From the NCBI GenBank assembly GCA_002733715.2, contig NVWQ02000053.1:124001-188000 (forward strand): a stretch of DNA of 64,000 bases, given 5' to 3'. This DNA comes from Methylophaga sp. Its GTDB lineage: Bacteria; Pseudomonadota; Gammaproteobacteria; Nitrosococcales; Methylophagaceae. The notes below the pieces were generated by a model. The model was not told the DNA's origin. It saw nothing but the letters and a program-made list of their open reading frames with translations, and did no database searches. Position numbers and translations under genes: made by a program. Positions within the stretch are counted from its first letter, which is position 1. Every line of letters begins with the position of its first letter. Of the stretch, positions 1-64,000 are shown piece by piece.

Positions 1-761
1 CCTGTATTTGATTGTGACCCATTCCATTCAACATAATCATGTTGTGGTGTATCCCAAAGGTAAGGGTAGCTGGTGGGTGCGGTAGGAGAATTAGTGTTGT
101 TTTCTACCCCTGTTGCAATTAAAGCTTGATTTAAAATGGCGCCAAATGCATCTAAGCGAGAAAAGCCTGAAACAATATCAGAATGATTGGCTGCCATATG
201 ATTGGCACGTTTCTCATAGACCATATGGATATCTTGTTTTAACTGTTCTGTTTGTTTGTCTGTTACGTTATTACCCAATAATTTTTGTTGGAAACGCACA
301 AACTTTTCCTTATCATCTAATGTCGCTTTTAATGACGCTGTTATCTCTGTCAGAAATAGATTCAGATCAATAAATGCCTGACCGCCATCAATACGTACGA
401 TTTGATCGTGATAAGTAATTTGTTGGGTATGACATGCCGCACAAGTTGGTCCCATATGATCGCCGTTTCTTGCTAAGCCTATAGGAAGACCATCGGGATT
501 ATTTTTGGATTGAGGTGCAGCAATAAAGCCTAGTCGCACCATATTTTCATCATCACGTAGCAAAGTGTCGTTTTTAGCTTGCTCTAAGTGAAGAAAATAG
601 TCATACGGAATAAGACGTGAACCTTGATCGGCAAAGTAAAAATACTCACGATCTTTATCTGACCAATTCTGTTCAAGATAAGTAATATCTTGGCTGTCAG
701 CTGCCGCGGCAGATATTATCAGCAAGAGGCTAGTTGTTAGCAATGTTAATATTGATTTCAT
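1..761 (-). CDS. RoxA-like c-type cytochrome (3' part lies outside the window)
   Basis: Read on the minus strand from an ATG at 761, an open frame of about 253 codons runs off the left edge without a stop. It begins with a signal peptide (about residues 1-21, ending ISAAAADS). A single heme-c motif, CAACH, lies at about 107-111 in the context GPTCAACHTQQ and is followed by RIDGGQAF. Near the edge it reads SYPYLWDTPQHDYVEWNG. These segments resemble the RoxA-like family of periplasmic di-heme cytochromes, whose best-known member cleaves rubber; many relatives have unknown substrates. The second heme motif would be expected beyond the window. Its start lies 11 bases after the stop of the upstream lipase-like gene on the same strand, so the two are probably co-transcribed. 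Substrate unknown; family assignment is from motif memory only. Confidence 0.72.
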   Translation of the reverse strand, partial: MKSILTLLTTSLLLIISAAAADSQDITYLEQNWSDKDREYFYFADQGSRLIPYDYFLHLEQAKNDTLLRDDENMVRLGFIAAPQSKNNPDGLPIGLARNGDHMGPTCAACHTQQITYHDQIVRIDGGQAFIDLNLFLTEITASLKATLDDKEKFVRFQQKLLGNNVTDKQTEQLKQDIHMVYEKRANHMAANHSDIVSGFSRLDAFGAILNQALIATGVENNTNSPTAPTSYPYLWDTPQHDYVEWNGSQSNT

Positions 762-772
762 AGTAATCACCA

Positions 773-2209
773 TTATTCAAAATCATCTCTCGAAAGTAAT
801 GTATTTAATAAGTTGTCTTGGAAATTAAGATTTCCTGTCAAGTTACTATGTCTGACGCATAAGAAAAAAGATTGTTTCACTGGCAAGTGAATATATTCAT
901 GTCGCCTAATGCTTGGATCCAAAATATTACGCCCTAAAAGTGATGCTTTAGTCACCGAACCATCTCCGGGCTCTAATAATAATGCATCATAATCAACACC
1001 TTCTACAGCTTGAGTAATTTCTTTAGGGTACATACGAATAAGTGACTCACCGTTGACCTCTTCAACAACAATTCTTGCCGAAGTAAGGGTGCAACCACCA
1101 CCAAAAATAGTGAGTTTAGGATGTACCTCGGGCAAAGGTACTGTTAAAGACCAAACGAAACGACGAGCTCGTTCAAGTCGTTTTTCAAAATAACGATCTA
1201 ACGTAGCTATGTATTTTTCACCTTGTTGCTGAGATTCAAATTTTGCTAGGATCCGATCTCTAACTTTTGGATCAAAAATAGACCATTGAAAGCGACGCCA
1301 GGTTTCAACATCAAACAAGTCACGATCGAGCGGTTCGCCTTTACCATTAACAATCCAATTATTGAGTGGATGAGGGAACAATTGATACAAACTAGGCCAT
1401 GTAGCGATGGTTTCAGTACCAATTTGTTTTAAGCCAATATCAACACCCGTAATAAATAGGTTCAGCGTTTTAACAGAACCTAAATTAGGTGTTCCTAGCA
1501 GGATAACGCGACGAACTTTATTGCCACCATACATGGTGAGCTTTTTATCAAAGTCATTATCATTGATAACATCTTGCTTGCCATAACGAATGTAATAACG
1601 AGAAACCAATCCGCCCATGCTATGAGCAACAATATCGACTTTTAAATTGGGATCTTTGTAATCTACTTGAATTTGGTCTATAAAATTAGCAAGTTGCCCA
1701 GCACTAATGACATTATCTTGTCGCCAATCATAATGAAAAATATAATAATTCTTTTGTTTTGTATCAACGGGCTCACCTATTTTGGCGAGCTTGTAGCCGG
1801 CAGCATCCCCTAAGGTTTTAACAATCTTGCCATAAAAGTCTTTACCTACTGCGCCTTCGGATATGGCGTAAGCCTCGATATTATTTGACATAGGCATTAA
1901 AGACTCAGAATCAATATCAAAAGCAATATCAGAGTAATCACTTAACAATAAACGACTAGCAGAGCCCGGCCAAAGATCTTCCCCCGTTGTTTTATCCCGT
2001 AATTTACTGCCTAATACACCATGAATTAGCACGACAGGTGGTTGGTCATTAACCATCATGCTTTCCATGTAAAGCCGATGGAGATCGGGTGCAAATACTT
2101 TATTATTGGCAAAAATTCCGGCAATAAATACTGCTGTCAAAATGAGGCTAACAAATACATATCGGTTAAATAATAATGTTTTGATAGATCGGTATGTGAA
2201 TCTAATCAT
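773..2209 (-). CDS. LCAT-like alpha/beta hydrolase (probable membrane-anchored lipase/acyltransferase)
   Basis: A 478-residue protein with one N-terminal membrane segment (about 17-34) followed by an alpha/beta-hydrolase domain. The oxyanion region PPVVLIHGVLGSKL is at about 57-70. The nucleophile elbow AHSMGGL puts the catalytic serine near 197, then comes SRYYIRYG. The C-terminal half has PGDGSV and HEYIHLP, plausible sites for the acid and histidine. This layout fits the lecithin:cholesterol acyltransferase/PDAT-like family, which cleaves or transfers acyl groups on lipids. The anchor suggests it works on the periplasmic side of the inner membrane. It lies upstream of the RoxA-like cytochrome with 11 bases between them and is divergent from recC. 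Lipase versus acyltransferase cannot be decided from sequence. Confidence 0.75.
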   Translation of the reverse strand: MIRFTYRSIKTLLFNRYVFVSLILTAVFIAGIFANNKVFAPDLHRLYMESMMVNDQPPVVLIHGVLGSKLRDKTTGEDLWPGSASRLLLSDYSDIAFDIDSESLMPMSNNIEAYAISEGAVGKDFYGKIVKTLGDAAGYKLAKIGEPVDTKQKNYYIFHYDWRQDNVISAGQLANFIDQIQVDYKDPNLKVDIVAHSMGGLVSRYYIRYGKQDVINDNDFDKKLTMYGGNKVRRVILLGTPNLGSVKTLNLFITGVDIGLKQIGTETIATWPSLYQLFPHPLNNWIVNGKGEPLDRDLFDVETWRRFQWSIFDPKVRDRILAKFESQQQGEKYIATLDRYFEKRLERARRFVWSLTVPLPEVHPKLTIFGGGCTLTSARIVVEEVNGESLIRMYPKEITQAVEGVDYDALLLEPGDGSVTKASLLGRNILDPSIRRHEYIHLPVKQSFFLCVRHSNLTGNLNFQDNLLNTLLSRDDFE

Positions 2210-2306
2210 AAATGTTGTCGCTATTGAATAAAATAAAGTATAGAATTTTGCTATTGTGTCAGTGTGTCATATGCAGACGGGTTAATGTGAAAAAAATTAC
2301 AAAAAT

Positions 2307-5300
2307 ATGTTGAAGCTTATCCATAGCAATGATCTGTTACAGTTGGCTGCACGACTTGCAGATCTTCAACAGTCCCAACCGTTACCACCATTAGAAGCTG
2401 AAACGGTGATCGTTCAGAGTAATGAACTTGCCCGCTGGTTATCGTTATTTTTAGCTGGCCAACATGGTATTTCTAGTCATATTGATTTTCCGTATCCATC
2501 AGCCTTTATTTGGGCGTTGTTTCGTCGGCTTCTGCCTGATATTCCACAGCAATCCCCTTTTTCTACCGATGCGATGACATGGAAGCTTTTTGAGCTATTG
2601 CCAGCATGTCGCCAGCAGACAGGTTTTGAATCAATTGATGCTTATCTTGGTCTACAAGATGATGTAATAAAGCGCTATGACTTAGCACACCGTATTGCCG
2701 ATAGTTATGACCAATATTTAATGTATCGACCCGACTGGATCGAAACTTGGGAACAAGGTGAAGCACCGCATTGGCAAGCACGATTGTGGCAGTTATTAAC
2801 CAAAGGTGAAGTCAAACCGCAACATCGTGCCAATCTATTGCTACAGCTAAAACACTATTTGTCCTCTACGGAAACTAAGCCTACTGGCTTGCCGAATCGA
2901 ATTGCTATTTTTGGCTTATCAGCATTGCCACCAGTATATTTAGAACTATTTGAATTAATGTCGCAGCACTGTGATATTCACTTATTCTTTCTATCGCCAA
3001 GTGAAGAATATTGGGGAGACTTACTGAACCCTAAAGCCCAAGCACGAAAGGAATTGGATTCGCCAGAGCAAGAACAATATCTAGCTACAGGTCACCCGTT
3101 ATTAGCTAGTTTAGGCAAGCAAGGGCAAGATTTTTTCGAGCAATTACAAAACTGCACGATGGAAGAAGAATCGCATTTCATTGAGCCGCAGCAAACAAGC
3201 TTATTAGAAAAGCTACAGCATGATATTTACGCCTTAACAGATATTGATTCGCTTAGCCAAAAGCAACAAATTTCTACGGATGATGATTCGATTATGGTGC
3301 ATTCCTGCCATAGTGCTATGCGTGAAATCGAAGTGTTACATGATCAACTATTAGCTCTATTTGAACGCCACCCTGATTTATCACCGACCGATGTAGTGGT
3401 GATGACGTCTAATATTGAAATTTATTCGCCGTGGATAGATGCCGTGTTTGGTAGTAGTGATAAGGCGCATACACTTCCCTATAGCATTGCCGATGGCGGC
3501 ATTAAAAGCCAAAGCCATTTATTAACGGCATTTAATAGCTTATTGGACTTGCCACAATCTCGCTTTGATGTTGAAAGCATTGTTAGCTTATTAGAATGTG
3601 AATCTATCCAAAAGCGTTATTCATTTGATCAAGACCAACTCGAATTAATCAGACGTTGGCTACGTGAGACTCATACGGCATGGGGTTTATCTGCTGATGA
3701 TAAAGTTAGTCTGGGTTTACCAGCAAACGATGCTAATACCTGGCGAGCGGGTTTAGACCGTTTATTATTAGGCTATGCTATACCAGAATCATCGGGACAA
3801 TTGTTTGATGGTCGGTTAGGTTTTGATGGTATCAGCAGTGATCGTGCAGAGACTATGGCGAAACTATGCGGCTTCATCGATGATCTTGATCGTTATAGAC
3901 AAAGGTTAAAAGCACAATTAACCACGATACAGTGGCAGAAACTAGTATTAAAAATGCTCGATACCTTCTTTTTAGCGAACTTAGATAATTCAAAAGAGGA
4001 AGCTGAATTATTATTAATCAGAAAAACGCTTGATACCTTAGTTGAAACCACAAACTTGGCTGAATTTCAGCAAACTATAAGCGTTGATTTAGTTAAAGAA
4101 TGGTGCGAGGGGCATTTAGATACTGAGCAAACTCAAATGCGATTTATGGGCCAAGGCATCACATTTTGTGGCATGGTGCCGATGCGTAGCATTCCTTTTA
4201 AAGTAGTATGTTTGATTGGCATGAACGATGGTAGCTTCCCCCGAAGACAAGTAATGGCTGGCTTTGATTTAATGTCTCGACCGCCTATTAGAAAAGGCGA
4301 TCGATCACAGCGCAATGAAGATCGCTATTTATTTTTAGAATCATTATTGTCAGCACAAGCACATTTTTATATCAGTTATGTCGGTGCCAGTATTGTTGAC
4401 AATTCATTGATTCCACCTTCTGTTTTAATCAGTGATGTGCGAGATGTTTTACGGCTAAGTTTTGTTACTGCTGATAGTGAAGATATTTGGCAACAGATTT
4501 TAACCGAGCATCCTTTGCAAGCCTTTAGCCAACGTTATTTTAATAACAGTTCGCCTAAATTATTTAGCTATGTGGCAGCACATTGTCCACCTAGCAAAGA
4601 ACAAGAGGGTAGTGAAAATTGGTTTAAGCAACTATTACCAGAAGCAGATGAAAGTTGGAAAACGGTTAATCTAGTTCAGTTGCTAGCATTTTATCGACAC
4701 CCAGCACGCTTTTTATTGCGAGAACGACTGGGGCTGTACTTAGAATCTGATGAAGAACAATTAGATCCGCGTGAACCTTTTGATTTAGATGGGCTACAGG
4801 CATGGTCGTTACGTCAACAATTGTTGCAATATAGACTAAGTGAGAATAGCTTATCGGCAGCGTTACCAATGATTCAGGCTACAGGTGAATTACCACAAGG
4901 CACTGTCGGCGAGATGTTTTTTGATAAACAAGCTGAAAAGGTTGAAGTCTTTGCCGATAAATTATTTCCCGATTATCCAGATGAATTTTTAGCACCACTA
5001 GCTTTTTCTTTAGAAATAAATAATTTTGTATTGCAAGGCCAGTTAGACGGCTTAACTGCTAATGGTCGATTTAGCTTTAGAATGGCAAAAGCAAAAGGGG
5101 GTGAGTTGCTCGCAACCTGGTTGCAGCATCTAATTTTAAATTGCATTCAGCCCGATAATATCAACTATGAAAGCCATTGGATAACAGAAGACAAGGACTA
5201 TCACTTTCTGCCAGTTAAAGAGGCTAAAACACTATTAAGTGATTTATTAGATTTATATTGGCAAGGCTTGCAGCAACCCTTGCCGTTGTTCTCAAGCACC

Positions 5301-5519
5301 AGTTATGTCTTTGCCAAAGCTAGTTTAAATGGTGGCCGAGCAAATCCAGAAAAAGCTATGTTTGCAGCATGGCAAGGTAATATGAAGCTTTCAGGAGAGA
5401 AGGAAGACTTATATTACCAACAAGTTTATGATGAAACACCATTAGAGGAGCACTTTAAAACAGTAGCCTTAGCGGTGTATGAACCATTGCAAGCACACCT
5501 TCGTGAGGGTGAGTTATGA
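2307..5519 (+). CDS. recC: RecC, gamma subunit of exodeoxyribonuclease V
   Basis: A 1070-residue RecC. The N terminus (LIHSNDLLQLAARL, then VIVQSNELARWL, then HIDFPYPSAFIWALFRRLLP) matches the family closely, as do DQYLMYRPDWIETWE and the later LIGMNDGSFPRR. RecC holds RecB and RecD together and scans for Chi during double-strand-break repair and degradation of foreign linear DNA. Length is near the E. coli protein (about 1120). The start at 2307 gives the expected N terminus. It is the first gene of the locus and divergent from the lipase-like gene. Unusually, recB does not follow directly: six genes and 6.3 kb separate them. Confidence 0.96.
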   Translation: MLKLIHSNDLLQLAARLADLQQSQPLPPLEAETVIVQSNELARWLSLFLAGQHGISSHIDFPYPSAFIWALFRRLLPDIPQQSPFSTDAMTWKLFELLPACRQQTGFESIDAYLGLQDDVIKRYDLAHRIADSYDQYLMYRPDWIETWEQGEAPHWQARLWQLLTKGEVKPQHRANLLLQLKHYLSSTETKPTGLPNRIAIFGLSALPPVYLELFELMSQHCDIHLFFLSPSEEYWGDLLNPKAQARKELDSPEQEQYLATGHPLLASLGKQGQDFFEQLQNCTMEEESHFIEPQQTSLLEKLQHDIYALTDIDSLSQKQQISTDDDSIMVHSCHSAMREIEVLHDQLLALFERHPDLSPTDVVVMTSNIEIYSPWIDAVFGSSDKAHTLPYSIADGGIKSQSHLLTAFNSLLDLPQSRFDVESIVSLLECESIQKRYSFDQDQLELIRRWLRETHTAWGLSADDKVSLGLPANDANTWRAGLDRLLLGYAIPESSGQLFDGRLGFDGISSDRAETMAKLCGFIDDLDRYRQRLKAQLTTIQWQKLVLKMLDTFFLANLDNSKEEAELLLIRKTLDTLVETTNLAEFQQTISVDLVKEWCEGHLDTEQTQMRFMGQGITFCGMVPMRSIPFKVVCLIGMNDGSFPRRQVMAGFDLMSRPPIRKGDRSQRNEDRYLFLESLLSAQAHFYISYVGASIVDNSLIPPSVLISDVRDVLRLSFVTADSEDIWQQILTEHPLQAFSQRYFNNSSPKLFSYVAAHCPPSKEQEGSENWFKQLLPEADESWKTVNLVQLLAFYRHPARFLLRERLGLYLESDEEQLDPREPFDLDGLQAWSLRQQLLQYRLSENSLSAALPMIQATGELPQGTVGEMFFDKQAEKVEVFADKLFPDYPDEFLAPLAFSLEINNFVLQGQLDGLTANGRFSFRMAKAKGGELLATWLQHLILNCIQPDNINYESHWITEDKDYHFLPVKEAKTLLSDLLDLYWQGLQQPLPLFSSTSYVFAKASLNGGRANPEKAMFAAWQGNMKLSGEKEDLYYQQVYDETPLEEHFKTVALAVYEPLQAHLREGEL

Positions 5520-5520
5520 C

Positions 5521-5549
5521 TTGAGTTTAATTCCTTTTAGATTTAAAAT
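5521..5549 (+). promoter_or_regulatory. Candidate sigma-70 promoter for the block inserted between recC and recB
   Basis: TTGAGT at 5521-5526 and TAAAAT at 5544-5549 are separated by 17 bases, just after the recC stop and about 40 bases before the antitoxin start. Downstream, 5556-5580 holds repeated AACGAAC/CGAACGAA motifs that could be an antitoxin-binding operator. This would let the inserted genes, and recB behind them, be expressed separately from recC. Pattern match only. Confidence 0.42.
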
Positions 5550-5590
5550 GAATTAAAACGAACAAATCGAACGAAACAAGCGGTGATTAT

Positions 5591-5842
5591 ATGAAAGCAC
5601 TTACAGCAAATGAAGCAAAAACCCAATTTGGAAACTTATTACTGAATGCTCAGCGTGAGCCTGTTCAAATTAATAAAAATGGTAAGCCCGTTGCGGTAAT
5701 GATGTCGATGGATGATTATCAGGATATTGAATCATTAAAGCTAAAACTACTGCAAGATCGAGCAGAAAAAGCCAAAGTGGATCTGAATGCGGTTGATGGC
5801 ACGGCATTTTTCCAGGACTTAGTAGCAGGAAAACACGACTAA
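5591..5842 (+). CDS. Phd/YefM-family antitoxin
   Basis: An 83-residue protein starting MKALTANEAKTQFGNLL, then PVQINKNGKPVAVMMSMDDYQDIESL. This is the typical Phd/YefM fold: an N-terminal DNA-binding domain that represses its own operon, and a C-terminal tail that neutralises the toxin. The partner toxin begins 4 bases after its stop. It is the first gene of the block between recC and recB and has a candidate promoter just upstream. By family behaviour it may autoregulate the block through the repeated CGAAC motifs before it; that is inference. Confidence 0.9.
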   Translation: MKALTANEAKTQFGNLLLNAQREPVQINKNGKPVAVMMSMDDYQDIESLKLKLLQDRAEKAKVDLNAVDGTAFFQDLVAGKHD

Positions 5843-5846
5843 GCGT

Positions 5847-6149
5847 ATGGCAACGTTTCGCCTTAGCTCAGATGCTCAAACAGATCTAATTAATATTCGA
5901 CATTACACTTTGAAAAACTGGGGTAGTGAACATTCTAAAAAATATTTATCAGAGTTACAGCAAACAATTGAATTACTATCAGATTCCCCAGAAATGGGTA
6001 AAAAAAGAACTAATGTTTCAATTGATACTTTGAGTTTCCCACATGCCAGCCATGTTATTTACTATGTCTTACAAAATGATTGCTTATTAGTTTTTGCTGT
6101 TTTACATAAAAGCATGGTGCCGAATAATCATTTGGCAAATAGAAAATGA
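5847..6149 (+). CDS. ParE/RelE-superfamily toxin
   Basis: A 100-residue protein with the ParE-like pattern: FRLSSDAQTDLINIRHYT at the start, a central helical pair (KKYLSELQQTIELLSDSPEMGK), then HASHVIYYVLQNDCLLVFAVLHKSM. ParE-type members poison DNA gyrase and RelE-type members cut mRNA; the C-terminal pattern looks more ParE-like, but the target cannot be assigned. It follows the antitoxin after 4 bases. Its stop overlaps the start of the TOPRIM gene by 4 bases (ATGA), so the toxin-antitoxin pair is translationally coupled to the SMC module. That link is unusual and deserves attention. Confidence 0.85.
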   Translation: MATFRLSSDAQTDLINIRHYTLKNWGSEHSKKYLSELQQTIELLSDSPEMGKKRTNVSIDTLSFPHASHVIYYVLQNDCLLVFAVLHKSMVPNNHLANRK

Positions 6150-6943
6150 ATATTCAGCAATACATAAATCAAATCAAAGCGGAAAAACCAATTAACTTTT
6201 CGTGTTTTATTAGCTTATTGCCCAAATCATATAGTGAACAAAAATGTGAAATATTTGCTCTAACATTACAGGCACCACAAAAGTGGTTGGTTAGTTGTTC
6301 AGCAGATGTTTTAGTTGAGCTTGAGTTATTAGCACAGCAGCCGAGTAATAGGTTGCAAGCAACAGAAATGGGTGATTCACATCGCTCGGCAGTTTCATCT
6401 GGTTTTTTACTGGTGTATCACCAAGCATTAACGGATCAGAGACCTGATGTCGTCTATTTGGAACAAGATGCATTTTTACAAGATTTTCAAGTTAAAAAAC
6501 ACTTATTGATTGTTGAAAATGAAGAAAATTTCTTTTTACCAAAATCAATGTTGAAATTGGCAACAGAGTTTACGAATCAGCAACTTGATTTAACGAATAC
6601 TGATGTTGTTTTAGGAAGTGGTGCTCGCGCAACATCTAAATTAGCACGAATATGGTATTCGCAATACAGCCATATATTGTGTGCGTTTGACTATGATACC
6701 GCTGGTTTGAAAATGTATAGAACACTTAAAACTAATTTAGGCAAACACGTTCAATTTCTGCAACCTCAGAGTTATAGTCAATATGAATCTTATTTTAAGA
6801 TGAAACCAAAATCCCAGTCTCAACTTTTGGATTTTATACGTCTAGCAGAACAATTGAGTTTTATAGAGCTGGCAGAAATCGTGCGAGAAAAAAAGAAATT
6901 TATGGAGCAGGAAATGCTATTAATTGGAGAGAAGTATGAGTAG
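6146..6943 (+). CDS. Small TOPRIM-domain protein, JetD/MksG-like
   Basis: A 265-residue protein. From about residue 118 it carries a TOPRIM-like signature: HLLIVENEENFF with the metal-binding glutamate near E124, then VVLGSGARATSKLARIW, then ILCAFDYDTAGLKMY with the acidic D-x-D pair at about 182-184. In JetD (Wadjet) and MksG a TOPRIM nuclease of this kind cuts circular DNA extruded by the SMC motor. This one is short: JetD is usually near 400 residues with N-terminal winged-helix domains, while here only about 115 residues precede the TOPRIM part. ATGA overlap with the toxin upstream; 8-base overlap with the SMC gene downstream. TOPRIM call is motif-based; the JetD-like role is inferred from gene context. 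An OLD- or RNase M5-type TOPRIM is the alternative. Confidence 0.68.
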   Translation: MNIQQYINQIKAEKPINFSCFISLLPKSYSEQKCEIFALTLQAPQKWLVSCSADVLVELELLAQQPSNRLQATEMGDSHRSAVSSGFLLVYHQALTDQRPDVVYLEQDAFLQDFQVKKHLLIVENEENFFLPKSMLKLATEFTNQQLDLTNTDVVLGSGARATSKLARIWYSQYSHILCAFDYDTAGLKMYRTLKTNLGKHVQFLQPQSYSQYESYFKMKPKSQSQLLDFIRLAEQLSFIELAEIVREKKKFMEQEMLLIGEKYE

Positions 6944-9869
6944 CACTACGGATACGATAAAAATAAAACGGCTTGTTTTGGTTGATTCGGCAGGATTTTG
7001 TTTTATCGAAATTCCGATAGATCGGCATGCCATTTTGTTAGGGAAAGGCAATATTGGAAAATCGAGTTTACTTAATTCACTACGATTATTTTTATTGCCA
7101 GAAAACAACTTTAATAAAAGTCGAATTAAATTTGCTTTTAGAGAACCTAAAAAGAATGACTATTACAGTAATAACGACAGTTATAGGCATTATTTCCCTA
7201 GTACACGAAGCTTTTTAATTTTAGAAAGTGAAAATGAGGCAGGAACGCATTGCCAGATCTTATATCGAACTAATAATTTAGGCTATGGCCGTATTTTCAC
7301 GCCTTTTTCTTTCGATAAAATCCGCCATTTTTTTTGGAATGGAACAGGCGGCAATGACGATGGTATTGGTGTTGCAGTAGCAGAATTGTCTATTGCTCAT
7401 ATCAAAGAAAGCTTGAAAAAATTATCTTCTAAAACAGAAATAATCAGTGATGCAAACAAATTGCGCCATACGCTTTATGCCGAACCAAATGAACTGCTTG
7501 ATAGCGATAGTACACGCTATTGTTTAGTACCGTTACATAAGGTAAATGATGATAATGTCGAGTCATTACGGGCATTGATCTTGTTATTATTTGAGATGGA
7601 TTCAAGTGCGGAGTCTATGGCTCAGGCATTGGCGAATATCATTGAATCGGGCAAAAAAACCACAGATGATATTTTAGACTTTAATATTGAGGCTTTTTTA
7701 GCAAAACATGATGATTTAAAAAAACAGCAGAGCCATATTGTTGAATTACGCAATTTACAGCCTGAATTTAACCGCTTATCAAAAGATCATGACAATTACG
7801 TTAAATTGAGTGAAGCCGACAAAAGGTATATCACGCTTACTAAGTCATTATTAATTCAAGAAAAACTATTTAAACAAGTAGCATTAGATAGTCAGAATAA
7901 ATTTAATCAAGAAGAGCAATCGAGGATAAAGCATAAAGGTGAATTACAGCAGATTAGTGATGAATTGATTGGCGAGCGAAGGGCATTAAGAGATAGTAAG
8001 ATGCGAAGAGGAGCCCAAGATGAAATACTCGCGAAGGTAAAAGTTTTGCGGGCTCAGTATCATGATCCTAATTACAGTTTGGATGAAATAAAAGCTGATT
8101 TACAACAAGATGTTGAGCAGATAACGGAAGAATTATCTGCTTTGCAAAATGCAGAAGATAATCTGAAGTTACAAAATACACTTGAAGAAAAAATAAAAAA
8201 AGTTAAGGCAGAAATATTACAAATTGGACAATCCTTAGAAAATAAAGAATTTCAACTGTTTGAACAGCTATCTGAGCAAGCTGGCATTATATTGTCGACG
8301 ATAAATAAAAATCTAATGATGGCCAATCCACATAGAAAAATAACAGAGCAAGAACGGTTGGGAATCGATAACTTTACTGCTTTATTTGAAGATGATGGCG
8401 AAGCAATTAAGTGGTTTGATCAGGCACTGCCTAAACACACTCTTGATGTAGGTGAAGATCTACAAAAGAAACTAGCAAATGCTCAAGCCAATCTTAATGA
8501 TTATGAAAAAACATATAAAAATATCAGTGTTGAAAAGGATGCCATTAGCCAGAAAAAAGAAATAGAAAAGCTTAAAAAGAAACGTGCAGCATCGGAAAAC
8601 GATATAAGCAGTCTTGATAACTATCCTAATCTTACCATTATTAAGCAAGAAGAAAACAATAGCGCTCAATACCAAATAACGATTGATAAGTTGGGTGTTA
8701 AGGAACAAAAATCCCAAATCTTGTTTGAACAATCAAAAACGAAGTTGGTGCAATTAAAAAATAGCCGAGATGAAAAAAATAGAGCGGTAGGTGATTTAAA
8801 TAGACTTAAACAGACATTAAATAGATTGGAAATGCATTACCCTAGATTAAAAGCATTCACTATGGATGAATTTAAGCCTGAGCAGGCCGTGACGGTAAGC
8901 GAAGAAGAGGTTGAACAGCTTGAAAATGACTTACGTGAGTTTGATCGTTTAAGGAATCATATTAAATCAGAATTGAAAGACCTGCATCGCCGTGACTTTA
9001 TCAATGAAGCAGAACTTCTTTCTCAATCACCCAATGATCAGGTAATTGAAAGAGGACTTAATCAATTACATGATACGTTTACCGATTTAGATAATATTGA
9101 AAAAGCGTATAACGATTATTTACATAGCCATAATGAATCGGTTGCCAGTTATGCCAAAGTATTACGTGACAATTATGAAATTATTCACCGTTTTGAAGCA
9201 AGTATTAATCGAGAGCTAAGTTCGGTTACGATTAATGACTTAACGGAGATTAAAGCTACAATTGCAGTGCACCCTAAATTTAGACACTTGGTCGATGAGA
9301 TAAATAAGCTGGATGAATATAGTGATGACATGTTATCTGACCAGTTTTATGAACGACTAAAAGTGTTTGTCGAGACCTTTTTTAAAGAGGGTGATGCTAA
9401 ATTGACCATGGATAAAATCATCACCAATCTAGAATATAAAACTAAAAAACAACAAGATGACACCATGCAAGATAAATCTCAGTCGATGTCTACAACAGTA
9501 TTGATTAATGTAGAGTTGGTTAAGATTTTGCTGAAACGCGTTATCCCAACAGGGATCCGGCTAGAAATGCCACTTATCTTTGATGAGGCGGCAGATATTA
9601 ATATTGACCAGTTTGACTGGATTTTGCCTAATTTAACCCAAGCAGGGTTTAGCCTGTTTGCAGCAGCAACACATAGCGTTAGTACTGAACTAATACATAA
9701 AATAGGCGTTTATTTTTCTATTGATGAAATGACGACCAGTCAACCTTACGATAACAAACGGACATTGGTATATTGGAATGGTGGCGAGGGCTTTGAACCA
9801 TTAGATTCTGATAATTTGATGGATCTGGTTTTGGCTGATCAAACGGATTGGGTTAATCAAGATGAGTAA
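6936..9869 (+). CDS. SMC-like ATPase, JetC/MksB-like
   Basis: About 977 residues from ATG 6936, preferred over TTG 6924 because GGAGAG at 6926-6931 gives a proper ribosome site. The N-terminal Walker A is unusual, GKGNIGKSS at about 36-44, where SMC proteins normally have GPNGSGKS. About 250 to 900 is largely Lys/Glu/Gln-rich coiled coil. The C-terminal head has LEMPLIFDEAADINIDQFDW as Walker B, preceded by KSQSMSTTVLINVELV where an ABC signature should be (clearly degenerate), then FAAATHS. Size and layout fit the short SMC proteins of Wadjet/Mks systems rather than MukB (about 1480) or canonical SMC. It overlaps both neighbours by 8 bases. Expected role: ATP-driven DNA loop extrusion with the next two gene products. 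Confidence 0.8.
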   Translation: MSSTTDTIKIKRLVLVDSAGFCFIEIPIDRHAILLGKGNIGKSSLLNSLRLFLLPENNFNKSRIKFAFREPKKNDYYSNNDSYRHYFPSTRSFLILESENEAGTHCQILYRTNNLGYGRIFTPFSFDKIRHFFWNGTGGNDDGIGVAVAELSIAHIKESLKKLSSKTEIISDANKLRHTLYAEPNELLDSDSTRYCLVPLHKVNDDNVESLRALILLLFEMDSSAESMAQALANIIESGKKTTDDILDFNIEAFLAKHDDLKKQQSHIVELRNLQPEFNRLSKDHDNYVKLSEADKRYITLTKSLLIQEKLFKQVALDSQNKFNQEEQSRIKHKGELQQISDELIGERRALRDSKMRRGAQDEILAKVKVLRAQYHDPNYSLDEIKADLQQDVEQITEELSALQNAEDNLKLQNTLEEKIKKVKAEILQIGQSLENKEFQLFEQLSEQAGIILSTINKNLMMANPHRKITEQERLGIDNFTALFEDDGEAIKWFDQALPKHTLDVGEDLQKKLANAQANLNDYEKTYKNISVEKDAISQKKEIEKLKKKRAASENDISSLDNYPNLTIIKQEENNSAQYQITIDKLGVKEQKSQILFEQSKTKLVQLKNSRDEKNRAVGDLNRLKQTLNRLEMHYPRLKAFTMDEFKPEQAVTVSEEEVEQLENDLREFDRLRNHIKSELKDLHRRDFINEAELLSQSPNDQVIERGLNQLHDTFTDLDNIEKAYNDYLHSHNESVASYAKVLRDNYEIIHRFEASINRELSSVTINDLTEIKATIAVHPKFRHLVDEINKLDEYSDDMLSDQFYERLKVFVETFFKEGDAKLTMDKIITNLEYKTKKQQDDTMQDKSQSMSTTVLINVELVKILLKRVIPTGIRLEMPLIFDEAADINIDQFDWILPNLTQAGFSLFAAATHSVSTELIHKIGVYFSIDEMTTSQPYDNKRTLVYWNGGEGFEPLDSDNLMDLVLADQTDWVNQDE

Positions 9870-11274
9870 GAAGTTTAATACTCACACAACGGTAAAAGTG
9901 TTGTTTGAACATTCTGCGGTGATGTTTGATTGTATTGAACAGATGGATTTGCAAGGTGAGATGTTTATTCGTGAGTCTCAATTTATCAACCGATTAAGAC
10001 GCTATCTAAAAATAACGCCTAAAGAGCAGCAACAGCGACTTAGGGTTGCATTTAAAATTGAAAATTTATTTCAATGTCAGATCATTGCTGATGTGAGTGC
10101 TATTGATGGTGACCGCCATCTGATCTTTCAAGATGAAGTTATTAGCCTATTTCGTCTTTGTAAAGCCTCTCTTCACCAAGAGTTAACCGATTCTCGACTG
10201 CGTAGTCATTTAGAAAGCTTGCGTTCAGTTAAACAGCGCTTGGATGAGTTAATTGTGTTTGATGAGAAGGATCCTAATTACACCGAAATAAAGGATGATT
10301 TGCTTAAGCAGCTTAGTGATATTTATGGCTTATTAAGAAAAAATATTTCATCAATGGAGCGGATGAATCAAGAATTAGAAGATATGACGGCTCAAGCAAG
10401 TCGACAAACAGAGGGTTTTAGTGATTATCGGCAGGCAATGTTTGATCGTGTTAGTCATATTTATGAGCGAAGAATCAAACCCACATTATCATTTTTGAAT
10501 GAGACAATACGGCTTAATGATGGGGCTAATCTATTTTCAATTATTACTGATTGCAAAGAGATGATGGATGGGCGCGGACAGCCTAATACTGCACAGCAAA
10601 TATTCTTATTTTCAATCAGCTTAACAAATATAGCAAAGCCAATTAACCGCTTATCTGATGAAGTTGAGCGGTTCTTGAAAAAAACACGACAAGGGATCTT
10701 AGAATCGAATGCGATGGAAGCGGCATATCAGGCTTTGTTAACGAGTCATCAGCAAACCCAAACTGAAAATATGACTAGAAAATATATGGAAAAAAGCTGG
10801 GCAAAGCAGACACGATTTGTCATTGGTCTAAAGCAACAAAACCGCCCCAAGACTTACCGACTAGGCCGTTCGGCATCTTATATTGATAATTTTCATAATG
10901 AGGTGGCATTGCGGCTTGATGATCTTAGCTTGTTTAAACTGATGTTACCTGAACAAGGCCAAGCAACAAAACAAGGCTCAAGTAAGCAAAGAATGTTGCG
11001 AGCAGAGTCTATATATACATTTCTTTCCAATATGACATTTCGGGAAACCAATGATTTTACCGTTATGATGCACTACCGAATAGAACCTTATTTTGATGAT
11101 TATCTATTTACTGATTTATTAACCGCTATTTTTCATTTGTCTTATCAGTATAAAAAAGAAAAATCAGGGTTTAATTTAGTGACCAGTAATAAAAGAAAAC
11201 AGATCCAATATGGTGATGAGGCCTATATTTATCGAATACAAAGATTAGAGCTGGCGGAGAATAATAATGAGTAA
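9862..11274 (+). CDS. Probable kleisin subunit, JetA/MksF-like
   Basis: A 470-residue, mostly helical soluble protein. The N terminus (about 1-110) is compatible with a winged-helix region. The middle (about 120-200) is a predicted coiled coil with SSMERMNQELEDMTAQAS, followed by a helical bundle (HIYERRIKPTLSFLNETI). I recognise no catalytic motif. Position, size and helical content fit the kleisin that bridges the SMC heads in Jet/Mks complexes. It starts inside the SMC gene (overlap ATGAGTAA) and overlaps the next gene in the same way. The assignment rests mainly on operon logic and composition; a remote-homology search would be decisive. Confidence 0.55.
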   Translation: MSKKFNTHTTVKVLFEHSAVMFDCIEQMDLQGEMFIRESQFINRLRRYLKITPKEQQQRLRVAFKIENLFQCQIIADVSAIDGDRHLIFQDEVISLFRLCKASLHQELTDSRLRSHLESLRSVKQRLDELIVFDEKDPNYTEIKDDLLKQLSDIYGLLRKNISSMERMNQELEDMTAQASRQTEGFSDYRQAMFDRVSHIYERRIKPTLSFLNETIRLNDGANLFSIITDCKEMMDGRGQPNTAQQIFLFSISLTNIAKPINRLSDEVERFLKKTRQGILESNAMEAAYQALLTSHQQTQTENMTRKYMEKSWAKQTRFVIGLKQQNRPKTYRLGRSASYIDNFHNEVALRLDDLSLFKLMLPEQGQATKQGSSKQRMLRAESIYTFLSNMTFRETNDFTVMMHYRIEPYFDDYLFTDLLTAIFHLSYQYKKEKSGFNLVTSNKRKQIQYGDEAYIYRIQRLELAENNNE

Positions 11275-11863
11275 TATCAATGATTTTGATTTGATCAAAA
11301 TAGCAGATAGCACATCAATTTATCGTGAGTTTGCTGCGGGAAAGATTGTTCCTAAACAGCTTTATCATGATTTAAGATCTGAGATGATAGATAATTCAAA
11401 TTACACCTTACTCTTTAAACATCAATCTCATTTTTACCAACTCTATCAATATATTGGTTTTGAGCTGGTTTTGGATGAATCGGGTGAGTTTTTCTATATT
11501 AAAGATGCTCAAGATCTTGATAATAATGAAGCAGATGAAAACGCATTTAAAGTGCAGGTTATTTTAATGTTATTGGGGCGGTATTATGCTCGGTCAGGGC
11601 GTGATCTTGAAAATATAGGAAGCATTGCTCTAGGCATCAATGCTGATGATTTAAAAGCCTTATCTCAGAATGATGAATATACTGACATACTCACCACTGC
11701 AAAGTTATCAGGCGGTTGGGAGAAAGCAATGGATTTTTTAAGTTTCAGAAACTTTGCTCACAAAACAGGAGCAGATCGCTATTTTCTTAATTTAGCCGGC
11801 ATGTCATTTTTGTATAAATTAGTCGATGAATATAAAAATAGTGTGTCAGATAATGCAGAATAA
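11267..11863 (+). CDS. Probable kite subunit, JetB/MksE-like
   Basis: A 198-residue protein, acidic and helical, with FKVQVILMLLGRYYARSGRDLENIGSI in the middle and FLNLAGMSFLYKLVDEY at the end. The length matches the small tandem winged-helix (kite) subunits MksE/JetB, which bind the kleisin. It begins inside the kleisin gene through an ATGAGTAA overlap. Its TAA stop overlaps the recB ATG by one base (TAATG), so recB translation is tied to this gene. Family assignment is inferred from size, gene order and partners rather than from a recognised motif. Confidence 0.5.
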   Translation: MSNINDFDLIKIADSTSIYREFAAGKIVPKQLYHDLRSEMIDNSNYTLLFKHQSHFYQLYQYIGFELVLDESGEFFYIKDAQDLDNNEADENAFKVQVILMLLGRYYARSGRDLENIGSIALGINADDLKALSQNDEYTDILTTAKLSGGWEKAMDFLSFRNFAHKTGADRYFLNLAGMSFLYKLVDEYKNSVSDNAE

Positions 11864-14800
11864 TGTTGTTTGATGTTAATACGGTTGCACTACAAGACCT
11901 TAATATCATTGAGGCCAGTGCCGGCACGGGGAAAACTTATACCCTAGCTGAACTTTATCTACGCTTAATATTAGAAAAAGACTTAACAGTTGATCAGATT
12001 TTGGTGGTGACTTATACCCGTGCAGCAACGGAAGAGTTACGCGAGCGCCTACGCCAAAAACTAGTAGATGCACGGGATGAAAGGTCGAGTGATGATACAG
12101 AAGAACGATTAGAACAAGCGAAACTTAATCTAGCTATTCAAAGCTTTGATGAAGCTGCTATTTTCACTATTCATGGTTTTTGCCAGCGTGTATTGGGCGA
12201 CTATGCTTTTGAAAGTGGCCTACGTTTTGAATTAGACCTTATCGGTGATGATAATGAGTTATTGCAAACTGTAGCAGATGATTTTTGGCGAAAAAAAATT
12301 ACCATTGCAGATAAAGATTTTGTGGCGTATTTATTGTCTAAAAATGAAAGCATTGAAAGCTTATTGCAGTCAGTACGAAGCCTTATTAGCAAGCCTTATT
12401 TAAATCTTGTCGATGTGCCAGAAGTAGATGTTGTAAAATATAGTCAACAGGCACAGGGTCAATTTGAACGTGTTAAGAAGCAATGGTTAGTCCAACGCGA
12501 GGAAGTAATTTCCACACTACAAAATAAAGCATTATTAAATGGCAATAAATATCGCACGGCGAGCGTTGAAAAGTGGCTGTCATTGTTGGCTGAGCTATAT
12601 GAGAAAGAGAGCCTGCCAGCAACTTTGTTTGAAGGTTTTGAGCGATTCACACCAGCAAAACTAGAAGATGCATTGAAAAAAGGTCAGCAATTACCCGAGC
12701 TGGAATTTTGGTTAGAATGTGAGCTATTGTTAGAGCAATTCAATCAATTGCAACACGCTAAAGAATTGCAACTTCAGAGCCTGCGTCTGCAATTATTAAA
12801 CTATTTACGCGAAACAGTGCCGCAACGAAAGCAGCAACAAAGCGTATTGTCATACGATGACTTATTGTTGAATTTAGAAACAGCTCTTGCCGGCTCACGT
12901 GGTGATTGGTTGGTGGAAAAGTTACGAGATCAATATCAAGCCGCCTTGATTGATGAATTTCAAGATACTGATCCTATTCAATATGCTAGTTTTAGCCGAA
13001 TTTTTGCTGATAGTGGTTTGCCTACATTTTTGGTTGGTGATCCCAAGCAAGCGATTTATAGCTTTCGTGGTGCAGATATTTTCACTTATCTAAAGGCGAA
13101 ATTAAAAGCTGACCACGAGCATACCCTCACCACAAACTGGCGTTCTCACCCTGATTTAGTGTCCGCGGTGAATACTGTTTTTAGTCGGAAAACAAAGCCG
13201 TTTATTTATCAGGATATTCCCTTTCATCCGGTTGATGCTGAGCGTCCTAAACAGCAGATATTGCACATTAAAGGGGATAACTCATCTGCTTTAAATATTT
13301 TATGGGCCAAAAGTGACAAGTCACTGACTAAAGGTGAGTTGACGGTTATGGCTGCCAATGCAACGGCCGATGAAATTGCTCAATTATTAACCCTTTCTCA
13401 ACAGGATGAAGCGACATTATTAGATGATAAAACAAAACAATTAGTGGCGGTGACGGGCGGAGATATTGCGGTATTAGTGCGTAATCATCGGCAAGCCTAT
13501 GCTATTCAAACCTGTTTGCAACGACGAGGCATCAATAGCGTTCAACAGGGCCGAGAAAATGTGTTTTTATCAAGCGAAGCCCTAATGTTGCAACGTGTTT
13601 TATTGGCAGTAGCAGAGCCAAATAATGAATCGCGCATTAAAGCGGCTTTAACAACAAGTTTGTGGGGGCTAGATGCAAACGCGTTGTATCAGTTGCAACA
13701 AGATGAAGCGCTGTGGTTGAACCAACTTAATGTGTTTTATGATTTGCATCAGCTATGGCTAAAACATGGCTTTATGCGATTATTTAGGCATTTATTGATT
13801 ACAGCTTCAGTTGAGCAAAGATTATTAGCATTGCCTGATGGCGAACGACACTTAACTAATTTATTGCATTTGGCAGAACTAATCCAAGATTATTGCAGTA
13901 ATCATAGTGAAGGAATTGAAGCTGTTTTACACTGGCTATCTAATCACCGGCAATCAGAAAACAGTGGTGATGAGATGGCTCAATTACGACTTGAAAGTGA
14001 TGAGCAACTAGTCAAAATCATTACCATACATAAAAGCAAAGGTTTGGAATATCCTATCGTTTTTTGTCCGTTTTTATGGGATGCTAATTTACGATCAGCT
14101 AATGATAAGGTGATTACTTTTCATCAGGCTGAACAAGATAATCTTGCTAGTGTCGCATTTTCTGAGCCAGCATTAAGCCAAGCCGCTGAATCAGTGACCT
14201 TAGAAGAACGTGCTGAAGATTTACGCTTATTATATGTTGCTCTAACGCGTGCTAGAGAGCGTTGTGTTATTGTCTGGGCCGGCGTGAAAAATATTGAGCA
14301 ATCGGCGTTATTTAGCCTGTTACATTCACAGTTAGAAAAACCTACCAGCGAGGCAATGTCTATTGAACTTACCGAATTAGTCGAATCAAGTGGAGGCGCT
14401 ATTTCAGTTGAACCTTTACTTGTGGATGAGCTTATTTCTTATCAATCTAATGTTGATAATATTAGTCTATCGGCAAAAAAATTCAATGGTACGATTCAGC
14501 AACCTTGGCGAATTGGTAGCTTTAGTGCATTAACACGTGGCCATGATGCTGAGTTGCCAGATTATGATGCCAATGAAACGTCCTTGCAGGTGCAGGTAGA
14601 ACGCACTAATACATTAGATCGCTTTGGCTTCCCTCGAGGCGCGCAAGCTGGAACCTGCCTACACGCTATTTTTGAACTATGGGACTTCACTAGCCAAGAT
14701 GACGAGGCCCTGCAAGCATTAGTAGGCAAGACCTTATTGCAATATGGTTTTGACGAAAAATGGCTCACTACCGTCTGCCTGTGGGTGGGTGAAGTCGTGG

Positions 14801-15339
14801 CTACGCCAATGGGTGATGCCGCTATTAGGCTTGCAGATCTAAGCCATAACCAGCGGCTAGATGAATTAGAGTTTTATTTCCCGGTAGCTGATTTATCGGT
14901 TAAGCGTTTACAGCAAACATTATTGCCTTTGCTGGCAAAAGGTTCTGCACTAGCCGCTGTAATAAAGCGGTTAAGTTTCTATGATTTTACAGGGTTTATG
15001 AAGGGCTTTATCGATTTAGTATTTGAGCATCAAGGTAAATATTATGTGGTGGATTATAAGTCGAATCACTTAGGGAATAATGAAGCTGATTATCAAAATG
15101 AGTTGTTGATACAAGCGATGATATCGCATGATTATCCTTTGCAATATTTAATTTATAGCCTCGCATTGCATCGTTATTTAAAACTAAGAATTGCTGACTA
15201 TCAGCCAGGGAAACACCTTGGCGGTGTGTATTATTTGTTTATCCGAGGAATGAAAGCAGATTGGGGGCAGTCAGGTATTTATGCTGACAAGCTAGAGCTA
15301 TCAGTATTAGAAGCATTTGATGCCTATCTCGATGATTAA
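11863..15339 (+). CDS. recB: RecB, beta subunit of exodeoxyribonuclease V
   Basis: A 1158-residue RecB, close to the E. coli length (1180). Walker A is EASAGTGKTYTL (about 17-28). Other UvrD-type helicase motifs are TYTRAATEELRERL, AALIDEFQDTDPIQY, LVGDPKQAIYSFRGAD, IITIHKSKGLEYP and LLYVALTRARERC. The C-terminal nuclease domain has GFIDLVFEH and VVDYKSNHLG (about 1048-1070), the metal-binding D/DYK residues. RecB is the 3'-5' helicase and the nuclease of RecBCD. Its start overlaps the stop of the kite-like gene, so its translation depends on the inserted block. A hairpin repeat separates it from recD. Confidence 0.97.
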   Translation: MLFDVNTVALQDLNIIEASAGTGKTYTLAELYLRLILEKDLTVDQILVVTYTRAATEELRERLRQKLVDARDERSSDDTEERLEQAKLNLAIQSFDEAAIFTIHGFCQRVLGDYAFESGLRFELDLIGDDNELLQTVADDFWRKKITIADKDFVAYLLSKNESIESLLQSVRSLISKPYLNLVDVPEVDVVKYSQQAQGQFERVKKQWLVQREEVISTLQNKALLNGNKYRTASVEKWLSLLAELYEKESLPATLFEGFERFTPAKLEDALKKGQQLPELEFWLECELLLEQFNQLQHAKELQLQSLRLQLLNYLRETVPQRKQQQSVLSYDDLLLNLETALAGSRGDWLVEKLRDQYQAALIDEFQDTDPIQYASFSRIFADSGLPTFLVGDPKQAIYSFRGADIFTYLKAKLKADHEHTLTTNWRSHPDLVSAVNTVFSRKTKPFIYQDIPFHPVDAERPKQQILHIKGDNSSALNILWAKSDKSLTKGELTVMAANATADEIAQLLTLSQQDEATLLDDKTKQLVAVTGGDIAVLVRNHRQAYAIQTCLQRRGINSVQQGRENVFLSSEALMLQRVLLAVAEPNNESRIKAALTTSLWGLDANALYQLQQDEALWLNQLNVFYDLHQLWLKHGFMRLFRHLLITASVEQRLLALPDGERHLTNLLHLAELIQDYCSNHSEGIEAVLHWLSNHRQSENSGDEMAQLRLESDEQLVKIITIHKSKGLEYPIVFCPFLWDANLRSANDKVITFHQAEQDNLASVAFSEPALSQAAESVTLEERAEDLRLLYVALTRARERCVIVWAGVKNIEQSALFSLLHSQLEKPTSEAMSIELTELVESSGGAISVEPLLVDELISYQSNVDNISLSAKKFNGTIQQPWRIGSFSALTRGHDAELPDYDANETSLQVQVERTNTLDRFGFPRGAQAGTCLHAIFELWDFTSQDDEALQALVGKTLLQYGFDEKWLTTVCLWVGEVVATPMGDAAIRLADLSHNQRLDELEFYFPVADLSVKRLQQTLLPLLAKGSALAAVIKRLSFYDFTGFMKGFIDLVFEHQGKYYVVDYKSNHLGNNEADYQNELLIQAMISHDYPLQYLIYSLALHRYLKLRIADYQPGKHLGGVYYLFIRGMKADWGQSGIYADKLELSVLEAFDAYLDD

Positions 15340-15360
15340 AAAGAAAGCACACCCTTTTTC

Positions 15361-15438
15361 GTCATTCTCGCGAACGCGGAAATCCAACGATAGTGGCTAT
15401 AGATACAGCCCATGGATCCCCGCGTTCGCGAGAATGAC
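15361..15438. repeat. Nested-hairpin dispersed repeat, copy 1 (recB-recD gap)
   Basis: A perfect 19-base inverted repeat: GTCATTCTCGCGAACGCGG at 15361-15379 and its complement at 15420-15438. The 40-base spacer includes CCAACGATAGTGG and CCCATGGATCC. Relative to copies at 58.6 and 61.8 kb it is in the opposite orientation. In RNA it would form a very stable hairpin between recB and recD and could stabilise or attenuate the transcript. Confidence 0.85.
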
Positions 15439-15492
15439 AAAACTGGAAAAGTGTTGTTATGCATTTATAAACAGTTTTAGTGGGCAACTAGC

Positions 15493-17235
15493 ATGAGTGA
15501 ACTGATTACATCCCTCCGCCAAACTGGTTTTAGCGAATTAGCATTTCAGTTCGCCAAATTTATTAGCCGCATTGATAAAACAGCTGATCCACTCATTAGT
15601 GTGACAGCCGCGTTATTGAGTGAAGCCAACAGCCAAGGTCATGTCTGCTTGAATTTAGAACAAACGATAACGAACGAGAGTTATCGTGCTTTAAACTTGC
15701 CGGATTCTGTAAATGAGTGGCAACAACGATTAAAAGCAAGCCCAGTTGTTGGTGCACCGGGGGAATTCACCCCTATAATATTAACCGAACAAGCCACACT
15801 TTATTTATATCGGCATTGGTTAGATGAACAAACAGTCGCGACATCAATCAAACAGCGATGCCAGTCGATACCACTAAGCAATCAACAACAAATTCAGCAA
15901 GAATTTGAGCAATGGGTGAGTAATGTTGAAGGCCTAGATTGGCAAAAAGTGGCAGTGTTTATGGCATTAACACGGCAGTTTAGCGTGATCTCAGGCGGGC
16001 CTGGAACAGGAAAAACAACCATCGTATTACGACTGTTAACCCTATTGTTAGCCGAAAAGAGTAATATGAAAATTGCGTTAGCCGCCCCAACAGGCAAGGC
16101 CGCTGCAAGATTACAACAGGCGGTTGACGCCCATGCTTCTAATAGTATCGAATCTAAAACCTTACACCGATTATTAGGCATTACTGCTGAGAACCCGCAG
16201 GGTAGATATAATGAGCAACGACCTTTAGCGGTCGATATAGTGATCATTGATGAAGCATCAATGATTGATATTAGCTTAATGGCGGTATTGATGAAGGCAT
16301 TGCCAAGCCACGCAAGAGTTGTATTATTAGGCGATAGTCAACAATTAGCATCGGTCGAGTCTGGTGCCGTGTTGGCTAATTTATGTCAGCAATCGATGCT
16401 ATTTTCAGCAGAGTTCACCACTGACTTGCTGGTTACAACTGGCATTAAGTTAGAGTCTACCGAGACCAAGAACGCTTTAAATAGCAGTGTTGTCACCCTG
16501 CAACATAGTTATCGCTTTTCTCAAAGTAGTAATATCGGTCAATTAGCAACGGCCATCAAAACTGGCGATATTCAGCCTGTATTTGATGTGATTACACAAG
16601 CCGATATGCCAATCTGGCAACAACAATGCGATGCTAACAGCCTACTATCAACGTGCATAACGCTGTATCAATCATTTTTTGAAGCAATTAACAGAAAAGC
16701 TGAGCCATTAGCTTGTCTACAACTATTCGAACAACAGCGTGTTTTGTGTGCCTTAAGACAAGGGCCACAATCCGTTCAGTCGGTGAATGATGTGATTGAA
16801 CGCCATACTCATAAACAAAGTTGGCAAACGCAACAAGGCTTTTATCATGGTAGACCCATTATGGTGACGCACAATGATTATCGCCAACATTTATTTAATG
16901 GTGATACAGGCTTGATATTGCGTGACGAGACCGGCGAGTTAAAAGCTTGTTTTCTATTTGATAATGCACTGCATTGGTTTGACTTAGCCCGCTTGCCCGC
17001 ACATGAAACCGCCTATGCCATTACCATCCATAAAAGCCAAGGCTCAGAGTTTGATAATGTATGTGTATTATTAGCCGAAGAAGAAAGCCCATTGCTAACC
17101 AGAGAACTACTTTATACCGCAATTACTAGAGCAAAAAAACAGGTCATGTTATTGTGTAGCGAAGCTATTTTAACTAAAACTGTTGTCACGCAACATCAAC
17201 GTGAAACCGGGCTGGCAGGTTTGTTAAGATTATAA
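15493..17235 (+). CDS. recD: RecD, alpha subunit of exodeoxyribonuclease V
   Basis: A 580-residue RecD (E. coli 608). It has the RecD N-terminal domain, then Walker A in SGGPGTGKTTIVLRLL (near residue 170), AAPTGKAAARLQQAV, VIIDEASMIDISLM, LLGDSQQLASVESGAV, and the C-terminal helicase motifs TIHKSQGSEFDNV and LYTAITRAKKQV. RecD is the fast 5'-3' helicase of RecBCD and regulates nuclease activity before Chi. It lies 153 bases after recB with a hairpin repeat in between. The start MSELITSLRQTGF is plausible. A second toxin-antitoxin pair follows it. Confidence 0.95.
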   Translation: MSELITSLRQTGFSELAFQFAKFISRIDKTADPLISVTAALLSEANSQGHVCLNLEQTITNESYRALNLPDSVNEWQQRLKASPVVGAPGEFTPIILTEQATLYLYRHWLDEQTVATSIKQRCQSIPLSNQQQIQQEFEQWVSNVEGLDWQKVAVFMALTRQFSVISGGPGTGKTTIVLRLLTLLLAEKSNMKIALAAPTGKAAARLQQAVDAHASNSIESKTLHRLLGITAENPQGRYNEQRPLAVDIVIIDEASMIDISLMAVLMKALPSHARVVLLGDSQQLASVESGAVLANLCQQSMLFSAEFTTDLLVTTGIKLESTETKNALNSSVVTLQHSYRFSQSSNIGQLATAIKTGDIQPVFDVITQADMPIWQQQCDANSLLSTCITLYQSFFEAINRKAEPLACLQLFEQQRVLCALRQGPQSVQSVNDVIERHTHKQSWQTQQGFYHGRPIMVTHNDYRQHLFNGDTGLILRDETGELKACFLFDNALHWFDLARLPAHETAYAITIHKSQGSEFDNVCVLLAEEESPLLTRELLYTAITRAKKQVMLLCSEAILTKTVVTQHQRETGLAGLLRL

Positions 17236-17305
17236 GCCCTTTGACAGGTTCACCATGAAAGGAGACCACGGATGGTAATAGCTTCACCATCAGCATTAAA
17301 CTAAG

Positions 17306-17334
17306 TTCGACATAGTTTGTTGGTTTTGTATACA
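17306..17334 (+). promoter_or_regulatory. Candidate promoter of the second toxin-antitoxin pair
   Basis: TTCGAC at 17306-17311 and TATACA at 17329-17334 lie 17 bases apart. The -10 is inside the palindrome TGTATACA (17327-17334), followed by a direct repeat TACACT at 17331-17336 and 17340-17345. These would be natural operator sites for the ribbon-helix-helix antitoxin encoded downstream. Pattern match only. Confidence 0.38.
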
Positions 17335-17378
17335 CTTGTTACACTGTATTTAATAATGAGGAGTTGTAGGAGAAAATC

Positions 17379-17609
17379 ATGTCTGTTATTACAGCAAGAA
17401 TAGATGAACAATTAGAACGTAGGCTTGAAAAGTTAGCAAAAGTAGCGGATAGAAAAAAAAGCTATTTTGTACGTAAAGCGCTAGAAATGTCGATTGAAGA
17501 TCTTGAAGATATTTATGAGGCTGAGGCAGTTGTTTTAAAAATACGTGATGGTTCAGAGAAAACGTACAGCTTAGATGAAATAAGGCAGGAGCTAGATCTT
17601 GCAGATTAG
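17379..17609 (+). CDS. Ribbon-helix-helix antitoxin (RelB/CopG-like)
   Basis: A 76-residue protein. MSVITARIDEQLERRLEKLA with KSYFVRKALEMSIEDLEDIY is a ribbon-helix-helix DNA-binding domain. The C-terminal half (SEKTYSLDEIRQELDLAD) is the expected toxin-binding tail. AGGAG at 17368-17372 lies just before the start. It overlaps the toxin start by 11 bases. This is the second toxin-antitoxin pair beside the recBCD genes; antitoxins of this class normally repress their own promoter. Confidence 0.9.
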   Translation: MSVITARIDEQLERRLEKLAKVADRKKSYFVRKALEMSIEDLEDIYEAEAVVLKIRDGSEKTYSLDEIRQELDLAD

Positions 17610-17856
17610 GTTTTCTTCGCACTCGTTAAAACAATTAAAAAGATTAGATAAACATATTGCAAAGAAAATCATTGACTTTATCGAAGATAAAATTGCACAG
17701 CTAGACGACCCTAGGCAGATCGGTAAGCCTTTGCAGGGGCAACTTGTAAATTTATGGCGTTATCGCTTGGGCGATTACCGTATGATAGTTGAAATACAAG
17801 ATGATGAAATGATCATTCAAGTGATTAAAATTGGACATCGCAAAGATATTTATTGA
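17599..17856 (+). CDS. RelE-family toxin (TTG start)
   Basis: An 85-residue RelE-like protein: MQIRFSSHSLKQLKRLDKHIAKKI, then GKPLQGQLVNLWRYRLGDYRMIVEIQDDEMIIQVIKIGHRKDIY. The LWRYRLGDYR and IGHRKDIY segments are hallmarks of RelE-type ribosome-dependent mRNA interferases. The start is a TTG inside the last codons of the antitoxin gene (AGATCTTGCAGAT), giving an 11-base overlap; a weak start keeps toxin below antitoxin. All expected parts are present, so it is likely functional. Confidence 0.9.
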   Translation: MQIRFSSHSLKQLKRLDKHIAKKIIDFIEDKIAQLDDPRQIGKPLQGQLVNLWRYRLGDYRMIVEIQDDEMIIQVIKIGHRKDIY

Positions 17857-17883
17857 ATAAAAAATAAAGTAGGGAGCGTTAGC

Positions 17884-19368
17884 GTGGACGAAGAGACAAT
17901 TTTTATTGGACAGAGCAACGAAGGTGATGCAATTGCCATGTTGCCAAAAATGGCAAACCGACATGGTTTGATTGCCGGTGCAACGGGAACGGGTAAAACG
18001 ATTACGATGCAAGGGCTTGCCGAAGGCTTTAGTGAAATGGGGGTGCCGGTATTTTTAGCTGATATTAAGGGTGATGTGTCAGGTATTACACAACCGGGTA
18101 GAGAGCATCCTAAAGTAGCAGAGCGTGTTGAAATCATGCATTTAGATGACTTTAACTTTCAAGGTTTCCCGGCTACGTTTTGGGATGTGTTCGGTGAGCA
18201 AGGTCATCCGGTAAGAACAACTATTTCTGATATGGGGCCCTTATTATTAGCACGATTATTAAAGCTAAATGACACTCAGCAGGGTGTACTGACGCTGGTA
18301 TTTCGTGTTGCAGATGACAATGGTTGGTTATTGCTGGATCTTAAAGATCTACGTGCCATGCTTAAATTTGTGGTTGATAATGCTAAAGAATTTCGTACCT
18401 TATACGGCAATGTTTCATCGGCCAGTGTCGGTGCGATTCAACGGCAATTAATCAGTTTAGAAGATCAAGGTGGCGATCAATTATTTGCTGAGCCAGTTCT
18501 GAATTTAGATGATTTAATGCAAACAGATGAAAATGGCAAAGGCATCATTAATATGCTGGCGGCCGATAAGTTAATGAATTCACCGCAGTTATATAGCACC
18601 TTTTTACTTTGGTTAATGTCAGAATTATTTGAACAATTACCTGAAGTTGGCGACCCTGATAAACCTAAATTAATCATGTTTTTTGATGAAGCACATTTGA
18701 TATTCAAAGGTGCTCCTAACGTATTATTAGACAAAATTGAACAGGTTGTACGGTTGATCCGTTCGAAAGGGGTGGGGATCTATTTTGTTACTCAAAACCC
18801 AACAGATATACCTGATAGTGTTCTAGGGCAGCTAGGTAACCGTATTCAACATGCTTTGCGTGCTTATACTGTTCGCGATCAAAAAGCGGTGAGAGCGGCA
18901 GCTGAAACATTCCGCGATAATCCAAAATTGGATACGCGAAAGGTGATTACTGAATTAGGGGTAGGCGAGGCACTGGTTTCACTTTTAGATGAAAAAGGTC
19001 GCCCGGGCATTGTTCAACAAACACTGATTAAACCGCCTAAAAGTCAGATTGGCCCAATTGATAAAGGGCAGCGCACAGTATTGATGTCGAATTCATTAGT
19101 AGCGGGTGTATACGAAAAGACGGTGGATAGAGAATCTGCCTTTGAGATTTTAGCCAGGCGAACTGAGAAGCAAGCAGAAAAACAACAGGCCGAAGAAGTT
19201 AAAGTAGCCCAAGAAAAAGAACGCAAGAAGAATGAGAAATCTAAAGGTGGTCGACAACGTCAATCTGTAATGGAAACCTTTTTGAAAAGTGCTATGCGAG
19301 CGGTGGGTAGCCAAGTTGGCCGCAAGCTAATTCGTGGCGTACTGGGATCTTTATTGGGTGGTAAATAG
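17884..19368 (+). CDS. yjgR: YjgR-type HerA/FtsK-like ATPase (DUF853)
   Basis: A 494-residue ATPase with a GTG start. Walker A GATGTGKT is at about 32-39. FLADIKGDVSGI follows, and Walker B is in LIMFFDEAHLIF (about 262-273), then VGIYFVTQNPTDIPDSVLGQLGNR. The C terminus is a charged region plus a helical tail (SVMETFLKSAMRAVGSQVGRKL). This is the conserved HerA-like family that includes E. coli YjgR, whose cellular role is not settled. No nuclease (NurA-type) partner is adjacent. The start lies 27 bases after the RelE toxin, and the next gene starts directly after its stop. Confidence 0.88.
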   Translation: MDEETIFIGQSNEGDAIAMLPKMANRHGLIAGATGTGKTITMQGLAEGFSEMGVPVFLADIKGDVSGITQPGREHPKVAERVEIMHLDDFNFQGFPATFWDVFGEQGHPVRTTISDMGPLLLARLLKLNDTQQGVLTLVFRVADDNGWLLLDLKDLRAMLKFVVDNAKEFRTLYGNVSSASVGAIQRQLISLEDQGGDQLFAEPVLNLDDLMQTDENGKGIINMLAADKLMNSPQLYSTFLLWLMSELFEQLPEVGDPDKPKLIMFFDEAHLIFKGAPNVLLDKIEQVVRLIRSKGVGIYFVTQNPTDIPDSVLGQLGNRIQHALRAYTVRDQKAVRAAAETFRDNPKLDTRKVITELGVGEALVSLLDEKGRPGIVQQTLIKPPKSQIGPIDKGQRTVLMSNSLVAGVYEKTVDRESAFEILARRTEKQAEKQQAEEVKVAQEKERKKNEKSKGGRQRQSVMETFLKSAMRAVGSQVGRKLIRGVLGSLLGGK

Positions 19369-19824
19369 ATGCTTAAACTAAAAATACCCCCGCCTATCTA
19401 TTTATTATTAGCAACAGGAATAATGTGGCTATTGGATCATTATTTACCAATAAAAGAATTGATAACCGCACCATGGAACAATATTGGCTTGGTATTTGTA
19501 ATCTTGGGCTTGTCTTCAGATGGCATGTCACTGGTACAATTTTTTAGGGCACATACCACAATGAATCCGATTCATCCCGAAAATACTGATAAATTAGTAA
19601 CAACAGGAATGTATCGGTTCACGCGAAATCCAATGTATGTAGGGCTAGTCTTATTATTGCTGGGCTGGGCTATATTTCTTGGTAGTTTATTACCTTTTAT
19701 AATGTTACCTATTTTTATGGTGGTTATGACCAAGCAACAAATTATCCCAGAAGAGCACATCTTAGAACATAAATTTGGTCAGCAATATAGAGATTACAAA
19801 CTTGCTGTCAAAAGGTGGCTTTAG
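19369..19824 (+). CDS. Isoprenylcysteine carboxyl methyltransferase-like membrane protein
   Basis: A 151-residue integral membrane protein with about four hydrophobic segments. It carries the ICMT/PEMT-type signature HPENTDKLVTTGMYRFTRNPMYVGLVLLLLGW followed by EEHILEHKFGQQYRDYKLAVKRWL. In this family the RNPMY and EE...F...Y elements bind S-adenosylmethionine at the membrane surface. Bacterial members have mostly unknown acceptors. It starts immediately after the YjgR stop and is followed after 3 bases by another methyltransferase, so the three probably form one transcript. Confidence 0.85.
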   Translation: MLKLKIPPPIYLLLATGIMWLLDHYLPIKELITAPWNNIGLVFVILGLSSDGMSLVQFFRAHTTMNPIHPENTDKLVTTGMYRFTRNPMYVGLVLLLLGWAIFLGSLLPFIMLPIFMVVMTKQQIIPEEHILEHKFGQQYRDYKLAVKRWL

Positions 19825-19827
19825 CAA

Positions 19828-20412
19828 GTGTCAGATAGCAATCTATGGGAACAACGCTATCAAAATGGTCAAACGGGTTGGGATCGTGGTGAAACCAGTG
19901 CCAATTTATTGCACTGGATGGAGCTTGGTCTATTAAAGCCCTGTCGGATATTGGTGCCAGGTTGCGGTAATGGCCATGAAGTAGTAACACTGGCATCACT
20001 TGGTTTTGATGTTGTAGCGATTGACATTGCACCGACGCCACTGGCTAAGTTATCTAAAATGTTACAGAAAGATAATCTGGGTGCTGAGTTAATTCAAGCG
20101 GATTTTTTTACGTGGCAACCAGATAAGGATTTTGATGCCATTTATGAGCAGACAAGTTTATGTGCTTTGCCTCCCGAACAGTGGAGAACTTATGAAAAAT
20201 GCTTATATAAATGGTTAAAATCCAATGGAAAGTTATTTGCTCAATTTATGCAATCTACTCAAGAAGGCGGACCGCCTTTTCACTGTGAGCTTAGTGATAT
20301 GTTGGCATTATTTGCGTCACTGCGTTGGCAATGGAGTGAGCAGTATGAGACTCAAGTAATTCATTCGTCAGGAAAATATGAAAAATTGTATTGCCTTGAA
20401 AAAATGAGTTAA
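19828..20412 (+). CDS. TPMT-family S-adenosylmethionine-dependent methyltransferase
   Basis: A 194-residue class I methyltransferase with a GTG start. WEQRYQNGQTGWDRGETSANL is typical of the thiopurine S-methyltransferase family. The SAM-binding loop is RILVPGCGNGHEV, followed by DVVAIDIAPTPL. The substrate-side motif YEQTSLCALPPEQW is also family-typical. The natural substrate in bacteria is unclear; some members methylate selenium, tellurium or thiol compounds. It lies 3 bases downstream of the membrane methyltransferase. Confidence 0.85.
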   Translation: MSDSNLWEQRYQNGQTGWDRGETSANLLHWMELGLLKPCRILVPGCGNGHEVVTLASLGFDVVAIDIAPTPLAKLSKMLQKDNLGAELIQADFFTWQPDKDFDAIYEQTSLCALPPEQWRTYEKCLYKWLKSNGKLFAQFMQSTQEGGPPFHCELSDMLALFASLRWQWSEQYETQVIHSSGKYEKLYCLEKMS

Positions 20413-20454
20413 GCTTATAATTTATAGTATAAATTTATTATTAGAGGAACCATC

Positions 20455-20976
20455 ATGAGCTATTTCAACAGATCACTATCATTTAAGAAATTTATAGGTA
20501 TTGTTGTTTGCAGTTTAAGTATGACATTTAGTATTGCGTCGGCAGCGGAAGAATTAATAGAAGACTCTAGCCTTTGGGATAAAACTAAGGCTATGTTTAA
20601 TGGTATGTGGGATTCAACCGAAGAAGGTAGCGAAAAAGCTTGGGACAAAACAAAAGAAGTGTCAGGTGATGGCTGGAATGCCACTAAAGAAGGAAGCGCA
20701 AACGCTTGGGACAAAACAAAAGAAGTGTCAGGTGATGGCTGGAATGCCACTAAAGAAGGAAGCGCAAACGCTCGGGACAAAACTAAAGAAGTCTCTGGCG
20801 ATGCATGGGATGCTACGAAAGAAGGCAGTGGAAAAGCTTGGGATAAAACAAAAGAAGTGTCGGGCGATAGTTGGGATGCTACGAAAGAAGGTAGTGGAAA
20901 AGCTTGGGACAAAACAAAAGAAGTATCAGGTGAAGCATGGGACGCGACAAAGAAGGCAGTTACACCGTCTGAATAA
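20455..20976 (+). CDS. Secreted LEA-like protein with 22-residue tandem repeats
   Basis: A 173-residue protein with a signal peptide (about 1-31, cleavage after IASAA). The mature part is built of five 22-residue repeats of the form AWDKTKEVSGDxWxATKEGS, preceded by two shorter degenerate ones. Composition (Lys, Glu, Ala, Thr, Gly, one or two Trp per unit) and an 11-residue sub-period resemble late-embryogenesis-abundant and apolipoprotein-like amphipathic repeats. A periplasmic or surface desiccation, osmotic or envelope-stress role is possible but unproven. AGAGG lies 10 bases before the ATG. The near-identical DNA repeats suggest copy-number variability. Confidence 0.7.
   Translation: MSYFNRSLSFKKFIGIVVCSLSMTFSIASAAEELIEDSSLWDKTKAMFNGMWDSTEEGSEKAWDKTKEVSGDGWNATKEGSANAWDKTKEVSGDGWNATKEGSANARDKTKEVSGDAWDATKEGSGKAWDKTKEVSGDSWDATKEGSGKAWDKTKEVSGEAWDATKKAVTPSE
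20629..20958 (+). repeat. Five 66-bp coding tandem repeats
   Basis: Five in-frame 66-base units within the LEA-like gene. Units 1 and 2 are almost identical, differing mainly in their first 11 bases, which points to recent duplication. Units 3 to 5 are more diverged at synonymous sites. Confidence 0.9.
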
Positions 20977-20990
20977 AAGGTGTTTTTCGG

Positions 20991-21476
20991 CTATATTTTT
21001 ACAAATTGACCTTTGTCGGCATCTGAAAGTAACGTAAGCAAATTAGTGCTTGATAATGAAAGGGCATAGCCCAAAATACCGCTACCTATAATTACAGTAT
21101 CAAAGTCCGCAATACCTTGATCAACTACGATGATAATATTGTCAGGTAATGCAATTGGAGGAACAGCGCCAATGATATAGCCTGTTGCCTCTTCAATCTC
21201 ATCAAACTCAGCCATTCTTAATTTACGTTCACCCAGATGTTTACGTAATACAGCCCAATCAGCACGGCCAGTACCGGCTACTGCGAGTAAGATAAATTTA
21301 CCGCTTTTAGTTTTGAACAATAAGCTTCGTACAACAGAATAAGGATCACGGCCTTCTGATTGCAATAATTCTTCTAAATTACGAATTGGTTTTTTGTCTT
21401 CAGAAAGTGGAATTTCAATCACATCAAAAGGAATGCTTTCTAAATTTAATAATTCAGTTACGGGAGATTTAATCAT
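20991..21476 (-). CDS. YbaK/ProX-type aminoacyl-tRNA deacylase domain protein
   Basis: A 161-residue single-domain YbaK-like protein. YSVVRSLLFKTKSGKFILLAVAGTGRADWAVLRKHLGERKLRMA contains the usual FK and central R/K residues, and ATGYIIGAVPPIALP is the GxxPP-type motif of the fold. Such proteins hydrolyse mischarged tRNA, most often Cys- or Ala-tRNA(Pro); specificity here is unknown. Its start overlaps the stop of the GGDEF gene by 4 bases, so the two are translationally coupled. The pairing of a tRNA editing domain with a diguanylate cyclase has no obvious reason. Confidence 0.82.
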   Translation of the reverse strand: MIKSPVTELLNLESIPFDVIEIPLSEDKKPIRNLEELLQSEGRDPYSVVRSLLFKTKSGKFILLAVAGTGRADWAVLRKHLGERKLRMAEFDEIEEATGYIIGAVPPIALPDNIIIVVDQGIADFDTVIIGSGILGYALSLSSTNLLTLLSDADKGQFVKI

Positions 21477-22450
21477 GCGAACACCTGATTTCGACCATTA
21501 GCTTTAGCTTTGTAAAGATTTTCATCGCCTTGTTTCATCCATTGTTTCCAATCCATATTTGGTTGAAGGTCGGACACACCAATACTGATGGTTACATCGT
21601 GATTGTTTATTAAGGGAAGTTGTTCAAATTCTTGTCGTAATTTTTCAGCAACACTAGTGGCATTTGTTTTATCTGTATTATAAATAAGTGCAAGGAACTC
21701 TTCACCTCCAATTCTAAATACTACATCACCGGCACGAAAAAATTTACTCAAAAATTTCCCGGTCGACTTTAAAACCGCATCGCCCACATCGTGACCGAAC
21801 CGATCGTTGATTGTTTTAAAGTGGTCAATGTCGAGCATCAGAATTGCCATGTTAGTCTTAGAGCGGTCACTTTGGTGAATTGCATTTTCTAGAGAACTTT
21901 GCAGCAATGAACGATTGTATAACCCAGTTAAAATATCAGTAACAGATTGTTCTTTTAATAAATAATGCTGCTTGTATATTTCATGCGTTGCGCTGAAAGC
22001 GAAGAAGCTAATCCCTAAAAGCACGGCGACAAAACGGGCTGCGATCGCTGGGTCAAGCACATGCCATGCAATTGGAATAGTAATAGATACATAAAGAATA
22101 TTCACTATCCATGCTTGTTTTTGAGGAAGAACAAAATATAGAGCAAGCACTGCAAGTGAGGGCCAGTAAGATGCTAATATTTCTAATTGGTAGAGCCCAA
22201 TCCCAGTTGTAATTATAAGGATGAAAATAGCAAATAGGTTTAAGCTATTAGAATATTGATTCTTTAGGCTAACCCATATATTAGCAATACAAAGGAGCTG
22301 TATAACAGCCATAAGACCACCGATAAGGTAGCGGCCTTGAATGAAACTGAGAAAAGTAAAAGGAATTAAAAGCAGGAGTACGGTTATAGATACACCTAAA
22401 GTGGACTTTATAATAAAATCTGGTAACTCTGTGGTGCGAGGAGGTTGCAT
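21473..22450 (-). CDS. Membrane-anchored diguanylate cyclase (GGDEF)
   Basis: A 325-residue protein with about five or six N-terminal membrane segments (about 17-160) and a C-terminal GGDEF domain. The active-site motif is RIGGEEFLAL near residue 248, with the upstream metal site LDIDHFKTINDRFGH and start motif DILTGLYNRSLLQ. No clear RxxD inhibitory site is visible before the motif. It should make cyclic di-GMP from GTP at the inner membrane; the signal sensed is unknown. It is first in a two-gene operon with the YbaK-like gene. Confidence 0.9.
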   Translation of the reverse strand: MQPPRTTELPDFIIKSTLGVSITVLLLLIPFTFLSFIQGRYLIGGLMAVIQLLCIANIWVSLKNQYSNSLNLFAIFILIITTGIGLYQLEILASYWPSLAVLALYFVLPQKQAWIVNILYVSITIPIAWHVLDPAIAARFVAVLLGISFFAFSATHEIYKQHYLLKEQSVTDILTGLYNRSLLQSSLENAIHQSDRSKTNMAILMLDIDHFKTINDRFGHDVGDAVLKSTGKFLSKFFRAGDVVFRIGGEEFLALIYNTDKTNATSVAEKLRQEFEQLPLINNHDVTISIGVSDLQPNMDWKQWMKQGDENLYKAKANGRNQVFA

Positions 22451-22749
22451 ATTAAAAATGTTTCTGTCTCGCTACTTATTGTGTATTGATTGTAATAGCG
22501 GTGATGATAGCATAAGAAACCACCTGATTTGTGTGAATAGTTCTAGGTTCTCACACATTGAATGATTACGGGTATAAAACACCACTAAATGATAGGGATT
22601 TATTACTTTAATTGGGTTTCAGTTTGTTTTACATAAAGTTAGTTTTGTAAAATGATACTGGTTGTAGTCGGTGTATATAGTGCGAATTACTATAACAAAA
22701 TCAAATTGAACGTGAGCTGAACAGCAGTGAGTTACACTTTTATGAGGGC
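22451..22749. other. Non-coding gap between the GGDEF and ChaA genes
   Basis: About 300 AT-rich bases. It should hold the GGDEF promoter (minus strand) and the end of the ChaA transcript. I see no ORF of substance and no strong hairpin. Confidence 0.6.
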
Positions 22750-23835
22750 TTACCCGATTAAGCCTGTGAAGGTGAAGAAAATAAACACGATAAAGATGAC
22801 AAAGTGAATAGCGCCTTCGAGTACATTAGATTGACCATCAGAAAAGTGGACGATTGAGGCAAGGAAGGTGATGCCTAATAGCACCATTTGAACAGGGCTT
22901 AATACGAAATTAATCTCATGATGTGTGACTAGTGACAGAATTATCATTGCAGGGATCGTTAATAAAACAGTTGATAGTGATGCCCCTAAAGCAATATTAA
23001 TAACGGTCTGCATTCTATTGGCAGCCGCACTTTTTATGGCGGTTAATAGTTCTGGGCTAGCCGAAATGACGGCAACCGCTAGTGCTCCCAAGGCTAGAGG
23101 TAAGCCGCTACTACTCAAACTCTCATGCATAAATATTGACATCAGTTCAGATAAAAACCCAATAACGGCAATGCATATAATTAATAAGCTGGCATGATAA
23201 ACACCATTAATGTGGCCATGTTTTTTTAGCTGCTCTTTCTCTCCAGATTTATAGTCATATTGAAAAAAATAACTATGTTCTTTGATTTGGATACGAGTAA
23301 ATATGATGAACATAAAGATAAACATCACCGCTAAAAATATAAGGTAGGTTATTTTCATTGCCTCAGGAACGAACATAGGCAACACCATTGCGATCCCTAT
23401 TGCTACAATAATCATCGAAATATACGAGTTAGTTGAATCAAGGTTATAGTCTTGCTCACCATGTTTGATGCCGCCGATAATAGCCGCGATGCCGAGTAGA
23501 GCATTAATATCGAGTAATACCGCTGCAACAATAGTATCTCGAGCGAGGTTGATATTTTCTGAATGGCTCATCATAATCCCGATAATCAGTACTTCAACCA
23601 GCACGGCTGAGGTGGTCAGGATCATAGTGCCATAAGGCTCACCGTATTTTTCGGCCAGCATTTCTGCATGATGTGCCACATTGACCGCAGAATACATAAT
23701 CACGGCAAAGATAAGAAATAATGCTAAATTATTATATAGCGATGACTGCAAAATCTGGTGTTCTAGTGGTGCAAGTGCAACCAGTGCGATTAATGAAACG
23801 AATATCGCTTTTTCATTCTTTAATATATGTAGCAT
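22750..23835 (-). CDS. chaA: ChaA-like calcium/sodium:proton antiporter
   Basis: A 361-residue membrane protein with about 11 hydrophobic segments and the two alpha-repeat regions of the cation/Ca exchanger family. The first has GEPYGTMILTTSAVLVEVLIIG and the second has SASPELLTAIKSAAANRMQTVINIALGASLST. An acidic/His loop lies between the halves. Length equals E. coli ChaA (366), which exports sodium, calcium or potassium in exchange for protons at high pH. It lies 20 bases downstream of ypfJ on the same strand. Confidence 0.88.
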   Translation of the reverse strand: MLHILKNEKAIFVSLIALVALAPLEHQILQSSLYNNLALFLIFAVIMYSAVNVAHHAEMLAEKYGEPYGTMILTTSAVLVEVLIIGIMMSHSENINLARDTIVAAVLLDINALLGIAAIIGGIKHGEQDYNLDSTNSYISMIIVAIGIAMVLPMFVPEAMKITYLIFLAVMFIFMFIIFTRIQIKEHSYFFQYDYKSGEKEQLKKHGHINGVYHASLLIICIAVIGFLSELMSIFMHESLSSSGLPLALGALAVAVISASPELLTAIKSAAANRMQTVINIALGASLSTVLLTIPAMIILSLVTHHEINFVLSPVQMVLLGITFLASIVHFSDGQSNVLEGAIHFVIFIVFIFFTFTGLIG

Positions 23836-23855
23836 TAATTAGTCGTCTCTTCTAT

Positions 23856-24719
23856 TTATAATCTTGCAGCTTCAAAGGTATTACAGCTTTCTACGGTTCC
23901 TTGGCTGAAACCTGTTTTGAACCAGCGAACACGCTGCTGTGATGTACCGTGAGTGAATGATTCAGGTGTGGCATAACCTCGGGCTTGTTTTTGTAAGCGA
24001 TCATCGCCAATGGCGCTGGCGGCGGTGAGTGCTTCCTCGATATCACCTTGCTCTAATACTTGTTTTGCGCGCTCAGTGTGGTGTGCCCATACACCTGAGA
24101 AACAATCAGCTTGCAACTCCAGCATGACGGATAATTGGTTGCCTTTTTCTTTACTCATTCTCTGCTGTGCTTGATGCACTTGGCCTGAGGTACCGAGAAG
24201 ATTTTGCACATGGTGACCCACTTCGTGTGCGATAACGTAAGCCTGGGCAAAGTCGCCGGGGGCATTGTGTCGACTTTTCAGTTGTTGATAAAAGCCGAGA
24301 TCGATATAGACTTTATTGTCACCAGGGCAGTAAAAAGGCCCCATAGATGCTTGAGCATTGCCACAGCCAGAGCGAACGGCATCGGTAAAGAGCACTAATT
24401 TGGGTTCTTGATAACGTTTACCCATTTGTTGGAAAAGGGGATTCCATACATCTTCAGTATCAGCTAGCACTACACTGGTAAATTGAGCAAGTTGTTGCTC
24501 AACTGCACTAGGCTGATAATTGGGATCAGTTTGCGTAGTATTTTGGGATGAGCCGCCGCCTAAAAGACTCATCACTAATTGTGGGTCAACACCAAAATAC
24601 ATGGCTGCCAGTGCGATTGCAATTACACCAATTCCACCTGTTGCACCTCGTCGTCTAGTTGTACGTTGGCTACGTCTATCTTCAATATTTCGACTGGCTC
24701 GTCGATTGCGCCATTTCAT
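23856..24719 (-). CDS. ypfJ: YpfJ-type neutral zinc metallopeptidase
   Basis: A 287-residue protein with the family N terminus (MKWRNRRASRNIEDRR, then one membrane segment GGIGVIAIALAAMYFG). The zinc motif is AYVIAHEVGHHVQNLLG near 160-176, followed by the expected ELQADCFSGVWAHH and the C-terminal SFTHGTSQQRVRWFKTGF. It matches the putative neutral zinc metallopeptidase family; substrates are unknown. Catalytic residues are intact. It is upstream of chaA in a probable two-gene operon. Confidence 0.93.
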   Translation of the reverse strand: MKWRNRRASRNIEDRRSQRTTRRRGATGGIGVIAIALAAMYFGVDPQLVMSLLGGGSSQNTTQTDPNYQPSAVEQQLAQFTSVVLADTEDVWNPLFQQMGKRYQEPKLVLFTDAVRSGCGNAQASMGPFYCPGDNKVYIDLGFYQQLKSRHNAPGDFAQAYVIAHEVGHHVQNLLGTSGQVHQAQQRMSKEKGNQLSVMLELQADCFSGVWAHHTERAKQVLEQGDIEEALTAASAIGDDRLQKQARGYATPESFTHGTSQQRVRWFKTGFSQGTVESCNTFEAARL

Positions 24720-24779
24720 ACTATATCCTTTTATGCTAGTGACATTTGCCTGATAAGTATCACATAAAACCCAGTTATA

Positions 24780-25331
24780 TTACAAAAAGTCTTCAAAAAA
24801 CCAAGCAGAAAAAGCGTGTCTTCCAGTAACGCCTGCTTTTTTGTAAATTTCAGAGGCTTGTTGTCTTACTGTCTTTTCCTTGGTGTCTCTAATGGCGGCA
24901 ATTTCTATAAATGTCAGCCCTTTTAATAACAATAGAGCGATCTCTTGTTGGCTATGGCTGAGATGCCAGTCATCAAATTGTTGGTGAATAACATCACTGT
25001 ATTTTTTACGTGCATTTTGGATAATGGACTGTGTTTTTTCGAGAGAATGGTCTTTTGATTGGAGTTCTTGCCTTAATATTTCAAGATTACGTTTCTGTTG
25101 TTTGAGATTGATAATTAAGTACGCGATTAAACCGAACGCCATAATTATCACAATGACTTCTTCAATAAGATGCCAAAGCGGCTCTTTTTCTGCAAAATCA
25201 TTCACTAGATCCATTGTGTTAGATGCCATCACTAGTAACAAAACAACAATGGTAAAAATTATTTTTAGGCTGGGCACGATGATTCCTTTTAGGGGCTTCA
25301 AAACATGGGACAAATGTTCTATAAACTGCAT
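24780..25331 (-). CDS. Membrane-anchored LuxR-type HTH regulator
   Basis: A 183-residue protein with two hydrophobic segments (about 22-40 and 58-75), a short coiled coil (KQQKRNLEILRQELQSKDHSLE), and a C-terminal LuxR/GerE-like helix-turn-helix: SHSQQEIALLLLKGLTFIEIAAIRDTKEKTVRQQASEIYKKAG. It lacks a receiver or other recognisable sensor domain, so signals probably act through the membrane segments or a partner. It is divergent from the heavy-metal efflux operon, and the gap contains two palindromes, so it is a natural candidate regulator of that operon. Confidence 0.75.
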   Translation of the reverse strand: MQFIEHLSHVLKPLKGIIVPSLKIIFTIVVLLLVMASNTMDLVNDFAEKEPLWHLIEEVIVIIMAFGLIAYLIINLKQQKRNLEILRQELQSKDHSLEKTQSIIQNARKKYSDVIHQQFDDWHLSHSQQEIALLLLKGLTFIEIAAIRDTKEKTVRQQASEIYKKAGVTGRHAFSAWFFEDFL

Positions 25332-25346
25332 TATAGGACAGATAAC

Positions 25347-25376
25347 CGATAGTATCTATCGATAAGACGTCTTATC
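25347..25376. promoter_or_regulatory. Overlapping palindromes between the LuxR-type regulator and the efflux operon
   Basis: CGATAG-TAT-CTATCG at 25347-25361 abuts the perfect 16-base palindrome GATAAGACGTCTTATC at 25361-25376, sharing one base. They lie 16 bases before the minus-strand regulator start and about 77 bases before the plus-strand efflux operon start. Position and symmetry suggest operator sites for a dimeric regulator. Confidence 0.5.
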
Positions 25377-25452
25377 ATTTGAACATAACTAAATAAAGCT
25401 TTAGATGTTTTATTTGGTTTGAGAGTAAATGACTTTTATTGGGAGTGATGTT

Positions 25453-26076
25453 ATGAAAGATCAACAATTAGAATCAAAAAAAGTATGGGATAGGGCCGTT
25501 CGGTTATTTCATTGGTCGTTAGTGATTGCTTTTGTAGTGGCTTATATTACAGGTGAAGATGAGAGTCTTGTCCATAGCTATTCGGGTTATTTTATTCTAG
25601 GCTTACTGGTGTTTCGCATTATATGGGGTTTTGTTGGTTGCAAATATGCCCGTTTTAGCGACTTTATTTTTAGCCCTAAAGAAACTATTAACTATACAAA
25701 AAGTATGATGTCGGGAGCGCCAAAGCACTACTGGGGTCACAATCCATTAGGCGCACTGATGGTGTTTGCTTTATTGATAACATTGGTATTAACAACGGTA
25801 TCTGGCTTGAAAGTGTATGGTATTGAAGGATATGGTCCGTTAGCAGAAGTAAATTCGAGTTATTTTATCAGCAATGCCAATGCCTCTGGTCATATGGAAC
25901 AAGAAGGTGAAGACAGTGAAGAGGAAGAATTTTGGGAAGAAATACACGAATTCTTTGCGAATCTAATGTTAGTGCTTATTGCATTACATATTGTCGGGGT
26001 TGTCGTGTCTAGCAAGCTACATAAGGAAAACCTAGCTAAATCAATGGTTACAGGCTATAAAAGCCACAAAGAATAG
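25453..26076 (+). CDS. Cytochrome b561-family membrane protein
   Basis: About 207 residues from ATG 25453, preferred over ATG 25429 because GGGAG at 25441-25445 is well placed. It has four membrane segments. WDRAVRLFHWSLVIAFV carries the first heme-ligand histidine. GHNPLGALMVFALLI and LIALHIVGVVVSSKLHKENL carry others. An acidic insert (GEDSEEEEFWEEIHEF) precedes the last segment. The family includes Ni/Fe-hydrogenase-type cytochrome b subunits that pass electrons across the inner membrane. It heads the metal efflux operon, starting 34 bases before the adaptor gene, so a redox step linked to metal export is possible. Confidence 0.85.
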   Translation: MKDQQLESKKVWDRAVRLFHWSLVIAFVVAYITGEDESLVHSYSGYFILGLLVFRIIWGFVGCKYARFSDFIFSPKETINYTKSMMSGAPKHYWGHNPLGALMVFALLITLVLTTVSGLKVYGIEGYGPLAEVNSSYFISNANASGHMEQEGEDSEEEEFWEEIHEFFANLMLVLIALHIVGVVVSSKLHKENLAKSMVTGYKSHKE

Positions 26077-26110
26077 ATTATTTTTAATTATTAAAAAAGA
26101 GATTGAATTA

Positions 26111-27196
26111 ATGAAGCATATTACATACTTATTTTTGCTGGGATTTTCATTGCCATGCTTTGCAGATAATGTCGTTGTTATTAATGCCGATGAGATTGCT
26201 AATGTGGGCATTGAAGTCGGACAGTTAAAGGCTGTGAATGAAGCAATGAGTAAAAAATTGCCGGCAAAAGTAAGTATTCCAAATAAATCTCAACGTGTGG
26301 TCAGTGCGCCGCAAGATGGTGTGATTGAACTTATGCTGGTCGCTGAAGGCGATCGTGTTATTACGGGACAAGAACTAGCACAAATGAATAGTCCTCAATT
26401 ATTAGCTAGTCAAAACAATTATCTACAAGCGCTCAGCGCACTGGCCCAGTCAAAACGGGAAATGCTAAGGGATAAAAGTCTTTTTGAAGATCAAATTATT
26501 GCAGAACGACGTTATCGACAGTCTCAAACTCGGTATCAGCAAAGTAAAACCGAAGTAGCGATGTACCGTAAGGCTCTAGAGCTGGCGGGCATGAAAGAGG
26601 CGGACATCACCAAGCTTAATAAGACGCGATCTTTAACGAGTTATTTGACAGTTTCAGCATCATCTTCTGGTGTGGTGATGAAGCAGTTTGCTACAGTTGG
26701 ACAACGCTTAACTGCGGCCGATCCCTTATATAAGATCGCTCAATTATCACCACTATGGCTAGAAATTCATGTACCACTAAAAATTGCGAATCACGTTCAG
26801 ATTGATGAACGGGTGACGATTTGTGATAAAGGTATAGAGGGACATGTTATTGCTATAGGGCGTGAAGTTCACGAAGCAGATCAAGGTGTGTTAGTACGAG
26901 CCGAAGTGAGCCAGAAAACGGAGCAGCTCACTCCTGGTGAGTTTGTGGAAGTATGTTTTATTAAACAACAAGATGGAGTGCAATTCATTGTGCCGCGATC
27001 GGCCATTTTTCGCTTTGAAGGTAAGCCTGCTATCTTTGTAGAAACGAATCAGGGCTTTGTTTATCAACCGATTGAAATTATAACGGATAATGGCGAGCAA
27101 TTAATTATTAAAGGTGATTTATCTGAGGATCAAAATATAGTGATTGTGGGTACGGCAACGCTTAAAGCCGCATGGTTAGGTATGGGTGGAGAATAA
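26111..27196 (+). CDS. Periplasmic adaptor of a heavy-metal RND efflux system (CusB/CzcB-like)
   Basis: A 361-residue membrane-fusion protein. The signal peptide ends at about residue 19 (PCFADN). SAPQDGVIELMLVAEGDRVITGQELAQMNSPQLL is the lipoyl half-motif. A helical hairpin spans about 95-165, and LTVSASSSGVVMKQFATVGQRLTAADPLYKIAQLSPLWLEIHVP is the second lipoyl half plus beta barrel. It links the inner-membrane pump to the outer-membrane channel. No Met-rich N-terminal copper-binding stretch like that of CusB is obvious. Second gene of the efflux operon. Confidence 0.9.
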   Translation: MKHITYLFLLGFSLPCFADNVVVINADEIANVGIEVGQLKAVNEAMSKKLPAKVSIPNKSQRVVSAPQDGVIELMLVAEGDRVITGQELAQMNSPQLLASQNNYLQALSALAQSKREMLRDKSLFEDQIIAERRYRQSQTRYQQSKTEVAMYRKALELAGMKEADITKLNKTRSLTSYLTVSASSSGVVMKQFATVGQRLTAADPLYKIAQLSPLWLEIHVPLKIANHVQIDERVTICDKGIEGHVIAIGREVHEADQGVLVRAEVSQKTEQLTPGEFVEVCFIKQQDGVQFIVPRSAIFRFEGKPAIFVETNQGFVYQPIEIITDNGEQLIIKGDLSEDQNIVIVGTATLKAAWLGMGGE

Positions 27197-27233
27197 GTAA
27201 AAATGATGACATTATTCAATTTAAGGATTAAAT

Positions 27234-30200
27234 ATGCTTGCTAAACTTATCCAGTTTTCTCTAACACAACGCTTATTGATGTTGCTTGCCATTCTGGTTT
27301 TAATGGGGGCGGGTTGGAAAGCGTTTAATGAAACGCCGATTGATGCATTCCCAGATGTATCGACAACACAGGTAAAGCTTATTCTTAAAGCATCAGGTAT
27401 GACACCTGAAGAAGTGGAAGTACGCATTACCGCCCCCATCGAGATTGAAATGCTGGGCATTCCAAAACAACGGATGTTACGCTCGGTTGTAAAATATGGT
27501 TTAACAGATATTACTGTTGATTTTGAAGAAGGCACTGATATCTATTGGGCTCGTCAACAAGTATCAGAACGCTTAGCAGGTATTCGGGATATGCTACCTA
27601 CCGGTGTTACGGGTGGTTTAGCCCCCATGACAACACCACTAGGTGAAATGTTTATGTTCACCGTTGAAAGTGACACGATGAGCCTAATTGAACGCCGACA
27701 ATTGCTTGACTGGGTTCTTCGACCCGCATTACGCAGTGTATCTGGTGTGGCAGATGTGAACTCTTTAGGGGGGCGAGCAAAAACCTTTCAGGTCACCCCA
27801 AATCTGGCCAAACTACATTCTAGGAGTATCAGCCTTGATGAGTTAAAAACGGCACTTGAATCCAACAATCGCAATGATGGTTCTGGTCGTCTTAATGATG
27901 GCGAAGAAGTACTATTGGTACGTGCGGAAGGGAGTATTCAAGAGCTAGATGATTTGCGATCCATAGTGGTGAAATCAGATTTAACTGAACCTGTTTTATT
28001 GGGTGATGTTGCTGATGTGAGCGTAGGGAGTTTGACACGATATGGTGCCGTTACCAAAGATGGTAAGGGCGAAGCTGTTCAAGGGTTGGTGCTTGGGCTA
28101 CGTGGTGCTAATGCACGCAATGTTGTACGAGATATTGAAAAAACACTAGCAGATATTTCTAAAAGCTTGCCAGATGATGTCACGATTAATGTGTTTTATA
28201 ACCGAGGCGATCTGGTGTCAAAGGCTATTGGTACAGTGAGCAAAGCCCTAGCTGAAGCAATAGTGCTGGTGCTGATTTTATTATTGTTATTTTTAGGGGA
28301 TTTGCGTGCAGCAACAACGGTTGCTTTAGTACTGCCATTATCTGCCATGATTACCTTTATCCTGATGAAGCAATTTGGTCTGTCGGCAAACTTAATGAGC
28401 TTGGGTGGTTTGACTATTGCCATTGGTATGTTGGTTGATGCCTCTGTGGTCGTAGTCGAAAATATTGTTTCGCAACTAGCGGATAAAGAAAAGGTAAAAT
28501 TACTGCCACGGTTGCATCTTATTTATCGTGCGGTTAAAAGTGTTTCGGTTCCGGTTACGTCAGGTATCGCCGTGATTATTATTGTCTTTTTACCTTTATT
28601 AACACTGCAAGGATTAGAAGGTAAATTGTTTATCCCTGTTGCTTTAACCATCGTTTTTGCTTTAAGTGGATCATTGATATTGTCGTTAACTGTCATTCCT
28701 GTATTAGCCTCTTATCTATTGAAAAATGTATCACACGAGGAACCTTGGTTGCCTAGGACGTTGAAAAAACTGTATTCGCCCGTCTTAAATTGGTCATTGG
28801 CGCATGGTCGAATTGTTATTTTATTCGCTGTTTTATCATTATTTTCGGCAGGTTACTTGTATACGCAAGTGGGGAAAAGTTTTATGCCGACTATGGATGA
28901 AGGTGATTTAATTGTGCAGTTAGAAAAATTACCCTCTATTACACTAGAACGGTCTATAGATATAGATTTACGTGTTGAGAGAGCCATTTTAGAGAACGTG
29001 TTTGAAGTCAGTAATATTGTCGCGCGTACAGGAGCCGATGAGCTGGGTTTGGATCCAATGGGCTTAAATGAAACCGACATGTTTTTGGTGCTAAAACCAA
29101 AAGAACAATGGCAGGTAGCATCTAAAGAGCACATTAAAGAAAAAATTCGAGGTGTGTTATCACAATTTCCGGGTATTGCGTTTGGTTTTACCCAACCTAT
29201 TGAAATGCGTGTTTCGGAAATGCTTACCGGTGTTCGGGGGGACTTAGCTATCAAGGTCTTTGGTGATGATGGCACGGCACTTAATAAATTGGCTACTCAT
29301 ATCGTTGAGTTGGTATCTACAATTGACGGTGCAGAAGATGTCATCACAGCGCAAACGGAAGGTGCACAATATTACCGAGTAGCCGTTGATAGGTTAGCCG
29401 CTGGGCGGGTAGGTTTAACTGTAGAATCCATTATGCCGCAACTTCGTATGCTTATTGAGGGTTCTGAGGTAGGTACAATATATCAAGGCGCTAGGCGTAC
29501 ACCATTAATTATTAAAGGAGAGGAAGCATTACGCTTGTCGCCCGCTAAATTTGCAAACATTAGACTCACCTTACCAAATGGAGAAAAGGTTCCGTTATCA
29601 CAGATAGCAGAATTACAACGAATTGAAGGTCCTGTATCGATTAAACGTGAAATGGGCAAGCGAATGTCTGTTGTGGTCGCCAATGTCGGTGGTCGTGATT
29701 TAGTCAGTTTTGTGGAAGAAGCCAAACAAATCGTAGCAGATAATATTGACTTGCCGGTGGGTTATTCTATCGCTTGGGGCGGACAATTTGAAAACCAACA
29801 GCGGGCGGCTCGAACATTAGCAATAGTAGTTCCTGTAGCATTGTTATTGATATTTCTATTGTTGTTTTCAACCTTTCAATCAGTTAGACAAGCACTCTTG
29901 GTATTAAGTAATGTGCCTTTTGCAATGGTCGGTGGAATTGTTGCTTTATGGTTGACTGGGGAGTATTTGTCCGTGCCTGCATCTGTCGGCTTTATTGCTT
30001 TATTAGGTATAGCCGTGCTTAACGGTATTGTCATGGTCAGTTATTTTAATGACTTAAATGCATTAGGAATGAAAATAGAAGAAGTCGTTCGAGAAGGTGC
30101 TATGCGACGGTTAAGACCCGTTCTAATGACGGCAACAATTGCTGCATTTGGCCTGGTTCCTTTGTTGTTTGCCACTGGACCAGGCTCAGAGATTCAGAGG

Positions 30201-30320
30201 CCTTTAGCGGTTGTTGTGATCGGCGGTTTATTTAGTGCAACCGTCCTTACTTTAATATTACTACCGTTGCTGTTTAGACGCTTTGGCATTGTAACTACCA
30301 GAACGGAGAAAGTAACATGA
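27234..30320 (+). CDS. CzcA/CusA-type heavy-metal RND pump
   Basis: A 1028-residue RND transporter with the usual 12 membrane segments and two large periplasmic loops. Family motifs include ETPIDAFPDVSTTQVKLI near the N terminus, GLTIAIGMLVDASVVVVENI in membrane segment 4, VGKSFMPTMDEGDLIVQLEKLPS, and MTATIAAFGLVPLLFATGPGSE near the end. Members export Cu, Zn, Co or Cd driven by protons. The acidic residue in the segment-4 motif is present. Metal specificity is not clear from motifs alone. Its stop overlaps the DUF3240 gene by 4 bases. Confidence 0.93.
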   Translation: MLAKLIQFSLTQRLLMLLAILVLMGAGWKAFNETPIDAFPDVSTTQVKLILKASGMTPEEVEVRITAPIEIEMLGIPKQRMLRSVVKYGLTDITVDFEEGTDIYWARQQVSERLAGIRDMLPTGVTGGLAPMTTPLGEMFMFTVESDTMSLIERRQLLDWVLRPALRSVSGVADVNSLGGRAKTFQVTPNLAKLHSRSISLDELKTALESNNRNDGSGRLNDGEEVLLVRAEGSIQELDDLRSIVVKSDLTEPVLLGDVADVSVGSLTRYGAVTKDGKGEAVQGLVLGLRGANARNVVRDIEKTLADISKSLPDDVTINVFYNRGDLVSKAIGTVSKALAEAIVLVLILLLLFLGDLRAATTVALVLPLSAMITFILMKQFGLSANLMSLGGLTIAIGMLVDASVVVVENIVSQLADKEKVKLLPRLHLIYRAVKSVSVPVTSGIAVIIIVFLPLLTLQGLEGKLFIPVALTIVFALSGSLILSLTVIPVLASYLLKNVSHEEPWLPRTLKKLYSPVLNWSLAHGRIVILFAVLSLFSAGYLYTQVGKSFMPTMDEGDLIVQLEKLPSITLERSIDIDLRVERAILENVFEVSNIVARTGADELGLDPMGLNETDMFLVLKPKEQWQVASKEHIKEKIRGVLSQFPGIAFGFTQPIEMRVSEMLTGVRGDLAIKVFGDDGTALNKLATHIVELVSTIDGAEDVITAQTEGAQYYRVAVDRLAAGRVGLTVESIMPQLRMLIEGSEVGTIYQGARRTPLIIKGEEALRLSPAKFANIRLTLPNGEKVPLSQIAELQRIEGPVSIKREMGKRMSVVVANVGGRDLVSFVEEAKQIVADNIDLPVGYSIAWGGQFENQQRAARTLAIVVPVALLLIFLLLFSTFQSVRQALLVLSNVPFAMVGGIVALWLTGEYLSVPASVGFIALLGIAVLNGIVMVSYFNDLNALGMKIEEVVREGAMRRLRPVLMTATIAAFGLVPLLFATGPGSEIQRPLAVVVIGGLFSATVLTLILLPLLFRRFGIVTTRTEKVT

Positions 30321-30607
30321 TGTTATTAACCATTATTGCCCCCCCTAAAATGGAAGAACCTTTGGTCGACTGGTTGCTGATGCAACCAGACATTAAGGGA
30401 TTTACATCTCAAGTGGCTTACGGGCACGGTAGTGGTCATGAAATGAGCTTGGCTGAACAGGTAAGTGGCCGCAGACGCCAAGTGACGTTTTGGATTGAGC
30501 TAGAGAAAATAAAAGCGGAATCTATCCTAGTCGATCTTAAGCAAGTTTTTTTAGGTACAGGGTTACACTATTGGTTATTACCCTTATCTGAAAGTGGTAG
30601 CGTTTGA
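30317..30607 (+). CDS. DUF3240 protein of the metal efflux operon
   Basis: A 96-residue protein: MLLTIIAPPKMEEPLVDWLLMQ, then FTSQVAYGHGSGHEMSLAEQVSGRRRQVTFWIELEK. This is the small PII-like DUF3240 family commonly found beside CzcCBA/CusCBA genes. His and other polar residues in the T-loop-like segment (YGHGSGHEM) could bind metal or nucleotide. ATGA overlap with the pump gene implies coupled translation. A sensor or modulator of the pump is the likely role. Confidence 0.85.
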   Translation: MMLLTIIAPPKMEEPLVDWLLMQPDIKGFTSQVAYGHGSGHEMSLAEQVSGRRRQVTFWIELEKIKAESILVDLKQVFLGTGLHYWLLPLSESGSV

Positions 30608-30655
30608 TTGATCGAAATTAAATGTATTGTGGTATGTTATAGAGAAATCAAATTT

Positions 30656-31948
30656 ATGAATAAGAGTTTATCCATTATTATGTCATTTAGAAATAAAATA
30701 GCGTTATTATTGTTGGCTACAGGAGCAGTATTTTCCTCTGTAGTAACAGCTGAACTTGTACCGTTAGAATATTCACCGGATGTAACATTATCGTCACTGA
30801 CTGAATACGTCTATGAGCATCACCCAAAGCGTCATAATGAATTAGCGCGACAGCAACAAGCAAATGCAAATACAGCATTAGCAGAATCGACATTTGCGGG
30901 CGCAAAGACTGTTAATTTACGGCATCAAAATGATTTTGTAGGCAGTAGTGATGGTTTGCAAGAGTGGGAAGCAAGTGTTGATGTACCATTATGGCTATCG
31001 GGTCAAAAACAAACACAATTGCAACTGTCAGATAAACTATTGGCTGAATTACCCGCATATCAACAACAAATACGATTAGAGGCATCGCAAATAGTACGTG
31101 AACTTATTTGGCATATTATCAGAACGAATAATGCTACCCAACAAGCTTACCAAGTTTGGCAAACGGCAAAAAAACTTGAGCGTGATGTCATTGCTCGTGT
31201 AAAAGCAGGTGAGCTGGCGGGTACAGAACAACTATTGGCTAACACTAATGTGATAGAAATGCATAGCCAATATGTTTTGGCTCAGGCTGAACTGGAACAT
31301 GCATTGACCAGCTATCGTCGTTATACAGGCGAACAAACATTGCCTAAAGAATTCGAAGAATCGTTAACGATAAATGTTGCAACAAACGAACAGCATCATT
31401 CAACGACCGAGGTTATGCCAGGACATCCATCATTAAAGATGTGGGATCAAAGAATTGATACCTTGCGAGCGAAACAAGAAATTGCACATTTTGACCGCGC
31501 TGTAAACCCAGTTGTATCTGTAGGTGTGAGGAGTGAGCGTGGTGATCGAACAGAAAAGTTTAATAATAGTATTGGTGTAGGCATTAGTTTAGCCTTCGAT
31601 GATACGGTATATCGTAAGCCAGCAGTAGCTGATGCGGCAAGAGAGTTGGCTAATGCTGAAATGGCACGGTTACAATTAGAACGTGACCTTAATATTACCG
31701 TATTTACACAGTTACATGATCTTGAAACTAAGCGACAACAGCTTAAATTGGTGATAGAACAAGACACGACAACAAAACAATATCTAGCACTTCAACAACG
31801 TGCCTTCGATTTAGGCGAGATTGACTTGGTCAGTTTGCTTCGCACTCAAGCGCTTGCTAATGAATCACATAACCGAAAATTAGCAATTGAAATTGAAATT
31901 AAATATTTAATCGCAACAGTCAATCAAGCAATAGGTGTGGCACTGTAG
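30656..31948 (+). CDS. TolC-family outer-membrane channel of the metal efflux system
   Basis: About 430 residues from ATG 30656; an upstream TTG would only add residues before the signal peptide. The signal peptide is RNKIALLLLATGAVFSSVVTA, preceded by a short basic leader. The rest is long helical segments typical of the TolC/CzcC family (LIWHIIRTNNATQQAYQVWQTAKKLERDV and a second copy near the C terminus with LQQRAFDLGEIDLVSLLRTQALANES). It completes the trans-envelope efflux complex with the adaptor and pump upstream. Confidence 0.87.
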   Translation: MNKSLSIIMSFRNKIALLLLATGAVFSSVVTAELVPLEYSPDVTLSSLTEYVYEHHPKRHNELARQQQANANTALAESTFAGAKTVNLRHQNDFVGSSDGLQEWEASVDVPLWLSGQKQTQLQLSDKLLAELPAYQQQIRLEASQIVRELIWHIIRTNNATQQAYQVWQTAKKLERDVIARVKAGELAGTEQLLANTNVIEMHSQYVLAQAELEHALTSYRRYTGEQTLPKEFEESLTINVATNEQHHSTTEVMPGHPSLKMWDQRIDTLRAKQEIAHFDRAVNPVVSVGVRSERGDRTEKFNNSIGVGISLAFDDTVYRKPAVADAARELANAEMARLQLERDLNITVFTQLHDLETKRQQLKLVIEQDTTTKQYLALQQRAFDLGEIDLVSLLRTQALANESHNRKLAIEIEIKYLIATVNQAIGVAL

Positions 31949-32012
31949 CATGTAAAATAGTCTAAAACTGTTATGATGCCACGATGAATTAAAAGTTTAG
32001 AAGGCATTGGCT

Positions 32013-34757
32013 ATGACAACAGTTGTTTTATCTATACTGGGCTTGATTATTGGCGGTATGGTTGCTGAGGAAGAGGGCCTTGTTATTGGGCTCTTTATCG
32101 GCCTGGCGTTTGGAATGATTTCATCATTAAAAGGACGTGTTCGGCAATTAGAACAAGTCTTAGTCAAGCTAAATGAGCGGGTTGAACAACCCACTGTGGA
32201 TCAAGTGCCACTTGAGTCAGTAACACCAAAAGAACCGCCCCCTAAAATCTCCGAAAATACATTTTCTTCCGTTCAAGCTAAGAAGGCGGATTATGTCGAT
32301 GTGATAGAGGCGTTACAATTTAACGATATATCAACAACAGTATCCGATACTGCATTTTCAACTAAAACAACAGAAACACAAGCTAGCCCTTCAGAGCGTG
32401 ACCTTGCTGAAAAAATCGTCCTTAAAGTAAAAACATTTTTCACCACGGGCAATGTGGTGGTCAAAGTGGGTGCCATTGTTTTATTCTTTGGTGTGGCATT
32501 CTTGCTGAAATATGCTGCTGAAAGAAGTATGTTTCCAATCGAATTACGTTTATTAATAGTGGCTGCTTTTGGCATTGCCATGTTGATCTTGGGTTGGCGT
32601 TTACGTGATGAAAAATTGGAATATGGTTTAGTGTTACAAGGTGTCGGTATTGGACTATTGTATTTAACCGTCTTTGCAGCCAGCAAGTTTTATCATGTAC
32701 TCCCTATCAGTTCATCACTTATTATGATGTTATTGCTGGTGGCATTATCAGGTTTACTATCAATCCGGCAAGATGCTAAATCGTTGGCAATATTTGGTAC
32801 GGTGGGCGGCTTTTTAGCACCGGTATTAATGTCTACCGGTGGCGGTAGTCATATTGCATTGTTCTCATATTATGCTGTTCTAAATGTAGGTATATTAGGC
32901 GTGGCATGGTTTAAATCTTGGCGCTTCCTAAACCTTATTGGTTTTGTCTTTACCTTTATTATTAGTGCAGCTTGGGGATATAAGGCATATCAACCTATGC
33001 ACTTTGCATCAACAGAATTCTTCTTAATTTTGTTTTTCTTTTTCTTCTTGGCTATTTCGATATTATTTGCCTTTAAAGAAGCACCTAAGCTTCGGCCTTA
33101 TGTTGATAGCACGATTGTTTTTGGTTTGCCTCTTGTGGCCTATGCCTTGCAAGGTGAGTTAGTTAAACCCTTTGAATATGGTGACGCGATTACAGCCGTT
33201 GCATTGGCTGTAATTTATTTAGTATTAGCCAAACAATTGTGGTTGCCAGAGAAAAAAGGTGTACGTTTATTAGCTGAATCATTCCTAGCTTTGGGGATAA
33301 CCTTCGCCAGTTTAGCTGTGCCGTTATTATTGGATGGTCGTTGGACAGCAGCGATTTGGTCGTTAGAAGGTGCAGCTTTAGTATGGATTGGTTTGTGTCA
33401 GTCACATATCGTCTCGCGAGGGTTTGGTTTATTGTTAGCCGTGGGAGCAGGCTTAGCGTTTATATCAGATAACTATCATCATTTAGCGGATAGCCTGCCG
33501 ATCTTAAATAGTGCTTTTATTGGCATGGTATTGGTGAGCTTATCCGGTATTTTAATCGCTTATTTATATGATAAATATCAGCAAAATTGTTATCAGTTCG
33601 AAAAACAACTGCCCATAGCCATCATAATGGTTATCTGGGGATTGTTCTGGTGGTATATTGCTGGCACTGCAGAGATAGAACGCTATGTTCATAGTGCTAG
33701 TGACGCAATAAAAGCGCTATTAGCATTTGTTGCGCTTACAACTTTTGTGCAAGCAGTAATAAGCCAGAAGCTTAAATGGCCAAGAATTACGTTGACATTC
33801 ATTTTGTATTTACCTGCAATAGCAATGATTTTATTCGGTACAATTCTGGAGAGAAATGGTTATGAAGGCCCATTTATAAATTTTGGCTATTTAGTTTGGC
33901 CGTTGGCTTTGTTCGTTCATTTGTTAGTGTTACGGAGAAAACAGCAAATATGGTCAAAGCTGATTCTCGACCTATGGCATGCTTCAGGATTAGTGATTGT
34001 TGCCTTCATCTTAAGCTGGGCTGTACATGACTGGCTGAAAAGTATTGTTGGATTTGCGCAAGCATGGGAATTGAGTGCACTCGCATTAGTGTTGATTGTT
34101 ATATCTGGGGGTCTTATGCGTAGAGGTAAACAAATTTCATGGCCAGTTAACCAATTTAAGCGAGCTTATTACACATGGGGCTTGTTGCCAATCATGCTAT
34201 TTTTGTTATTTTGGCAGCTGGTCGCCATGGGGTCTGCGGGTAAGCCTACGCCCTTTAGTTATATCCCCGTGCTCAATCCACTTGATATTACTCAGGCATT
34301 GGCATTTGCTGCGGTAGCGATTTGGTTATGGTTCATTAATAGGGAGGATGAAACACGCTTTATCGCGATGCCTTCTACAGTGCTCTATAGTGTGGTGGGA
34401 TTAATGAGCTTCGCGTGGTTAAATACGGTCATTGCTCGCTCGGTACATTTCTTTGCTAAAGTGCCGTATTCAAGTTATTCATTAATGAATTCATCTATTT
34501 ATCAATCAACAACTTCTATTGTTTGGAGTTTGATAGCCGTAATATTAATGACCTTTGCATCGAGAAAATCAATGCGGGCATTTTGGTTCGCAGGGGCAGG
34601 GTTGCTTGCCTTAGTTGTGATTAAGTTGTTCTTTGTGGATTTGGCTGAAAGTGATTCAATATCACGCATCATTTCATTCTTAGTTGTGGGTGGATTAATG
34701 TTATTGATTGGTTATTTGTCGCCATTACCTCCAAAAACGGAGAATTCTAAAAGTTGA
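32013..34757 (+). CDS. DUF2339 large polytopic membrane protein
   Basis: About 914 residues from ATG 32013 (AAGG at 32001-32004; a TTG six bases earlier is less likely). One N-terminal segment (LSILGLIIGGMVAEEEGLVIGLFIGLAFGM) is followed by a low-complexity linker with prolines and then about 25 hydrophobic segments. DUF2339 signatures are GNVVVKVGAIVLFFGVAFLLKYAAER and FGTVGGFLAPVLMSTGGGSH. The family has no established function. A single isolated copy lies just upstream of the pilin-like cluster, with its end 13 bases from the next start, so it may be co-transcribed with it. Confidence 0.87.
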   Translation: MTTVVLSILGLIIGGMVAEEEGLVIGLFIGLAFGMISSLKGRVRQLEQVLVKLNERVEQPTVDQVPLESVTPKEPPPKISENTFSSVQAKKADYVDVIEALQFNDISTTVSDTAFSTKTTETQASPSERDLAEKIVLKVKTFFTTGNVVVKVGAIVLFFGVAFLLKYAAERSMFPIELRLLIVAAFGIAMLILGWRLRDEKLEYGLVLQGVGIGLLYLTVFAASKFYHVLPISSSLIMMLLLVALSGLLSIRQDAKSLAIFGTVGGFLAPVLMSTGGGSHIALFSYYAVLNVGILGVAWFKSWRFLNLIGFVFTFIISAAWGYKAYQPMHFASTEFFLILFFFFFLAISILFAFKEAPKLRPYVDSTIVFGLPLVAYALQGELVKPFEYGDAITAVALAVIYLVLAKQLWLPEKKGVRLLAESFLALGITFASLAVPLLLDGRWTAAIWSLEGAALVWIGLCQSHIVSRGFGLLLAVGAGLAFISDNYHHLADSLPILNSAFIGMVLVSLSGILIAYLYDKYQQNCYQFEKQLPIAIIMVIWGLFWWYIAGTAEIERYVHSASDAIKALLAFVALTTFVQAVISQKLKWPRITLTFILYLPAIAMILFGTILERNGYEGPFINFGYLVWPLALFVHLLVLRRKQQIWSKLILDLWHASGLVIVAFILSWAVHDWLKSIVGFAQAWELSALALVLIVISGGLMRRGKQISWPVNQFKRAYYTWGLLPIMLFLLFWQLVAMGSAGKPTPFSYIPVLNPLDITQALAFAAVAIWLWFINREDETRFIAMPSTVLYSVVGLMSFAWLNTVIARSVHFFAKVPYSSYSLMNSSIYQSTTSIVWSLIAVILMTFASRKSMRAFWFAGAGLLALVVIKLFFVDLAESDSISRIISFLVVGGLMLLIGYLSPLPPKTENSKS

Positions 34758-34770
34758 TAGGGAGTCTGTA

Positions 34771-35193
34771 ATGAGTAAAAAATGGCTTATAGCAGTATTA
34801 GTTATAGTAATACTTGTTGTTACTTGGAATCATGAAAAGCGGCAGGCTATAAATGCTGCAATGCTGACTCAAGGCTTTGAAGTTTCGACCCTATTACGTT
34901 TTGCATCGAAGGAATATTTTGATGGAATGGGTGAGTTACCATCATCGAATGCACAGCTAGGAATGGGTGCTCCAGAAGATTATTCTAATCTAGCTTTGCA
35001 TTCGGCTAGCATCATAGAAGGTGGCACTATCGAATTAGTTTATAAGGTGAATACGGGAATAGAGGGTGGCATTATTCGCTATGTGCCGACTATTGTTCCG
35101 GGCATGATTAAATGGTCATGTGAAACACCTGATTATGTTGATATTGCTGATTACTTTTTGTGTGAATATGTTCCCGTCGTAGAGGGGGGGTAA
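34771..35193 (+). CDS. Pilin-like membrane-anchored protein
   Basis: About 140 residues from ATG 34771 (GGGAG at 34760-34764). One N-terminal hydrophobic helix (WLIAVLVIVILVVTW) is followed by a globular domain with the layout of type IV pilin C-terminal domains: a helix (AAMLTQGFEVSTLLRFASKEYFDGMGELPSSNAQLG), GTIELVYKVNTGIEGGIIRYVP, then IKWSCETPDYVDIADYFLCEY with two cysteines placed like the pilin D-loop. There is no class III leader peptide with the G|F-T-L-x-E cleavage motif, so it probably stays membrane-bound. One-base TAATG overlap with the next gene, its paralogue. Confidence 0.6.
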   Translation: MSKKWLIAVLVIVILVVTWNHEKRQAINAAMLTQGFEVSTLLRFASKEYFDGMGELPSSNAQLGMGAPEDYSNLALHSASIIEGGTIELVYKVNTGIEGGIIRYVPTIVPGMIKWSCETPDYVDIADYFLCEYVPVVEGG

Positions 35194-37805
35194 TGGAACA
35201 ATCTAGTCCAACTAAATGGTGGGCGATAGGCTTATTACTTACCTTTGTCATTGTCGGTTTATGGGGATATCGGCAGCAGTCCAATCAAACGATATTTGAT
35301 ACTGTATATATCGCTCAAGGGTTTGAGACAGGAGTGTTGTTAAAACAGGCGGTGGCTTATCATTATGCCTATGAGGGAAAGCTCCCAGAGTCAAATGACG
35401 ATGTGGATTTAGGATCTCCCGATATTTATGCGAATGGTTCATTACAAACAGCAGCAATTATTGAAAATGGCATAATTGAGCTTACTTATGATGCTAAGAG
35501 TGGTGTAGATGGAGGTGTGGTTAGATTAGTTCCCACCGTTGTGCCCGGCATGCTTAATTGGCAGTGTGAAACACATGATTATCAAACTATTTCTAAATAT
35601 ATGCCGCAATGCCTCTTTATTGATGATGCTAAGACCGAAGTAGTCATCGCTGAACAAGTGAGAAATATTTTACCTATTAGCAGAACAGATAAACCTAATT
35701 CTGAGACTCAAACTGTCGTAGTTAATATTAACGATCTTCAATGTGATGACAAAAATAAGCCCATGTTATTGGGCGCTACGTTCACTCGGAAAGTTGTTAA
35801 TGCCGTACCTATTGACCATTTGCAATCACTGGGGCTTCGTCAGCAAGAACTCTATTTCTATAGCACTGTTGTTGGAGGAATGGAGCAAAAAATAAGTCAC
35901 CGATGGTTGTTTAATAATCAACCGATGCAGGAACAAAATTTCACATTAGGAGATGATCAGTTTCCTGTTTGGTCTAAACAATTATTGGCTAATAAACAGG
36001 GTGACTGGGAAGTTCAGGTATGGGCGCAAGGTTGCTTATTAGAACGCTTCTCTATTGCAAGCAGTAATAAAAAAAATGAAGCTCAAATAATTGGCATAGA
36101 TAAAAGCCATTCATGGCATAAGCCCGAAGATGTACTTGATACCATTATTATCAATAGTGCCAATGCATTGGTTGCTGACCAGCATTATGTTGCACAAAGC
36201 TGGATGATTAATAATAACTATTGGGATAAAGAGCGAGAGGTATCTGGTGTTTATAGTGATGACATAACGAATTATATTCGCTCTGGTGATGGTTCTGTCT
36301 TTACGCAAACAAAAGGTAAGTTTAACTATGATCGTCGGAATGCAAAGGGCGATACACCTTTAATAGAAGCAATAAAAGCTGGGCAAGAACAAATTGCTAT
36401 CAGCTTGTTAAGTAATGGTGCTAATCCCTTTATCCGAGGCGTTGATGGCTCTAAACCCTATAATTTAGCAGTTGAACGAAATATGGATGAGTTAACGGCT
36501 GCTATGCTGGGGTTTGCAGAAACTGAAGAACTTTGGGTTCAAGGTAAAAGTGAACGCTTTCATGCGGGCATGATGAATCGAATTATGAGTTATCAAAAAT
36601 GGCAGCAGCGAAATGCATTAGGTGATACGCCTTTATTGTTAGCAGCAAGGCTAGATAATGATTGGGCTGTGGCGGTGTTGCTACAAAAACAAAGAAAAAC
36701 GGATACATTGAATCTTAACGCCATGCAGTTAAATCCATTTATCAATGATCATATAGGAAAGCGAGCTAATGAATTAGCCCAAGAACAAGATAATATGTTT
36801 GCAGAGGCCTTGATTGAAAAATATCAAAGTGAAAGCAAAGCGCCTTGGCAAATAATTGAATCGGCTATTAGCACAGGAATGAAAGGTGACCGACCACTTG
36901 ATTGTGTTGCTAAACAAGATTTAGAAAAATCTGTGACCTTTTATTACTACAATCGACTAATGGACACATCAACTCAAACGTTACGCCACAAATGGTTTTA
37001 TCAAAATAGATTGATTAAAGATGTGCAACCCAATGTAGGTAGCAAAAAAGACGTAATTTTTTCAAGTCATACACTTACCGAAATTGATAAAGGCTATTGG
37101 CATATTGAATTAGTGAATGAACAAGGTGATGTACTGGATAGAATGAAACTCAGTTATGGTGAGCGATATACTGGAGGTGGTGGCACGCCATTATCAACTC
37201 CCTGCTTAGGACCAAAACGCGCTTTATCTAGCTTGATTTCAGGTTGGCAAGATCCCAAGCTGATTGCCGAGTTATTGGATGCAATGGATGATTTTAATCC
37301 GACGGTGTCAACGGGATTAGCTACGGCAATTTCATCCGCTAATATTTCTGCAGTACGATTACTTCTAGAGCATGGTGTTAATATTAATACGCCGTTACGC
37401 ACTTCTGGTCATCAAAAACCACCATTATTACTAGCAGTTCAAAGTGGCAATCCCATCATGGTGAAATATTTGTTACATCGTGGTGCCGATGTTAATCAAC
37501 AGGGGTGGGGTAACTCAACGGCATTGTATCAAGCTGTAGTAGAGCGAAATTATGAAATTATGGCCTTATTGTTAGAACACGGTGCCGATCCCACGCTGAT
37601 AAGTAGTTATGTTGATAGTTTACCGCTTATTAAGGCAGCAAATACTTGTGATATTGATTCTATGACAATACTGCATGAACATGGCGCTAGCTTCGAACAA
37701 AAAACTAAAAAAGGCATCACAGCATTGGATATCGTCAATCGAGATTGTAGAACCTCAGGAAATTGGCAGAAAATTGAAACATTGACAATACAAGCCTTAA
37801 ATTAA
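35193..37805 (+). CDS. Multidomain pilin-like / DUF2914-like / ankyrin protein
   Basis: An 870-residue protein with a novel-looking domain order. Membrane helix about 9-27. Pilin-like domain about 30-141 (GIIELTYDAKSGVDGGVVRLVP, then LNWQCETHDY and a second Cys), clearly paralogous to the previous gene. First DUF2914-like beta domain about 215-290 (LYFYSTVVGGMEQKISHRWLF...GDWEVQVW). Ankyrin-like repeats about 378-440 and 470-540 (GDTPLIEAIKAGQEQIAISLLSNGANP). Second DUF2914-like domain about 572-655 (RHKWFYQNRLI...KGYWHIELV). Further ankyrin repeats about 705-850. With one N-terminal anchor the bulk should be periplasmic. It probably binds proteins or the envelope; no enzyme motif is seen. 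Confidence 0.65.
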   Translation: MEQSSPTKWWAIGLLLTFVIVGLWGYRQQSNQTIFDTVYIAQGFETGVLLKQAVAYHYAYEGKLPESNDDVDLGSPDIYANGSLQTAAIIENGIIELTYDAKSGVDGGVVRLVPTVVPGMLNWQCETHDYQTISKYMPQCLFIDDAKTEVVIAEQVRNILPISRTDKPNSETQTVVVNINDLQCDDKNKPMLLGATFTRKVVNAVPIDHLQSLGLRQQELYFYSTVVGGMEQKISHRWLFNNQPMQEQNFTLGDDQFPVWSKQLLANKQGDWEVQVWAQGCLLERFSIASSNKKNEAQIIGIDKSHSWHKPEDVLDTIIINSANALVADQHYVAQSWMINNNYWDKEREVSGVYSDDITNYIRSGDGSVFTQTKGKFNYDRRNAKGDTPLIEAIKAGQEQIAISLLSNGANPFIRGVDGSKPYNLAVERNMDELTAAMLGFAETEELWVQGKSERFHAGMMNRIMSYQKWQQRNALGDTPLLLAARLDNDWAVAVLLQKQRKTDTLNLNAMQLNPFINDHIGKRANELAQEQDNMFAEALIEKYQSESKAPWQIIESAISTGMKGDRPLDCVAKQDLEKSVTFYYYNRLMDTSTQTLRHKWFYQNRLIKDVQPNVGSKKDVIFSSHTLTEIDKGYWHIELVNEQGDVLDRMKLSYGERYTGGGGTPLSTPCLGPKRALSSLISGWQDPKLIAELLDAMDDFNPTVSTGLATAISSANISAVRLLLEHGVNINTPLRTSGHQKPPLLLAVQSGNPIMVKYLLHRGADVNQQGWGNSTALYQAVVERNYEIMALLLEHGADPTLISSYVDSLPLIKAANTCDIDSMTILHEHGASFEQKTKKGITALDIVNRDCRTSGNWQKIETLTIQALN

Positions 37806-37818
37806 TTGAGATTGATTA

Positions 37819-38199
37819 ATGAATTATTATCTTAAGCAACTTCTATTGTTATTACTATTATCGCCATCATTAGCTTCTGCATCTGGAGGAGAGGGAATGG
37901 AAACGCTAGTAGTCTGGGTCTATACCATTGTGGTAGTTGCCCATGGTGCTTTTTCTCTGTTACTACGTAACCTTCTTATGTATAAGTATTTATGGCTAGT
38001 CATTGTTTCTTTACTATTTAGTGTGGCAGCACTAGTGCTGTGGACAATGTTATTTACTATCGTTAAAGACTTCATGCCGGATGATACTAAGCTTATTGTG
38101 GCATCAGCCGCTGGCTTAATAATTTATCTTACGATTGTTATTTGGGCAATAATTACACCTATAAAACAATATAACCACATTAGGTGCAATGATGAATAA
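37819..38199 (+). CDS. Small membrane protein, paralogue of the next gene
   Basis: A 126-residue protein with a signal peptide (LLLLLLLSPSLASASGGEG) and about three further membrane helices (VVWVYTIVVVAHGAFSLLL, YLWLVIVSLLFSVAALVLW, LIVASAAGLIIYLTIVIWA), ending ITPIKQYNHIRCNDE. I do not recognise a family. It lies 13 bases after the ankyrin protein and overlaps the next gene, which has the same layout (signal peptide, HG at the end of the first helix, and a PIKQY tail). Confidence 0.6.
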   Translation: MNYYLKQLLLLLLLSPSLASASGGEGMETLVVWVYTIVVVAHGAFSLLLRNLLMYKYLWLVIVSLLFSVAALVLWTMLFTIVKDFMPDDTKLIVASAAGLIIYLTIVIWAIITPIKQYNHIRCNDE

Positions 38200-38641
38200 G
38201 CGTATAAGTTGTTTAGGCTTACTGTTATTGGCGCCATCACTGGCACATGCCCATGGTTTTGGTTTAATGTTTGAATGGATAGCCGCTGGTGTTTATGTGG
38301 GGATAACGTTGGTTCATGGCAGTATTATTTTCTTATTACGCTGGAAAGTATTATTTAAACATCTATGGTTAACGTCATTATCTTTATTTGTTAGTGTTGC
38401 TATGTTGTTATTAGGTTTTGTAATCGTGGGAGATTTTTATACTAATTACATGGAACCGCGTTATCTCCCTAAGAAAAAAGATGAATTTATCCTGATCTTC
38501 ATTCTTGTAATCGTGAGCATGCTAGCAATTCTCTGGTTATTTAGTTTGCCCATAAAACAATACCAACAGTTATCTAATAAAAGTGGTGAAACTACAATCT
38601 CAATTAATGAAGCTTTAGGTATTAACAATGATAAAGGATAA
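38189..38641 (+). CDS. Small membrane protein, paralogue of the preceding gene
   Basis: A 150-residue protein: signal peptide (LGLLLLAPSLAHAHGFG), helices IAAGVYVGITLVHGSIIFLL, LWLTSLSLFVSVAMLLLGF and LIFILVIVSMLAILWLF, then SLPIKQYQQLSNKSG. The shared HG and PIKQY motifs show that it and the preceding gene arose by duplication. Function unknown. The start is one of two adjacent ATGs (38189 or 38192). The overlap with the upstream gene is about 11 bases. Confidence 0.6.
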   Translation: MMNKRISCLGLLLLAPSLAHAHGFGLMFEWIAAGVYVGITLVHGSIIFLLRWKVLFKHLWLTSLSLFVSVAMLLLGFVIVGDFYTNYMEPRYLPKKKDEFILIFILVIVSMLAILWLFSLPIKQYQQLSNKSGETTISINEALGINNDKG

Positions 38642-38644
38642 CAA

Positions 38645-38845
38645 ATGAAAACAATCACTTTAATATGCGCCATTTTATGGGCAATGGCGACATTGTTTAG
38701 TATGTATAATATGATCATTGGTGAATCATCGATTTTTAATCTATTTCCTTTATCACCAATATATGCCATTCAATCTATAGTGTGGTTTTTTGTGCATGGT
38801 GCAACGGCAGGTTTTTTCTATGTACTTTGGACAAAACAAAGTTAA
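38645..38845 (+). CDS. Very small membrane protein (unknown)
   Basis: A 66-residue protein with two hydrophobic segments (ITLICAILWAMATLFSMYNMII and IYAIQSIVWFFVHGATAGFFYVLW). It again contains an HG at the end of a helix, like the two preceding genes. It starts 3 bases after the previous stop, so it is probably the last gene of the pilin-like/ankyrin cluster. No known family recognised. Confidence 0.5.
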   Translation: MKTITLICAILWAMATLFSMYNMIIGESSIFNLFPLSPIYAIQSIVWFFVHGATAGFFYVLWTKQS

Positions 38846-38895
38846 ACCTTCATCATTTTGCCGTAGAATGTACTCATTAGTGAATGGAGAGTGAC

Positions 38896-39135
38896 ATGTT
38901 AGATACTAAAAAAATTGAAGAAGTAATTCAAACCATTAGTGATGCAATGCCATCGGGATTAACCGGTTTGCAAGCTGATGTTGAAAAAAATGTGCGTGCT
39001 GCAATGAGTTCAACTTTTGCTAAGCTGGATCTAGTGACGCGAGAAGAATTTGATGTGCAAACGCAAGTTTTACACCGCACCCGTGAAAAATTAGAAGCAC
39101 TTGAAAAAATTGTCTCAGAACTAGAACAAAAATAA
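38896..39135 (+). CDS. ubiK: UbiK, ubiquinone biosynthesis accessory factor
   Basis: About 79 residues from ATG 38896 (GGAGAG at 38886-38891); an ATG 12 bases upstream is less consistent with the family start. LDTKKIEEVIQTISDAMPSGLTGLQADVEKNVRAAMSS and then LDLVTREEFDVQTQVLHRTREKLEALEKIVSELE match the YqiC/UbiK family: an amphipathic helix plus a trimeric coiled coil that supports the aerobic ubiquinone-synthesis complex with UbiJ. Confidence 0.92.
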   Translation: MLDTKKIEEVIQTISDAMPSGLTGLQADVEKNVRAAMSSTFAKLDLVTREEFDVQTQVLHRTREKLEALEKIVSELEQK

Positions 39136-39144
39136 GAGAACAAA

Positions 39145-39459
39145 ATGTCTGAATTTAATAATGTAACCATTACCCGTGAAGCCAATGTTTATTTTGATGG
39201 CAATGTAACTAGTCGAACAGTCACGTTTGATGATGGGACAATAAAAACACTAGGTATTATGATGCCGGGTGATTATACCTTTGGCACAGACAAAGCCGAG
39301 GTGATGGAGATTTTAGCTGGCGAACTTGTTTACCGCCTTGATGGTAGTGATGAGTGGGTTGCTATTAAAGGTGGTGAAGAGTTCAATGTGCCAAGTAATT
39401 CTTCATTTGATTTGAAGGTGGCTCAATTAACAGATTATTGTTGCTCTTATATTGACTAA
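39145..39459 (+). CDS. ppnP: PpnP-type pyrimidine/purine nucleoside phosphorylase
   Basis: A 104-residue cupin-fold protein. [58 protein letters not shown] and [17 protein letters not shown] are diagnostic of the UPF0345/PpnP family, which phosphorolyses several nucleosides. Length equals the E. coli protein (94) with a short extension. The start lies 9 bases after the ubiK stop. Confidence 0.93.
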
Positions 39460-39488
39460 GATTATGATGAATCCAAGGATGGTGAATA

Positions 39489-40994
39489 GTGAGTTTAGCA
39501 ACAGTATATAGCCGATCAATTAGCGGAATTAATGCACAAGCCGTTACCGTTGAAGTGCATTTGTCTAATGGGCTACCAAGTTTAAATATAGTTGGCATGG
39601 CTGAAACAGCGGTTAAAGAAAGCAAAGATCGCGTGCGATCAGCCATTATTAACTCACAGTTTAATTTTCCACAACAACGCACCACCATCAATCTTGCGCC
39701 AGCCGATCTTCCTAAAGAAGGAGGGCGGTTTGATCTGCCAATCGCATTAGGTATTTTGGCCGCATCGGGACAAATACCACTGAGTGCTTTGACTGATAAA
39801 GAGTTTATTGGTGAACTAGGGCTAACAGGCGAATTACGTGCTGTTCGAGGCGTATTACCTACAATTTTAGCTACACTGAAAGCCAAGCGAACAATGGTTT
39901 TGCCAGAGGGCAATAGCGCCGAGGCAGCATTGGTTGAAAATGCCAATTGTTTTGGTGCGGATAGTTTGTTAGCAGTCTGTGCGCATTTGCACGGCCAGCA
40001 ACAGTTAGATATGGCTGTACGGTTAGAAAAAAGTAATAGCGTAGACTATCCTGATCTTGCCGATGTGCGAGGCCAAGCTCATGCTAGACGAGCAATAGAG
40101 GTGGCGGCCGCTGGCGGTCATTCATTATTATTTAGCGGTCCACCAGGAACGGGGAAAACGATGCTAGCTAGTCGATTGCCCAGTCTAATGCCTGAAATGA
40201 CGGAATTAGAAGCAGTGGGTACCGCAACGGTTCACTCTATTTCAACGCGAGGCTTCAATGTTGAGCAGTGGAGACAACGCCCATTTCGCTCTCCGCATCA
40301 CACGGCTTCGGCAGTGGCAATGGTGGGCGGCGGCAGTCCACCTCAACCGGGTGAAATTTCATTAGCTCATAATGGTATTTTATTTCTGGATGAATTGCCG
40401 GAATTCGATAGAAAGGTATTAGAAGTTCTGCGTGAACCGATAGAGTCAGGTAAAATCACCATCTCGCGGGCAGCACACCAAGCAGAATTTCCGGCTCGCT
40501 TCCAATTAGTGGCGGCGATGAATCCCTGTCCATGTGGTTATTTGGGGCAAGCGCGCTGTCATTGCACCGAAGACCAAGTGCGGCGATATAAAGCTAAAGT
40601 ATCGGGTCCACTGATGGATCGTATTGATATGTTGGTCGAAGTGCCGCCCGTAGCAAAAGTAATGTTGCGTCCAGCGGCAACAGGCCAACAAGAAGAAGAT
40701 AGTGTTACTGTGCGAGGGCGAGTTGTTGCGGCAAGAAAGCGGCAGATGCAGCGTGCCGGTAAAGCTAATTATTTATTAGAACATAAAGAGTTACAGGAAT
40801 ACTGTCCATTGAGTGAAAGTGATTATCAGTTATTAGAACAAGCCATTAGCCGCTTATGTTTATCGGCGCGTGCTTATCATCGTATTTTAAAAGTAGCCAG
40901 AACGATTGCTGATTTAGCTGGCTCTGAACAAATTCAAACGCCACATTTAAGCGAAGCCATCGGCTATCGTCGTCTAGATACTATTGCTAATTAA
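39489..40994 (+). CDS. comM: ComM/YifB, Mg-chelatase-like AAA+ helicase
   Basis: A 501-residue protein with a GTG start. It has the N-terminal subunit-like domain (SRSISGINAQAVTVEVHLSNGLPSLNIVGM), Walker A LLFSGPPGTGKTMLASRLP, HHTASAVAMVGGGSPPQPGEISLAHNGILFLDELPEF with Walker B, the zinc-like NPCPCGYLGQARCHC motif and the C-terminal Mg_chelatase domain. ComM drives branch migration during integration of transformed DNA in naturally competent Gammaproteobacteria, although many non-competent species keep it. Convincing full length. Confidence 0.95.
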   Translation: MSLATVYSRSISGINAQAVTVEVHLSNGLPSLNIVGMAETAVKESKDRVRSAIINSQFNFPQQRTTINLAPADLPKEGGRFDLPIALGILAASGQIPLSALTDKEFIGELGLTGELRAVRGVLPTILATLKAKRTMVLPEGNSAEAALVENANCFGADSLLAVCAHLHGQQQLDMAVRLEKSNSVDYPDLADVRGQAHARRAIEVAAAGGHSLLFSGPPGTGKTMLASRLPSLMPEMTELEAVGTATVHSISTRGFNVEQWRQRPFRSPHHTASAVAMVGGGSPPQPGEISLAHNGILFLDELPEFDRKVLEVLREPIESGKITISRAAHQAEFPARFQLVAAMNPCPCGYLGQARCHCTEDQVRRYKAKVSGPLMDRIDMLVEVPPVAKVMLRPAATGQQEEDSVTVRGRVVAARKRQMQRAGKANYLLEHKELQEYCPLSESDYQLLEQAISRLCLSARAYHRILKVARTIADLAGSEQIQTPHLSEAIGYRRLDTIAN

Positions 40995-41015
40995 CGTACT
41001 TTAGACAAATTTTTC

Positions 41016-41090
41016 GTCATTCCGGCAGGCTTTTTAGCCGGAATCTGTTTTCTAATTATTAGATTCCCGCTAACAGCATGCGGGAATGAC
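41016..41090. repeat. Nested-hairpin dispersed repeat, copy 2 (comM-rep gap)
   Basis: Outer ends GTCATTCCGGC and GCGGGAATGAC enclose two inner hairpins: CCGGC...GCCGG at the left and CCCGC...GCGGG at the right. Same architecture as the copies at 15.4, 45.2, 58.6 and 61.8 kb. It may also act as the comM terminator. Confidence 0.8.
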
Positions 41091-41131
41091 AGAGTTGTTA
41101 ACTTGAACCATTTTTCACATCAGATTATTTA

Positions 41132-43144
41132 ATGAAAGACTTAAACCCCGAGCAGCGGGAAGCGGCTCGGCATGTCGATGGACCTTTATTAGTTATCGCC
41201 GGTGCAGGCAGTGGCAAAACACGGGTAATCACTCGTAAAATTGCTTATCTAATTGAGCAGTGTGGTATTGCAGCGCGTAATATCGTGGCGGTAACCTTCA
41301 CCAATAAAGCGGCTCGTGAGATGAAAAGCCGTGTGGCTGAATTAATGGCATCACGTGGCACATCTGCTCGTGGTTTGATGGTATCGACTTTTCATAATTT
41401 GGGTTTAACCATTTTACGCAAAGAGTATGCTCACCTTGGCTATCGAGAGGGCTTTTCAATTTTTGATGCTCACGATACACTGGCGGTATTACGTGATTTG
41501 ATGGGCAAGGATTTTGCAGCAGATAGCGAACATGCTGAGCAATGCCAATGGCAAATTTCTGAGTGGAAAAACAAACTAATTATGCCTGTTCAAGCAATAC
41601 AAATTGCTGAAGATGGTCAGCAAGTGGCAGCTGCAAAAGTATACAACCGTTATGTTGAAGCATTGCAGGCTTATAATGCCGTAGACTTTGATGACCTCAT
41701 CCTCAAACCGGTTTTATTATTTAAAGAAACCCCAGAAGTATTAAAAAAATGGCAAGGTCGTGTTCATTATTTATTGGTTGATGAATATCAAGATACTAAC
41801 GGTTGCCAATATGAACTAGTAAAACAATTAGTGGGTATTCGTGAAGCATTAACCGTGGTAGGTGATGATGACCAGTCAGTATATTCTTGGCGTGGGGCAA
41901 ACCCCGAAAACTTAAATTTATTGCAGCAAGATTATCCTCGCTTAAAGGTTATCAAGTTAGAGCAAAATTACCGCTCGATGGGGCGAATATTACGTGCCGC
42001 CAATCAATTGATAAGTAATAACCCCCACATTATTGAGAAAAAATTATGGAGTGCACGAGGCGAAGGCGACCCTATTCGTGTGATTGCCTGCCGTGATGAT
42101 TTTCATGAATCAGAAAAAGTGGTTTCTGAATTGTTATATCACAAGCTAAAATATAATGCTGAATACAAAGATTATGCAATTTTATATCGGAGTAACCATT
42201 TATCTCGCCCTATAGAACAAATTCTACGTGAACATAATGTGCCTTATGTTTTAACCGGCGGTACATCATTCTTTTCACGCGTTGAAGTTAAAGATATTAT
42301 GGCGTATTTGCGACTCTTAGCAAATCAAGATGATGACAATGCCTTCTTACGGGTGATCAATACACCACGTCGCGGCATTGGTGCCAGCACACTACAGAAA
42401 ATTGGTAATTATGCTGCCGAGCGTAAATGCAGCATGTTTGCCGCCTGTTTTGAGCTGGGTTTAGCAGAACAATTGTCTGCACAAGCCATGCATCGCGTAG
42501 AGAAATTTAGCAACTGGCTAGTGGATATTGCCGATCGTGCTGATCGAGGGGATTTATTAGAAACGATTCGCGATATGATTGAAGAGATTGATTATCGCGG
42601 CTGGTTAGAAGAAGTGACCGGCGATCCCGACAAAGCCATTAGACGAATGGAAAATGTCGAAGAATTGCAAGTGTGGATCAAACGTATTGTAGATAAAGAC
42701 ACTGAACAAAATAATATTGGCGATATTGCTGCCAGATTAACCTTAATGGATCTTTTAGAACGCCAAGCCGAAGAAAACCAAGAAGATGCAGTTAGCTTGA
42801 TGACATTGCATGCTGCCAAAGGTTTGGAGTTCCCCCATGTGTTTATTATCGGCATGGAAGAAGAAATTCTGCCACACCGTACCAGCATTGAAGAAGAAAA
42901 TATCGAAGAAGAACGGCGTTTGGCTTATGTAGGCATTACTCGTGCCCAACGTACTTTGGTTTTTACCCTTGCGAACACCCGTAAACGCTACGGCGAAAAA
43001 GTAGATTGTGAAGAAAGCCGATTTTTACGAGAATTACCAGCTGAAGATTTAATTTGGACAACGGAAAGAACAAAAGTTGACCCAGAAGAACGTAAAGAGC
43101 GGGGCAAAGCGCATCTATCAAACATTCGGGGCTTATTGAAATAA
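41132..43144 (+). CDS. rep: Rep, ATP-dependent 3'-5' DNA helicase
   Basis: A 670-residue UvrD-family helicase, near E. coli Rep (673). Motifs: LNPEQREAARHVDGPLLVIAGAGSGKTRV, AVTFTNKAAREMKSRV, YLLVDEYQDTNGCQYEL, LTVVGDDDQSVYSWRGA, LEQNYRSMGRIL, VSLMTLHAAKGLEFPHVF and LAYVGITRAQRTL. The QYELVKQL and LNLLQQDYP segments favour Rep over UvrD. Rep clears proteins ahead of replication forks. It stands alone between comM and the DUF1186 gene. Confidence 0.93.
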   Translation: MKDLNPEQREAARHVDGPLLVIAGAGSGKTRVITRKIAYLIEQCGIAARNIVAVTFTNKAAREMKSRVAELMASRGTSARGLMVSTFHNLGLTILRKEYAHLGYREGFSIFDAHDTLAVLRDLMGKDFAADSEHAEQCQWQISEWKNKLIMPVQAIQIAEDGQQVAAAKVYNRYVEALQAYNAVDFDDLILKPVLLFKETPEVLKKWQGRVHYLLVDEYQDTNGCQYELVKQLVGIREALTVVGDDDQSVYSWRGANPENLNLLQQDYPRLKVIKLEQNYRSMGRILRAANQLISNNPHIIEKKLWSARGEGDPIRVIACRDDFHESEKVVSELLYHKLKYNAEYKDYAILYRSNHLSRPIEQILREHNVPYVLTGGTSFFSRVEVKDIMAYLRLLANQDDDNAFLRVINTPRRGIGASTLQKIGNYAAERKCSMFAACFELGLAEQLSAQAMHRVEKFSNWLVDIADRADRGDLLETIRDMIEEIDYRGWLEEVTGDPDKAIRRMENVEELQVWIKRIVDKDTEQNNIGDIAARLTLMDLLERQAEENQEDAVSLMTLHAAKGLEFPHVFIIGMEEEILPHRTSIEEENIEEERRLAYVGITRAQRTLVFTLANTRKRYGEKVDCEESRFLRELPAEDLIWTTERTKVDPEERKERGKAHLSNIRGLLK

Positions 43145-43227
43145 AGCCTTTGAGAATAATTATTTGGTGCTAAACTCAAATGAGTTCAGAACAGTATCAA
43201 TAAATTACAGCCCAAGAGCGACTAAAT

Positions 43228-44118
43228 ATGACAGCAGAAGCAGAACAGTTATTTGAACAAATTAGAACGATTTCAGCGCCCCCAACTGAAGAGGTATTTG
43301 AAAAAATAGCATCATCACGGCAACAAATCACACCGCTATTGCTTGATGAAATAGCCCGCTTTGCTGAAGATCCTAGCGTTATTAACAAACAAGGTGATGA
43401 CTATATACGGCATGTGGTTAGCCTGTTTATTGTGGCATATTTTAGAAATGAAGCGGCTTATCCACTTATTATTAAGCTTATTTCTCATCCGGGTGAAAAA
43501 GTGATCACACTAACGGGTGAGGTTTTTACCGAAGCATTAGGGCGTATTTTGGCCTCGGTGTGTGATGGCGACTTGGCGCCGATAAAATCAGTGATAGAAA
43601 ACCCTAATGTAAGCCCGTGGCTGCGATCATCTGCATTAGACAGTTTGATGGTGCTGTGGCAAGAGAATATCTTAAGCCGAGAAGATGTTGTTCATTATTT
43701 AAGAGAATTAATGGAAGGTAAATTAGAAGCTAGCCCAAGCTATGTTTGGGATACGATTGCATTAATAGCGTATGACTTACATCCAGGCGATCTTGAAGAT
43801 TTATTGCTTAAAGCGATAACAAATAAACTTATCGCGCCAATGGTGCTAAACAAACAGTCACTCGCACTTTGTGTGAAAGATAATTTAGCCGACACCATTA
43901 AAAACAAAAATAATGTAGTTGATGGTTATATTAAAGAACCGTTCAAAGAGCTAACGTGGTGGCTATACCCAGACCAAAAAGAATTAGATAAAGGCATTGA
44001 TTATGCGGCAATGAATGTGCCGATGGCTGATAAAAAAGTCATTCCGGGTGAGCGAGGAGCACCTATGGGTTGGCGATCAGAGACGATTGTACGTACAGGT
44101 AAAAAAAACGGGGCGTAA
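43228..44118 (+). CDS. DUF1186 protein, C-terminal SEC-C motif lost by frameshift
   Basis: A 296-residue alpha-helical, HEAT-like protein ([45 protein letters not shown], later DALMV-type helices) of the DUF1186 family, whose function is unknown. The frame ends VRTGKKNGA and stops at 44116-44118. In the next frame the DNA encodes a complete SEC-C zinc motif up to 44176, joined at an A8 run (44101-44108). Seven A residues would restore the fusion. Many DUF1186 relatives end in SEC-C, so the intact ancestor was probably about 315 residues. The choice between mutation, slippage and sequencing error is open. Confidence 0.75.
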
Positions 44119-44176
44119 TGATCCTTGCTATTGCGGTAGTGGCCGTAAGTATAAAAAATGTTGCGGTAGCCATTAA
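44108..44176 (+). other. Out-of-frame SEC-C motif remnant
   Basis: Read from 44108 this stretch gives [22 protein letters not shown] and a TAA at 44174-44176. The CxC-x8-CC pattern is the SEC-C zinc-binding motif found at the end of SecA and many other proteins. It is separated from the DUF1186 frame by one base at an A8 run. Confidence 0.85.
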
Positions 44177-44191
44177 ATTTGTACGAAAGGG

Positions 44192-44728
44192 TTACCATGT
44201 TTTATTTTGGTCTTTTATTTCTGGTGTAAGTTCTTGCTGAACGTGTTGCAAGAAGGCCTGAACATTTTCGTGCATTGACGATGGATCGCCCGCTATCGTA
44301 CTCACTAATTCTATAGCTGAATTAGCCTGAATATCAGAAAATGAGGCTTTGCTAGGTTCAAGAAAACTTTTCACATTTTTTGTGAACTCTTTGCCGTTAC
44401 CCAGTAAATGGGCACTTGAAATCATCAAGCCAGCGGCATCTTTTTTAGATAAGTTAAATTTAGTTTCAAATAAATTGAGTAATAAGGTTTTATCTTCCCG
44501 ACTCATATCGCCATCAGCTTTGGCAGTAGCCACCATAAGAATAGCGGTTGCATCTAAAGGCGTATCAATTTTGAATAGAGGATTACCGTCATATTTCTTT
44601 CGCCATTTACGACGACGATTCCATAAAAAAGGGTTTAACCCTCCCAAATCAATACCAGCATCAGCAAGTCTACTTAGTATCATCAAAATAGTGGCAATGG
44701 ATCCAAGTAAAGCGAGGACAATATGCAT
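44192..44728 (-). CDS. TerB-like domain membrane protein
   Basis: A 178-residue protein with an N-terminal hydrophobic segment (MHIVLALLGSIATILMILSR), a basic stretch (WNRRRKWRKKYDG), and a helical TerB-like domain: DATAILMVATAKADGDMSREDKTLLLNLFETKFNLSKKDAAGLM. The acidic ADGDMSREDK part is characteristic. TerB-like domains occur in tellurite-resistance and general stress proteins at the membrane and probably bind metal. It lies 19 bases downstream of the ferritin-like gene on the same strand, so a joint metal-stress role is possible. Confidence 0.7.
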   Translation of the reverse strand: MHIVLALLGSIATILMILSRLADAGIDLGGLNPFLWNRRRKWRKKYDGNPLFKIDTPLDATAILMVATAKADGDMSREDKTLLLNLFETKFNLSKKDAAGLMISSAHLLGNGKEFTKNVKSFLEPSKASFSDIQANSAIELVSTIAGDPSSMHENVQAFLQHVQQELTPEIKDQNKTW

Positions 44729-44747
44729 AGGGCTCTTCCTGAGTTAT

Positions 44748-45035
44748 TTATGTGTGGGCGATAGGTTTGTCAGTAAATAGATAATCTTTTAATTCTTTAT
44801 CAAAAGAAGGATCTTTACGACGGATCCATTCAAGTACCATAGCTGCATGTTCTTTTTCTTCATCGCGATTATGGGCAAGAATAGCTTTTAATTCATCATC
44901 TTTACAAGCATCGACACGCTGGTTATACCAATCTACCGCTTCTAGCTCTTCCATCAGCGATGTAATAGCACGATGCATATCTCTAGTTTGATCTGATAGT
45001 TCATTAATCGGTTCGTGATAACCTTCATTTGACAT
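44748..45035 (-). CDS. Encapsulin-associated-type ferritin (EncFtn) without targeting tail
   Basis: 95 residues from ATG 45035; AGGAGA at 45043-45048 makes this start preferable to an in-frame codon 42 bases upstream. SLMEELEAVDWYNQRVDACKDDELKAILAHNRDEEKEHAAMVLEWIRRKDPSFDKELKDYLFT matches the two-helix EncFtn family closely, including the ferroxidase glutamates (EELE), W36/Y37 and E62/H63. EncFtn forms annular decamers that oxidise iron and is normally packed in an encapsulin shell through a C-terminal LGIGSL-type peptide. Here the protein ends TDKPIAHT with no such peptide, and no shell gene lies in the window. Confidence 0.85.
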   Translation of the reverse strand: MSNEGYHEPINELSDQTRDMHRAITSLMEELEAVDWYNQRVDACKDDELKAILAHNRDEEKEHAAMVLEWIRRKDPSFDKELKDYLFTDKPIAHT

Positions 45036-45165
45036 AATGTATTCTCCTGATGATATTGTTATTGAATGATACACCAATCATCAAATCCTAGCGATAGATA
45101 GTCATATCCTGTAAACTGCACTTCTTTTCTATACCCAAGTAACTTCACTTTTCTTAAACTGTTAC

Positions 45166-45236
45166 GTCATTCCGGCAGGTTTTTAGCTGGAATCTGAGTA
45201 TAAACAAGACTCCCGCTAAAAATCTGTGGGAGTGAC
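45166..45236. repeat. Nested-hairpin dispersed repeat, copy 3 (upstream of rhlE)
   Basis: Outer ends GTCATTCCGGC and GGGAGTGAC, with an inner CCGGCAGG...AGCTGG hairpin and a CTCCCGC...GTGGGAG hairpin. It is closest to copy 2 and more decayed, between the divergent EncFtn and rhlE genes. Confidence 0.78.
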
Positions 45237-45292
45237 GGGCAGACTGACAAAGCTGTTTCTGCCTATTCCAACAATATTAATGAGTTTTATCT

Positions 45293-46606
45293 ATGAGTTT
45301 TAGTTCTTTAGGTTTGTCTGATCCTATTCTTAAAGCAGTTGCTGAACAAGGTTATGACACACCATCACCCATTCAACAACAAGCTATCCCTGCCGTGCTT
45401 GAAGGAAAAGATGTAATGGCTGCCGCCCAAACGGGCACAGGTAAAACAGCCGGTTTTACACTACCAATATTAGAGCTATTGTCGAATGGCCAACCTGTTA
45501 AGCCTAATCACACACGGGTTTTGATCATAACGCCCACGCGTGAATTAGCCGCTCAAATTGAAGAAAGTGTCGCCACCTATGGTAAATATTTACCTTTGCG
45601 ATCAACGGTTGTTTTTGGCGGTGTAAAGATTAATCCGCAAATGATGAAGTTGCGCAGAGGTGTCGATATCTTAGTCGCCACACCTGGCCGCTTATTAGAC
45701 TTATACAATCAAAATGCAATACGGTTCAAGCAACTTGAGATATTGGTGTTAGACGAAGCTGATCGCATGTTAGATATGGGCTTCATCAATGATATTAAGA
45801 AGATCTTAGCGCTGCTACCTAAACAGCGTCAAAACTTGCTGTTTTCAGCTACCTTTTCTAATGATATTCGTAAATTAGCGAAAGGTTTGGTGAATAATCC
45901 CGTAGAGATTTCTGTTACGCCGCGTAACACTACTGTTGAAGCAGTTGAACAGTGGATTTGTCCAGTAGATAAAAAACAAAAGTCGGCCTTATTAATAGAA
46001 TTGATTAATGACAATCAATGGAATCAAGTATTAGTTTTCAGTCGCACCAAACATGGTGCAAACAAACTCACGACTCAATTAGAAAAAGTGGGCTTGAGTG
46101 CAGCAGCAATACATGGCAATAAAAGCCAAGGTGCACGAACACGCGCGTTAGCTAATTTCAAAAATGGCAAAATTCAGATTTTAGTCGCAACCGATATTGC
46201 GGCACGTGGCTTAGATATTGAACAGTTGCCTCATGTAGTTAATTTTGATTTACCGAATGTGCCAGAAGATTATGTGCATCGTATTGGTCGAACAGGTCGA
46301 GCAGGCGCGACAGGGCAGGCAGTGTCTTTGGTGAGCGCTGACGAGTTTAAGCAATTATCAGATATTGAACGTTTGATTGGTCAAATAATCGATCGAAAAG
46401 TGATGGAAGGGTTTGAACCTGTTAATGCCTTGCCAGAATCTAACCTAAGCAAACGAGCACCTCGTGTCAAAAAGCCGAAACAACCCAAAACAGGTCATCG
46501 CGATGGTCAGCGATCAAATGAAAAGTCGGGTAGTCATCACGCCGGTAATCAAGCTAGGAATAGCCGAAGACGTAGCGGTGGAAATGAACGCTCAGGTAAT
46601 CGTTAG
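45293..46606 (+). CDS. rhlE: RhlE-type DEAD-box RNA helicase
   Basis: A 437-residue helicase with all DEAD-box motifs: Q motif [13 protein letters not shown], Walker [23 protein letters not shown] in [41 protein letters not shown] and [10 protein letters not shown]. The C terminus is a basic, low-complexity tail ([14 protein letters not shown]...[13 protein letters not shown]) typical of RhlE. It remodels RNA during ribosome assembly and decay. Convergent with the decayed metY; the two ends overlap by 4 bases. Confidence 0.93.
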
Positions 46607-47693
46607 ATCACACTATCGAGTGCTTGGCTGACATCATCAATAATATCATCTATATTTTCGATGCCTACTGAGATCCGAACAAGATCACTACTCACACCTG
46701 CTTTAGCTAATTCTTCATCATTTAATTGACGATGTGTAGTCGATGCTGGGTGACAGGCGAGTGATTTAGCATCACCAATATTTACCAAACGAAGGATCAT
46801 CTGCAGCGCATCAATAAATTGTGCGCCTGCGATAGCTCCGCCTTTGATACCAAAACTGAGAACACCTGACGCTTTACCAGAGGTGACTTTTTTGCACATA
46901 GCATTGAACGGGCTGTTAGGTAGTGCGGCATAGTTTACCCAATCGATTTTAGGGTGGTTTTCAAGGTATGCGGCTAATTTCTCAGCATTTTCACAGTGCC
47001 TTTCCATTCTTAAGCCTAATGTTTCAAGGCCCTGTAATATTTGGAATGCATTAAAAGGTGATAGCGCGGCACCAGTGTTTCTAAGCGGGGAAACGCGGCA
47101 ACGTCCGATATAGGCGGCTTCGCCTAATGCTTCCGTATAGATGACACCATGATAAGAAGGATCAGGTTCATTTAGCATGGGGAAACGTTTTTATTGGCTA
47201 CCCAATCAAACTTACCAGAATCAACAATAATGCCGCCGATAGATTCGCAAAAAATCGCTTTTGTTTTATCGTCTATTGCATCTTCGAAGCCCTTATAATC
47301 GTCAAAAGAAATCATGCGAACATTTATGCCTTGATTCGGTAAGGCATGAGCAAAAAGATTATAGGTGCCACCATAAAGTTGACTGATGCTGACAATATTA
47401 TCACCGACAGTACAAATAGCTTGAATAGCATAGGTAATAGCAGCCATACCCGATGCGAGACCTAATGCGGCAATACCACCTTCCATTGCTGCAACACGTT
47501 GCTCTAATACATCCGTTGTGGGGTTCATTATACGGGTGTAAATATTGCCGGGCACTTTGAGATCGAATAAATCTGCACCATGCTGAGTATCATCAAAGGT
47601 ATAGGATGTAGTTTGATAAATAGGAACTGCGGCCGCTTTTGTTGTAGCTTCAGATTCATAGCCATGATGTAAGGCGAGCGATTCTAGTTTCAT
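46603..47693 (-). pseudogene. metY: Decayed metY (O-acetylhomoserine sulfhydrylase)
   Basis: The frame from 47693 (LALHHGYESEATTKAAAVPIYQ, then NIYTRIMNPTTDVLEQRVAAMEGG) is a typical MetY N terminus. It reads to KAIFCESIG and then jumps to GIIVDSGKFDW. The normally intervening 60-odd residues, including the pyridoxal-phosphate lysine in the SLTKYLGGH segment, are absent. The frame breaks soon after at an A5 run (AATAAAAACG) and stops at 47172. The remaining half (MLNEPDPSYHGVIYTEALGEAAYIGR to the end) is intact in another frame, 47178-46603. Deletion plus frameshift means no active enzyme. Confidence 0.88.
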
Positions 47694-47710
47694 AATTTAT
47701 CCTTGTAGAG

Positions 47711-48199
47711 TTAGTTCCATTTAAAGTCTGAGCTTGGTTGTTCTGGTCTAAATTTAAGTTGTACACCTTGTAAAAAATTACGTAATATTTGATCTTTGCA
47801 GGCTCGAAAATGTTTATGATCAGAGCGACGGAAAAATGCACTTAGTTCGTGTTTGCTAATCTTTAAATCGGCTAGTAATAAGATATCTAAGATCTCATCA
47901 TCTTTCAAATTTAATGCTATTTTTAGTTTTCTGAAAATGATGTTGTTATTCATCTTTTTTTCAGGTTTTGGCTGTTCGCCTTCGCGTTTGCCACGACGCT
48001 CATTAATGAAACCATTTAAGAATGTAGCTAATTGTACATCAGTGCAGTTTACATACTCTGGGACTTCTTCCTTTTTCATCCAATTGCTGATTTGTTCGCG
48101 CGTGACTTCAACATCAGCTTGAGCAAATATAGCAATCATTTTTGAATCGTTATAATCAAAAACGTAGCGGATCCGGCGTAAAACATCGTTATTTGTCAT
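47711..48199 (-). CDS. yehS: YehS-like DUF1456 protein
   Basis: A 162-residue protein made of two copies of the DUF1456 repeat: MTNNDVLRRIRYVFDYNDSKMIAIFAQADVEVTREQISNWMKKE, and NNNIIFRKLKIALNLKDDEILDILLLADLKISKHELSAFFRR. Each copy looks like a helical, HTH-like unit. Length matches E. coli YehS (156). Function unknown. It starts a minus-strand run toward the metY remnant. Confidence 0.9.
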   Translation of the reverse strand: MTNNDVLRRIRYVFDYNDSKMIAIFAQADVEVTREQISNWMKKEEVPEYVNCTDVQLATFLNGFINERRGKREGEQPKPEKKMNNNIIFRKLKIALNLKDDEILDILLLADLKISKHELSAFFRRSDHKHFRACKDQILRNFLQGVQLKFRPEQPSSDFKWN

Positions 48200-48221
48200 G
48201 AATGAAGTGTCTTCCTGATTA

Positions 48222-48509
48222 TTATAGTGGCCAAAGCTGAATGCCGAGCCACATAAAATAGAGTGATAAAGCTAAACATAATAGCGTGATTAGACCATAC
48301 AGTGGCTGAAATCCTGTTTTTTGAAGCTGAGTAAAGCCAATATAAGCACCAATTGCATTTACAAAAAATGAAAACTCACTGACGACCAATAATGTTAATA
48401 GTGGCAAGCTAGTCAAGCCATCACTAGCAATCTGACTACCTCTAAGTACGACTAATAATAGAAATACCCCTAGGGCTAGGGCAATATATGGAAAATCACG
48501 TGTTTTCAT
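48222..48509 (-). CDS. Small hydrophobic protein (unknown)
   Basis: A 95-residue protein with three hydrophobic segments (FPYIALALGVFLLLVVL, LPLLTLLVVSEFSFFVNAIGAYIGF, YGLITLLCLALSLYFMWLG). I do not recognise the family. It lies between yehS (22 bases) and the hydroxylase-like gene (32 bases upstream) on the same strand, so it probably belongs to their transcript. A small subunit or helper of the neighbouring membrane enzyme is a guess. Confidence 0.6.
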   Translation of the reverse strand: MKTRDFPYIALALGVFLLLVVLRGSQIASDGLTSLPLLTLLVVSEFSFFVNAIGAYIGFTQLQKTGFQPLYGLITLLCLALSLYFMWLGIQLWPL

Positions 48510-48541
48510 TTTATTAACTCGGAATAGAATGACTAAGGTTT

Positions 48542-49672
48542 TTACTTAGTAAAAGGATACAAAAATTGCTTCCAATAACCAGAGGGTACGGGATGGCCAT
48601 TGACACCCAAACCTGAGGGCCATCTACCTTTAGGCATGAAATAGGTGCCAAATAAACGATCAAATATTGGAAAGTGAATTGAGAAGTTTACATCAATCGC
48701 TTCTTTTTCAATACCATGATGCCAATGATGATAGCGAGGTGTCACCAGAATCGGTTTGATCCATTCAATATCAAATTTAATATTAGAATGAATATAAGTG
48801 GCATAAAGATAAACGACGATTAGATATAAATAGAGCATTGATTGGTCAAAACCAAGTACTGTCATGGGTATAACAGTGAGTCCGCGTAGACATATAATTT
48901 CAACTACATGCATGCGTGAACCTGCCATCCAATCAAGTGTACGTGCTGAATGATGAACAGCATGGAATTTCCATAACCAAGGTACTTTGTGGAATAAACG
49001 ATGAACCCAATATTGCACTAAATCAGTCAAAAACATGATTTCGAAAAATTGTAACCACAAAGGTTGGCTGACAATGGCGGCTTGGATTGATGATAATTGA
49101 GCAGTAGCTAAAATAAGATTTGAAGGTGCAAATGATAGATAAGTGAATGATTGCACCATCACGCTACTAATTAAAAAATACAGCAAATCTTCTCGCCATT
49201 CGAATCGAAATACGGATTGTTCTTTGCGACGGAATAAACGTTCAAGAGGCAGAAATACTATACCCGTTAAGGTTAAGTTTAAGATAAACCAGTCTAAGCC
49301 AAAATAAACGCCACTAGTTAGTTCGCCTGATATTCGTGCATTAGAACCACCTAATGCAACAGCGAATAAGACTAGTAATAATGCGGTGAAACCTAAGAAT
49401 TTATGTTGTCGAAGAATAAGGCTGACGGTGGCTAGTAAGAACGCCAAAATTAAAACTATATGTAGGGTAATTCTAACTAAGCTGACATCAATAGCTACCC
49501 TAATTTCTGGAACAGTTAATAGGTCTGGATAACGAAGACATAACACGGCAACAAAACCAGTGATTGCTAGGACAAGTGCGACCACACCGCTTATCCAGCC
49601 CGTTCCAATTTGCGTTGAGGCTTTTTCAGCTTCTAGTTCTTTTATTAATGATGTTGTTAAGTTTTTAAGCAT
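48542..49672 (-). CDS. Fatty-acid hydroxylase / sterol desaturase superfamily protein
   Basis: A 376-residue membrane protein with about eight hydrophobic segments. The di-iron histidine motifs are in order: YWVHRLFHK, FHAVHHSARTLDW and YHHWHHGIEKEA (with a preceding HSNIKFD). This is the ERG3/fatty-acid hydroxylase superfamily: membrane enzymes that use O2 and a di-iron centre to hydroxylate or desaturate lipids or sterol-like substrates. The substrate cannot be read from sequence. All histidine boxes are present, so it is likely active. The cytochrome c5 terminator separates it from that gene. Confidence 0.88.
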   Translation of the reverse strand: MLKNLTTSLIKELEAEKASTQIGTGWISGVVALVLAITGFVAVLCLRYPDLLTVPEIRVAIDVSLVRITLHIVLILAFLLATVSLILRQHKFLGFTALLLVLFAVALGGSNARISGELTSGVYFGLDWFILNLTLTGIVFLPLERLFRRKEQSVFRFEWREDLLYFLISSVMVQSFTYLSFAPSNLILATAQLSSIQAAIVSQPLWLQFFEIMFLTDLVQYWVHRLFHKVPWLWKFHAVHHSARTLDWMAGSRMHVVEIICLRGLTVIPMTVLGFDQSMLYLYLIVVYLYATYIHSNIKFDIEWIKPILVTPRYHHWHHGIEKEAIDVNFSIHFPIFDRLFGTYFMPKGRWPSGLGVNGHPVPSGYWKQFLYPFTK

Positions 49673-49702
49673 TATTGTTCAATTAATTGAATAATGAGAC
49701 AT

Positions 49703-49725
49703 AAAAAAGCCCGCAAAGGCGGGCT
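49703..49725 (-). terminator. Rho-independent terminator of the cytochrome c5 gene
   Basis: Read on the minus strand: AGCCCGCC-TTT-GCGGGCTTTTTTA, a GC-rich 6-bp stem (49709-49714 with 49719-49724) followed by T6. It lies 11 bases past the cytochrome stop at 49736. Confidence 0.88.
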
Positions 49726-49735
49726 GAAGTAAATA

Positions 49736-50227
49736 TTATTTAGTAAGTGAAATCATATGATCAACCGCAGCCTTAACATCATCATCACTTAGATCTGGAT
49801 TACCACCACGAGCGGGCATCATGTTAAAACCATTAATTGCATTAGCGTAAAGTTTATCTACGCCTTGTTCAATGCGTGGAGCCCAACCATCAGCATCACC
49901 TAACTTAGGCGAGCTCATCATGCCTGTGCGGTGACATAAAGCACAGGTGCTTTTTACAATTTTTGCGCCAGCATCATCAGAAGAACCTGCGGCGGTGGGA
50001 GCAGCAACGGCCACAACAGCCACTTCAACTACAGGTGGCTCGCCGATATTAATTTTTGCGACAGGTTTGATGCGCTCAACAACATCTTCGTTAGCCATAC
50101 TTTCTGGCGTTACAGTACCTTTTGCCACACTTAGCATCGTCGATAAAATAACATTGACTAAACCGAAGACGATAATAAAGATGATGATGCTACCTACGAA
50201 AAATTTACCGGTGTTTTGTGAAGCCAT
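49736..50227 (-). CDS. Cytochrome c5 family protein
   Basis: A 163-residue protein with an N-terminal membrane helix (FVGSIIIFIIVFGLVNVIL), an Ala/Val-rich linker, and one class I cytochrome c domain: VKSTCALCHRTGMMSSPKLGDADGWAPRI. The CALCH heme motif is at about residue 93, with the axial methionine expected in GFNMMPARGG. The fold resembles cytochrome c5 (CycB), a periplasmic electron carrier. It is probably membrane-tethered, since no cleavage site is obvious. Monocistronic with its own terminator. Confidence 0.88.
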   Translation of the reverse strand: MASQNTGKFFVGSIIIFIIVFGLVNVILSTMLSVAKGTVTPESMANEDVVERIKPVAKINIGEPPVVEVAVVAVAAPTAAGSSDDAGAKIVKSTCALCHRTGMMSSPKLGDADGWAPRIEQGVDKLYANAINGFNMMPARGGNPDLSDDDVKAAVDHMISLTK

Positions 50228-50287
50228 GATAATGCCCTAAGATCTAAGTATGGAAATGTTAATTATACGATGTTAATGAGTTAGAGG

Positions 50288-51289
50288 CTATTCAATTGCT
50301 GTTAAAGCTAATTTTCCTATAGTTGTGCCTGATAATAGTTGCTTGTGTGCTAATTCAATATTGTCAATATTAAGCGGACCAATAACCTCTGTTAATGTAC
50401 TTGTGATTTCTCCCTCATCAAGCAGTTGGGCAATAGTGTTCAGTAAATGATGTTGCTCAATCATATCACTGGTTTTAAACATAGAACGAGTAAACATAAA
50501 TTCCCAAACAAAGCCGACACTTTTTGATTTTAAGCAGTCTAAATTCTGCTTTGTTTGTGTACCGTCAATGCTGCATATCATGCCTTGTGGCGCTATAAGT
50601 TCAGCCATAGCAGTAAAATGATGATCAGTATTATTTAAACACAAGATATAATCAGGATCACTTAATCCTAAGGTGCGATATTGTAATATCATTTCACTGT
50701 GATGGTTGATGACATGATCAGCACCCATTTTGTAACACCACTGCTCAGATTCACTACGAGAAGCGGTAGTAATAACATTAAGTCTGGCAACTTTTTTTGC
50801 TAATTGAATGGCAATAGAGCCAACACCACCTGCGCCACCAATAATAAGAATGTTTTTGCTTTCATCATTTTCTCTGCTGATGCGTAGACGAGCGAATAGT
50901 GATTCCCATGCGGTAATACTGGTTAGAGGCATAACAGCGGCTTCAGTGGAGGTAAGTGTTTTTGGGGCATATCCAACAATACGCTCATCAACAAGTTGGT
51001 GAGTTGCATAGCAACCAGGTCGGGTGATATCGCCAGCATAAAACACCTTGTCGCCTAGTTTAAATAATGCAACTTGGTCACCTAGGCCAACAACGGTGCC
51101 TGTCGCATCCCAACCTACAATTTTAGCAGCAGCTAAATTACCTCTGATGCCTGCTTTAACTTTAGTGTCGACAGGGTTAGCCGAAACAGCATCAATTTCG
51201 ATTAGTAGATCGCGGCCATTGGCCTGAGGTGTAGGTTGATCAATAAGCTGTGCTTGCGTATCGTTACTGCTAAATCCAAAGGCTTTCAT
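50288..51289 (-). CDS. Medium-chain dehydrogenase/reductase, quinone-oxidoreductase-like
   Basis: A 333-residue MDR-superfamily protein. The N-terminal GroES-like domain has VSANPVDTKVKAG and KIVGWDATGTVVGLG. The NADPH site is NILIIGGAGGVGSIAIQLAKK. There is no zinc-binding cysteine cluster, so it is likely a zinc-independent NAD(P)H-dependent quinone or enone reductase despite common 'zinc-type alcohol dehydrogenase' labels. Single gene, divergent from the bufferin operon. Confidence 0.87.
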   Translation of the reverse strand: MKAFGFSSNDTQAQLIDQPTPQANGRDLLIEIDAVSANPVDTKVKAGIRGNLAAAKIVGWDATGTVVGLGDQVALFKLGDKVFYAGDITRPGCYATHQLVDERIVGYAPKTLTSTEAAVMPLTSITAWESLFARLRISRENDESKNILIIGGAGGVGSIAIQLAKKVARLNVITTASRSESEQWCYKMGADHVINHHSEMILQYRTLGLSDPDYILCLNNTDHHFTAMAELIAPQGMICSIDGTQTKQNLDCLKSKSVGFVWEFMFTRSMFKTSDMIEQHHLLNTIAQLLDEGEITSTLTEVIGPLNIDNIELAHKQLLSGTTIGKLALTAIE

Positions 51290-51392
51290 TTTTTTAAAGA
51301 ATCCAAAATTATTGTAATTGCCATACCACTATATCCCTATTTATAAAAAATATGATAATTTTTGTAATTATAGCTTTACATGTACGTCTATC

Positions 51393-51412
51393 GTTATAAG
51401 TTTGGTTATAAC
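51393..51412. promoter_or_regulatory. Inverted repeat upstream of the bufferin operon
   Basis: GTTATAA-N6-TTATAAC, a perfect 7-base inverted repeat 46 bases before the first precursor start. Just upstream, TGTAA at 51362-51366 and CGTC at 51385-51388, 18 bases apart, have the look of an extracytoplasmic-function sigma-factor promoter. Such sigma factors are known to drive some bufferin operons. Both are pattern matches. Confidence 0.35.
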
Positions 51413-51458
51413 AACAATTAAATCAAACTAAAGTTAATTATTATAAAGAGAGAAAATT

Positions 51459-51797
51459 ATGGGTGTTATGAAAAAGACAACTGGGTTGGCGATGGCTATA
51501 GCTGCAGCAAGTTTAGTAGGCTGTGCAAACACCGCACCAACAACAAGTACATCAAGCGCTGAAATGGTACATTGTTATGGAGTGACCGCATGTAAAGGGC
51601 ATAATGACTGTAAAGTCGCGAGTAATGCATGTAAAGGCCATAATGACTGCAAAACAGCAGATAATGCATGTAAAGGGCAAGCAAGCTGTAAAACAGCAGG
51701 TAATGCATGTAAAGGCCAAGCATCTTGTAAAGGCCAAGGCTTTGCTAAAATGTCAGCTGAAGCTTGTACTGACGCAGGTGGTACAGCAGGTAAATAG
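51459..51797 (+). CDS. Bufferin-like Cys-rich RiPP precursor 1 (lipoprotein-type signal)
   Basis: A 112-residue precursor. The signal sequence [16 protein letters not shown] contains a lipobox (LVGC), so it may be a lipoprotein. The mature part has ten further cysteines in a repeating NACKGxxxCK pattern, then [18 protein letters not shown]. Proteins of this kind (BufA-type, metal-binding) have core cysteines converted to thiooxazoles by a DUF692 enzyme and then sequester copper in the periplasm. The repeats look like duplications of one [13 protein letters not shown] unit. The transcript ends partly at two hairpins before the second precursor. The role is assigned from the operon and Cys pattern. 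Confidence 0.82.
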
Positions 51798-51805
51798 ATA
51801 ATACG

Positions 51806-51826
51806 TGGCCTTTAGAGGCCATTTTT
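51806..51826 (+). terminator. Hairpin with T tract after precursor 1
   Basis: TGGCCT-N4-AGGCCA followed by T5 directly after the first precursor stop. A 6-bp stem, likely a partial terminator that makes the precursor transcript more abundant than the downstream enzymes. Confidence 0.6.
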
Positions 51827-51833
51827 ATTTAGG

Positions 51834-51873
51834 AAAGCCGTGTTTGTATTACAATAACAAACACGGCTTTTTC
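51834..51873 (+). terminator. Strong rho-independent terminator between the two precursors
   Basis: A perfect 14-bp stem, AAAGCCGTGTTTGT (51834-51847) with ACAAACACGGCTTT (51857-51870), with a 9-base loop and a T run. It lies 23 bases before the second precursor start, so the downstream genes need readthrough or a separate promoter. Confidence 0.85.
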
Positions 51874-51896
51874 TATTTTATTAAGGGAGAATAAAA

Positions 51897-52169
51897 ATGA
51901 ATGCAACTAAAACAACAGGTTTAGCATTAGCTATTGCAGCTGCAAGTTTGATGGCTAGCACAGCAGCCAATGCGTATGGCTCAAAAACCCCTGAGTTTAA
52001 TAGTGACTCAGCTGAAGTGCATTGTTATGGTGTAACCTCATGTGCAGGACATAATGACTGCAAAACCGCAGAGAATGCATGCAAGGGTCAAGCAGCATGT
52101 AAAGGCCATGGGTTTTTAGTTATGTCGGAAAAAGCATGTGCTGATGCAGGTGGTACAGTAGGAAAATAA
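51897..52169 (+). CDS. Bufferin-like Cys-rich RiPP precursor 2
   Basis: A 90-residue precursor, shorter than the first. It has a standard Sec signal peptide ([20 protein letters not shown] with cleavage before YG). The mature part has six cysteines: [28 protein letters not shown], and [12 protein letters not shown]. The homology with precursor 1 extends over signal, core and C terminus, so the two are duplicates with different secretion signals. AAGGGAG at 51884-51890 provides a ribosome site. One base separates it from the modifying enzyme gene. Confidence 0.85.
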
Positions 52170-52170
52170 T

Positions 52171-53040
52171 ATGACACGTCCATTTCTAGGGTTTGGCTTA
52201 GGCTTGCGAACAGATCACTATGAGCATGTTATTGATAACAAGCCGCAAGTAGATTGGTTTGAAATAATTTCTGAGAACTATATGGTTCCCGGGGGTAAAC
52301 CTTTAGCCCATTTAGATAAGATCCGCCAAGATTATCCGATGGTGATGCACGGTGTTTCGATGTCGATTGGTAGCACCGACCCATTGAATTCTGACTATCT
52401 TAAAAAATTAAAAATATTAATTGATCGCGTTGAGCCGCAATGGATTTCAGATCATCTATGTTGGACAGCAGTTAACCATATCAACAGTCATGACCTTTTA
52501 CCTTTGCCTTATAATGAAGCAACGATCAACCACATTGTTGATCGAATAAAGCAGGTGCAAGATACTATTGGCAGGCAAATGCTGATAGAAAATTTATCGA
52601 GTTACGTCACTTACAATAATTCTGAAATGCCGGAATGGGAATTTGTAAACGAAATAGCCAAGCGGGCAGATTGTTATATCTTGCTTGATATCAACAATAT
52701 TTTTGTCAGTGCTAACAACCATCACTTTGAGCCGCAACATTATGTAAATGGCATTGATAGCGATCGGGTGATGCAATTTCATCTTGCGGGTCATAGCTAT
52801 AACGGTGAAATGATTATTGATACACATGATCACGATGTATGTGATCCGGTATGGGAATTATATGAATACGCCTTAGGTCGGTTCGGTGCAGTGAGCACAA
52901 TGATTGAACGCGATGATAATATTCCACCGTTTGAAGAGTTACGTCAAGAACTGGCTATAGCAGAGAAAATAGCCGCCAAAGTATTAACGCCTCAGCAATT
53001 ACAAATTAGCAATAAACAAGATTTGCAAGGAGCAGCCTAA
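52171..53040 (+). CDS. bufB: BufB-like DUF692 (MNIO) peptide-modifying iron enzyme
   Basis: A 289-residue TIM-barrel protein: FLGFGLGLRTDHYEHV, VDWFEIISENYM, HGVSMSIGSTDPLN, ISDHLCWTA, LLPLPYNEATI, MLIENLSSYVTY, LLDINNIFVSANN, QFHLAGHSY, IDTHDHDV and TMIERDDNIPP. These His/Asp/Glu-rich motifs bind two or three irons in the multinuclear non-heme iron oxidase family. Members convert Cys residues of small precursors to thiooxazole or related groups. With two Cys-rich precursors directly upstream and the DUF2063 partner overlapping downstream, the role is clear. Confidence 0.9.
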   Translation: MTRPFLGFGLGLRTDHYEHVIDNKPQVDWFEIISENYMVPGGKPLAHLDKIRQDYPMVMHGVSMSIGSTDPLNSDYLKKLKILIDRVEPQWISDHLCWTAVNHINSHDLLPLPYNEATINHIVDRIKQVQDTIGRQMLIENLSSYVTYNNSEMPEWEFVNEIAKRADCYILLDINNIFVSANNHHFEPQHYVNGIDSDRVMQFHLAGHSYNGEMIIDTHDHDVCDPVWELYEYALGRFGAVSTMIERDDNIPPFEELRQELAIAEKIAAKVLTPQQLQISNKQDLQGAA

Positions 53041-53819
53041 TGCCCGGCTTACAGGAGCTGCAATACCGATTTATGGATTATCTGCTCGATGAATCCACAG
53101 CAATGGTTGATGACATTGAATCAACGCCAATGTTGTCAGCAAAAGGGCGACTTGATATCTATGCCGCTGCATACAGGCTTAGGTTAAAAGAAGCTATTAC
53201 TACTGATTACGATAAATTGGCTTCTTATTTAGGCGACGATCGCTTTGATCAATTGATGGAGTCGTATATTGATAAATATCCATCACACACCACTAATTTA
53301 CGCTATTTCAGTGTTAACTTGCCTGAACTAATACGGGATGATACAGACTATGAACATATAGCTGAAGTTTATGAATTAGCCTGCATTGACCGTGCTTTTG
53401 CAGATAGTTTTGATGCCAAAGATCTACAATTTTCAACAATGGATGATCTAGCCGCACTGCCTGAACAAGCATGGGGCACATTGACGTTTAAATTTCAAAA
53501 GTCAGTGCAAATCTTATGGTTAGAGCACAATAGCTTTCCTATTTGGAAAGCCTTAGCTGAAGAAGAAACGCCACCTAAAGCAGAGAAGTCACACGCTACG
53601 GCGTGGATATTATGGCGTCGTTCAGATTTAATCAGTCATTATAGAATGCTAGCGCCAGAAGAAATCGCAATATTAGCACTAGCTATGCAAGGTGAAACAT
53701 TCGCGGTGATGTGCGAGAAATTATTGGATTTTTTCAGTGAAGAAGAAACACCAATGAAAGCCATTAGCTTTTTACAATCTTGGATATCAGAAGAAATGTT
53801 AGCGGGTTTTGAGTATTAA
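53040..53819 (+). CDS. bufC: BufC-like DUF2063 partner protein
   Basis: A 259-residue protein with the DUF2063 N-terminal domain (LQELQYRFMDYLLDES, then YAAAYRLRLKEAITTDYDKLASYLGDDRFDQLMESYIDKYPSHTTNLRYF) and a second domain with IWRR-type segments (ATAWILWRRSDLISHYRMLA). This family partners with DUF692 enzymes and is thought to bind the precursor leader. One-base overlap with bufB. No DoxX-like bufD gene follows, unlike some bufferin operons. Confidence 0.88.
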   Translation: MPGLQELQYRFMDYLLDESTAMVDDIESTPMLSAKGRLDIYAAAYRLRLKEAITTDYDKLASYLGDDRFDQLMESYIDKYPSHTTNLRYFSVNLPELIRDDTDYEHIAEVYELACIDRAFADSFDAKDLQFSTMDDLAALPEQAWGTLTFKFQKSVQILWLEHNSFPIWKALAEEETPPKAEKSHATAWILWRRSDLISHYRMLAPEEIAILALAMQGETFAVMCEKLLDFFSEEETPMKAISFLQSWISEEMLAGFEY

Positions 53820-53900
53820 TATATCAGAAAATAGAGTCATGTTTTTCTAGCATTGTTGTACTTTGGCATACAAATACCTCATCTTGTTGTTAGATTTTGG

Positions 53901-53926
53901 TGTCCACTTTAACGGGGGATGATCAC
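53901..53926. mobile_element. Possible insertion-sequence end remnant
   Basis: TGTCCACTTTAACGGGGGAT followed by GATCAC resembles terminal inverted repeats of IS3-group elements, which commonly begin TGxxC and carry GGGGG. No transposase or second end lies nearby. It falls where the attC tail of the adjacent cassette should be. From memory of IS ends; a search would decide. Confidence 0.28.
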
Positions 53927-53945
53927 GGTCAAGTGAATTTGATTG

Positions 53946-54581
53946 TTAGGGTGTAATTGCTTCAATGTCTTTACCATAATGAAATTCAAAACGTTTACAG
54001 ACAGATATTTCTATTTGATTTATTGATAGAGAAGCTAGATTTTCTCTAATATCAATTAAACTGTTTTTTGGAAGCTGAACAGTGATAAAGTCATGCCCTT
54101 TTGGAGAAATCCCAATCTGTTTTTTACTGCGTTGTATGAAACCAATATTATCATTTATTTTTTTATTTAAAAAAATAAACATAAGGTTCCAACTATAGGA
54201 TGTTCCATCACTATCAAGGCCTTTTTCAATATACTTTGAGGTTAATATGATTTTTTCAATACTATTCCAAGAATAAGTGTTTTCAAGACTATTTAATGGT
54301 GAGCCTTCAGAGATTCCTTTTGCGTCAGCTTTAAATATGATCGCACCTGACTTATTTTTCATTTTGCCATAATATTTAGGCAAACCAATTAAAACAAAAA
54401 TACCGATAGTGATAAATAACATTCCGAAAACTCGAGGAAGTATTTCATCTGGCATTAATTTTAGAAACCATGATCCAAAACCAATACAAAAAATACTTAT
54501 CAGCAGTCCCAAACCAAGAACATTGGAAAGTTCTCGGTAGATAACTATGCTTTTGTCAAAGAATTTTACTTTAGTTGCCAT
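53946..54581 (-). CDS. Cassette-like membrane protein with a PH-like domain (unknown)
   Basis: A 211-residue protein: two N-terminal hydrophobic segments (LGLGLLISIFCIGFGSWFL and VFGMLFITIGIFVLIGLP), then a beta-rich domain (GAIIFKADAKGISEG, TYSWNSIEKIILTSKYIE, SWNLMFIFLNKK) with the feel of bacterial PH-like proteins. No specific family recognised. The stop overlaps a 3'-end R''-type core (CCCTAAC at 53945-53951 on the minus strand), which is complementary to GTTAGGG at the gene's 5' side, as in integron cassettes. Its attC tail seems truncated. Confidence 0.68.
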   Translation of the reverse strand: MATKVKFFDKSIVIYRELSNVLGLGLLISIFCIGFGSWFLKLMPDEILPRVFGMLFITIGIFVLIGLPKYYGKMKNKSGAIIFKADAKGISEGSPLNSLENTYSWNSIEKIILTSKYIEKGLDSDGTSYSWNLMFIFLNKKINDNIGFIQRSKKQIGISPKGHDFITVQLPKNSLIDIRENLASLSINQIEISVCKRFEFHYGKDIEAITP

Positions 54582-54593
54582 TAATGTCTCAAA

Positions 54594-54681
54594 CCCTAAC
54601 TCTTGAACTCAGTTGACCTGCAATATGACGTGTAGCGAAGCGGCGTATTGCAGGGGCAACTGCAGTGATTTGTTATGAGGC
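54594..54681 (-). mobile_element. attC recombination site (integron cassette 3' end)
   Basis: On the minus strand the site begins GCCTCATAACAAATCACTG and ends GAGTTAGGG. The inner arms, CAGTTGCCCCTGCAATA and TATTGCAGGTCAACTG, are imperfectly complementary with extrahelical bases, as in attC folded single strands. A short loop (CGCCGCTTCGCTACACG) lies between them. The terminal GCCTCATAAC is the exact complement of GTTATGAGGC at the far end of the GNAT gene. Confidence 0.85.
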
Positions 54682-55143
54682 ATTATGCACCATGATTATA
54701 TTTGCCCTTGAGTATACAGGGTGTTGTTCAGTGGAAACAATTTTAAAACCATGCTTTTTGTATAATACTATTGCTGCTTCTAATTTTGTATTTGAGACTA
54801 GATAAACTTTATGTGCTTTAATTTCTTGTGCTTTAGATAAGCAAGCATTAATTAGTTTTTCTCCGTATCCCTTACCTCGGTGCTCGGGAGGTACAGCCAT
54901 CCTGGCTAGCTCATAAACATTGTTGCCCTCATTGAACAGTGCGCAGACACCAATAACTTTATTGTTATCAACCAAGCTAAAAATGTACCCGCCATCATCA
55001 ATTACTTTTTGTGGATTAGCTGCAAGTTTCTTATCTATATCCTCTAATTGGAAATTAGTCGTAATCCATTCTTCATTTAATGCAATGAAGTCATTTAGAT
55101 ATTCACTTTCATTCTCAATTATTTCCAATCTTTTGCCTCATAA
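54600..55143 (-). mobile_element. Integron-type gene cassette carrying a GNAT gene
   Basis: On the minus strand it starts with TTATGAGGC after a G (55144), contains one gene, and ends in an attC whose first bases (GCCTCATAAC) are complementary to the cassette start. A circularised cassette would restore a complete R''/R' pair, the hallmark of real cassettes. The next cassette-like unit (53.9-54.6 kb) starts at the same boundary with TTAGGG. Confidence 0.82.
54673..55128 (-). CDS. GNAT-family N-acetyltransferase (cassette gene)
   Basis: A 151-residue GNAT protein. The acetyl-CoA motif is MAVPPEHRGKGYGEKLINACLSKA (R/Q-x-x-G-x-G/A). ALFNEGNNVYELARM precedes it and VLYKKHGFKIVS closes the fold. 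The frame starts at a TTG at 55128 only about 15 bases inside the cassette end, as is common for cassette genes that rely on upstream translation signals. The target is unknown; the sequence does not identify an antibiotic-modifying enzyme. The stop lies inside the attC. Confidence 0.85.
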   Translation of the reverse strand: MEIIENESEYLNDFIALNEEWITTNFQLEDIDKKLAANPQKVIDDGGYIFSLVDNNKVIGVCALFNEGNNVYELARMAVPPEHRGKGYGEKLINACLSKAQEIKAHKVYLVSNTKLEAAIVLYKKHGFKIVSTEQHPVYSRANIIMVHNAS

Positions 55144-55144
55144 C

Positions 55145-57940
<2,796 letters not shown>

Positions 57941-57959
57941 TAAAGATAAACTAAGATCT

Positions 57960-58053
57960 TTAAATTCACCATGGAGACACGGAGAACACAGAGTGATAGA
58001 AAGGAAGTGCTTTTATCTCTGTGCCCTCTGCGTCTCCGTGGTGAAAAATTTAA
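57960..58053. repeat. Large imperfect inverted repeat between leuS and lptE
   Basis: Left arm 57960-57996 (TTAAATTCACCATGGAGACACGG...ACACAGAG) pairs with right arm 58013-58053 (CTCTGTG...GCGTCTCCGTGGTGAA...TTTAA). The CACCxxGGAGACACGGAG core is a dispersed repeat type seen across unrelated bacteria. It may act as a terminator or RNA-stabilising hairpin; no protein explanation. Confidence 0.75.
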
Positions 58054-58068
58054 TTTAGGATTAAATTG

Positions 58069-58560
58069 ATGAAGCGTTATCTAGTTAAACTATTTATTAG
58101 TTTTACCATGCTTGCGATTGCAGGTTGTGGCTTTCAGTTACGTGGTAGTGCAAACATACCTGCTAGCCTTCAAACAATGTATGTGCAAGGTGTGAATATG
58201 CAACAAGGTTTGGGGCTTGAACTTAAACGCGGCTTAACGCGAAACGGTGTCAGCGTAGTGAAGGAGTACCAACAAAGTAGTGCTGTATTAACAATTTTAG
58301 ATAATAAGTTTGAACGTCGTGTTTTATCAGTGGGTAGTGATGCCAAAGTCAGTGAATATGAATTACACGGCATCGTGACGTTTAAAGTCACAGATAGTGA
58401 TAGCCAAGTATTGCTCGAATTAGGGCAAGTTGAAGCACAACGCGATTATCAGTTTGACCAAAACCAAGTGCTAGGCAAGGATGAAGAAGAACGCTTATTG
58501 AAGGAGCAATTGAATCAGCAGTTGGTACAAAGCATTCTAAGACGTCTATCCGTATTATAA
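58069..58560 (+). CDS. lptE: LptE, LPS-assembly lipoprotein
   Basis: About 163 residues from ATG 58069 (an adjacent TTG is an artefact of frame extension; AGGA at 58057-58060). Signal with lipobox LAIAGC, then GFQLRGSANIPASLQTMYVQG, ASAVLTILDNKFERRVLSVGSDAKVSEYELHGIVTF and QVEAQRDYQFDQNQVLGKDEEERLLKEQLNQQLVQSILRRL, all family-typical. It plugs the LptD barrel that inserts lipopolysaccharide in the outer leaflet. Confidence 0.93.
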   Translation: MKRYLVKLFISFTMLAIAGCGFQLRGSANIPASLQTMYVQGVNMQQGLGLELKRGLTRNGVSVVKEYQQSSAVLTILDNKFERRVLSVGSDAKVSEYELHGIVTFKVTDSDSQVLLELGQVEAQRDYQFDQNQVLGKDEEERLLKEQLNQQLVQSILRRLSVL

Positions 58561-58609
58561 AAGTAAACAGTCAGAGTGAATAAAAACACAGATGATTTTA
58601 ACCCAGTCA

Positions 58610-58692
58610 GTCATTCCCGAGATCTTTTATCGGGAATCCATGGGCAGTTCAAATATCCACTATCGTTGGATCCCCGCATTCGCGAGGATGAC
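58610..58692. repeat. Nested-hairpin dispersed repeat, copy 4 (lptE-holA gap)
   Basis: GTCATTCCCGAGATCTTTTATCGGGAATCC at the left end and GGATCCCCGCATTCGCGAGGATGAC at the right. Left inner hairpin TTCCCGA...TCGGGAA. Nearly the same as copy 5 (61.8 kb) and, inverted, as copy 1 (15.4 kb, which shares CCAACGATAGTGG). Confidence 0.88.
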
Positions 58693-58726
58693 GAAGCTAG
58701 CTTAATTATTTTGGATAGATAACGCG

Positions 58727-59755
58727 ATGCGATTAAGAGCTGAACAATTACAAGAACATGTAGAGCAAGGCTTAGCACCCATCTACTTAATATTTGGTGA
58801 TGAACCAATGTTGGTGGAAGAAGCTAGCGATATTATTCGTCAGCAAGTGCGAAAATCAGGTGCGGATGACCGCCAAGTTTGGCATGTTGAAGGTCGCTTT
58901 AATTGGTCAGAAATTCAGTGGCAAGAACAAACTATGTCATTGTTTTCCAGTCAACGCTTATTAGAAATTCGCCTGCCATCAGGTGCGCCGGGCAAAGAAG
59001 GTGGCGAAGCCTTACGCAATTATGTAGCTAATATACCTGCCGATACCACCCTATTGATTATCAGCGGTAAGATTGATGCCCGATCACAAAAAAGCAAGTG
59101 GTTTACCGAATTAGACCGTGTTGGGGTGACAATACCTGTTTGGCCAATTGATATTGCAAATTTACCTCGTTGGATTTCGCAGCGAATGCAGCAAAAAGGA
59201 TTGCAAACCAATCAACACATTGCCGCATTAATCGCTGAACGAGTTGAAGGCAATCTATTTGCAGCAGCGCAAGAAATTGATAAATTACAATTGCTTTGCC
59301 CTGATGGCAAAGTCGATGAAGAAACAGTATTAGCTTCCGTTGCTGACAATGCACGTTTTGAAGTGTTTGGATTGATGGATACCGTGTTTTCAGGCCAAGC
59401 AACTAAGATCCCTCGAATGATAAGTCGCTTACGTGCAGAAGGTTTAGATATAATGTCAGTATTTTCAGCCGTTTCGTGGTCTCTACATAGAGCGGTTAAT
59501 ATGGCGATACAAATAGAACAAGGCGAGCGAATAGAGCAAGTATTTGCTTCGCAAAAACCACCGATATGGGAAAAGGCGCGGCCAATGATGCGGCAAGCAT
59601 TGAGCAGACATAAACGACCGCAGTGGCAGAGCTTTTTACAGCAAATGGCCAAAATAGATCAGGCTGCTAAAGGGGCTTACCAAGCGTGCCCATGGTCATT
59701 GCTAGAAACATTATGTTTACAAGTTGCGGGTATAAAAACCCTTGAAAAATTTTAG
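58727..59755 (+). CDS. holA: HolA, delta subunit of DNA polymerase III
   Basis: A 342-residue clamp-loader subunit: RAEQLQEHVEQGLAPIYLIFGDEPMLVEEASDIIRQ, LLIISGKIDARSQKSKWFTELDRVG, LPRWISQRMQQKGL, ALIAERVEGNLFAAAQEIDKLQLL and FEVFGLMDTVFSGQ. Length matches the family (343 in E. coli). Delta opens the beta clamp. Conserved position after lptE; a hairpin repeat lies between. Confidence 0.95.
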   Translation: MRLRAEQLQEHVEQGLAPIYLIFGDEPMLVEEASDIIRQQVRKSGADDRQVWHVEGRFNWSEIQWQEQTMSLFSSQRLLEIRLPSGAPGKEGGEALRNYVANIPADTTLLIISGKIDARSQKSKWFTELDRVGVTIPVWPIDIANLPRWISQRMQQKGLQTNQHIAALIAERVEGNLFAAAQEIDKLQLLCPDGKVDEETVLASVADNARFEVFGLMDTVFSGQATKIPRMISRLRAEGLDIMSVFSAVSWSLHRAVNMAIQIEQGERIEQVFASQKPPIWEKARPMMRQALSRHKRPQWQSFLQQMAKIDQAAKGAYQACPWSLLETLCLQVAGIKTLEKF

Positions 59756-59796
59756 AAAGAGCTTTACATGAAAAGTATTTTTTGTCAGGACAAGGC

Positions 59797-59854
59797 AAAA
59801 ATAATCGAAAAAGCGCAGTTTACTGGTGTAAATGAGCATTTTGAGATTATTTTT
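59797..59854. repeat. Inverted repeat between holA and proA
   Basis: AAAAATAATC (59797-59806) and GATTATTTTT (59845-59854) are exact complements. The spacer holds GTTTACTGGTGTAAAT and CGCAGTTTAC, forming an inner hairpin. The unit CGCAGTTTACT...GTAAATGAGC resembles a repeat I recall in several gammaproteobacteria. A 40-codon frame across it (59768-59890) is likely fortuitous. Confidence 0.5.
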
Positions 59855-59904
59855 AACGCAGGCGTGGCGGAAAAGACGACTCATGTATAGTTCTTGGGAG
59901 TATT

Positions 59905-61164
59905 GTGTTGGATATTAAAAACTACATGCAAACAGTCGGTCAGCAAGCTAGAACTGCAAGCCGTGCATTATCGCGAGCGGGTACCAATGCAAAAAATGAA
60001 GCATTGCAGTTTATTGCTAATGAAATTAGAGCTGCCGCAGAGGTCTTAAAGCAGCAAAATGCATTAGATATGGAAGCAGGCAAAGCCAAAGGTTTAGATG
60101 CTGCGTTATTAGATCGTCTAGAGTTAACGGATGATCGTATTGAAGGCATGGCAGAAGGTTTGGAACAAATTGCGGCGTTGGCAGATCCTGTTGGCGAAAT
60201 CAGTGATATGAACTACCGTCCTTCTGGGATTCAATTAGGAAAAATGCGAGTGCCGCTTGGCGTGATTGGTATTATCTATGAATCGCGCCCTAATGTGACG
60301 GCGGATGCTGCAGGTTTATGCCTAAAATCGGGTAATGCAACAATATTACGTGGTGGTAGCGAAGCGATTCATTCAAACCAAGCGATTGCAAGCTGCATTC
60401 ATCGTGGTTTGGAACAAGCAGGTTTGCCAGCAACAGCAGTTCAAGTGATTGAAACAACAGATCGCGCGGCTGTGGGTGAGTTGATCACGATGACAGACTA
60501 TGTCGATGTCATCGTGCCTCGTGGTGGTAAAGGGTTGATTGAACGAATTAGCAACGATGCGCGAGTCCCTGTTATCAAACATCTTGATGGTATTTGCCAT
60601 GTGTATATTGATGGTGGTGCCGATTTAGATATGGCTGAAGAGATTGCCTTTAATGCTAAATGTCACCGTTATGGTGTGTGTAATGCAATGGAAACCTTAT
60701 TAGTTGATAGTGCAATTGCGGCAGATATTCTGCCACGCTTAGCAAAACGTTATGCGACAGAAAATGTCGAATTGCGTGGCTGTGAATTAACCCGAATTAT
60801 CCTCAGCGACATTAAAACCGCCACTGATGAAGATTGGGATACCGAATACCTAGCACCTATCTTATCAATTCGTATTGTTGAAGGCGTTGATGCGGCGATG
60901 GATCATATTCACAAACATAGTTCAGGTCATACTGAAACAATTGTGACAGAAGATTATGCACGTTCACGCCGATTCTTAGCTGAAGTTGATTCAAGTTCAG
61001 TAATGGTTAATGCATCCACCCGATTTGCCGATGGCTTTGAATATGGATTAGGTGCTGAAATTGGTATTTCTACCGATAAAATTCATGCGCGAGGCCCTGT
61101 TGGCTTAGAAGGTCTAACGTCGCAAAAATGGATTGTATTGGGCAGCGGTCAAGTTCGCGGATAA
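59905..61164 (+). CDS. proA: ProA, gamma-glutamyl phosphate reductase
   Basis: A 419-residue protein of standard length, starting at GTG 59905 with GGGAG at 59896-59900. [45 protein letters not shown] is the NADPH-binding part. The catalytic cysteine lies in [18 protein letters not shown], and [16 protein letters not shown] follows. Makes glutamate-5-semialdehyde in proline biosynthesis. proB is not next to it. nadD starts 3 bases downstream. Confidence 0.96.
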
Positions 61165-61167
61165 ATA

Positions 61168-61797
61168 ATGGCAGAATCTATAGGCATTTTAGGGGGCACA
61201 TTTGATCCCGTTCACTTTGGACATTTAAGACCAGCATTGGATGTAGCTGATCAATTGGGTTTAGATCGCATTCATCTTATCCCTAGTGCACGCCCACCGC
61301 ACCGAGGAGAGCCACAAGCCACACCAGAACAACGCTTAACAATGCTGCAGCTGGCGGTAAAAAATAATCCACAATTTGTGGTGGATGATAGAGAGTTGCA
61401 TAGAGAGGGTAATTCATACACCATTGATACATTACTTAGTTTACGACAAGAATTCCCAAATAGTCCTTTATATTTGATGGTGGGCACAGATGCGTTTTCT
61501 TATATTCAAACATGGCACCGCTGGCAGGAATTATTGGATCTAGCGCATATCGTAGTGATGCAACGACCAGATGAAACATTAACAATGTCAGATGAAATGA
61601 CAAGTTGGTATCGACAGCATTTAGCAATTAATGGCGCCCCGACACAACTAGCAGGAAAAATTTGGCGAGTGAATGTGACACAACTAGCCATCTCAGCCAC
61701 AGAAATTCGAACCAAGATTGCACAAGGTTCAAATCCACAATATTTATTACCCGATGCGGTTATTCAATTAATTAGTATGTTGGGTTTGTATAAATGA
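61168..61797 (+). CDS. nadD: NadD, nicotinate-nucleotide adenylyltransferase
   Basis: A 209-residue nucleotidyltransferase: GILGGTFDPVHFGHLRPALD (the GxFDPxHxGH motif), IHLIPSARPPHR, SYTIDTLLSLRQEFP, LYLMVGTDAF, HRWQELLDLAHIVVMQRP and the C-terminal ISATEIRTKIAQG. Adenylates nicotinate mononucleotide in NAD synthesis. Co-transcribed with proA in this layout. Confidence 0.96.
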   Translation: MAESIGILGGTFDPVHFGHLRPALDVADQLGLDRIHLIPSARPPHRGEPQATPEQRLTMLQLAVKNNPQFVVDDRELHREGNSYTIDTLLSLRQEFPNSPLYLMVGTDAFSYIQTWHRWQELLDLAHIVVMQRPDETLTMSDEMTSWYRQHLAINGAPTQLAGKIWRVNVTQLAISATEIRTKIAQGSNPQYLLPDAVIQLISMLGLYK

Positions 61798-61845
61798 CTC
61801 ACCCACGCGAAAATCAACCGTCATTTACGAGATTAAAATAAAGTC

Positions 61846-61928
61846 GTCATTCCCGAGATCTTTTATCGGGAATCTACGGGCTGTTCAATTATCCATTATC
61901 GTTGGATTCCCGCTTTTGCGAGAATGAC
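61846..61928. repeat. Nested-hairpin dispersed repeat, copy 5 (downstream of nadD)
   Basis: GTCATTCCCGAGATCTTTTATCGGGAATC at the left and GTTGGATTCCCGCTTTTGCGAGAATGAC at the right. Near-identical to copy 4 in sequence and orientation, 3.2 kb away, which suggests a recent copying event or shared constraint. Confidence 0.88.
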
Positions 61929-61968
61929 GAAATAGTAATTTGGGTATAAACAATGGAATATATTTTTA

Positions 61969-62775
61969 ATGGATAACCTATTCTTCATAATATCAAAACT
62001 AGCATGGAGCTTGCTAAGCCCGACCAACCTTATTGTTGTATTAATGACGCTAGGCACAATTCAGTTATTACGTAATAAAATTAGTGCTGCCAAAAAAATA
62101 TTGATACCTACGGTGCTAGTAAGCTTAGTACTGCTTGCGTATCCAGTTAGTGACTATCTAATGCACCCACTGGAAACACGGTTTTCTAAACCAGAAATCT
62201 TACCTGAGACTATTGATGGCATTATAGTATTGGGTGGTGGTGAAAATTTAAAGATATCCATTGCTTGGAACACTGCTGAGATTGGAGGTGGTGGCGATCG
62301 ATTTATTGGCGCAGCAACATTAGCCAAGCACTACCCAAATACGCCGGTGATATTTTCTGGTGGCAGTGGCTTATTGCGATTTGATACCACCACGACTGGT
62401 GGTGATATTGCTCGTAAATTACTTATTGCTGTTGGCATCGATGAAGATAGATTAATCATCGAATCACAATCTCGAAATACCCATGAAAATTTTGTGTTAT
62501 TAAAAGATACACTGCCTAAGGTTGATGGCAGTTATCTTCTTATAACCTCAGCTTTCCACATGGCAAGATCAGTGGGCATTGCACGCCAACAAAATATTAA
62601 TGTGCTCCCTTATCCAGTAGATTATTACAGCAATAAATCCGAATTTAGGCAGTGGGATTTTAGTCTGCTTGAGCATCTACAAACATTAGAGCCGGCATGG
62701 AGAGAATGGATTGGACTAACGGTGTATTATTGGACGGGAAAAACATCGGAGTGGTTGCCCAAGCAGAATTTATGA
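61969..62775 (+). CDS. YdcF/ElyC-family membrane protein (DUF218)
   Basis: A 268-residue protein with two N-terminal membrane segments (about 1-25 and 36-58), then the DUF218 domain: IDGIIVLGGGENLKI, GDRFIGAATLAKHYPNTPVIFSGG, ESQSRNTHENFVLLKD and YLLITSAFHMARSVGIARQQ. ElyC is involved in peptidoglycan and lipid-carrier homeostasis in E. coli; SanA and YdcF are relatives. Which subfamily this belongs to is not resolved. It sits after the hairpin repeat downstream of nadD. Confidence 0.85.
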   Translation: MDNLFFIISKLAWSLLSPTNLIVVLMTLGTIQLLRNKISAAKKILIPTVLVSLVLLAYPVSDYLMHPLETRFSKPEILPETIDGIIVLGGGENLKISIAWNTAEIGGGGDRFIGAATLAKHYPNTPVIFSGGSGLLRFDTTTTGGDIARKLLIAVGIDEDRLIIESQSRNTHENFVLLKDTLPKVDGSYLLITSAFHMARSVGIARQQNINVLPYPVDYYSNKSEFRQWDFSLLEHLQTLEPAWREWIGLTVYYWTGKTSEWLPKQNL

Positions 62776-62786
62776 TAGGTAAGAAA

Positions 62787-62814
62787 AAGCCATAATAGTT
62801 TCCCATTATGGCTT
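62787..62814 (-). terminator. Terminator shared by the converging ElyC-like and CTERM genes
   Basis: AAGCCATAAT-N8-ATTATGGCTT, a perfect 10-bp stem. On the minus strand it is followed by T5C, fitting termination of the CTERM gene at 62838. On the plus strand the following bases are not T-rich. Confidence 0.7.
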
Positions 62815-62837
62815 GTGTTCAATTGGTTTTTATAAGA

Positions 62838-63455
62838 TTAAACAGTTGTAATTTTAGCCTTACGCCGTAAACCTAAAAAACCTAATAACGCAGGAGCAAA
62901 CATAAAGGCTGCTGCTGGGATAGGAACTGATGATACATTAATATTGATATTATCAAACTGGTGAAACCCTAAAAAAGAACTAGTTTGAATCCAAGATACG
63001 GATCGAGCTCCAAGAAAGCCTGCATCAAATAAAAAAGTTTCAGTGATTGACAAACTACTTGATACGAAGGTTTGTGAGTGTCCACCATCTCTCGTAAAGG
63101 TAACATTACCAAATGATGTACCATCTATTTTTGCCAAATCAATACTAAATAAATCAAAAATCCCCCCGCCGACCTTACTAAGCTGTGTAGTGCCACCTGG
63201 AGTATTATTAAACATTGCTGTTGAACCGGTGTAGCGGCTATCTAATGTGCCCAGAGAGTAGAAGCCATCCCAAGGACGGCTACCTAAATAGTCAAGTTGA
63301 AATCCATCTTCAATATACTTGTTACTTCCTACAGCAACACGAAAAGGACCATCTTGATTTCTCTCAAGTTGCTGGAAATCTATGACTGAAGCAAGTGTCG
63401 GAAAGGAGAAAAGAATAGCGATTGAGCTGACCAATATTAATATTGTTTTCATCAT
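62838..63455 (-). CDS. VPxPA-CTERM-type exported protein
   Basis: About 205 residues from ATG 63455 (GAGG at 63465-63468 upstream; a further upstream ATG adds only five residues). The signal peptide is ILILVSSIAILFSFPTLAS. The C terminus reads VSSVPIPAAAFMFAPALLGFLGLRRKAK: a VPxPA motif, a hydrophobic helix and an Arg/Lys cluster, the layout of PEP-CTERM-like sorting signals handled by exosortase/archaeosortase-type enzymes. The middle is a beta-rich secreted domain without known family. No exosortase gene is in the window. Confidence 0.83.
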   Translation of the reverse strand: MMKTILILVSSIAILFSFPTLASVIDFQQLERNQDGPFRVAVGSNKYIEDGFQLDYLGSRPWDGFYSLGTLDSRYTGSTAMFNNTPGGTTQLSKVGGGIFDLFSIDLAKIDGTSFGNVTFTRDGGHSQTFVSSSLSITETFLFDAGFLGARSVSWIQTSSFLGFHQFDNININVSSVPIPAAAFMFAPALLGFLGLRRKAKITTV

Positions 63456-63516
63456 TATGATGGACCTCATTTATAAGTTTTAGCGCGAATTAATTAAGAC
63501 TTTAACAATAAGTGGT

Positions 63517-63526
63517 GGGGGGGGGG
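63517..63526. repeat. G10 homopolymer in the region upstream of the CTERM gene
   Basis: Ten consecutive G residues, the longest such run in the window, 62 bases before the start of the CTERM gene (minus strand, so C10 in its reading direction). Such tracts can vary in length by slippage and alter promoter spacing. Confidence 0.9.
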
Positions 63527-63602
63527 AACCCCTAGAATTAGGGATATGGAGTTGTTTTAGAGCTTTTAATGTTGAGAATCCCTATTAATTAAGTGCTCGA
63601 GC

Positions 63603-63992
63603 TTAGTGTAAATTAGCCTCAAGTAGAACAAGAGAAGCAAACCAGCTTTGTGGATCTGATAGGCCCATTACCTTAGCTGGTTCACTGTTCTTTGATTGAA
63701 TAATCACATCTAATGCTTTGGGTGTGAGCGTACGTAATCTATCAACATTATATTGTTTAGCAATAACAGAAAATGTATCTGCAAATTCTTCACCATAGTT
63801 TGCTATTACAGCTAAAAAGCCATCGGTAGGAGAGCCGAGCAAGGCGGCTAGAAATTGACAGGCGGCCAGTCCTTCCTCAAATTGTTCGCCAGCACCGACT
63901 TCGATTAATTCTTGTTTAATCTTTGCTCGATCGAGATCTTGTTCTGTTAAATGAGCGTTGTCAGCCTGTTGTTGTAACATCTCTAAATCCAT
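63603..63992 (-). CDS. Unidentified 129-residue protein at the right edge
   Basis: An acidic, mostly helical protein: MLQQQADNAHLTEQDLDRAKIKQELIEVGAGEQFEEGLAACQFLAALLGSPTDGFLAVIANYGEEFADTF, ending PQSWFASLVLLEANLH. No family recognised and no membrane segment or signal. The ATG at 63992 has no clear ribosome site in the 8 bases left in the window, so the true start may lie further right. Confidence 0.5.
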   Translation of the reverse strand: MDLEMLQQQADNAHLTEQDLDRAKIKQELIEVGAGEQFEEGLAACQFLAALLGSPTDGFLAVIANYGEEFADTFSVIAKQYNVDRLRTLTPKALDVIIQSKNSEPAKVMGLSDPQSWFASLVLLEANLH

Positions 63993-64000
63993 TTTGATGG

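Follow-up and report, generated by a model that had tools for sequence, protein, structure and literature searches.

An apparent sister type of Wadjet/MksBEFG located between recC and recB in Methylophaga

In immunity, SMC nuclease complexes act as sensors of DNA shape; research on them has so far mostly concerned type I, as the account in PMC10586767 presents it. The Mks systems have the known gene order mksFEBG (PMC10123090), and in our reference Wadjet loci (L120 to L127, in which non-SMC subunits were assigned by position and size) the order for types I and II is kleisin-kite-SMC-nuclease. MukBEF and MksBEF are described in PMC10586767 and PMC10123090 without a nuclease subunit, and Lamassu is presented in PMC10586767 as LmuA, LmuB and LmuC, without kleisin or kite. 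Here we describe what appears to be a distant, reordered Wadjet cousin, carried by some Methylophaga-like bacteria at a site where their relatives have other defense genes or nothing. A sister type that combines another gene order with a minimal TOPRIM protein would reveal which components of JetABCD are required for restraining the nuclease. The site itself, the boundary between recC and recB, offers alternative cargo and empty junctions as natural controls, so that the suspected tie between breaks in foreign DNA and RecBCD would be directly testable.

Six genes between recC and recB

The window, a 64,000-nucleotide stretch of Methylophaga sp. DNA, contains an intact recC (2307..5519; NCBIfam TIGR01450, 988 bits against a cut-off of 582.9), followed at some distance by recB (11863..15339; TIGR00609, 962 bits against 696.05) and recD (15493..17235; TIGR01447, 541 bits against 310.15), all on the plus strand, as are all features described below. 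The interval from recC to recB is filled by six genes. Two encode a type II toxin-antitoxin (TA) pair, the antitoxin Phd (5591..5842; Pfam PF02604, 53.8 bits) and the toxin ParE (5847..6149; Pfam PF05016, 59.8 bits). They are followed by genes for a 265-aa TOPRIM nuclease-like protein resembling the catalytic half of JetD/MksG (6146..6943; Pfam JetD_C), a 977-aa MukB/JetC-like SMC ATPase (6936..9869; AlphaFold model, Foldseek, VIA and hhalign), a 470-aa kleisin-like, probably MukF-like protein (9862..11274; model, Foldseek and VIA) and a 198-aa kite protein of the MksE family (11267..11863; Pfam MksE). A TTG codon at 6924 is a possible start of the SMC gene, and the ATG at 6936 is the more likely one, as this is where the first start codon lies in L057, the nearest relative.

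phd and parE are spaced by 4 nt, and from parE to recB successive genes overlap by 1 to 8 nt when the SMC gene is counted from ATG 6936; the kite stop codon and the recB start overlap by 1 nt. Both the number of genes and their overlap onto the recB start had been noted in an earlier sequence-only reading of this DNA, with which the ORF coordinates and family matches agree. Given these overlaps, the module is likely to be co-expressed with recB. The GC content of the inserted genes is 32 to 39%, compared with 40 to 42% for recBCD, and neither an integrase nor a transposase gene is present among the six. At the upstream edge of the insert, the recC stop codon overlaps the sequence ATGACT, which, when the junction is compared with those of empty relatives, looks like a remnant of a former recB start.

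Upstream of phd lies a promoter-like site, TTGAGT-17-TAAAAT (5521..5549), which scored 9/12 in a promoter scan and is weak alone, as scan matches were no commoner than in shuffles. The promoter-like region was alignable across the six loci that have phd. A conserved box before phd, AAACGAACAAATCGAACGA (5556..5574), is identical in five of these loci and differs by one change in the sixth. The box is probably a TA operator.

Comparison of the four subunits with known systems

Structure models were made for the SMC and the kleisin-like protein. Both Walker motifs noted by the sequence-only reading are intact in the SMC (Walker A, GKGNIGKS; Walker B, LIFDEA), and the signature is present as well. 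With the AlphaFold model of the SMC as query, Foldseek gave a best E value of 5.7e-19 for MukB and 2.4e-14 for JetC (one JetC row reached only 9.7e-7), compared with 3.3e-5 for the best Lamassu row, and VIA returned MukB at Z scores of 18.6 to 20.2. Lamassu chains were found in the Foldseek list and not in the best 50 VIA rows, an absence from which we draw no inference. Profile comparison by hhalign matched the SMC to JetC1 at 98.9% across the C-terminal head (residues 740 to 922). Together, the model and the profile comparison indicate a MukB/JetC-like fold. Searches with PADLOC models were less specific: among 17 family SMCs, the JetC1 to JetC3 models detected one to three members each (best E, 5.3e-6), and the LmuB models of Lamassu detected three or four each, slightly more readily (best E, 4.4e-7). 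The JetC1 and JetC2 models had no match in G000 at 1e-20, and JetC3 (type III) was compared through the PADLOC models on family proteins only. Sequence searches of the PDB with single proteins and profiles gave nothing useful. In the SMC phylogeny, the family proteins formed a clade of their own, apart from Wadjet JetC.

The kite protein is a member of the MksE family, as judged from its match to Pfam MksE (59.6 bits against a cut-off of 27), which was shared by 14/14 kite family members, and from its hhalign match to JetB1 (80.5%). The 470-aa protein is probably a MukF-like kleisin, and this is the weakest of the four subunit assignments. Its model (pLDDT, 71; pTM, 0.40) gave MukBEF or MukEF entries as the best six Foldseek rows, with E values of 0.005 to 0.06 and no row below 0.001. 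VIA placed MukF, MukBEF and MukEF entries at ranks 1 to 8 (Z, 12.9 to 13.6), but a helical protein unrelated to them scored 12.8, within tie range of the Muk rows. Searches of Pfam, NCBIfam and PADLOC gave no family match with an E value below 0.009, and hhalign yielded no sequence match to JetA1 (3.3%) or MukF (1.0%).

The TOPRIM protein matched Pfam JetD_C (23.4 bits against a cut-off of 22), a family that reached E 0.01 in 11 of 17 TOPRIM members, not all, and it aligned with type I JetD by hhalign (95.5%) over JetD residues 248 to 382 only. Within this region the EN, DxD and terminal EQE motifs align with JetD. The residues to which the sequence-only reading had pointed are present and conserved, E124 and D182 in 17/17 members and D184 in 16/17 (one has E), and the EQE at 254 to 256 is invariant in the 17 members, from which we conclude that the predicted active site is intact. 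For MksG, roles of E236 and D279 have been described and a role of E349/E351 proposed (PMC10123090); the TOPRIM residues may correspond to these one to one. Residues 1 to 112, in contrast, did not match the N-terminal half of JetD (0.1%), and no match to DUF3322, the N-terminal CAP domain of JetD, was listed for the TOPRIM proteins.

Across all subunits, hhalign gave a signal on the expected pairs only, namely, SMC with JetC1, TOPRIM with JetD1, and kite with JetB1. The likeness to type I Wadjet (JetABCD)/MksBEFG encompasses an SMC, a kite, a probable kleisin and a TOPRIM nuclease whose catalytic residues and terminal EQE align with those of JetD; Pfam MksE, the family of the kite, also matches next to type I JetC. 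There are also differences. The module reads TOPRIM-SMC-kleisin-kite instead of kleisin-kite-SMC-nuclease, its TOPRIM protein has 265 aa, the first 112 of them unmatched, whereas the JetD ORFs used have 394 to 430 aa, its SMC has 977 aa and forms a separate clade, whereas type I JetC has 1,115 to 1,195 aa, and its kleisin is unmatched to JetA by sequence. Wadjet type II shares the four-gene set, and Wadjet-II JetABC structures were among the fold matches of the module SMC and kleisin. However, the one type II locus compared (L124) encodes an SMC of 1,377 aa and, where the kite would be expected, a protein of 409 aa; its order is kleisin-kite-SMC-nuclease, and single-sequence comparison with the module gave 10.9% or less. 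Based on gene order, the separate SMC clade and the lack of a clear match to JetC1 or JetC2, we rejected an assignment to known Wadjet type I or II.

MukBEF/MksBEF provide the closest solved folds for the SMC and kleisin, and the kite is MksE; unlike them, the module includes a TOPRIM protein whose active site is intact, and it occurs as an insert in some genomes only (4/29 of the genus). Lamassu shares an SMC-like ATPase plus an effector, in line with the weak LmuB matches, but the module has an MksE kite and a kleisin-like gene, and its effector is a JetD-like TOPRIM protein. The possibility that the subunits fall outside the expected folds was not borne out by the homology and structure comparisons, which place the SMC with MukB/JetC, the kleisin probably with MukF and the kite with MksE. 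The proposal that the four genes encode a set of TOPRIM, SMC, kleisin and kite proteins akin to Wadjet/MksBEFG is supported by the profiles and the fold models, with the kleisin least certain, while the proposal that they are the same machinery as known Wadjet is not upheld, given the different order, the TOPRIM protein lacking a recognizable JetD N-terminal half and the separate SMC clade. The module seems to represent a new type, sister to Wadjet/MksBEFG.

Distribution of the module and occupancy of the recC-recB junction

The module was found in 4 of 29 genomes of the genus, in all four cases at recC-recB. Besides the window, the arrangement recurs in G023, G028 and G008 (the G008 contig ends inside the SMC gene, leaving recB outside the contig), and the four genomes show 65 to 79% identity to the window TOPRIM and SMC. 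A one-off rearrangement or assembly artifact, which would have undermined the earlier interpretation, was rejected on this basis. The insert occurs in two recC clades whose close relatives include empty junctions, a pattern that fits either one old gain followed by losses or transfer between lineages. A phage origin was also rejected, since the SMC and kleisin had no match in phage records; one viral-contig scan with the kleisin as query returned no relative.

Thirteen further copies lie outside the junction, 11 in genome loci and 2 on large plasmids. None of the 13 had a recBCD gene beside it within the stretches read (7.6 to 19 kb fetched for each of the 11 genome loci; annotation within 9 kb on the 2 plasmids), and in G257 and G272 recC and the module are on different contigs. 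The order TOPRIM-SMC-kleisin-kite was kept in 10 of the 11 genome loci, the eleventh being interrupted by a contig end, and likewise in both plasmid copies; a TOPRIM gene was present at every family locus read. Known defense genes (Gabija, type III R-M, a CBASS-type cyclase, CRISPR I-F and PDC-M65A) were near 5 of the 13 copies, and a divergent WYL regulator adjoined 4. With flanks partly scanned, PADLOC matched nothing among the neighbors at L080, L081 and L082, and at L064 it matched WYL models only. At L070, weak PADLOC rows (a TIR effector at 34 bits and Cas3e at 22 bits) were excluded from the count of defense neighbors.

The survey of recC-recB contents suggested by the sequence-only reading showed that 17 of 25 readable junctions of the genus are empty. 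Besides the module, the occupants were a retron of type I-B, a PDC-S64 candidate, phd-parE alone, and phd-parE with a TPR gene. The retron, in G004, consists of a reverse transcriptase and an ATPase-TOPRIM partner, with type I-B as the best score; an Rfam search of this locus (L050) gave no match, and the RNA part was not found. It has the recC-recB slot in common with the module, and its genes differ. Because unrelated defense genes occupy the slot and no recBCD genes accompany the other copies in the stretches read, the recC-recB boundary of the genus fits a landing site.

Among the recB matches listed from outside the genus, a gap larger than 700 nt separated the recC and recB hits in 4 of 66 adjacent pairs. 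The pairs were assembled by hand, 62 with a measurable gap and 4 judged from hits that begin or end early, leaving aside genes on separate contigs, in another order or far apart (26 kb in G311; 20 kb on the same strand in G241) and the broken pair of G213. Two of the four gaps held what we read as ordinary-looking genes and two had no identifiable ORF; five ORFs scanned from them gave no PADLOC match at 1e-5. With only 4/66 such pairs, we rejected a general gammaproteobacterial feature. In post hoc Fisher tests, which treat related genomes as independent and count four SMC inserts that may be one event, occupancy was 8/25 in the genus versus 4/66 outside (p = 0.0028), and SMC, retron or PDC-S64 cargo was 6/25 versus 0/66 (p = 0.00027).

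Possible function and relation to RecBCD

The reading that we favor, with a probability of roughly 0.67, is a defense module of a sister Wadjet/MksBEFG type that was inserted together with Phd-ParE where recC meets recB and that shares the expression of the recBCD operon. Sequence and models show that one stretch of overlapping genes, reaching the recB start codon, combines a MukB/JetC-like SMC with a kite of the MksE family, a kleisin that is probably MukF-like, and a TOPRIM protein of the JetD type whose active site is intact. The SMC-kleisin-kite motor would extrude DNA loops, and a TOPRIM dimer would make a double-strand break where foreign DNA is a small circle or is stalled in some other way; the broken ends would be ordinary RecBCD substrates and would then be degraded. 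The operon would mainly serve as a landing slot that is permissive and expressed, while the TA pair may help to retain the insert. Sharing the operon might also tune the level of RecB or allow DNA to be handed over directly. Co-expressed inserted cargo is a simpler reading than the wiring to RecBCD proposed earlier. Such wiring is possible, with co-expression likely, but 13/13 other copies have no recBCD gene in the stretch read, and the slot is common to unrelated defense genes. A variant that is possible though rather unlikely holds that the slot is selected for co-expression with RecBCD, through which break products or triggers would pass, and that the new Wadjet type has a CAP-less TOPRIM protein controlled in another way, with RecBCD or the kite-kleisin arm perhaps holding it off and switching it on.

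A dedicated partnership is slightly less probable still. In this reading the module and RecBCD would form one pathway, either touching physically or passing the cut DNA straight on, and the operon would be maintained for that purpose. It draws on the gene overlaps that reach the recB start, on the arrangement being kept in four genomes at 65 to 79% identity and in 4/4 copies among the 29 genomes of the genus, and on three unrelated defense cargos in one slot, which hint at a useful place. An obligate partner would always be encoded with recBCD, but 11/11 genome and 2/2 plasmid loci outside the junction had no rec gene in the stretch read, recC of G257 and G272 is on another contig than the module, 17/25 readable junctions are empty, and Phd-ParE alone also occurs at the junction. 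We consider it improbable that the module, like other cargo of the slot, acts as a guard that reacts to phage block of RecBCD, with the operon tying guard to guarded. In favor of this idea, loss or inhibition of RecBCD is listed in a review as a trigger for OLD nucleases, for Gabija and for retron Eco6 (Ec48) (PMC12904381), and a retron with an ATPase-TOPRIM partner sits in the same slot in G004. That retron, however, scores best as I-B, so that kinship with the Eco6 (Ec48) kind is not established, the four genes carry nothing pointing to RecBCD sensing, and the copies elsewhere have no adjoining recBCD gene.

Two readings question the class of the module itself. A housekeeping role in organizing the chromosome, as a MukBEF/MksBEF-like condensin with the TOPRIM protein as an accessory, would agree with the nearest folds being MukB and MukF, with a genome that has nine weak SMC_prok_B matches and none above the cut-off, and with E. 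coli MukB matching 0/29 genomes of the genus in a search run without a positive control. It is very unlikely given that only 4/29 genomes carry the module, that a TA pair adjoins it, that the nuclease active site is intact and that defense genes lie near copies elsewhere. Least probable is a Lamassu-like Rad50/SMC defense system instead of a Wadjet-like one. The LmuB models do match three or four of the 17 SMCs each (best E, 4.4e-7), but the module has a kite and a probable kleisin, its effector is JetD-like, and in the Foldseek comparison the best MukB (5.7e-19) and JetC (2.4e-14) rows outrank the best Lamassu row (3.3e-5).

Gene content of the recC-recB junction

Six genes lie between recC and recB in the window, at the positions the sequence-only reading had assigned to them. 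A phd-parE pair is followed by genes for a TOPRIM protein (265 amino acids [aa]), an SMC protein (977 aa), a kleisin-like protein (470 aa) and a kite protein (198 aa), the last four of which we refer to as the module. Two of the inserted proteins matched the Pfam families PhdYeFM and ParE, and recC, recB and recD scored above their family cut-offs. Within the module, Pfam gave a clear MksE match for the 198-aa protein, a JetD_C match barely above cut-off for the 265-aa protein, and nothing above cut-off for either the SMC (AAA_29, E 0.012) or the 470-aa protein; PADLOC returned weak matches or none for all four. The proposed composition of the set was borne out for the TOPRIM, SMC and kite proteins by JetD_C, MukB/JetC folds and MksE, respectively, and is only probable for the kleisin.

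Consecutive genes from parE to recB overlap by 1 to 8 nt, and the window recB starts at an ATG overlapping the kite stop codon. The apparent old recB start, ATGACT, is still present at the recC end. The GC content of the inserted genes (32 to 39%) is lower than that of recBCD (40 to 42%). All six phd loci preserve a box, AAACGAACAAATCGAACGA, upstream of phd; one of them carries it with a single change.

Three minor features lie further downstream. The recB-recD gap (15340-15492) contains an inverted repeat (CATTCTCGCGAACGCGG and its complement) resembling a small dispersed palindromic element. After recD, a small putative RelE-like protein was recognized by reading of the sequence (17599-17856); a relative (74%) follows recD in genome G013 (L041), there behind a 78-aa ORF. 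Positions 20455-20976 encode a 173-aa putative secreted protein composed of tandem repeats (WDKTKEVSGD.WNATKEGS).

The recC-recB slot within the genus

A single-protein SMC search was positive in 4 of 59 genomes, including the window's own 2.83-Mb genome (G000), and a 17-row SMC profile recovered the identical four, all among the 29 genomes of the genus. The arrangement is therefore not a one-off: phd-parE-TOPRIM-SMC follows recC in all four, and kleisin, kite and recB come next in G000, G023 and G028, while the G008 contig stops within the SMC gene.

A recC match was obtained in 27 of the 29 genus genomes, and 25 recC-recB junctions were readable (that of G008 from the recC side only). Seventeen of these are empty, with recC running into recB, mostly with stop/start overlap. 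The eight occupied junctions comprise the four carrying phd-parE and the SMC set, one with phd-parE alone (G025), one with phd-parE and a 446-aa TPR protein without a PADLOC match (G017, L038), one with a 257-aa PDC-S64 candidate (PADLOC, 90 bits; G006, L049) and one with a type I-B retron (RT_I-B, 412 bits; ATPase-Toprim_I-B, 593 bits; G004, L050), for whose RNA part Rfam gave no match. A recC tree with 22 rows divides the SMC inserts between two clades, each of which also holds empty relatives; the retron-bearing genome is sister to G021, which has an empty junction, and the genome with phd-parE alone is also sister to an empty one. Outside the genus, long gaps occur in 4 of 66 adjacent recC-recB pairs, and five ORFs scanned from these gaps gave no PADLOC match.

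Two genes just after recD in G021 (L051) matched PDC-M30A (313 bits) and PDC-M30B (383 bits), and the recBCD operon may thus accept defence genes at more than one place. In the region at about 9.6 to 12.4 kb of L049 (recC orientation), recD is followed at a distance of 2.5 kb by a second copy of its C-terminal part, about 120 residues long and sharing 73% identity with RecD of the window. A putative transposase-like gene, again assigned by reading, lies in between, and a mobile element may have produced the duplication. In G018, a 1.5-Mb genome, the recC and recB matches are fragmented, with stops in recC (L056); RecBCD may have been lost there, or the sequence may contain errors.

Relationship to known SMC systems and to RecBCD

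The predicted structure of the SMC (pLDDT 78.8, pTM 0.49) has two strand-rich ends and long helices in the middle. Foldseek ranked MukB first (5.7e-19), followed by Wadjet-II JetC (2.4e-14), Rad50 (1.0e-13) and further JetC entries (from 2.3e-13), with the best Lamassu row at 3.3e-5. By VIA, MukB scored Z 18.6 to 20.2, JetC at most 16.9, Rad50 15.7 and cohesin 14.9. Confidence is lower for the model of the kleisin (pLDDT 71, pTM 0.40), which has helix-and-strand ends resembling winged helices and a helical middle. Its top six Foldseek rows were MukBEF/MukEF entries, every row having an E value of 0.001 or above. VIA ranks 1 to 8 were MukF, MukEF or MukBEF entries (Z 12.9 to 13.6; MukF chains assigned from chain length), and seven of these eight alignments extend into residues 1 to 10 of the model. 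Unrelated helical proteins appeared from Z 12.8 downward, with alignments beginning at about residue 102 or later, and Wadjet-II chains at Z 9.1 and 8.9. Judged by its model, the 470-aa protein is probably a kleisin. Across the module family, MksE was matched in 14 of 14 kite members and JetD_C (E ≤ 0.01) in 11 of 17 TOPRIM members.

For comparison with Wadjet, a JetC1 (type I) model gave 17 hits spread over 16 of the 124 class genomes searched, with no match in G000, and a JetC2 (type II) model matched in one of the 124. We read 13 of the 17 JetC1 loci and the JetC2 one, assigning non-SMC subunits by position and size. Using hhalign, the module resembled type I Wadjet in SMC-JetC1 (98.9%), TOPRIM-JetD1 (95.5%) and kite-JetB1 (80.5%); kleisin-JetA1 gave 3.3%, and all remaining pairs gave 11% or less, type II being represented by one sequence per subunit. 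The corresponding comparisons with MukB, MukE and MukF of E. coli gave 65.7, 50.6 and 1.0%. The TOPRIM match is confined to JetD 248-382, where the EN, DxD and EQE residues align, whereas TOPRIM residues 1 to 112 gave no match to the JetD N-terminal half (0.1%). In MksG, changing E236 or D279 to alanine is reported to impair nuclease activity drastically, and a catalytic role has been proposed for E349/E351 (PMC10123090). We infer that the counterparts of these residues here are E124, one of D182/D184, and EQE.

A head-region tree was built for 30 SMCs, omitting two truncated rows. It unites the 15 module rows in one clade (100/100) that is separate from JetC1, JetC2 and MukB and whose branch measures 2.34 changes per site, a placement that carries a long-branch warning. 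The three recBCD-located rows are a single clade nested within it (100/100). We also noted no SMC_prok_B match above cut-off in G000, and an E. coli MukB query, run without a positive control, found nothing in the 29 genus genomes; the genus condensin may be of an unrecognized type or absent.

A review of JetABCD presents a model in which the SMC core extrudes DNA, its two motors converge on a small circle and JetD then cuts (PMC10586767). Since the catalytic parts are present, this outline is our best guess for the module: by analogy, its SMC core would extrude DNA, two motors would meet on a small circle and the TOPRIM protein would cut it. RecBCD would then process the cut ends, as in any RecBCD-bearing cell. 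The sequence-only reading had further proposed that the set is wired to RecBCD. The location of the module inside the operon, with overlaps up to recB, stands and is consistent with a dedicated machine; however, hand-off of ends that RecBCD would process anywhere makes a shared operon unnecessary, and unrelated genes occupy the same slot. We therefore favour the module being inserted, co-expressed defence cargo over its forming a dedicated machine with RecBCD, which is still a live rival, as is a role as a RecBCD guard.

Among the papers searched, mostly those outside subscription, none brought together a kleisin, recC and an operon. No such system appeared among the titles and abstract openings listed for Wadjet types, Wadjet with RecBCD, retron or defence genes at recC/recB, or Methylophaga defence. 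The one paper combining MksB, RecBCD and operon is, by its title, a MukBEF structure paper. We rate the module as a new variant of an already known kind of system.

Copies of the module at other loci

In the class, a six-row profile that scored the first few candidates per genome detected the module at E 1e-15 or better in at least 4 of 369 genomes; in the phylum, at 1e-10, it did so in at least 7 of 398. Both counts include the window's own genome, and the other nine genomes yielded 11 loci. Three SMC queries identified 2 of 72,556 plasmid records, from Photobacterium damselae (599 kb) and Methylophaga thalassica (320 kb); the kleisin query recovered the Photobacterium plasmid alone. The TOPRIM-SMC-kleisin-kite order is complete at 10 of the 11 genome loci (at one of them the contig stops within the kite gene); the 11th breaks off in the SMC gene. 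Both plasmids keep this order, that of Photobacterium with two small genes between SMC and kleisin. No recBCD match was present at any of the 11 genome loci (7.6 to 19 kb fetched each) and no recBCD annotation within 9 kb of the module on either plasmid; in G257 and G272, recC and the module are on different contigs.

We scanned part of the flanking genes with PADLOC, excluding L069, L071 and L084. The scanned genes of L080, L081 and L082 gave no match, and those of L064 matched WYL models only. Clear defence genes lie near 5 of the 13 non-recBCD copies: Gabija GajA and GajB (L085), type III restriction-modification and HEC-06/Orf5 (L086), a CBASS-type cyclase (L083), a PDC-M65A gene (84 bits; L087), and Cas3f with an annotated Csy1 (L063). 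A divergent WYL regulator adjoins the TOPRIM gene in four of the 13 copies (L064, L071, L083 and L087).

Follow-up and report, generated by a model that had tools for sequence, protein, structure and literature searches.

Cassettes that carry attC sites away from any integron integrase gene (intI) have been described before, either as CALINs or as single attC sites lacking integrase, and IntegronFinder 2 by default demands at least two attC sites for a CALIN (PMC9024848). Cassettes can also be joined to non-attC DNA at a G-TT, and such attG insertion has been established experimentally (Loot et al. 2024, as cited in PMC11023631); the IS3-mediated inversion of cassette arrays is likewise on record (PMC11023631). 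As to mobile elements that have attC as their target, two kinds are described in the sources cited here: the IS1111-attC group, characterized by repeated insertion in cassette attCs (Tetu and Holmes 2008; Post and Hall 2009, as cited in PMC11187229), and the group IIC-attC introns (PMC7923331).

The locus considered here lies in a 64-kb window of a Methylophaga sp. genome of 2.83 Mb in 80 contigs (the window is the whole stretch of DNA analyzed, 64,000 nucleotides, and positions given without a contig or locus name are those of the window). It is situated within a contig of 207 kb (C54), with housekeeping genes on either side, a bufC-like gene (DUF2063, PF09836; 53040-53819, plus strand) being the left neighbor and leuS (55484-57940, plus strand) the right one. 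The sequence-only reading had recognized a pair of cassette-like units, both on the minus strand, between these genes and had called them a small cluster of attC sites lacking integrase. Both units are present, and comparison of their sequences with those of other genomes firmly identifies each as a genuine integron cassette; there is also no local intI, but only one attC is intact and the host does possess an integrase gene. The block resembles CALINs and single attC sites lacking integrase in that its attC-bearing cassettes stand away from any intI, and differs from CALINs in the combination of one intact attC with one half-destroyed attC in a genome that carries intI. Since one intact attC falls below the IntegronFinder 2 default, the block is to be classified as a single-attC fragment, not as a CALIN. 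In kind, it is a degraded fragment of the already known CALIN/SALIN type in an integron-bearing Methylophaga-like genus, and it very probably represents a piece of an integron cassette array that became separated from its integron and was left isolated in the chromosomal interval between bufC and leuS.

The first cassette is complete (54600-55143, minus strand): it starts with TTATGAGGC after the recombination G at 55144 and ends at G54600 of the attC R' box. Its ends are complementary, exactly as had been described for the GNAT unit, with all 10 positions of GTTATGAGGC (minus strand, 55144-55135) complementary to GCCTCATAAC at the 3' end. In both cassettes the 5' end (TTRRRY-type) is complementary to the R'' box of its own attC, in the second one as GTTAGGG/CCCTAAC (7/7), and the stop codons of both open reading frames fall within the R'' boxes. 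The gene of the first cassette (54673-55128, minus strand, TTG start, 151 aa) encodes a GNAT-family protein (PF00583, 66 bits), a generic N-acetyltransferase with no NCBIfam equivalog above its cut-off. Its homologue with 83% amino acid identity (L058:1548-2003) is located within the intI-adjacent array of the nearest relative, G015, and the gene was found in only two of 57 genomes of the family, namely, in this genome and in G015.

The attC of this cassette, attC1 (54594-54678, minus strand), is intact by covariance model, fold, and geometry. Its left side consists of R'' TCATAAC, a 5-nt spacer, and ACT-(G)-CAGTTG, i.e., a 3-bp stem, one extrahelical base, and a 6-bp stem; its right side consists of CAACTG-AGT, a 6-nt spacer, and R' GTTAGGG. 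The imperfect CAGTTG arms noted earlier are real and pair at 9/9 positions in standard attC geometry, and the layout is that of the aadA, cmlA, and aac(6') attCs taken from annotated plasmids. The window contains this exact geometry a single time, against 0.05 occurrences per 64 kb in Markov-1 controls, and the bottom strand folds with -18.4 kcal/mol (z = -4.6), with none of 200 shuffles being as good. Because a DNA search with the window attC detected no second copy in the genome, relatives of the site were sought by a covariance model, R1, constructed from 12 other attCs with attC1 left out of the training; the model was built on trimmed arms, since MAFFT misaligned the stems when applied to full-length attCs. 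R1 recovered attC1 at its exact ends (28.9 bits; E = 1.3e-4 in 173 kb and 0.002 genome-wide) as the one convincing match within the window. The sequence-only reading had proposed a scan of this kind and was to be abandoned if neither an attC-like fold nor other cassettes could be found; the attC1 fold was detected, and other cassettes are present in the genome.

The second cassette (53926-54599, minus strand) has an intact 5' end and a truncated 3' attC. Its status as a real cassette, beginning with GTTAGGG and ending with CCCTAAC as had been claimed, follows from the contig L104 of an uncultured Desulfobulbaceae MAG, to which its DNA is 91% identical (L104:4840-5740); the homology starts exactly at G54600 and stops at the attC left arm. 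The claim holds for the boundaries and not for a complete attC, which was cut by an IS3 element. The homologue in L104 possesses its own complete attC (CCCTAACAATCAAATCCACTTGCCGTAAAAAG ... CTTTTTACGGCAAGTGATTTGGGCGTT) and stands behind a different attC right half. Alignment with L104 delimits the remaining left half of attC2 in the window to 53926-53951 (minus strand), with the order CCCTAAC, AATCA, AAT, T, CACTTG, ACCG (CCCTAACAATCAAATTCACTTGACCG); the right half (L' and R') is missing, R1 gave no match at attC2, and shuffled sequences fold as well as the region does (z = -0.25). The occurrence of this cassette in a MAG assigned to another phylum, on one contig, may reflect either recent transfer or mis-binning of that contig.

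The gene of the second cassette (53946-54581, minus strand) encodes a membrane protein of 211 aa, with homologues of 86-87% amino acid identity in two MAGs and of 35% identity in another gammaproteobacterium; a plasmid search with this protein gave no match. Two N-terminal membrane helices are predicted, followed by a beta-rich domain. Weak PH-like signs were obtained for the protein, namely, a sub-threshold hit to the STM3941 family (16.3 bits), profile matches to the F3 region of merlin (E = 0.5), and Foldseek matches to Spt16 and PTB domains (best E = 0.026) with a low-confidence model (pLDDT 61). A PH-like fold of the beta-rich domain may be guessed from these predictions.

To the left of attC2, an IS3-family remnant (53837-53925, minus strand; left limit at about 53830-53840, i.e., 85-95 bp) comprises TGATCATCCCCCGTTAAAGTGGACACC, which is the left terminal repeat, and the start of orfA, of which 10 codons (MPKYNNARKT) precede a stop. 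The 24-mer beside attC2 had no match in an exact search of genome contigs, and a mismatch-tolerant search of whole genomes identified it as an IS end. Another copy in the genome matches the remnant with 88% identity over 119 nt. Full-length relatives of the element in L135 and L136 contain orfA (HTH_Tnp_1), orfB (rve), and matching inverted ends, and judged by this orfA/orfB organization, the HTH and rve domains, and the terminal inverted repeats, the element in attC2 is of the IS3 family, with only its left end kept in the window. On contig C45, a near-full, frameshifted copy borders at its right end on the complementary half of an attC, CCGTAAAAAGCG...CTTTTTACGTCAAGTGATTTGGGCGTTAGGC; the left halves taken together with this right half imply a 3-bp duplication, CCG. 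Two other interpretations were discarded. The consideration of GTGTCCACTTTAACGGGGG as an IS21-type end was ruled out since the full copies are IS3, and the stretch leftward from 53925 was rejected as a divergent attC2, as it continues into orfA and is found after several attC left arms that are unrelated.

The association of this IS with attC sites is the part of the analysis worth following. A 24-nt profile of the left arms of intact attCs was used to score the 11 left ends analyzed in the genus. It matched 10 of them, in each of which the IS starts 2-3 nt beyond the arm and has the same orientation; the exception is in G009. One further left end, the twelfth, belongs to another genus (G056) and has an attC-like arm by eye. 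The 10 matched ends lie in attCs of different sequence associated with different genes, and all four left ends of the genome under study (G000) are in attCs. The interrupted attC of L135 has an intact attC beside it, and the two share the same left arm. Left-end sites were recorded at 53837-53925 in the window, L102:1501-1590, L103 (about 1440-1530), L108:8889-8944, L099, L101, L134, L135, and L136. From the positions of these ends, the IS3 lineage of the Methylophaga-like genus probably targets attC, inserting 2-3 nt after the left arm (L''-GAC-nn) in one orientation, and the half attC in the window is then likely to be one product of such an insertion. The repeated insertion in cassette attCs is shared with the IS1111-attC group, whose members are IS110/IS1111 DEDD elements, whereas the element described here is of the IS3 family, with orfA/orfB, rve, and terminal repeats, and is inserted just inside the attC left arm. 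The group IIC-attC introns are comparable as mobile elements targeting attC, and a maturase gene is located near the second cassette in the nearest relative; no such intron is present in the window. Our literature search, in its incomplete coverage, found no equivalent attC-targeting IS3 element. If the preference holds, a third class of attC-targeting mobile elements would stand beside the IS1111-attC elements and the group IIC-attC introns. Moreover, each insertion would split an attC, by which cassettes would be immobilized and rearrangements of arrays initiated; chromosomal cassettes could be frozen in this simple way.

The absence of intI had been noted for the window and extends to its whole contig, in which a TIGR02249 search gave no match, but it does not extend to the genome: an intact integron integrase gene is located at C43:420-1364 (445 bits against a 265-bit cut-off), with all tyrosine-recombinase motifs present. 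This gene lies at a contig end, where the break falls within a repeat and adjoins attC-like sequence. In addition, contig C52 is a cassette array with at least eight attCs, and scattered attCs occur elsewhere in the genome, one of them between pdxH and lolD on C54, the contig that contains the window. Given this host integrase, the array, and the scattered sites, the cassettes in the window belong to a normal integron system, from which they were displaced, and are not evidence of an integron without integrase. Within the genus, intI was found in 11 of 29 genomes and attC matches in 22 of the 29. Note that a second, broken integron-integrase gene is recognizable in the genome under study at C10:21393-21813 (L020, about 9394-9814); only its C-terminal half remains, with a frameshift and a TGA. 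G009 has 28 attC matches on several contigs and no integron integrase above E = 1e-60, and is thus a genome of CALINs.

Orphan cassettes are common, and their history is usually unreadable. In the present case it can be traced, as the GNAT cassette has its counterpart in the working array of a relative, and the membrane-protein cassette is found elsewhere in that relative and in the MAG assigned to another phylum. The relative, G015, corresponds to Methylophaga sp. MAG 355-202, with which it shares 6.4 kb of identical sequence, and the N-terminal part of its leuS is 94% identical. The GNAT unit in its array is without the GTTATGAGGC start, and its attC core is different; therefore, it represents another cassette copy. 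The DNA of the two units is identical as far as the end of GCCTCATAACAAA, beyond which the attC cores differ completely. In this comparison between sister species (L058:1998-2081 with 54594-54678 of the window), R'' and the gene end are conserved, which suggests that the GNAT attC was replaced at the R''/spacer boundary. The membrane-protein gene of G015 is at a different chromosomal site and ends in an IS-truncated attC of the same kind. Just upstream of this cassette, G015 carries a group II intron reverse transcriptase/maturase gene (L105:3025-4359, minus strand; TIGR04416, 413 bits), in the position expected for a group IIC-attC intron.

Two readings would deny the displacement of these cassettes. 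That they are chance palindromes around two ordinary chromosomal genes might be suggested by the single intact attC and by its R'' box TCATAAC, which deviates from the RYYYAAC consensus; this reading is extremely improbable and was refuted by the independent covariance match, the canonical geometry, the GNAT gene shared with a bona fide array, and the homology that starts exactly at the cassette boundary. The assumption that the block belongs to the main integron and is isolated only by a broken assembly could draw on the end of C43 in attC-like sequence near intI and on C52 being an array contig. It is nevertheless very unlikely, as the block is embedded in 207 kb of contiguous sequence with housekeeping genes on both sides, and intI lies on another contig with its own flanks.

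The IS3-family element that split attC2 is now a remnant abutting bufC, having decayed, probably, after the pair had arrived. How the pair arrived is less certain. It may have been inserted by IntI, cassette by cassette, at a non-attC (attG-type) G-TT site at 55144/55143, with the IS coming later, to which we assign a probability just short of even. The 5' junction AAAATTG-TTATGAGGC indeed represents a G-TT cleavage context with nothing attC-like upstream, as in attG-inserted cassettes, and the genome contains other single cassettes at scattered positions; however, the insertion here is only a candidate, for no empty site was found in the relatives, and an IS remnant now forms the left end of the block, so that the host side of that junction is lost. 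A somewhat smaller, still substantial chance is given to the alternative that the block was once the end of an array and was torn off and relocated through IS-associated deletion or inversion or through homologous recombination between attC-inserted IS3 copies, the left breakpoint being the IS copy in attC2. Homology of the bufC 3' flank with the nearest relative stops about where the remnant that abuts this flank begins, the IS left ends of this genome all lie in attCs, the right end in C45 adjoins the complementary attC half, and the bufC-leuS adjacency was found in none of the relatives compared, which are largely draft assemblies. At the same time, the right junction contains neither an IS nor an attC half, which would require a second type of breakpoint, and the matching partner copy is putative. 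The regions upstream of leuS and downstream of bufC in the relatives are not colinear with the window; the two genes are apart there, and the relatives provide neither an uninterrupted locus for comparison with the right-hand junction nor an empty site by which to decide between attG insertion and IS-associated rearrangement. The array fragment now between bufC and leuS could still be recombined by IntI acting in trans at attC1 and at the G-TT at 55144/55143, so that the first cassette should stay excisable or reinsertable and the second would be locked in place.

An Rfam scan of 53000-56000 gave no relevant match. The approximately 250 nt between the first cassette and the leuS promoter region (55145-55395) are without counterpart upstream of leuS in the relatives and hold a possible reading frame of 20 codons on the minus strand.
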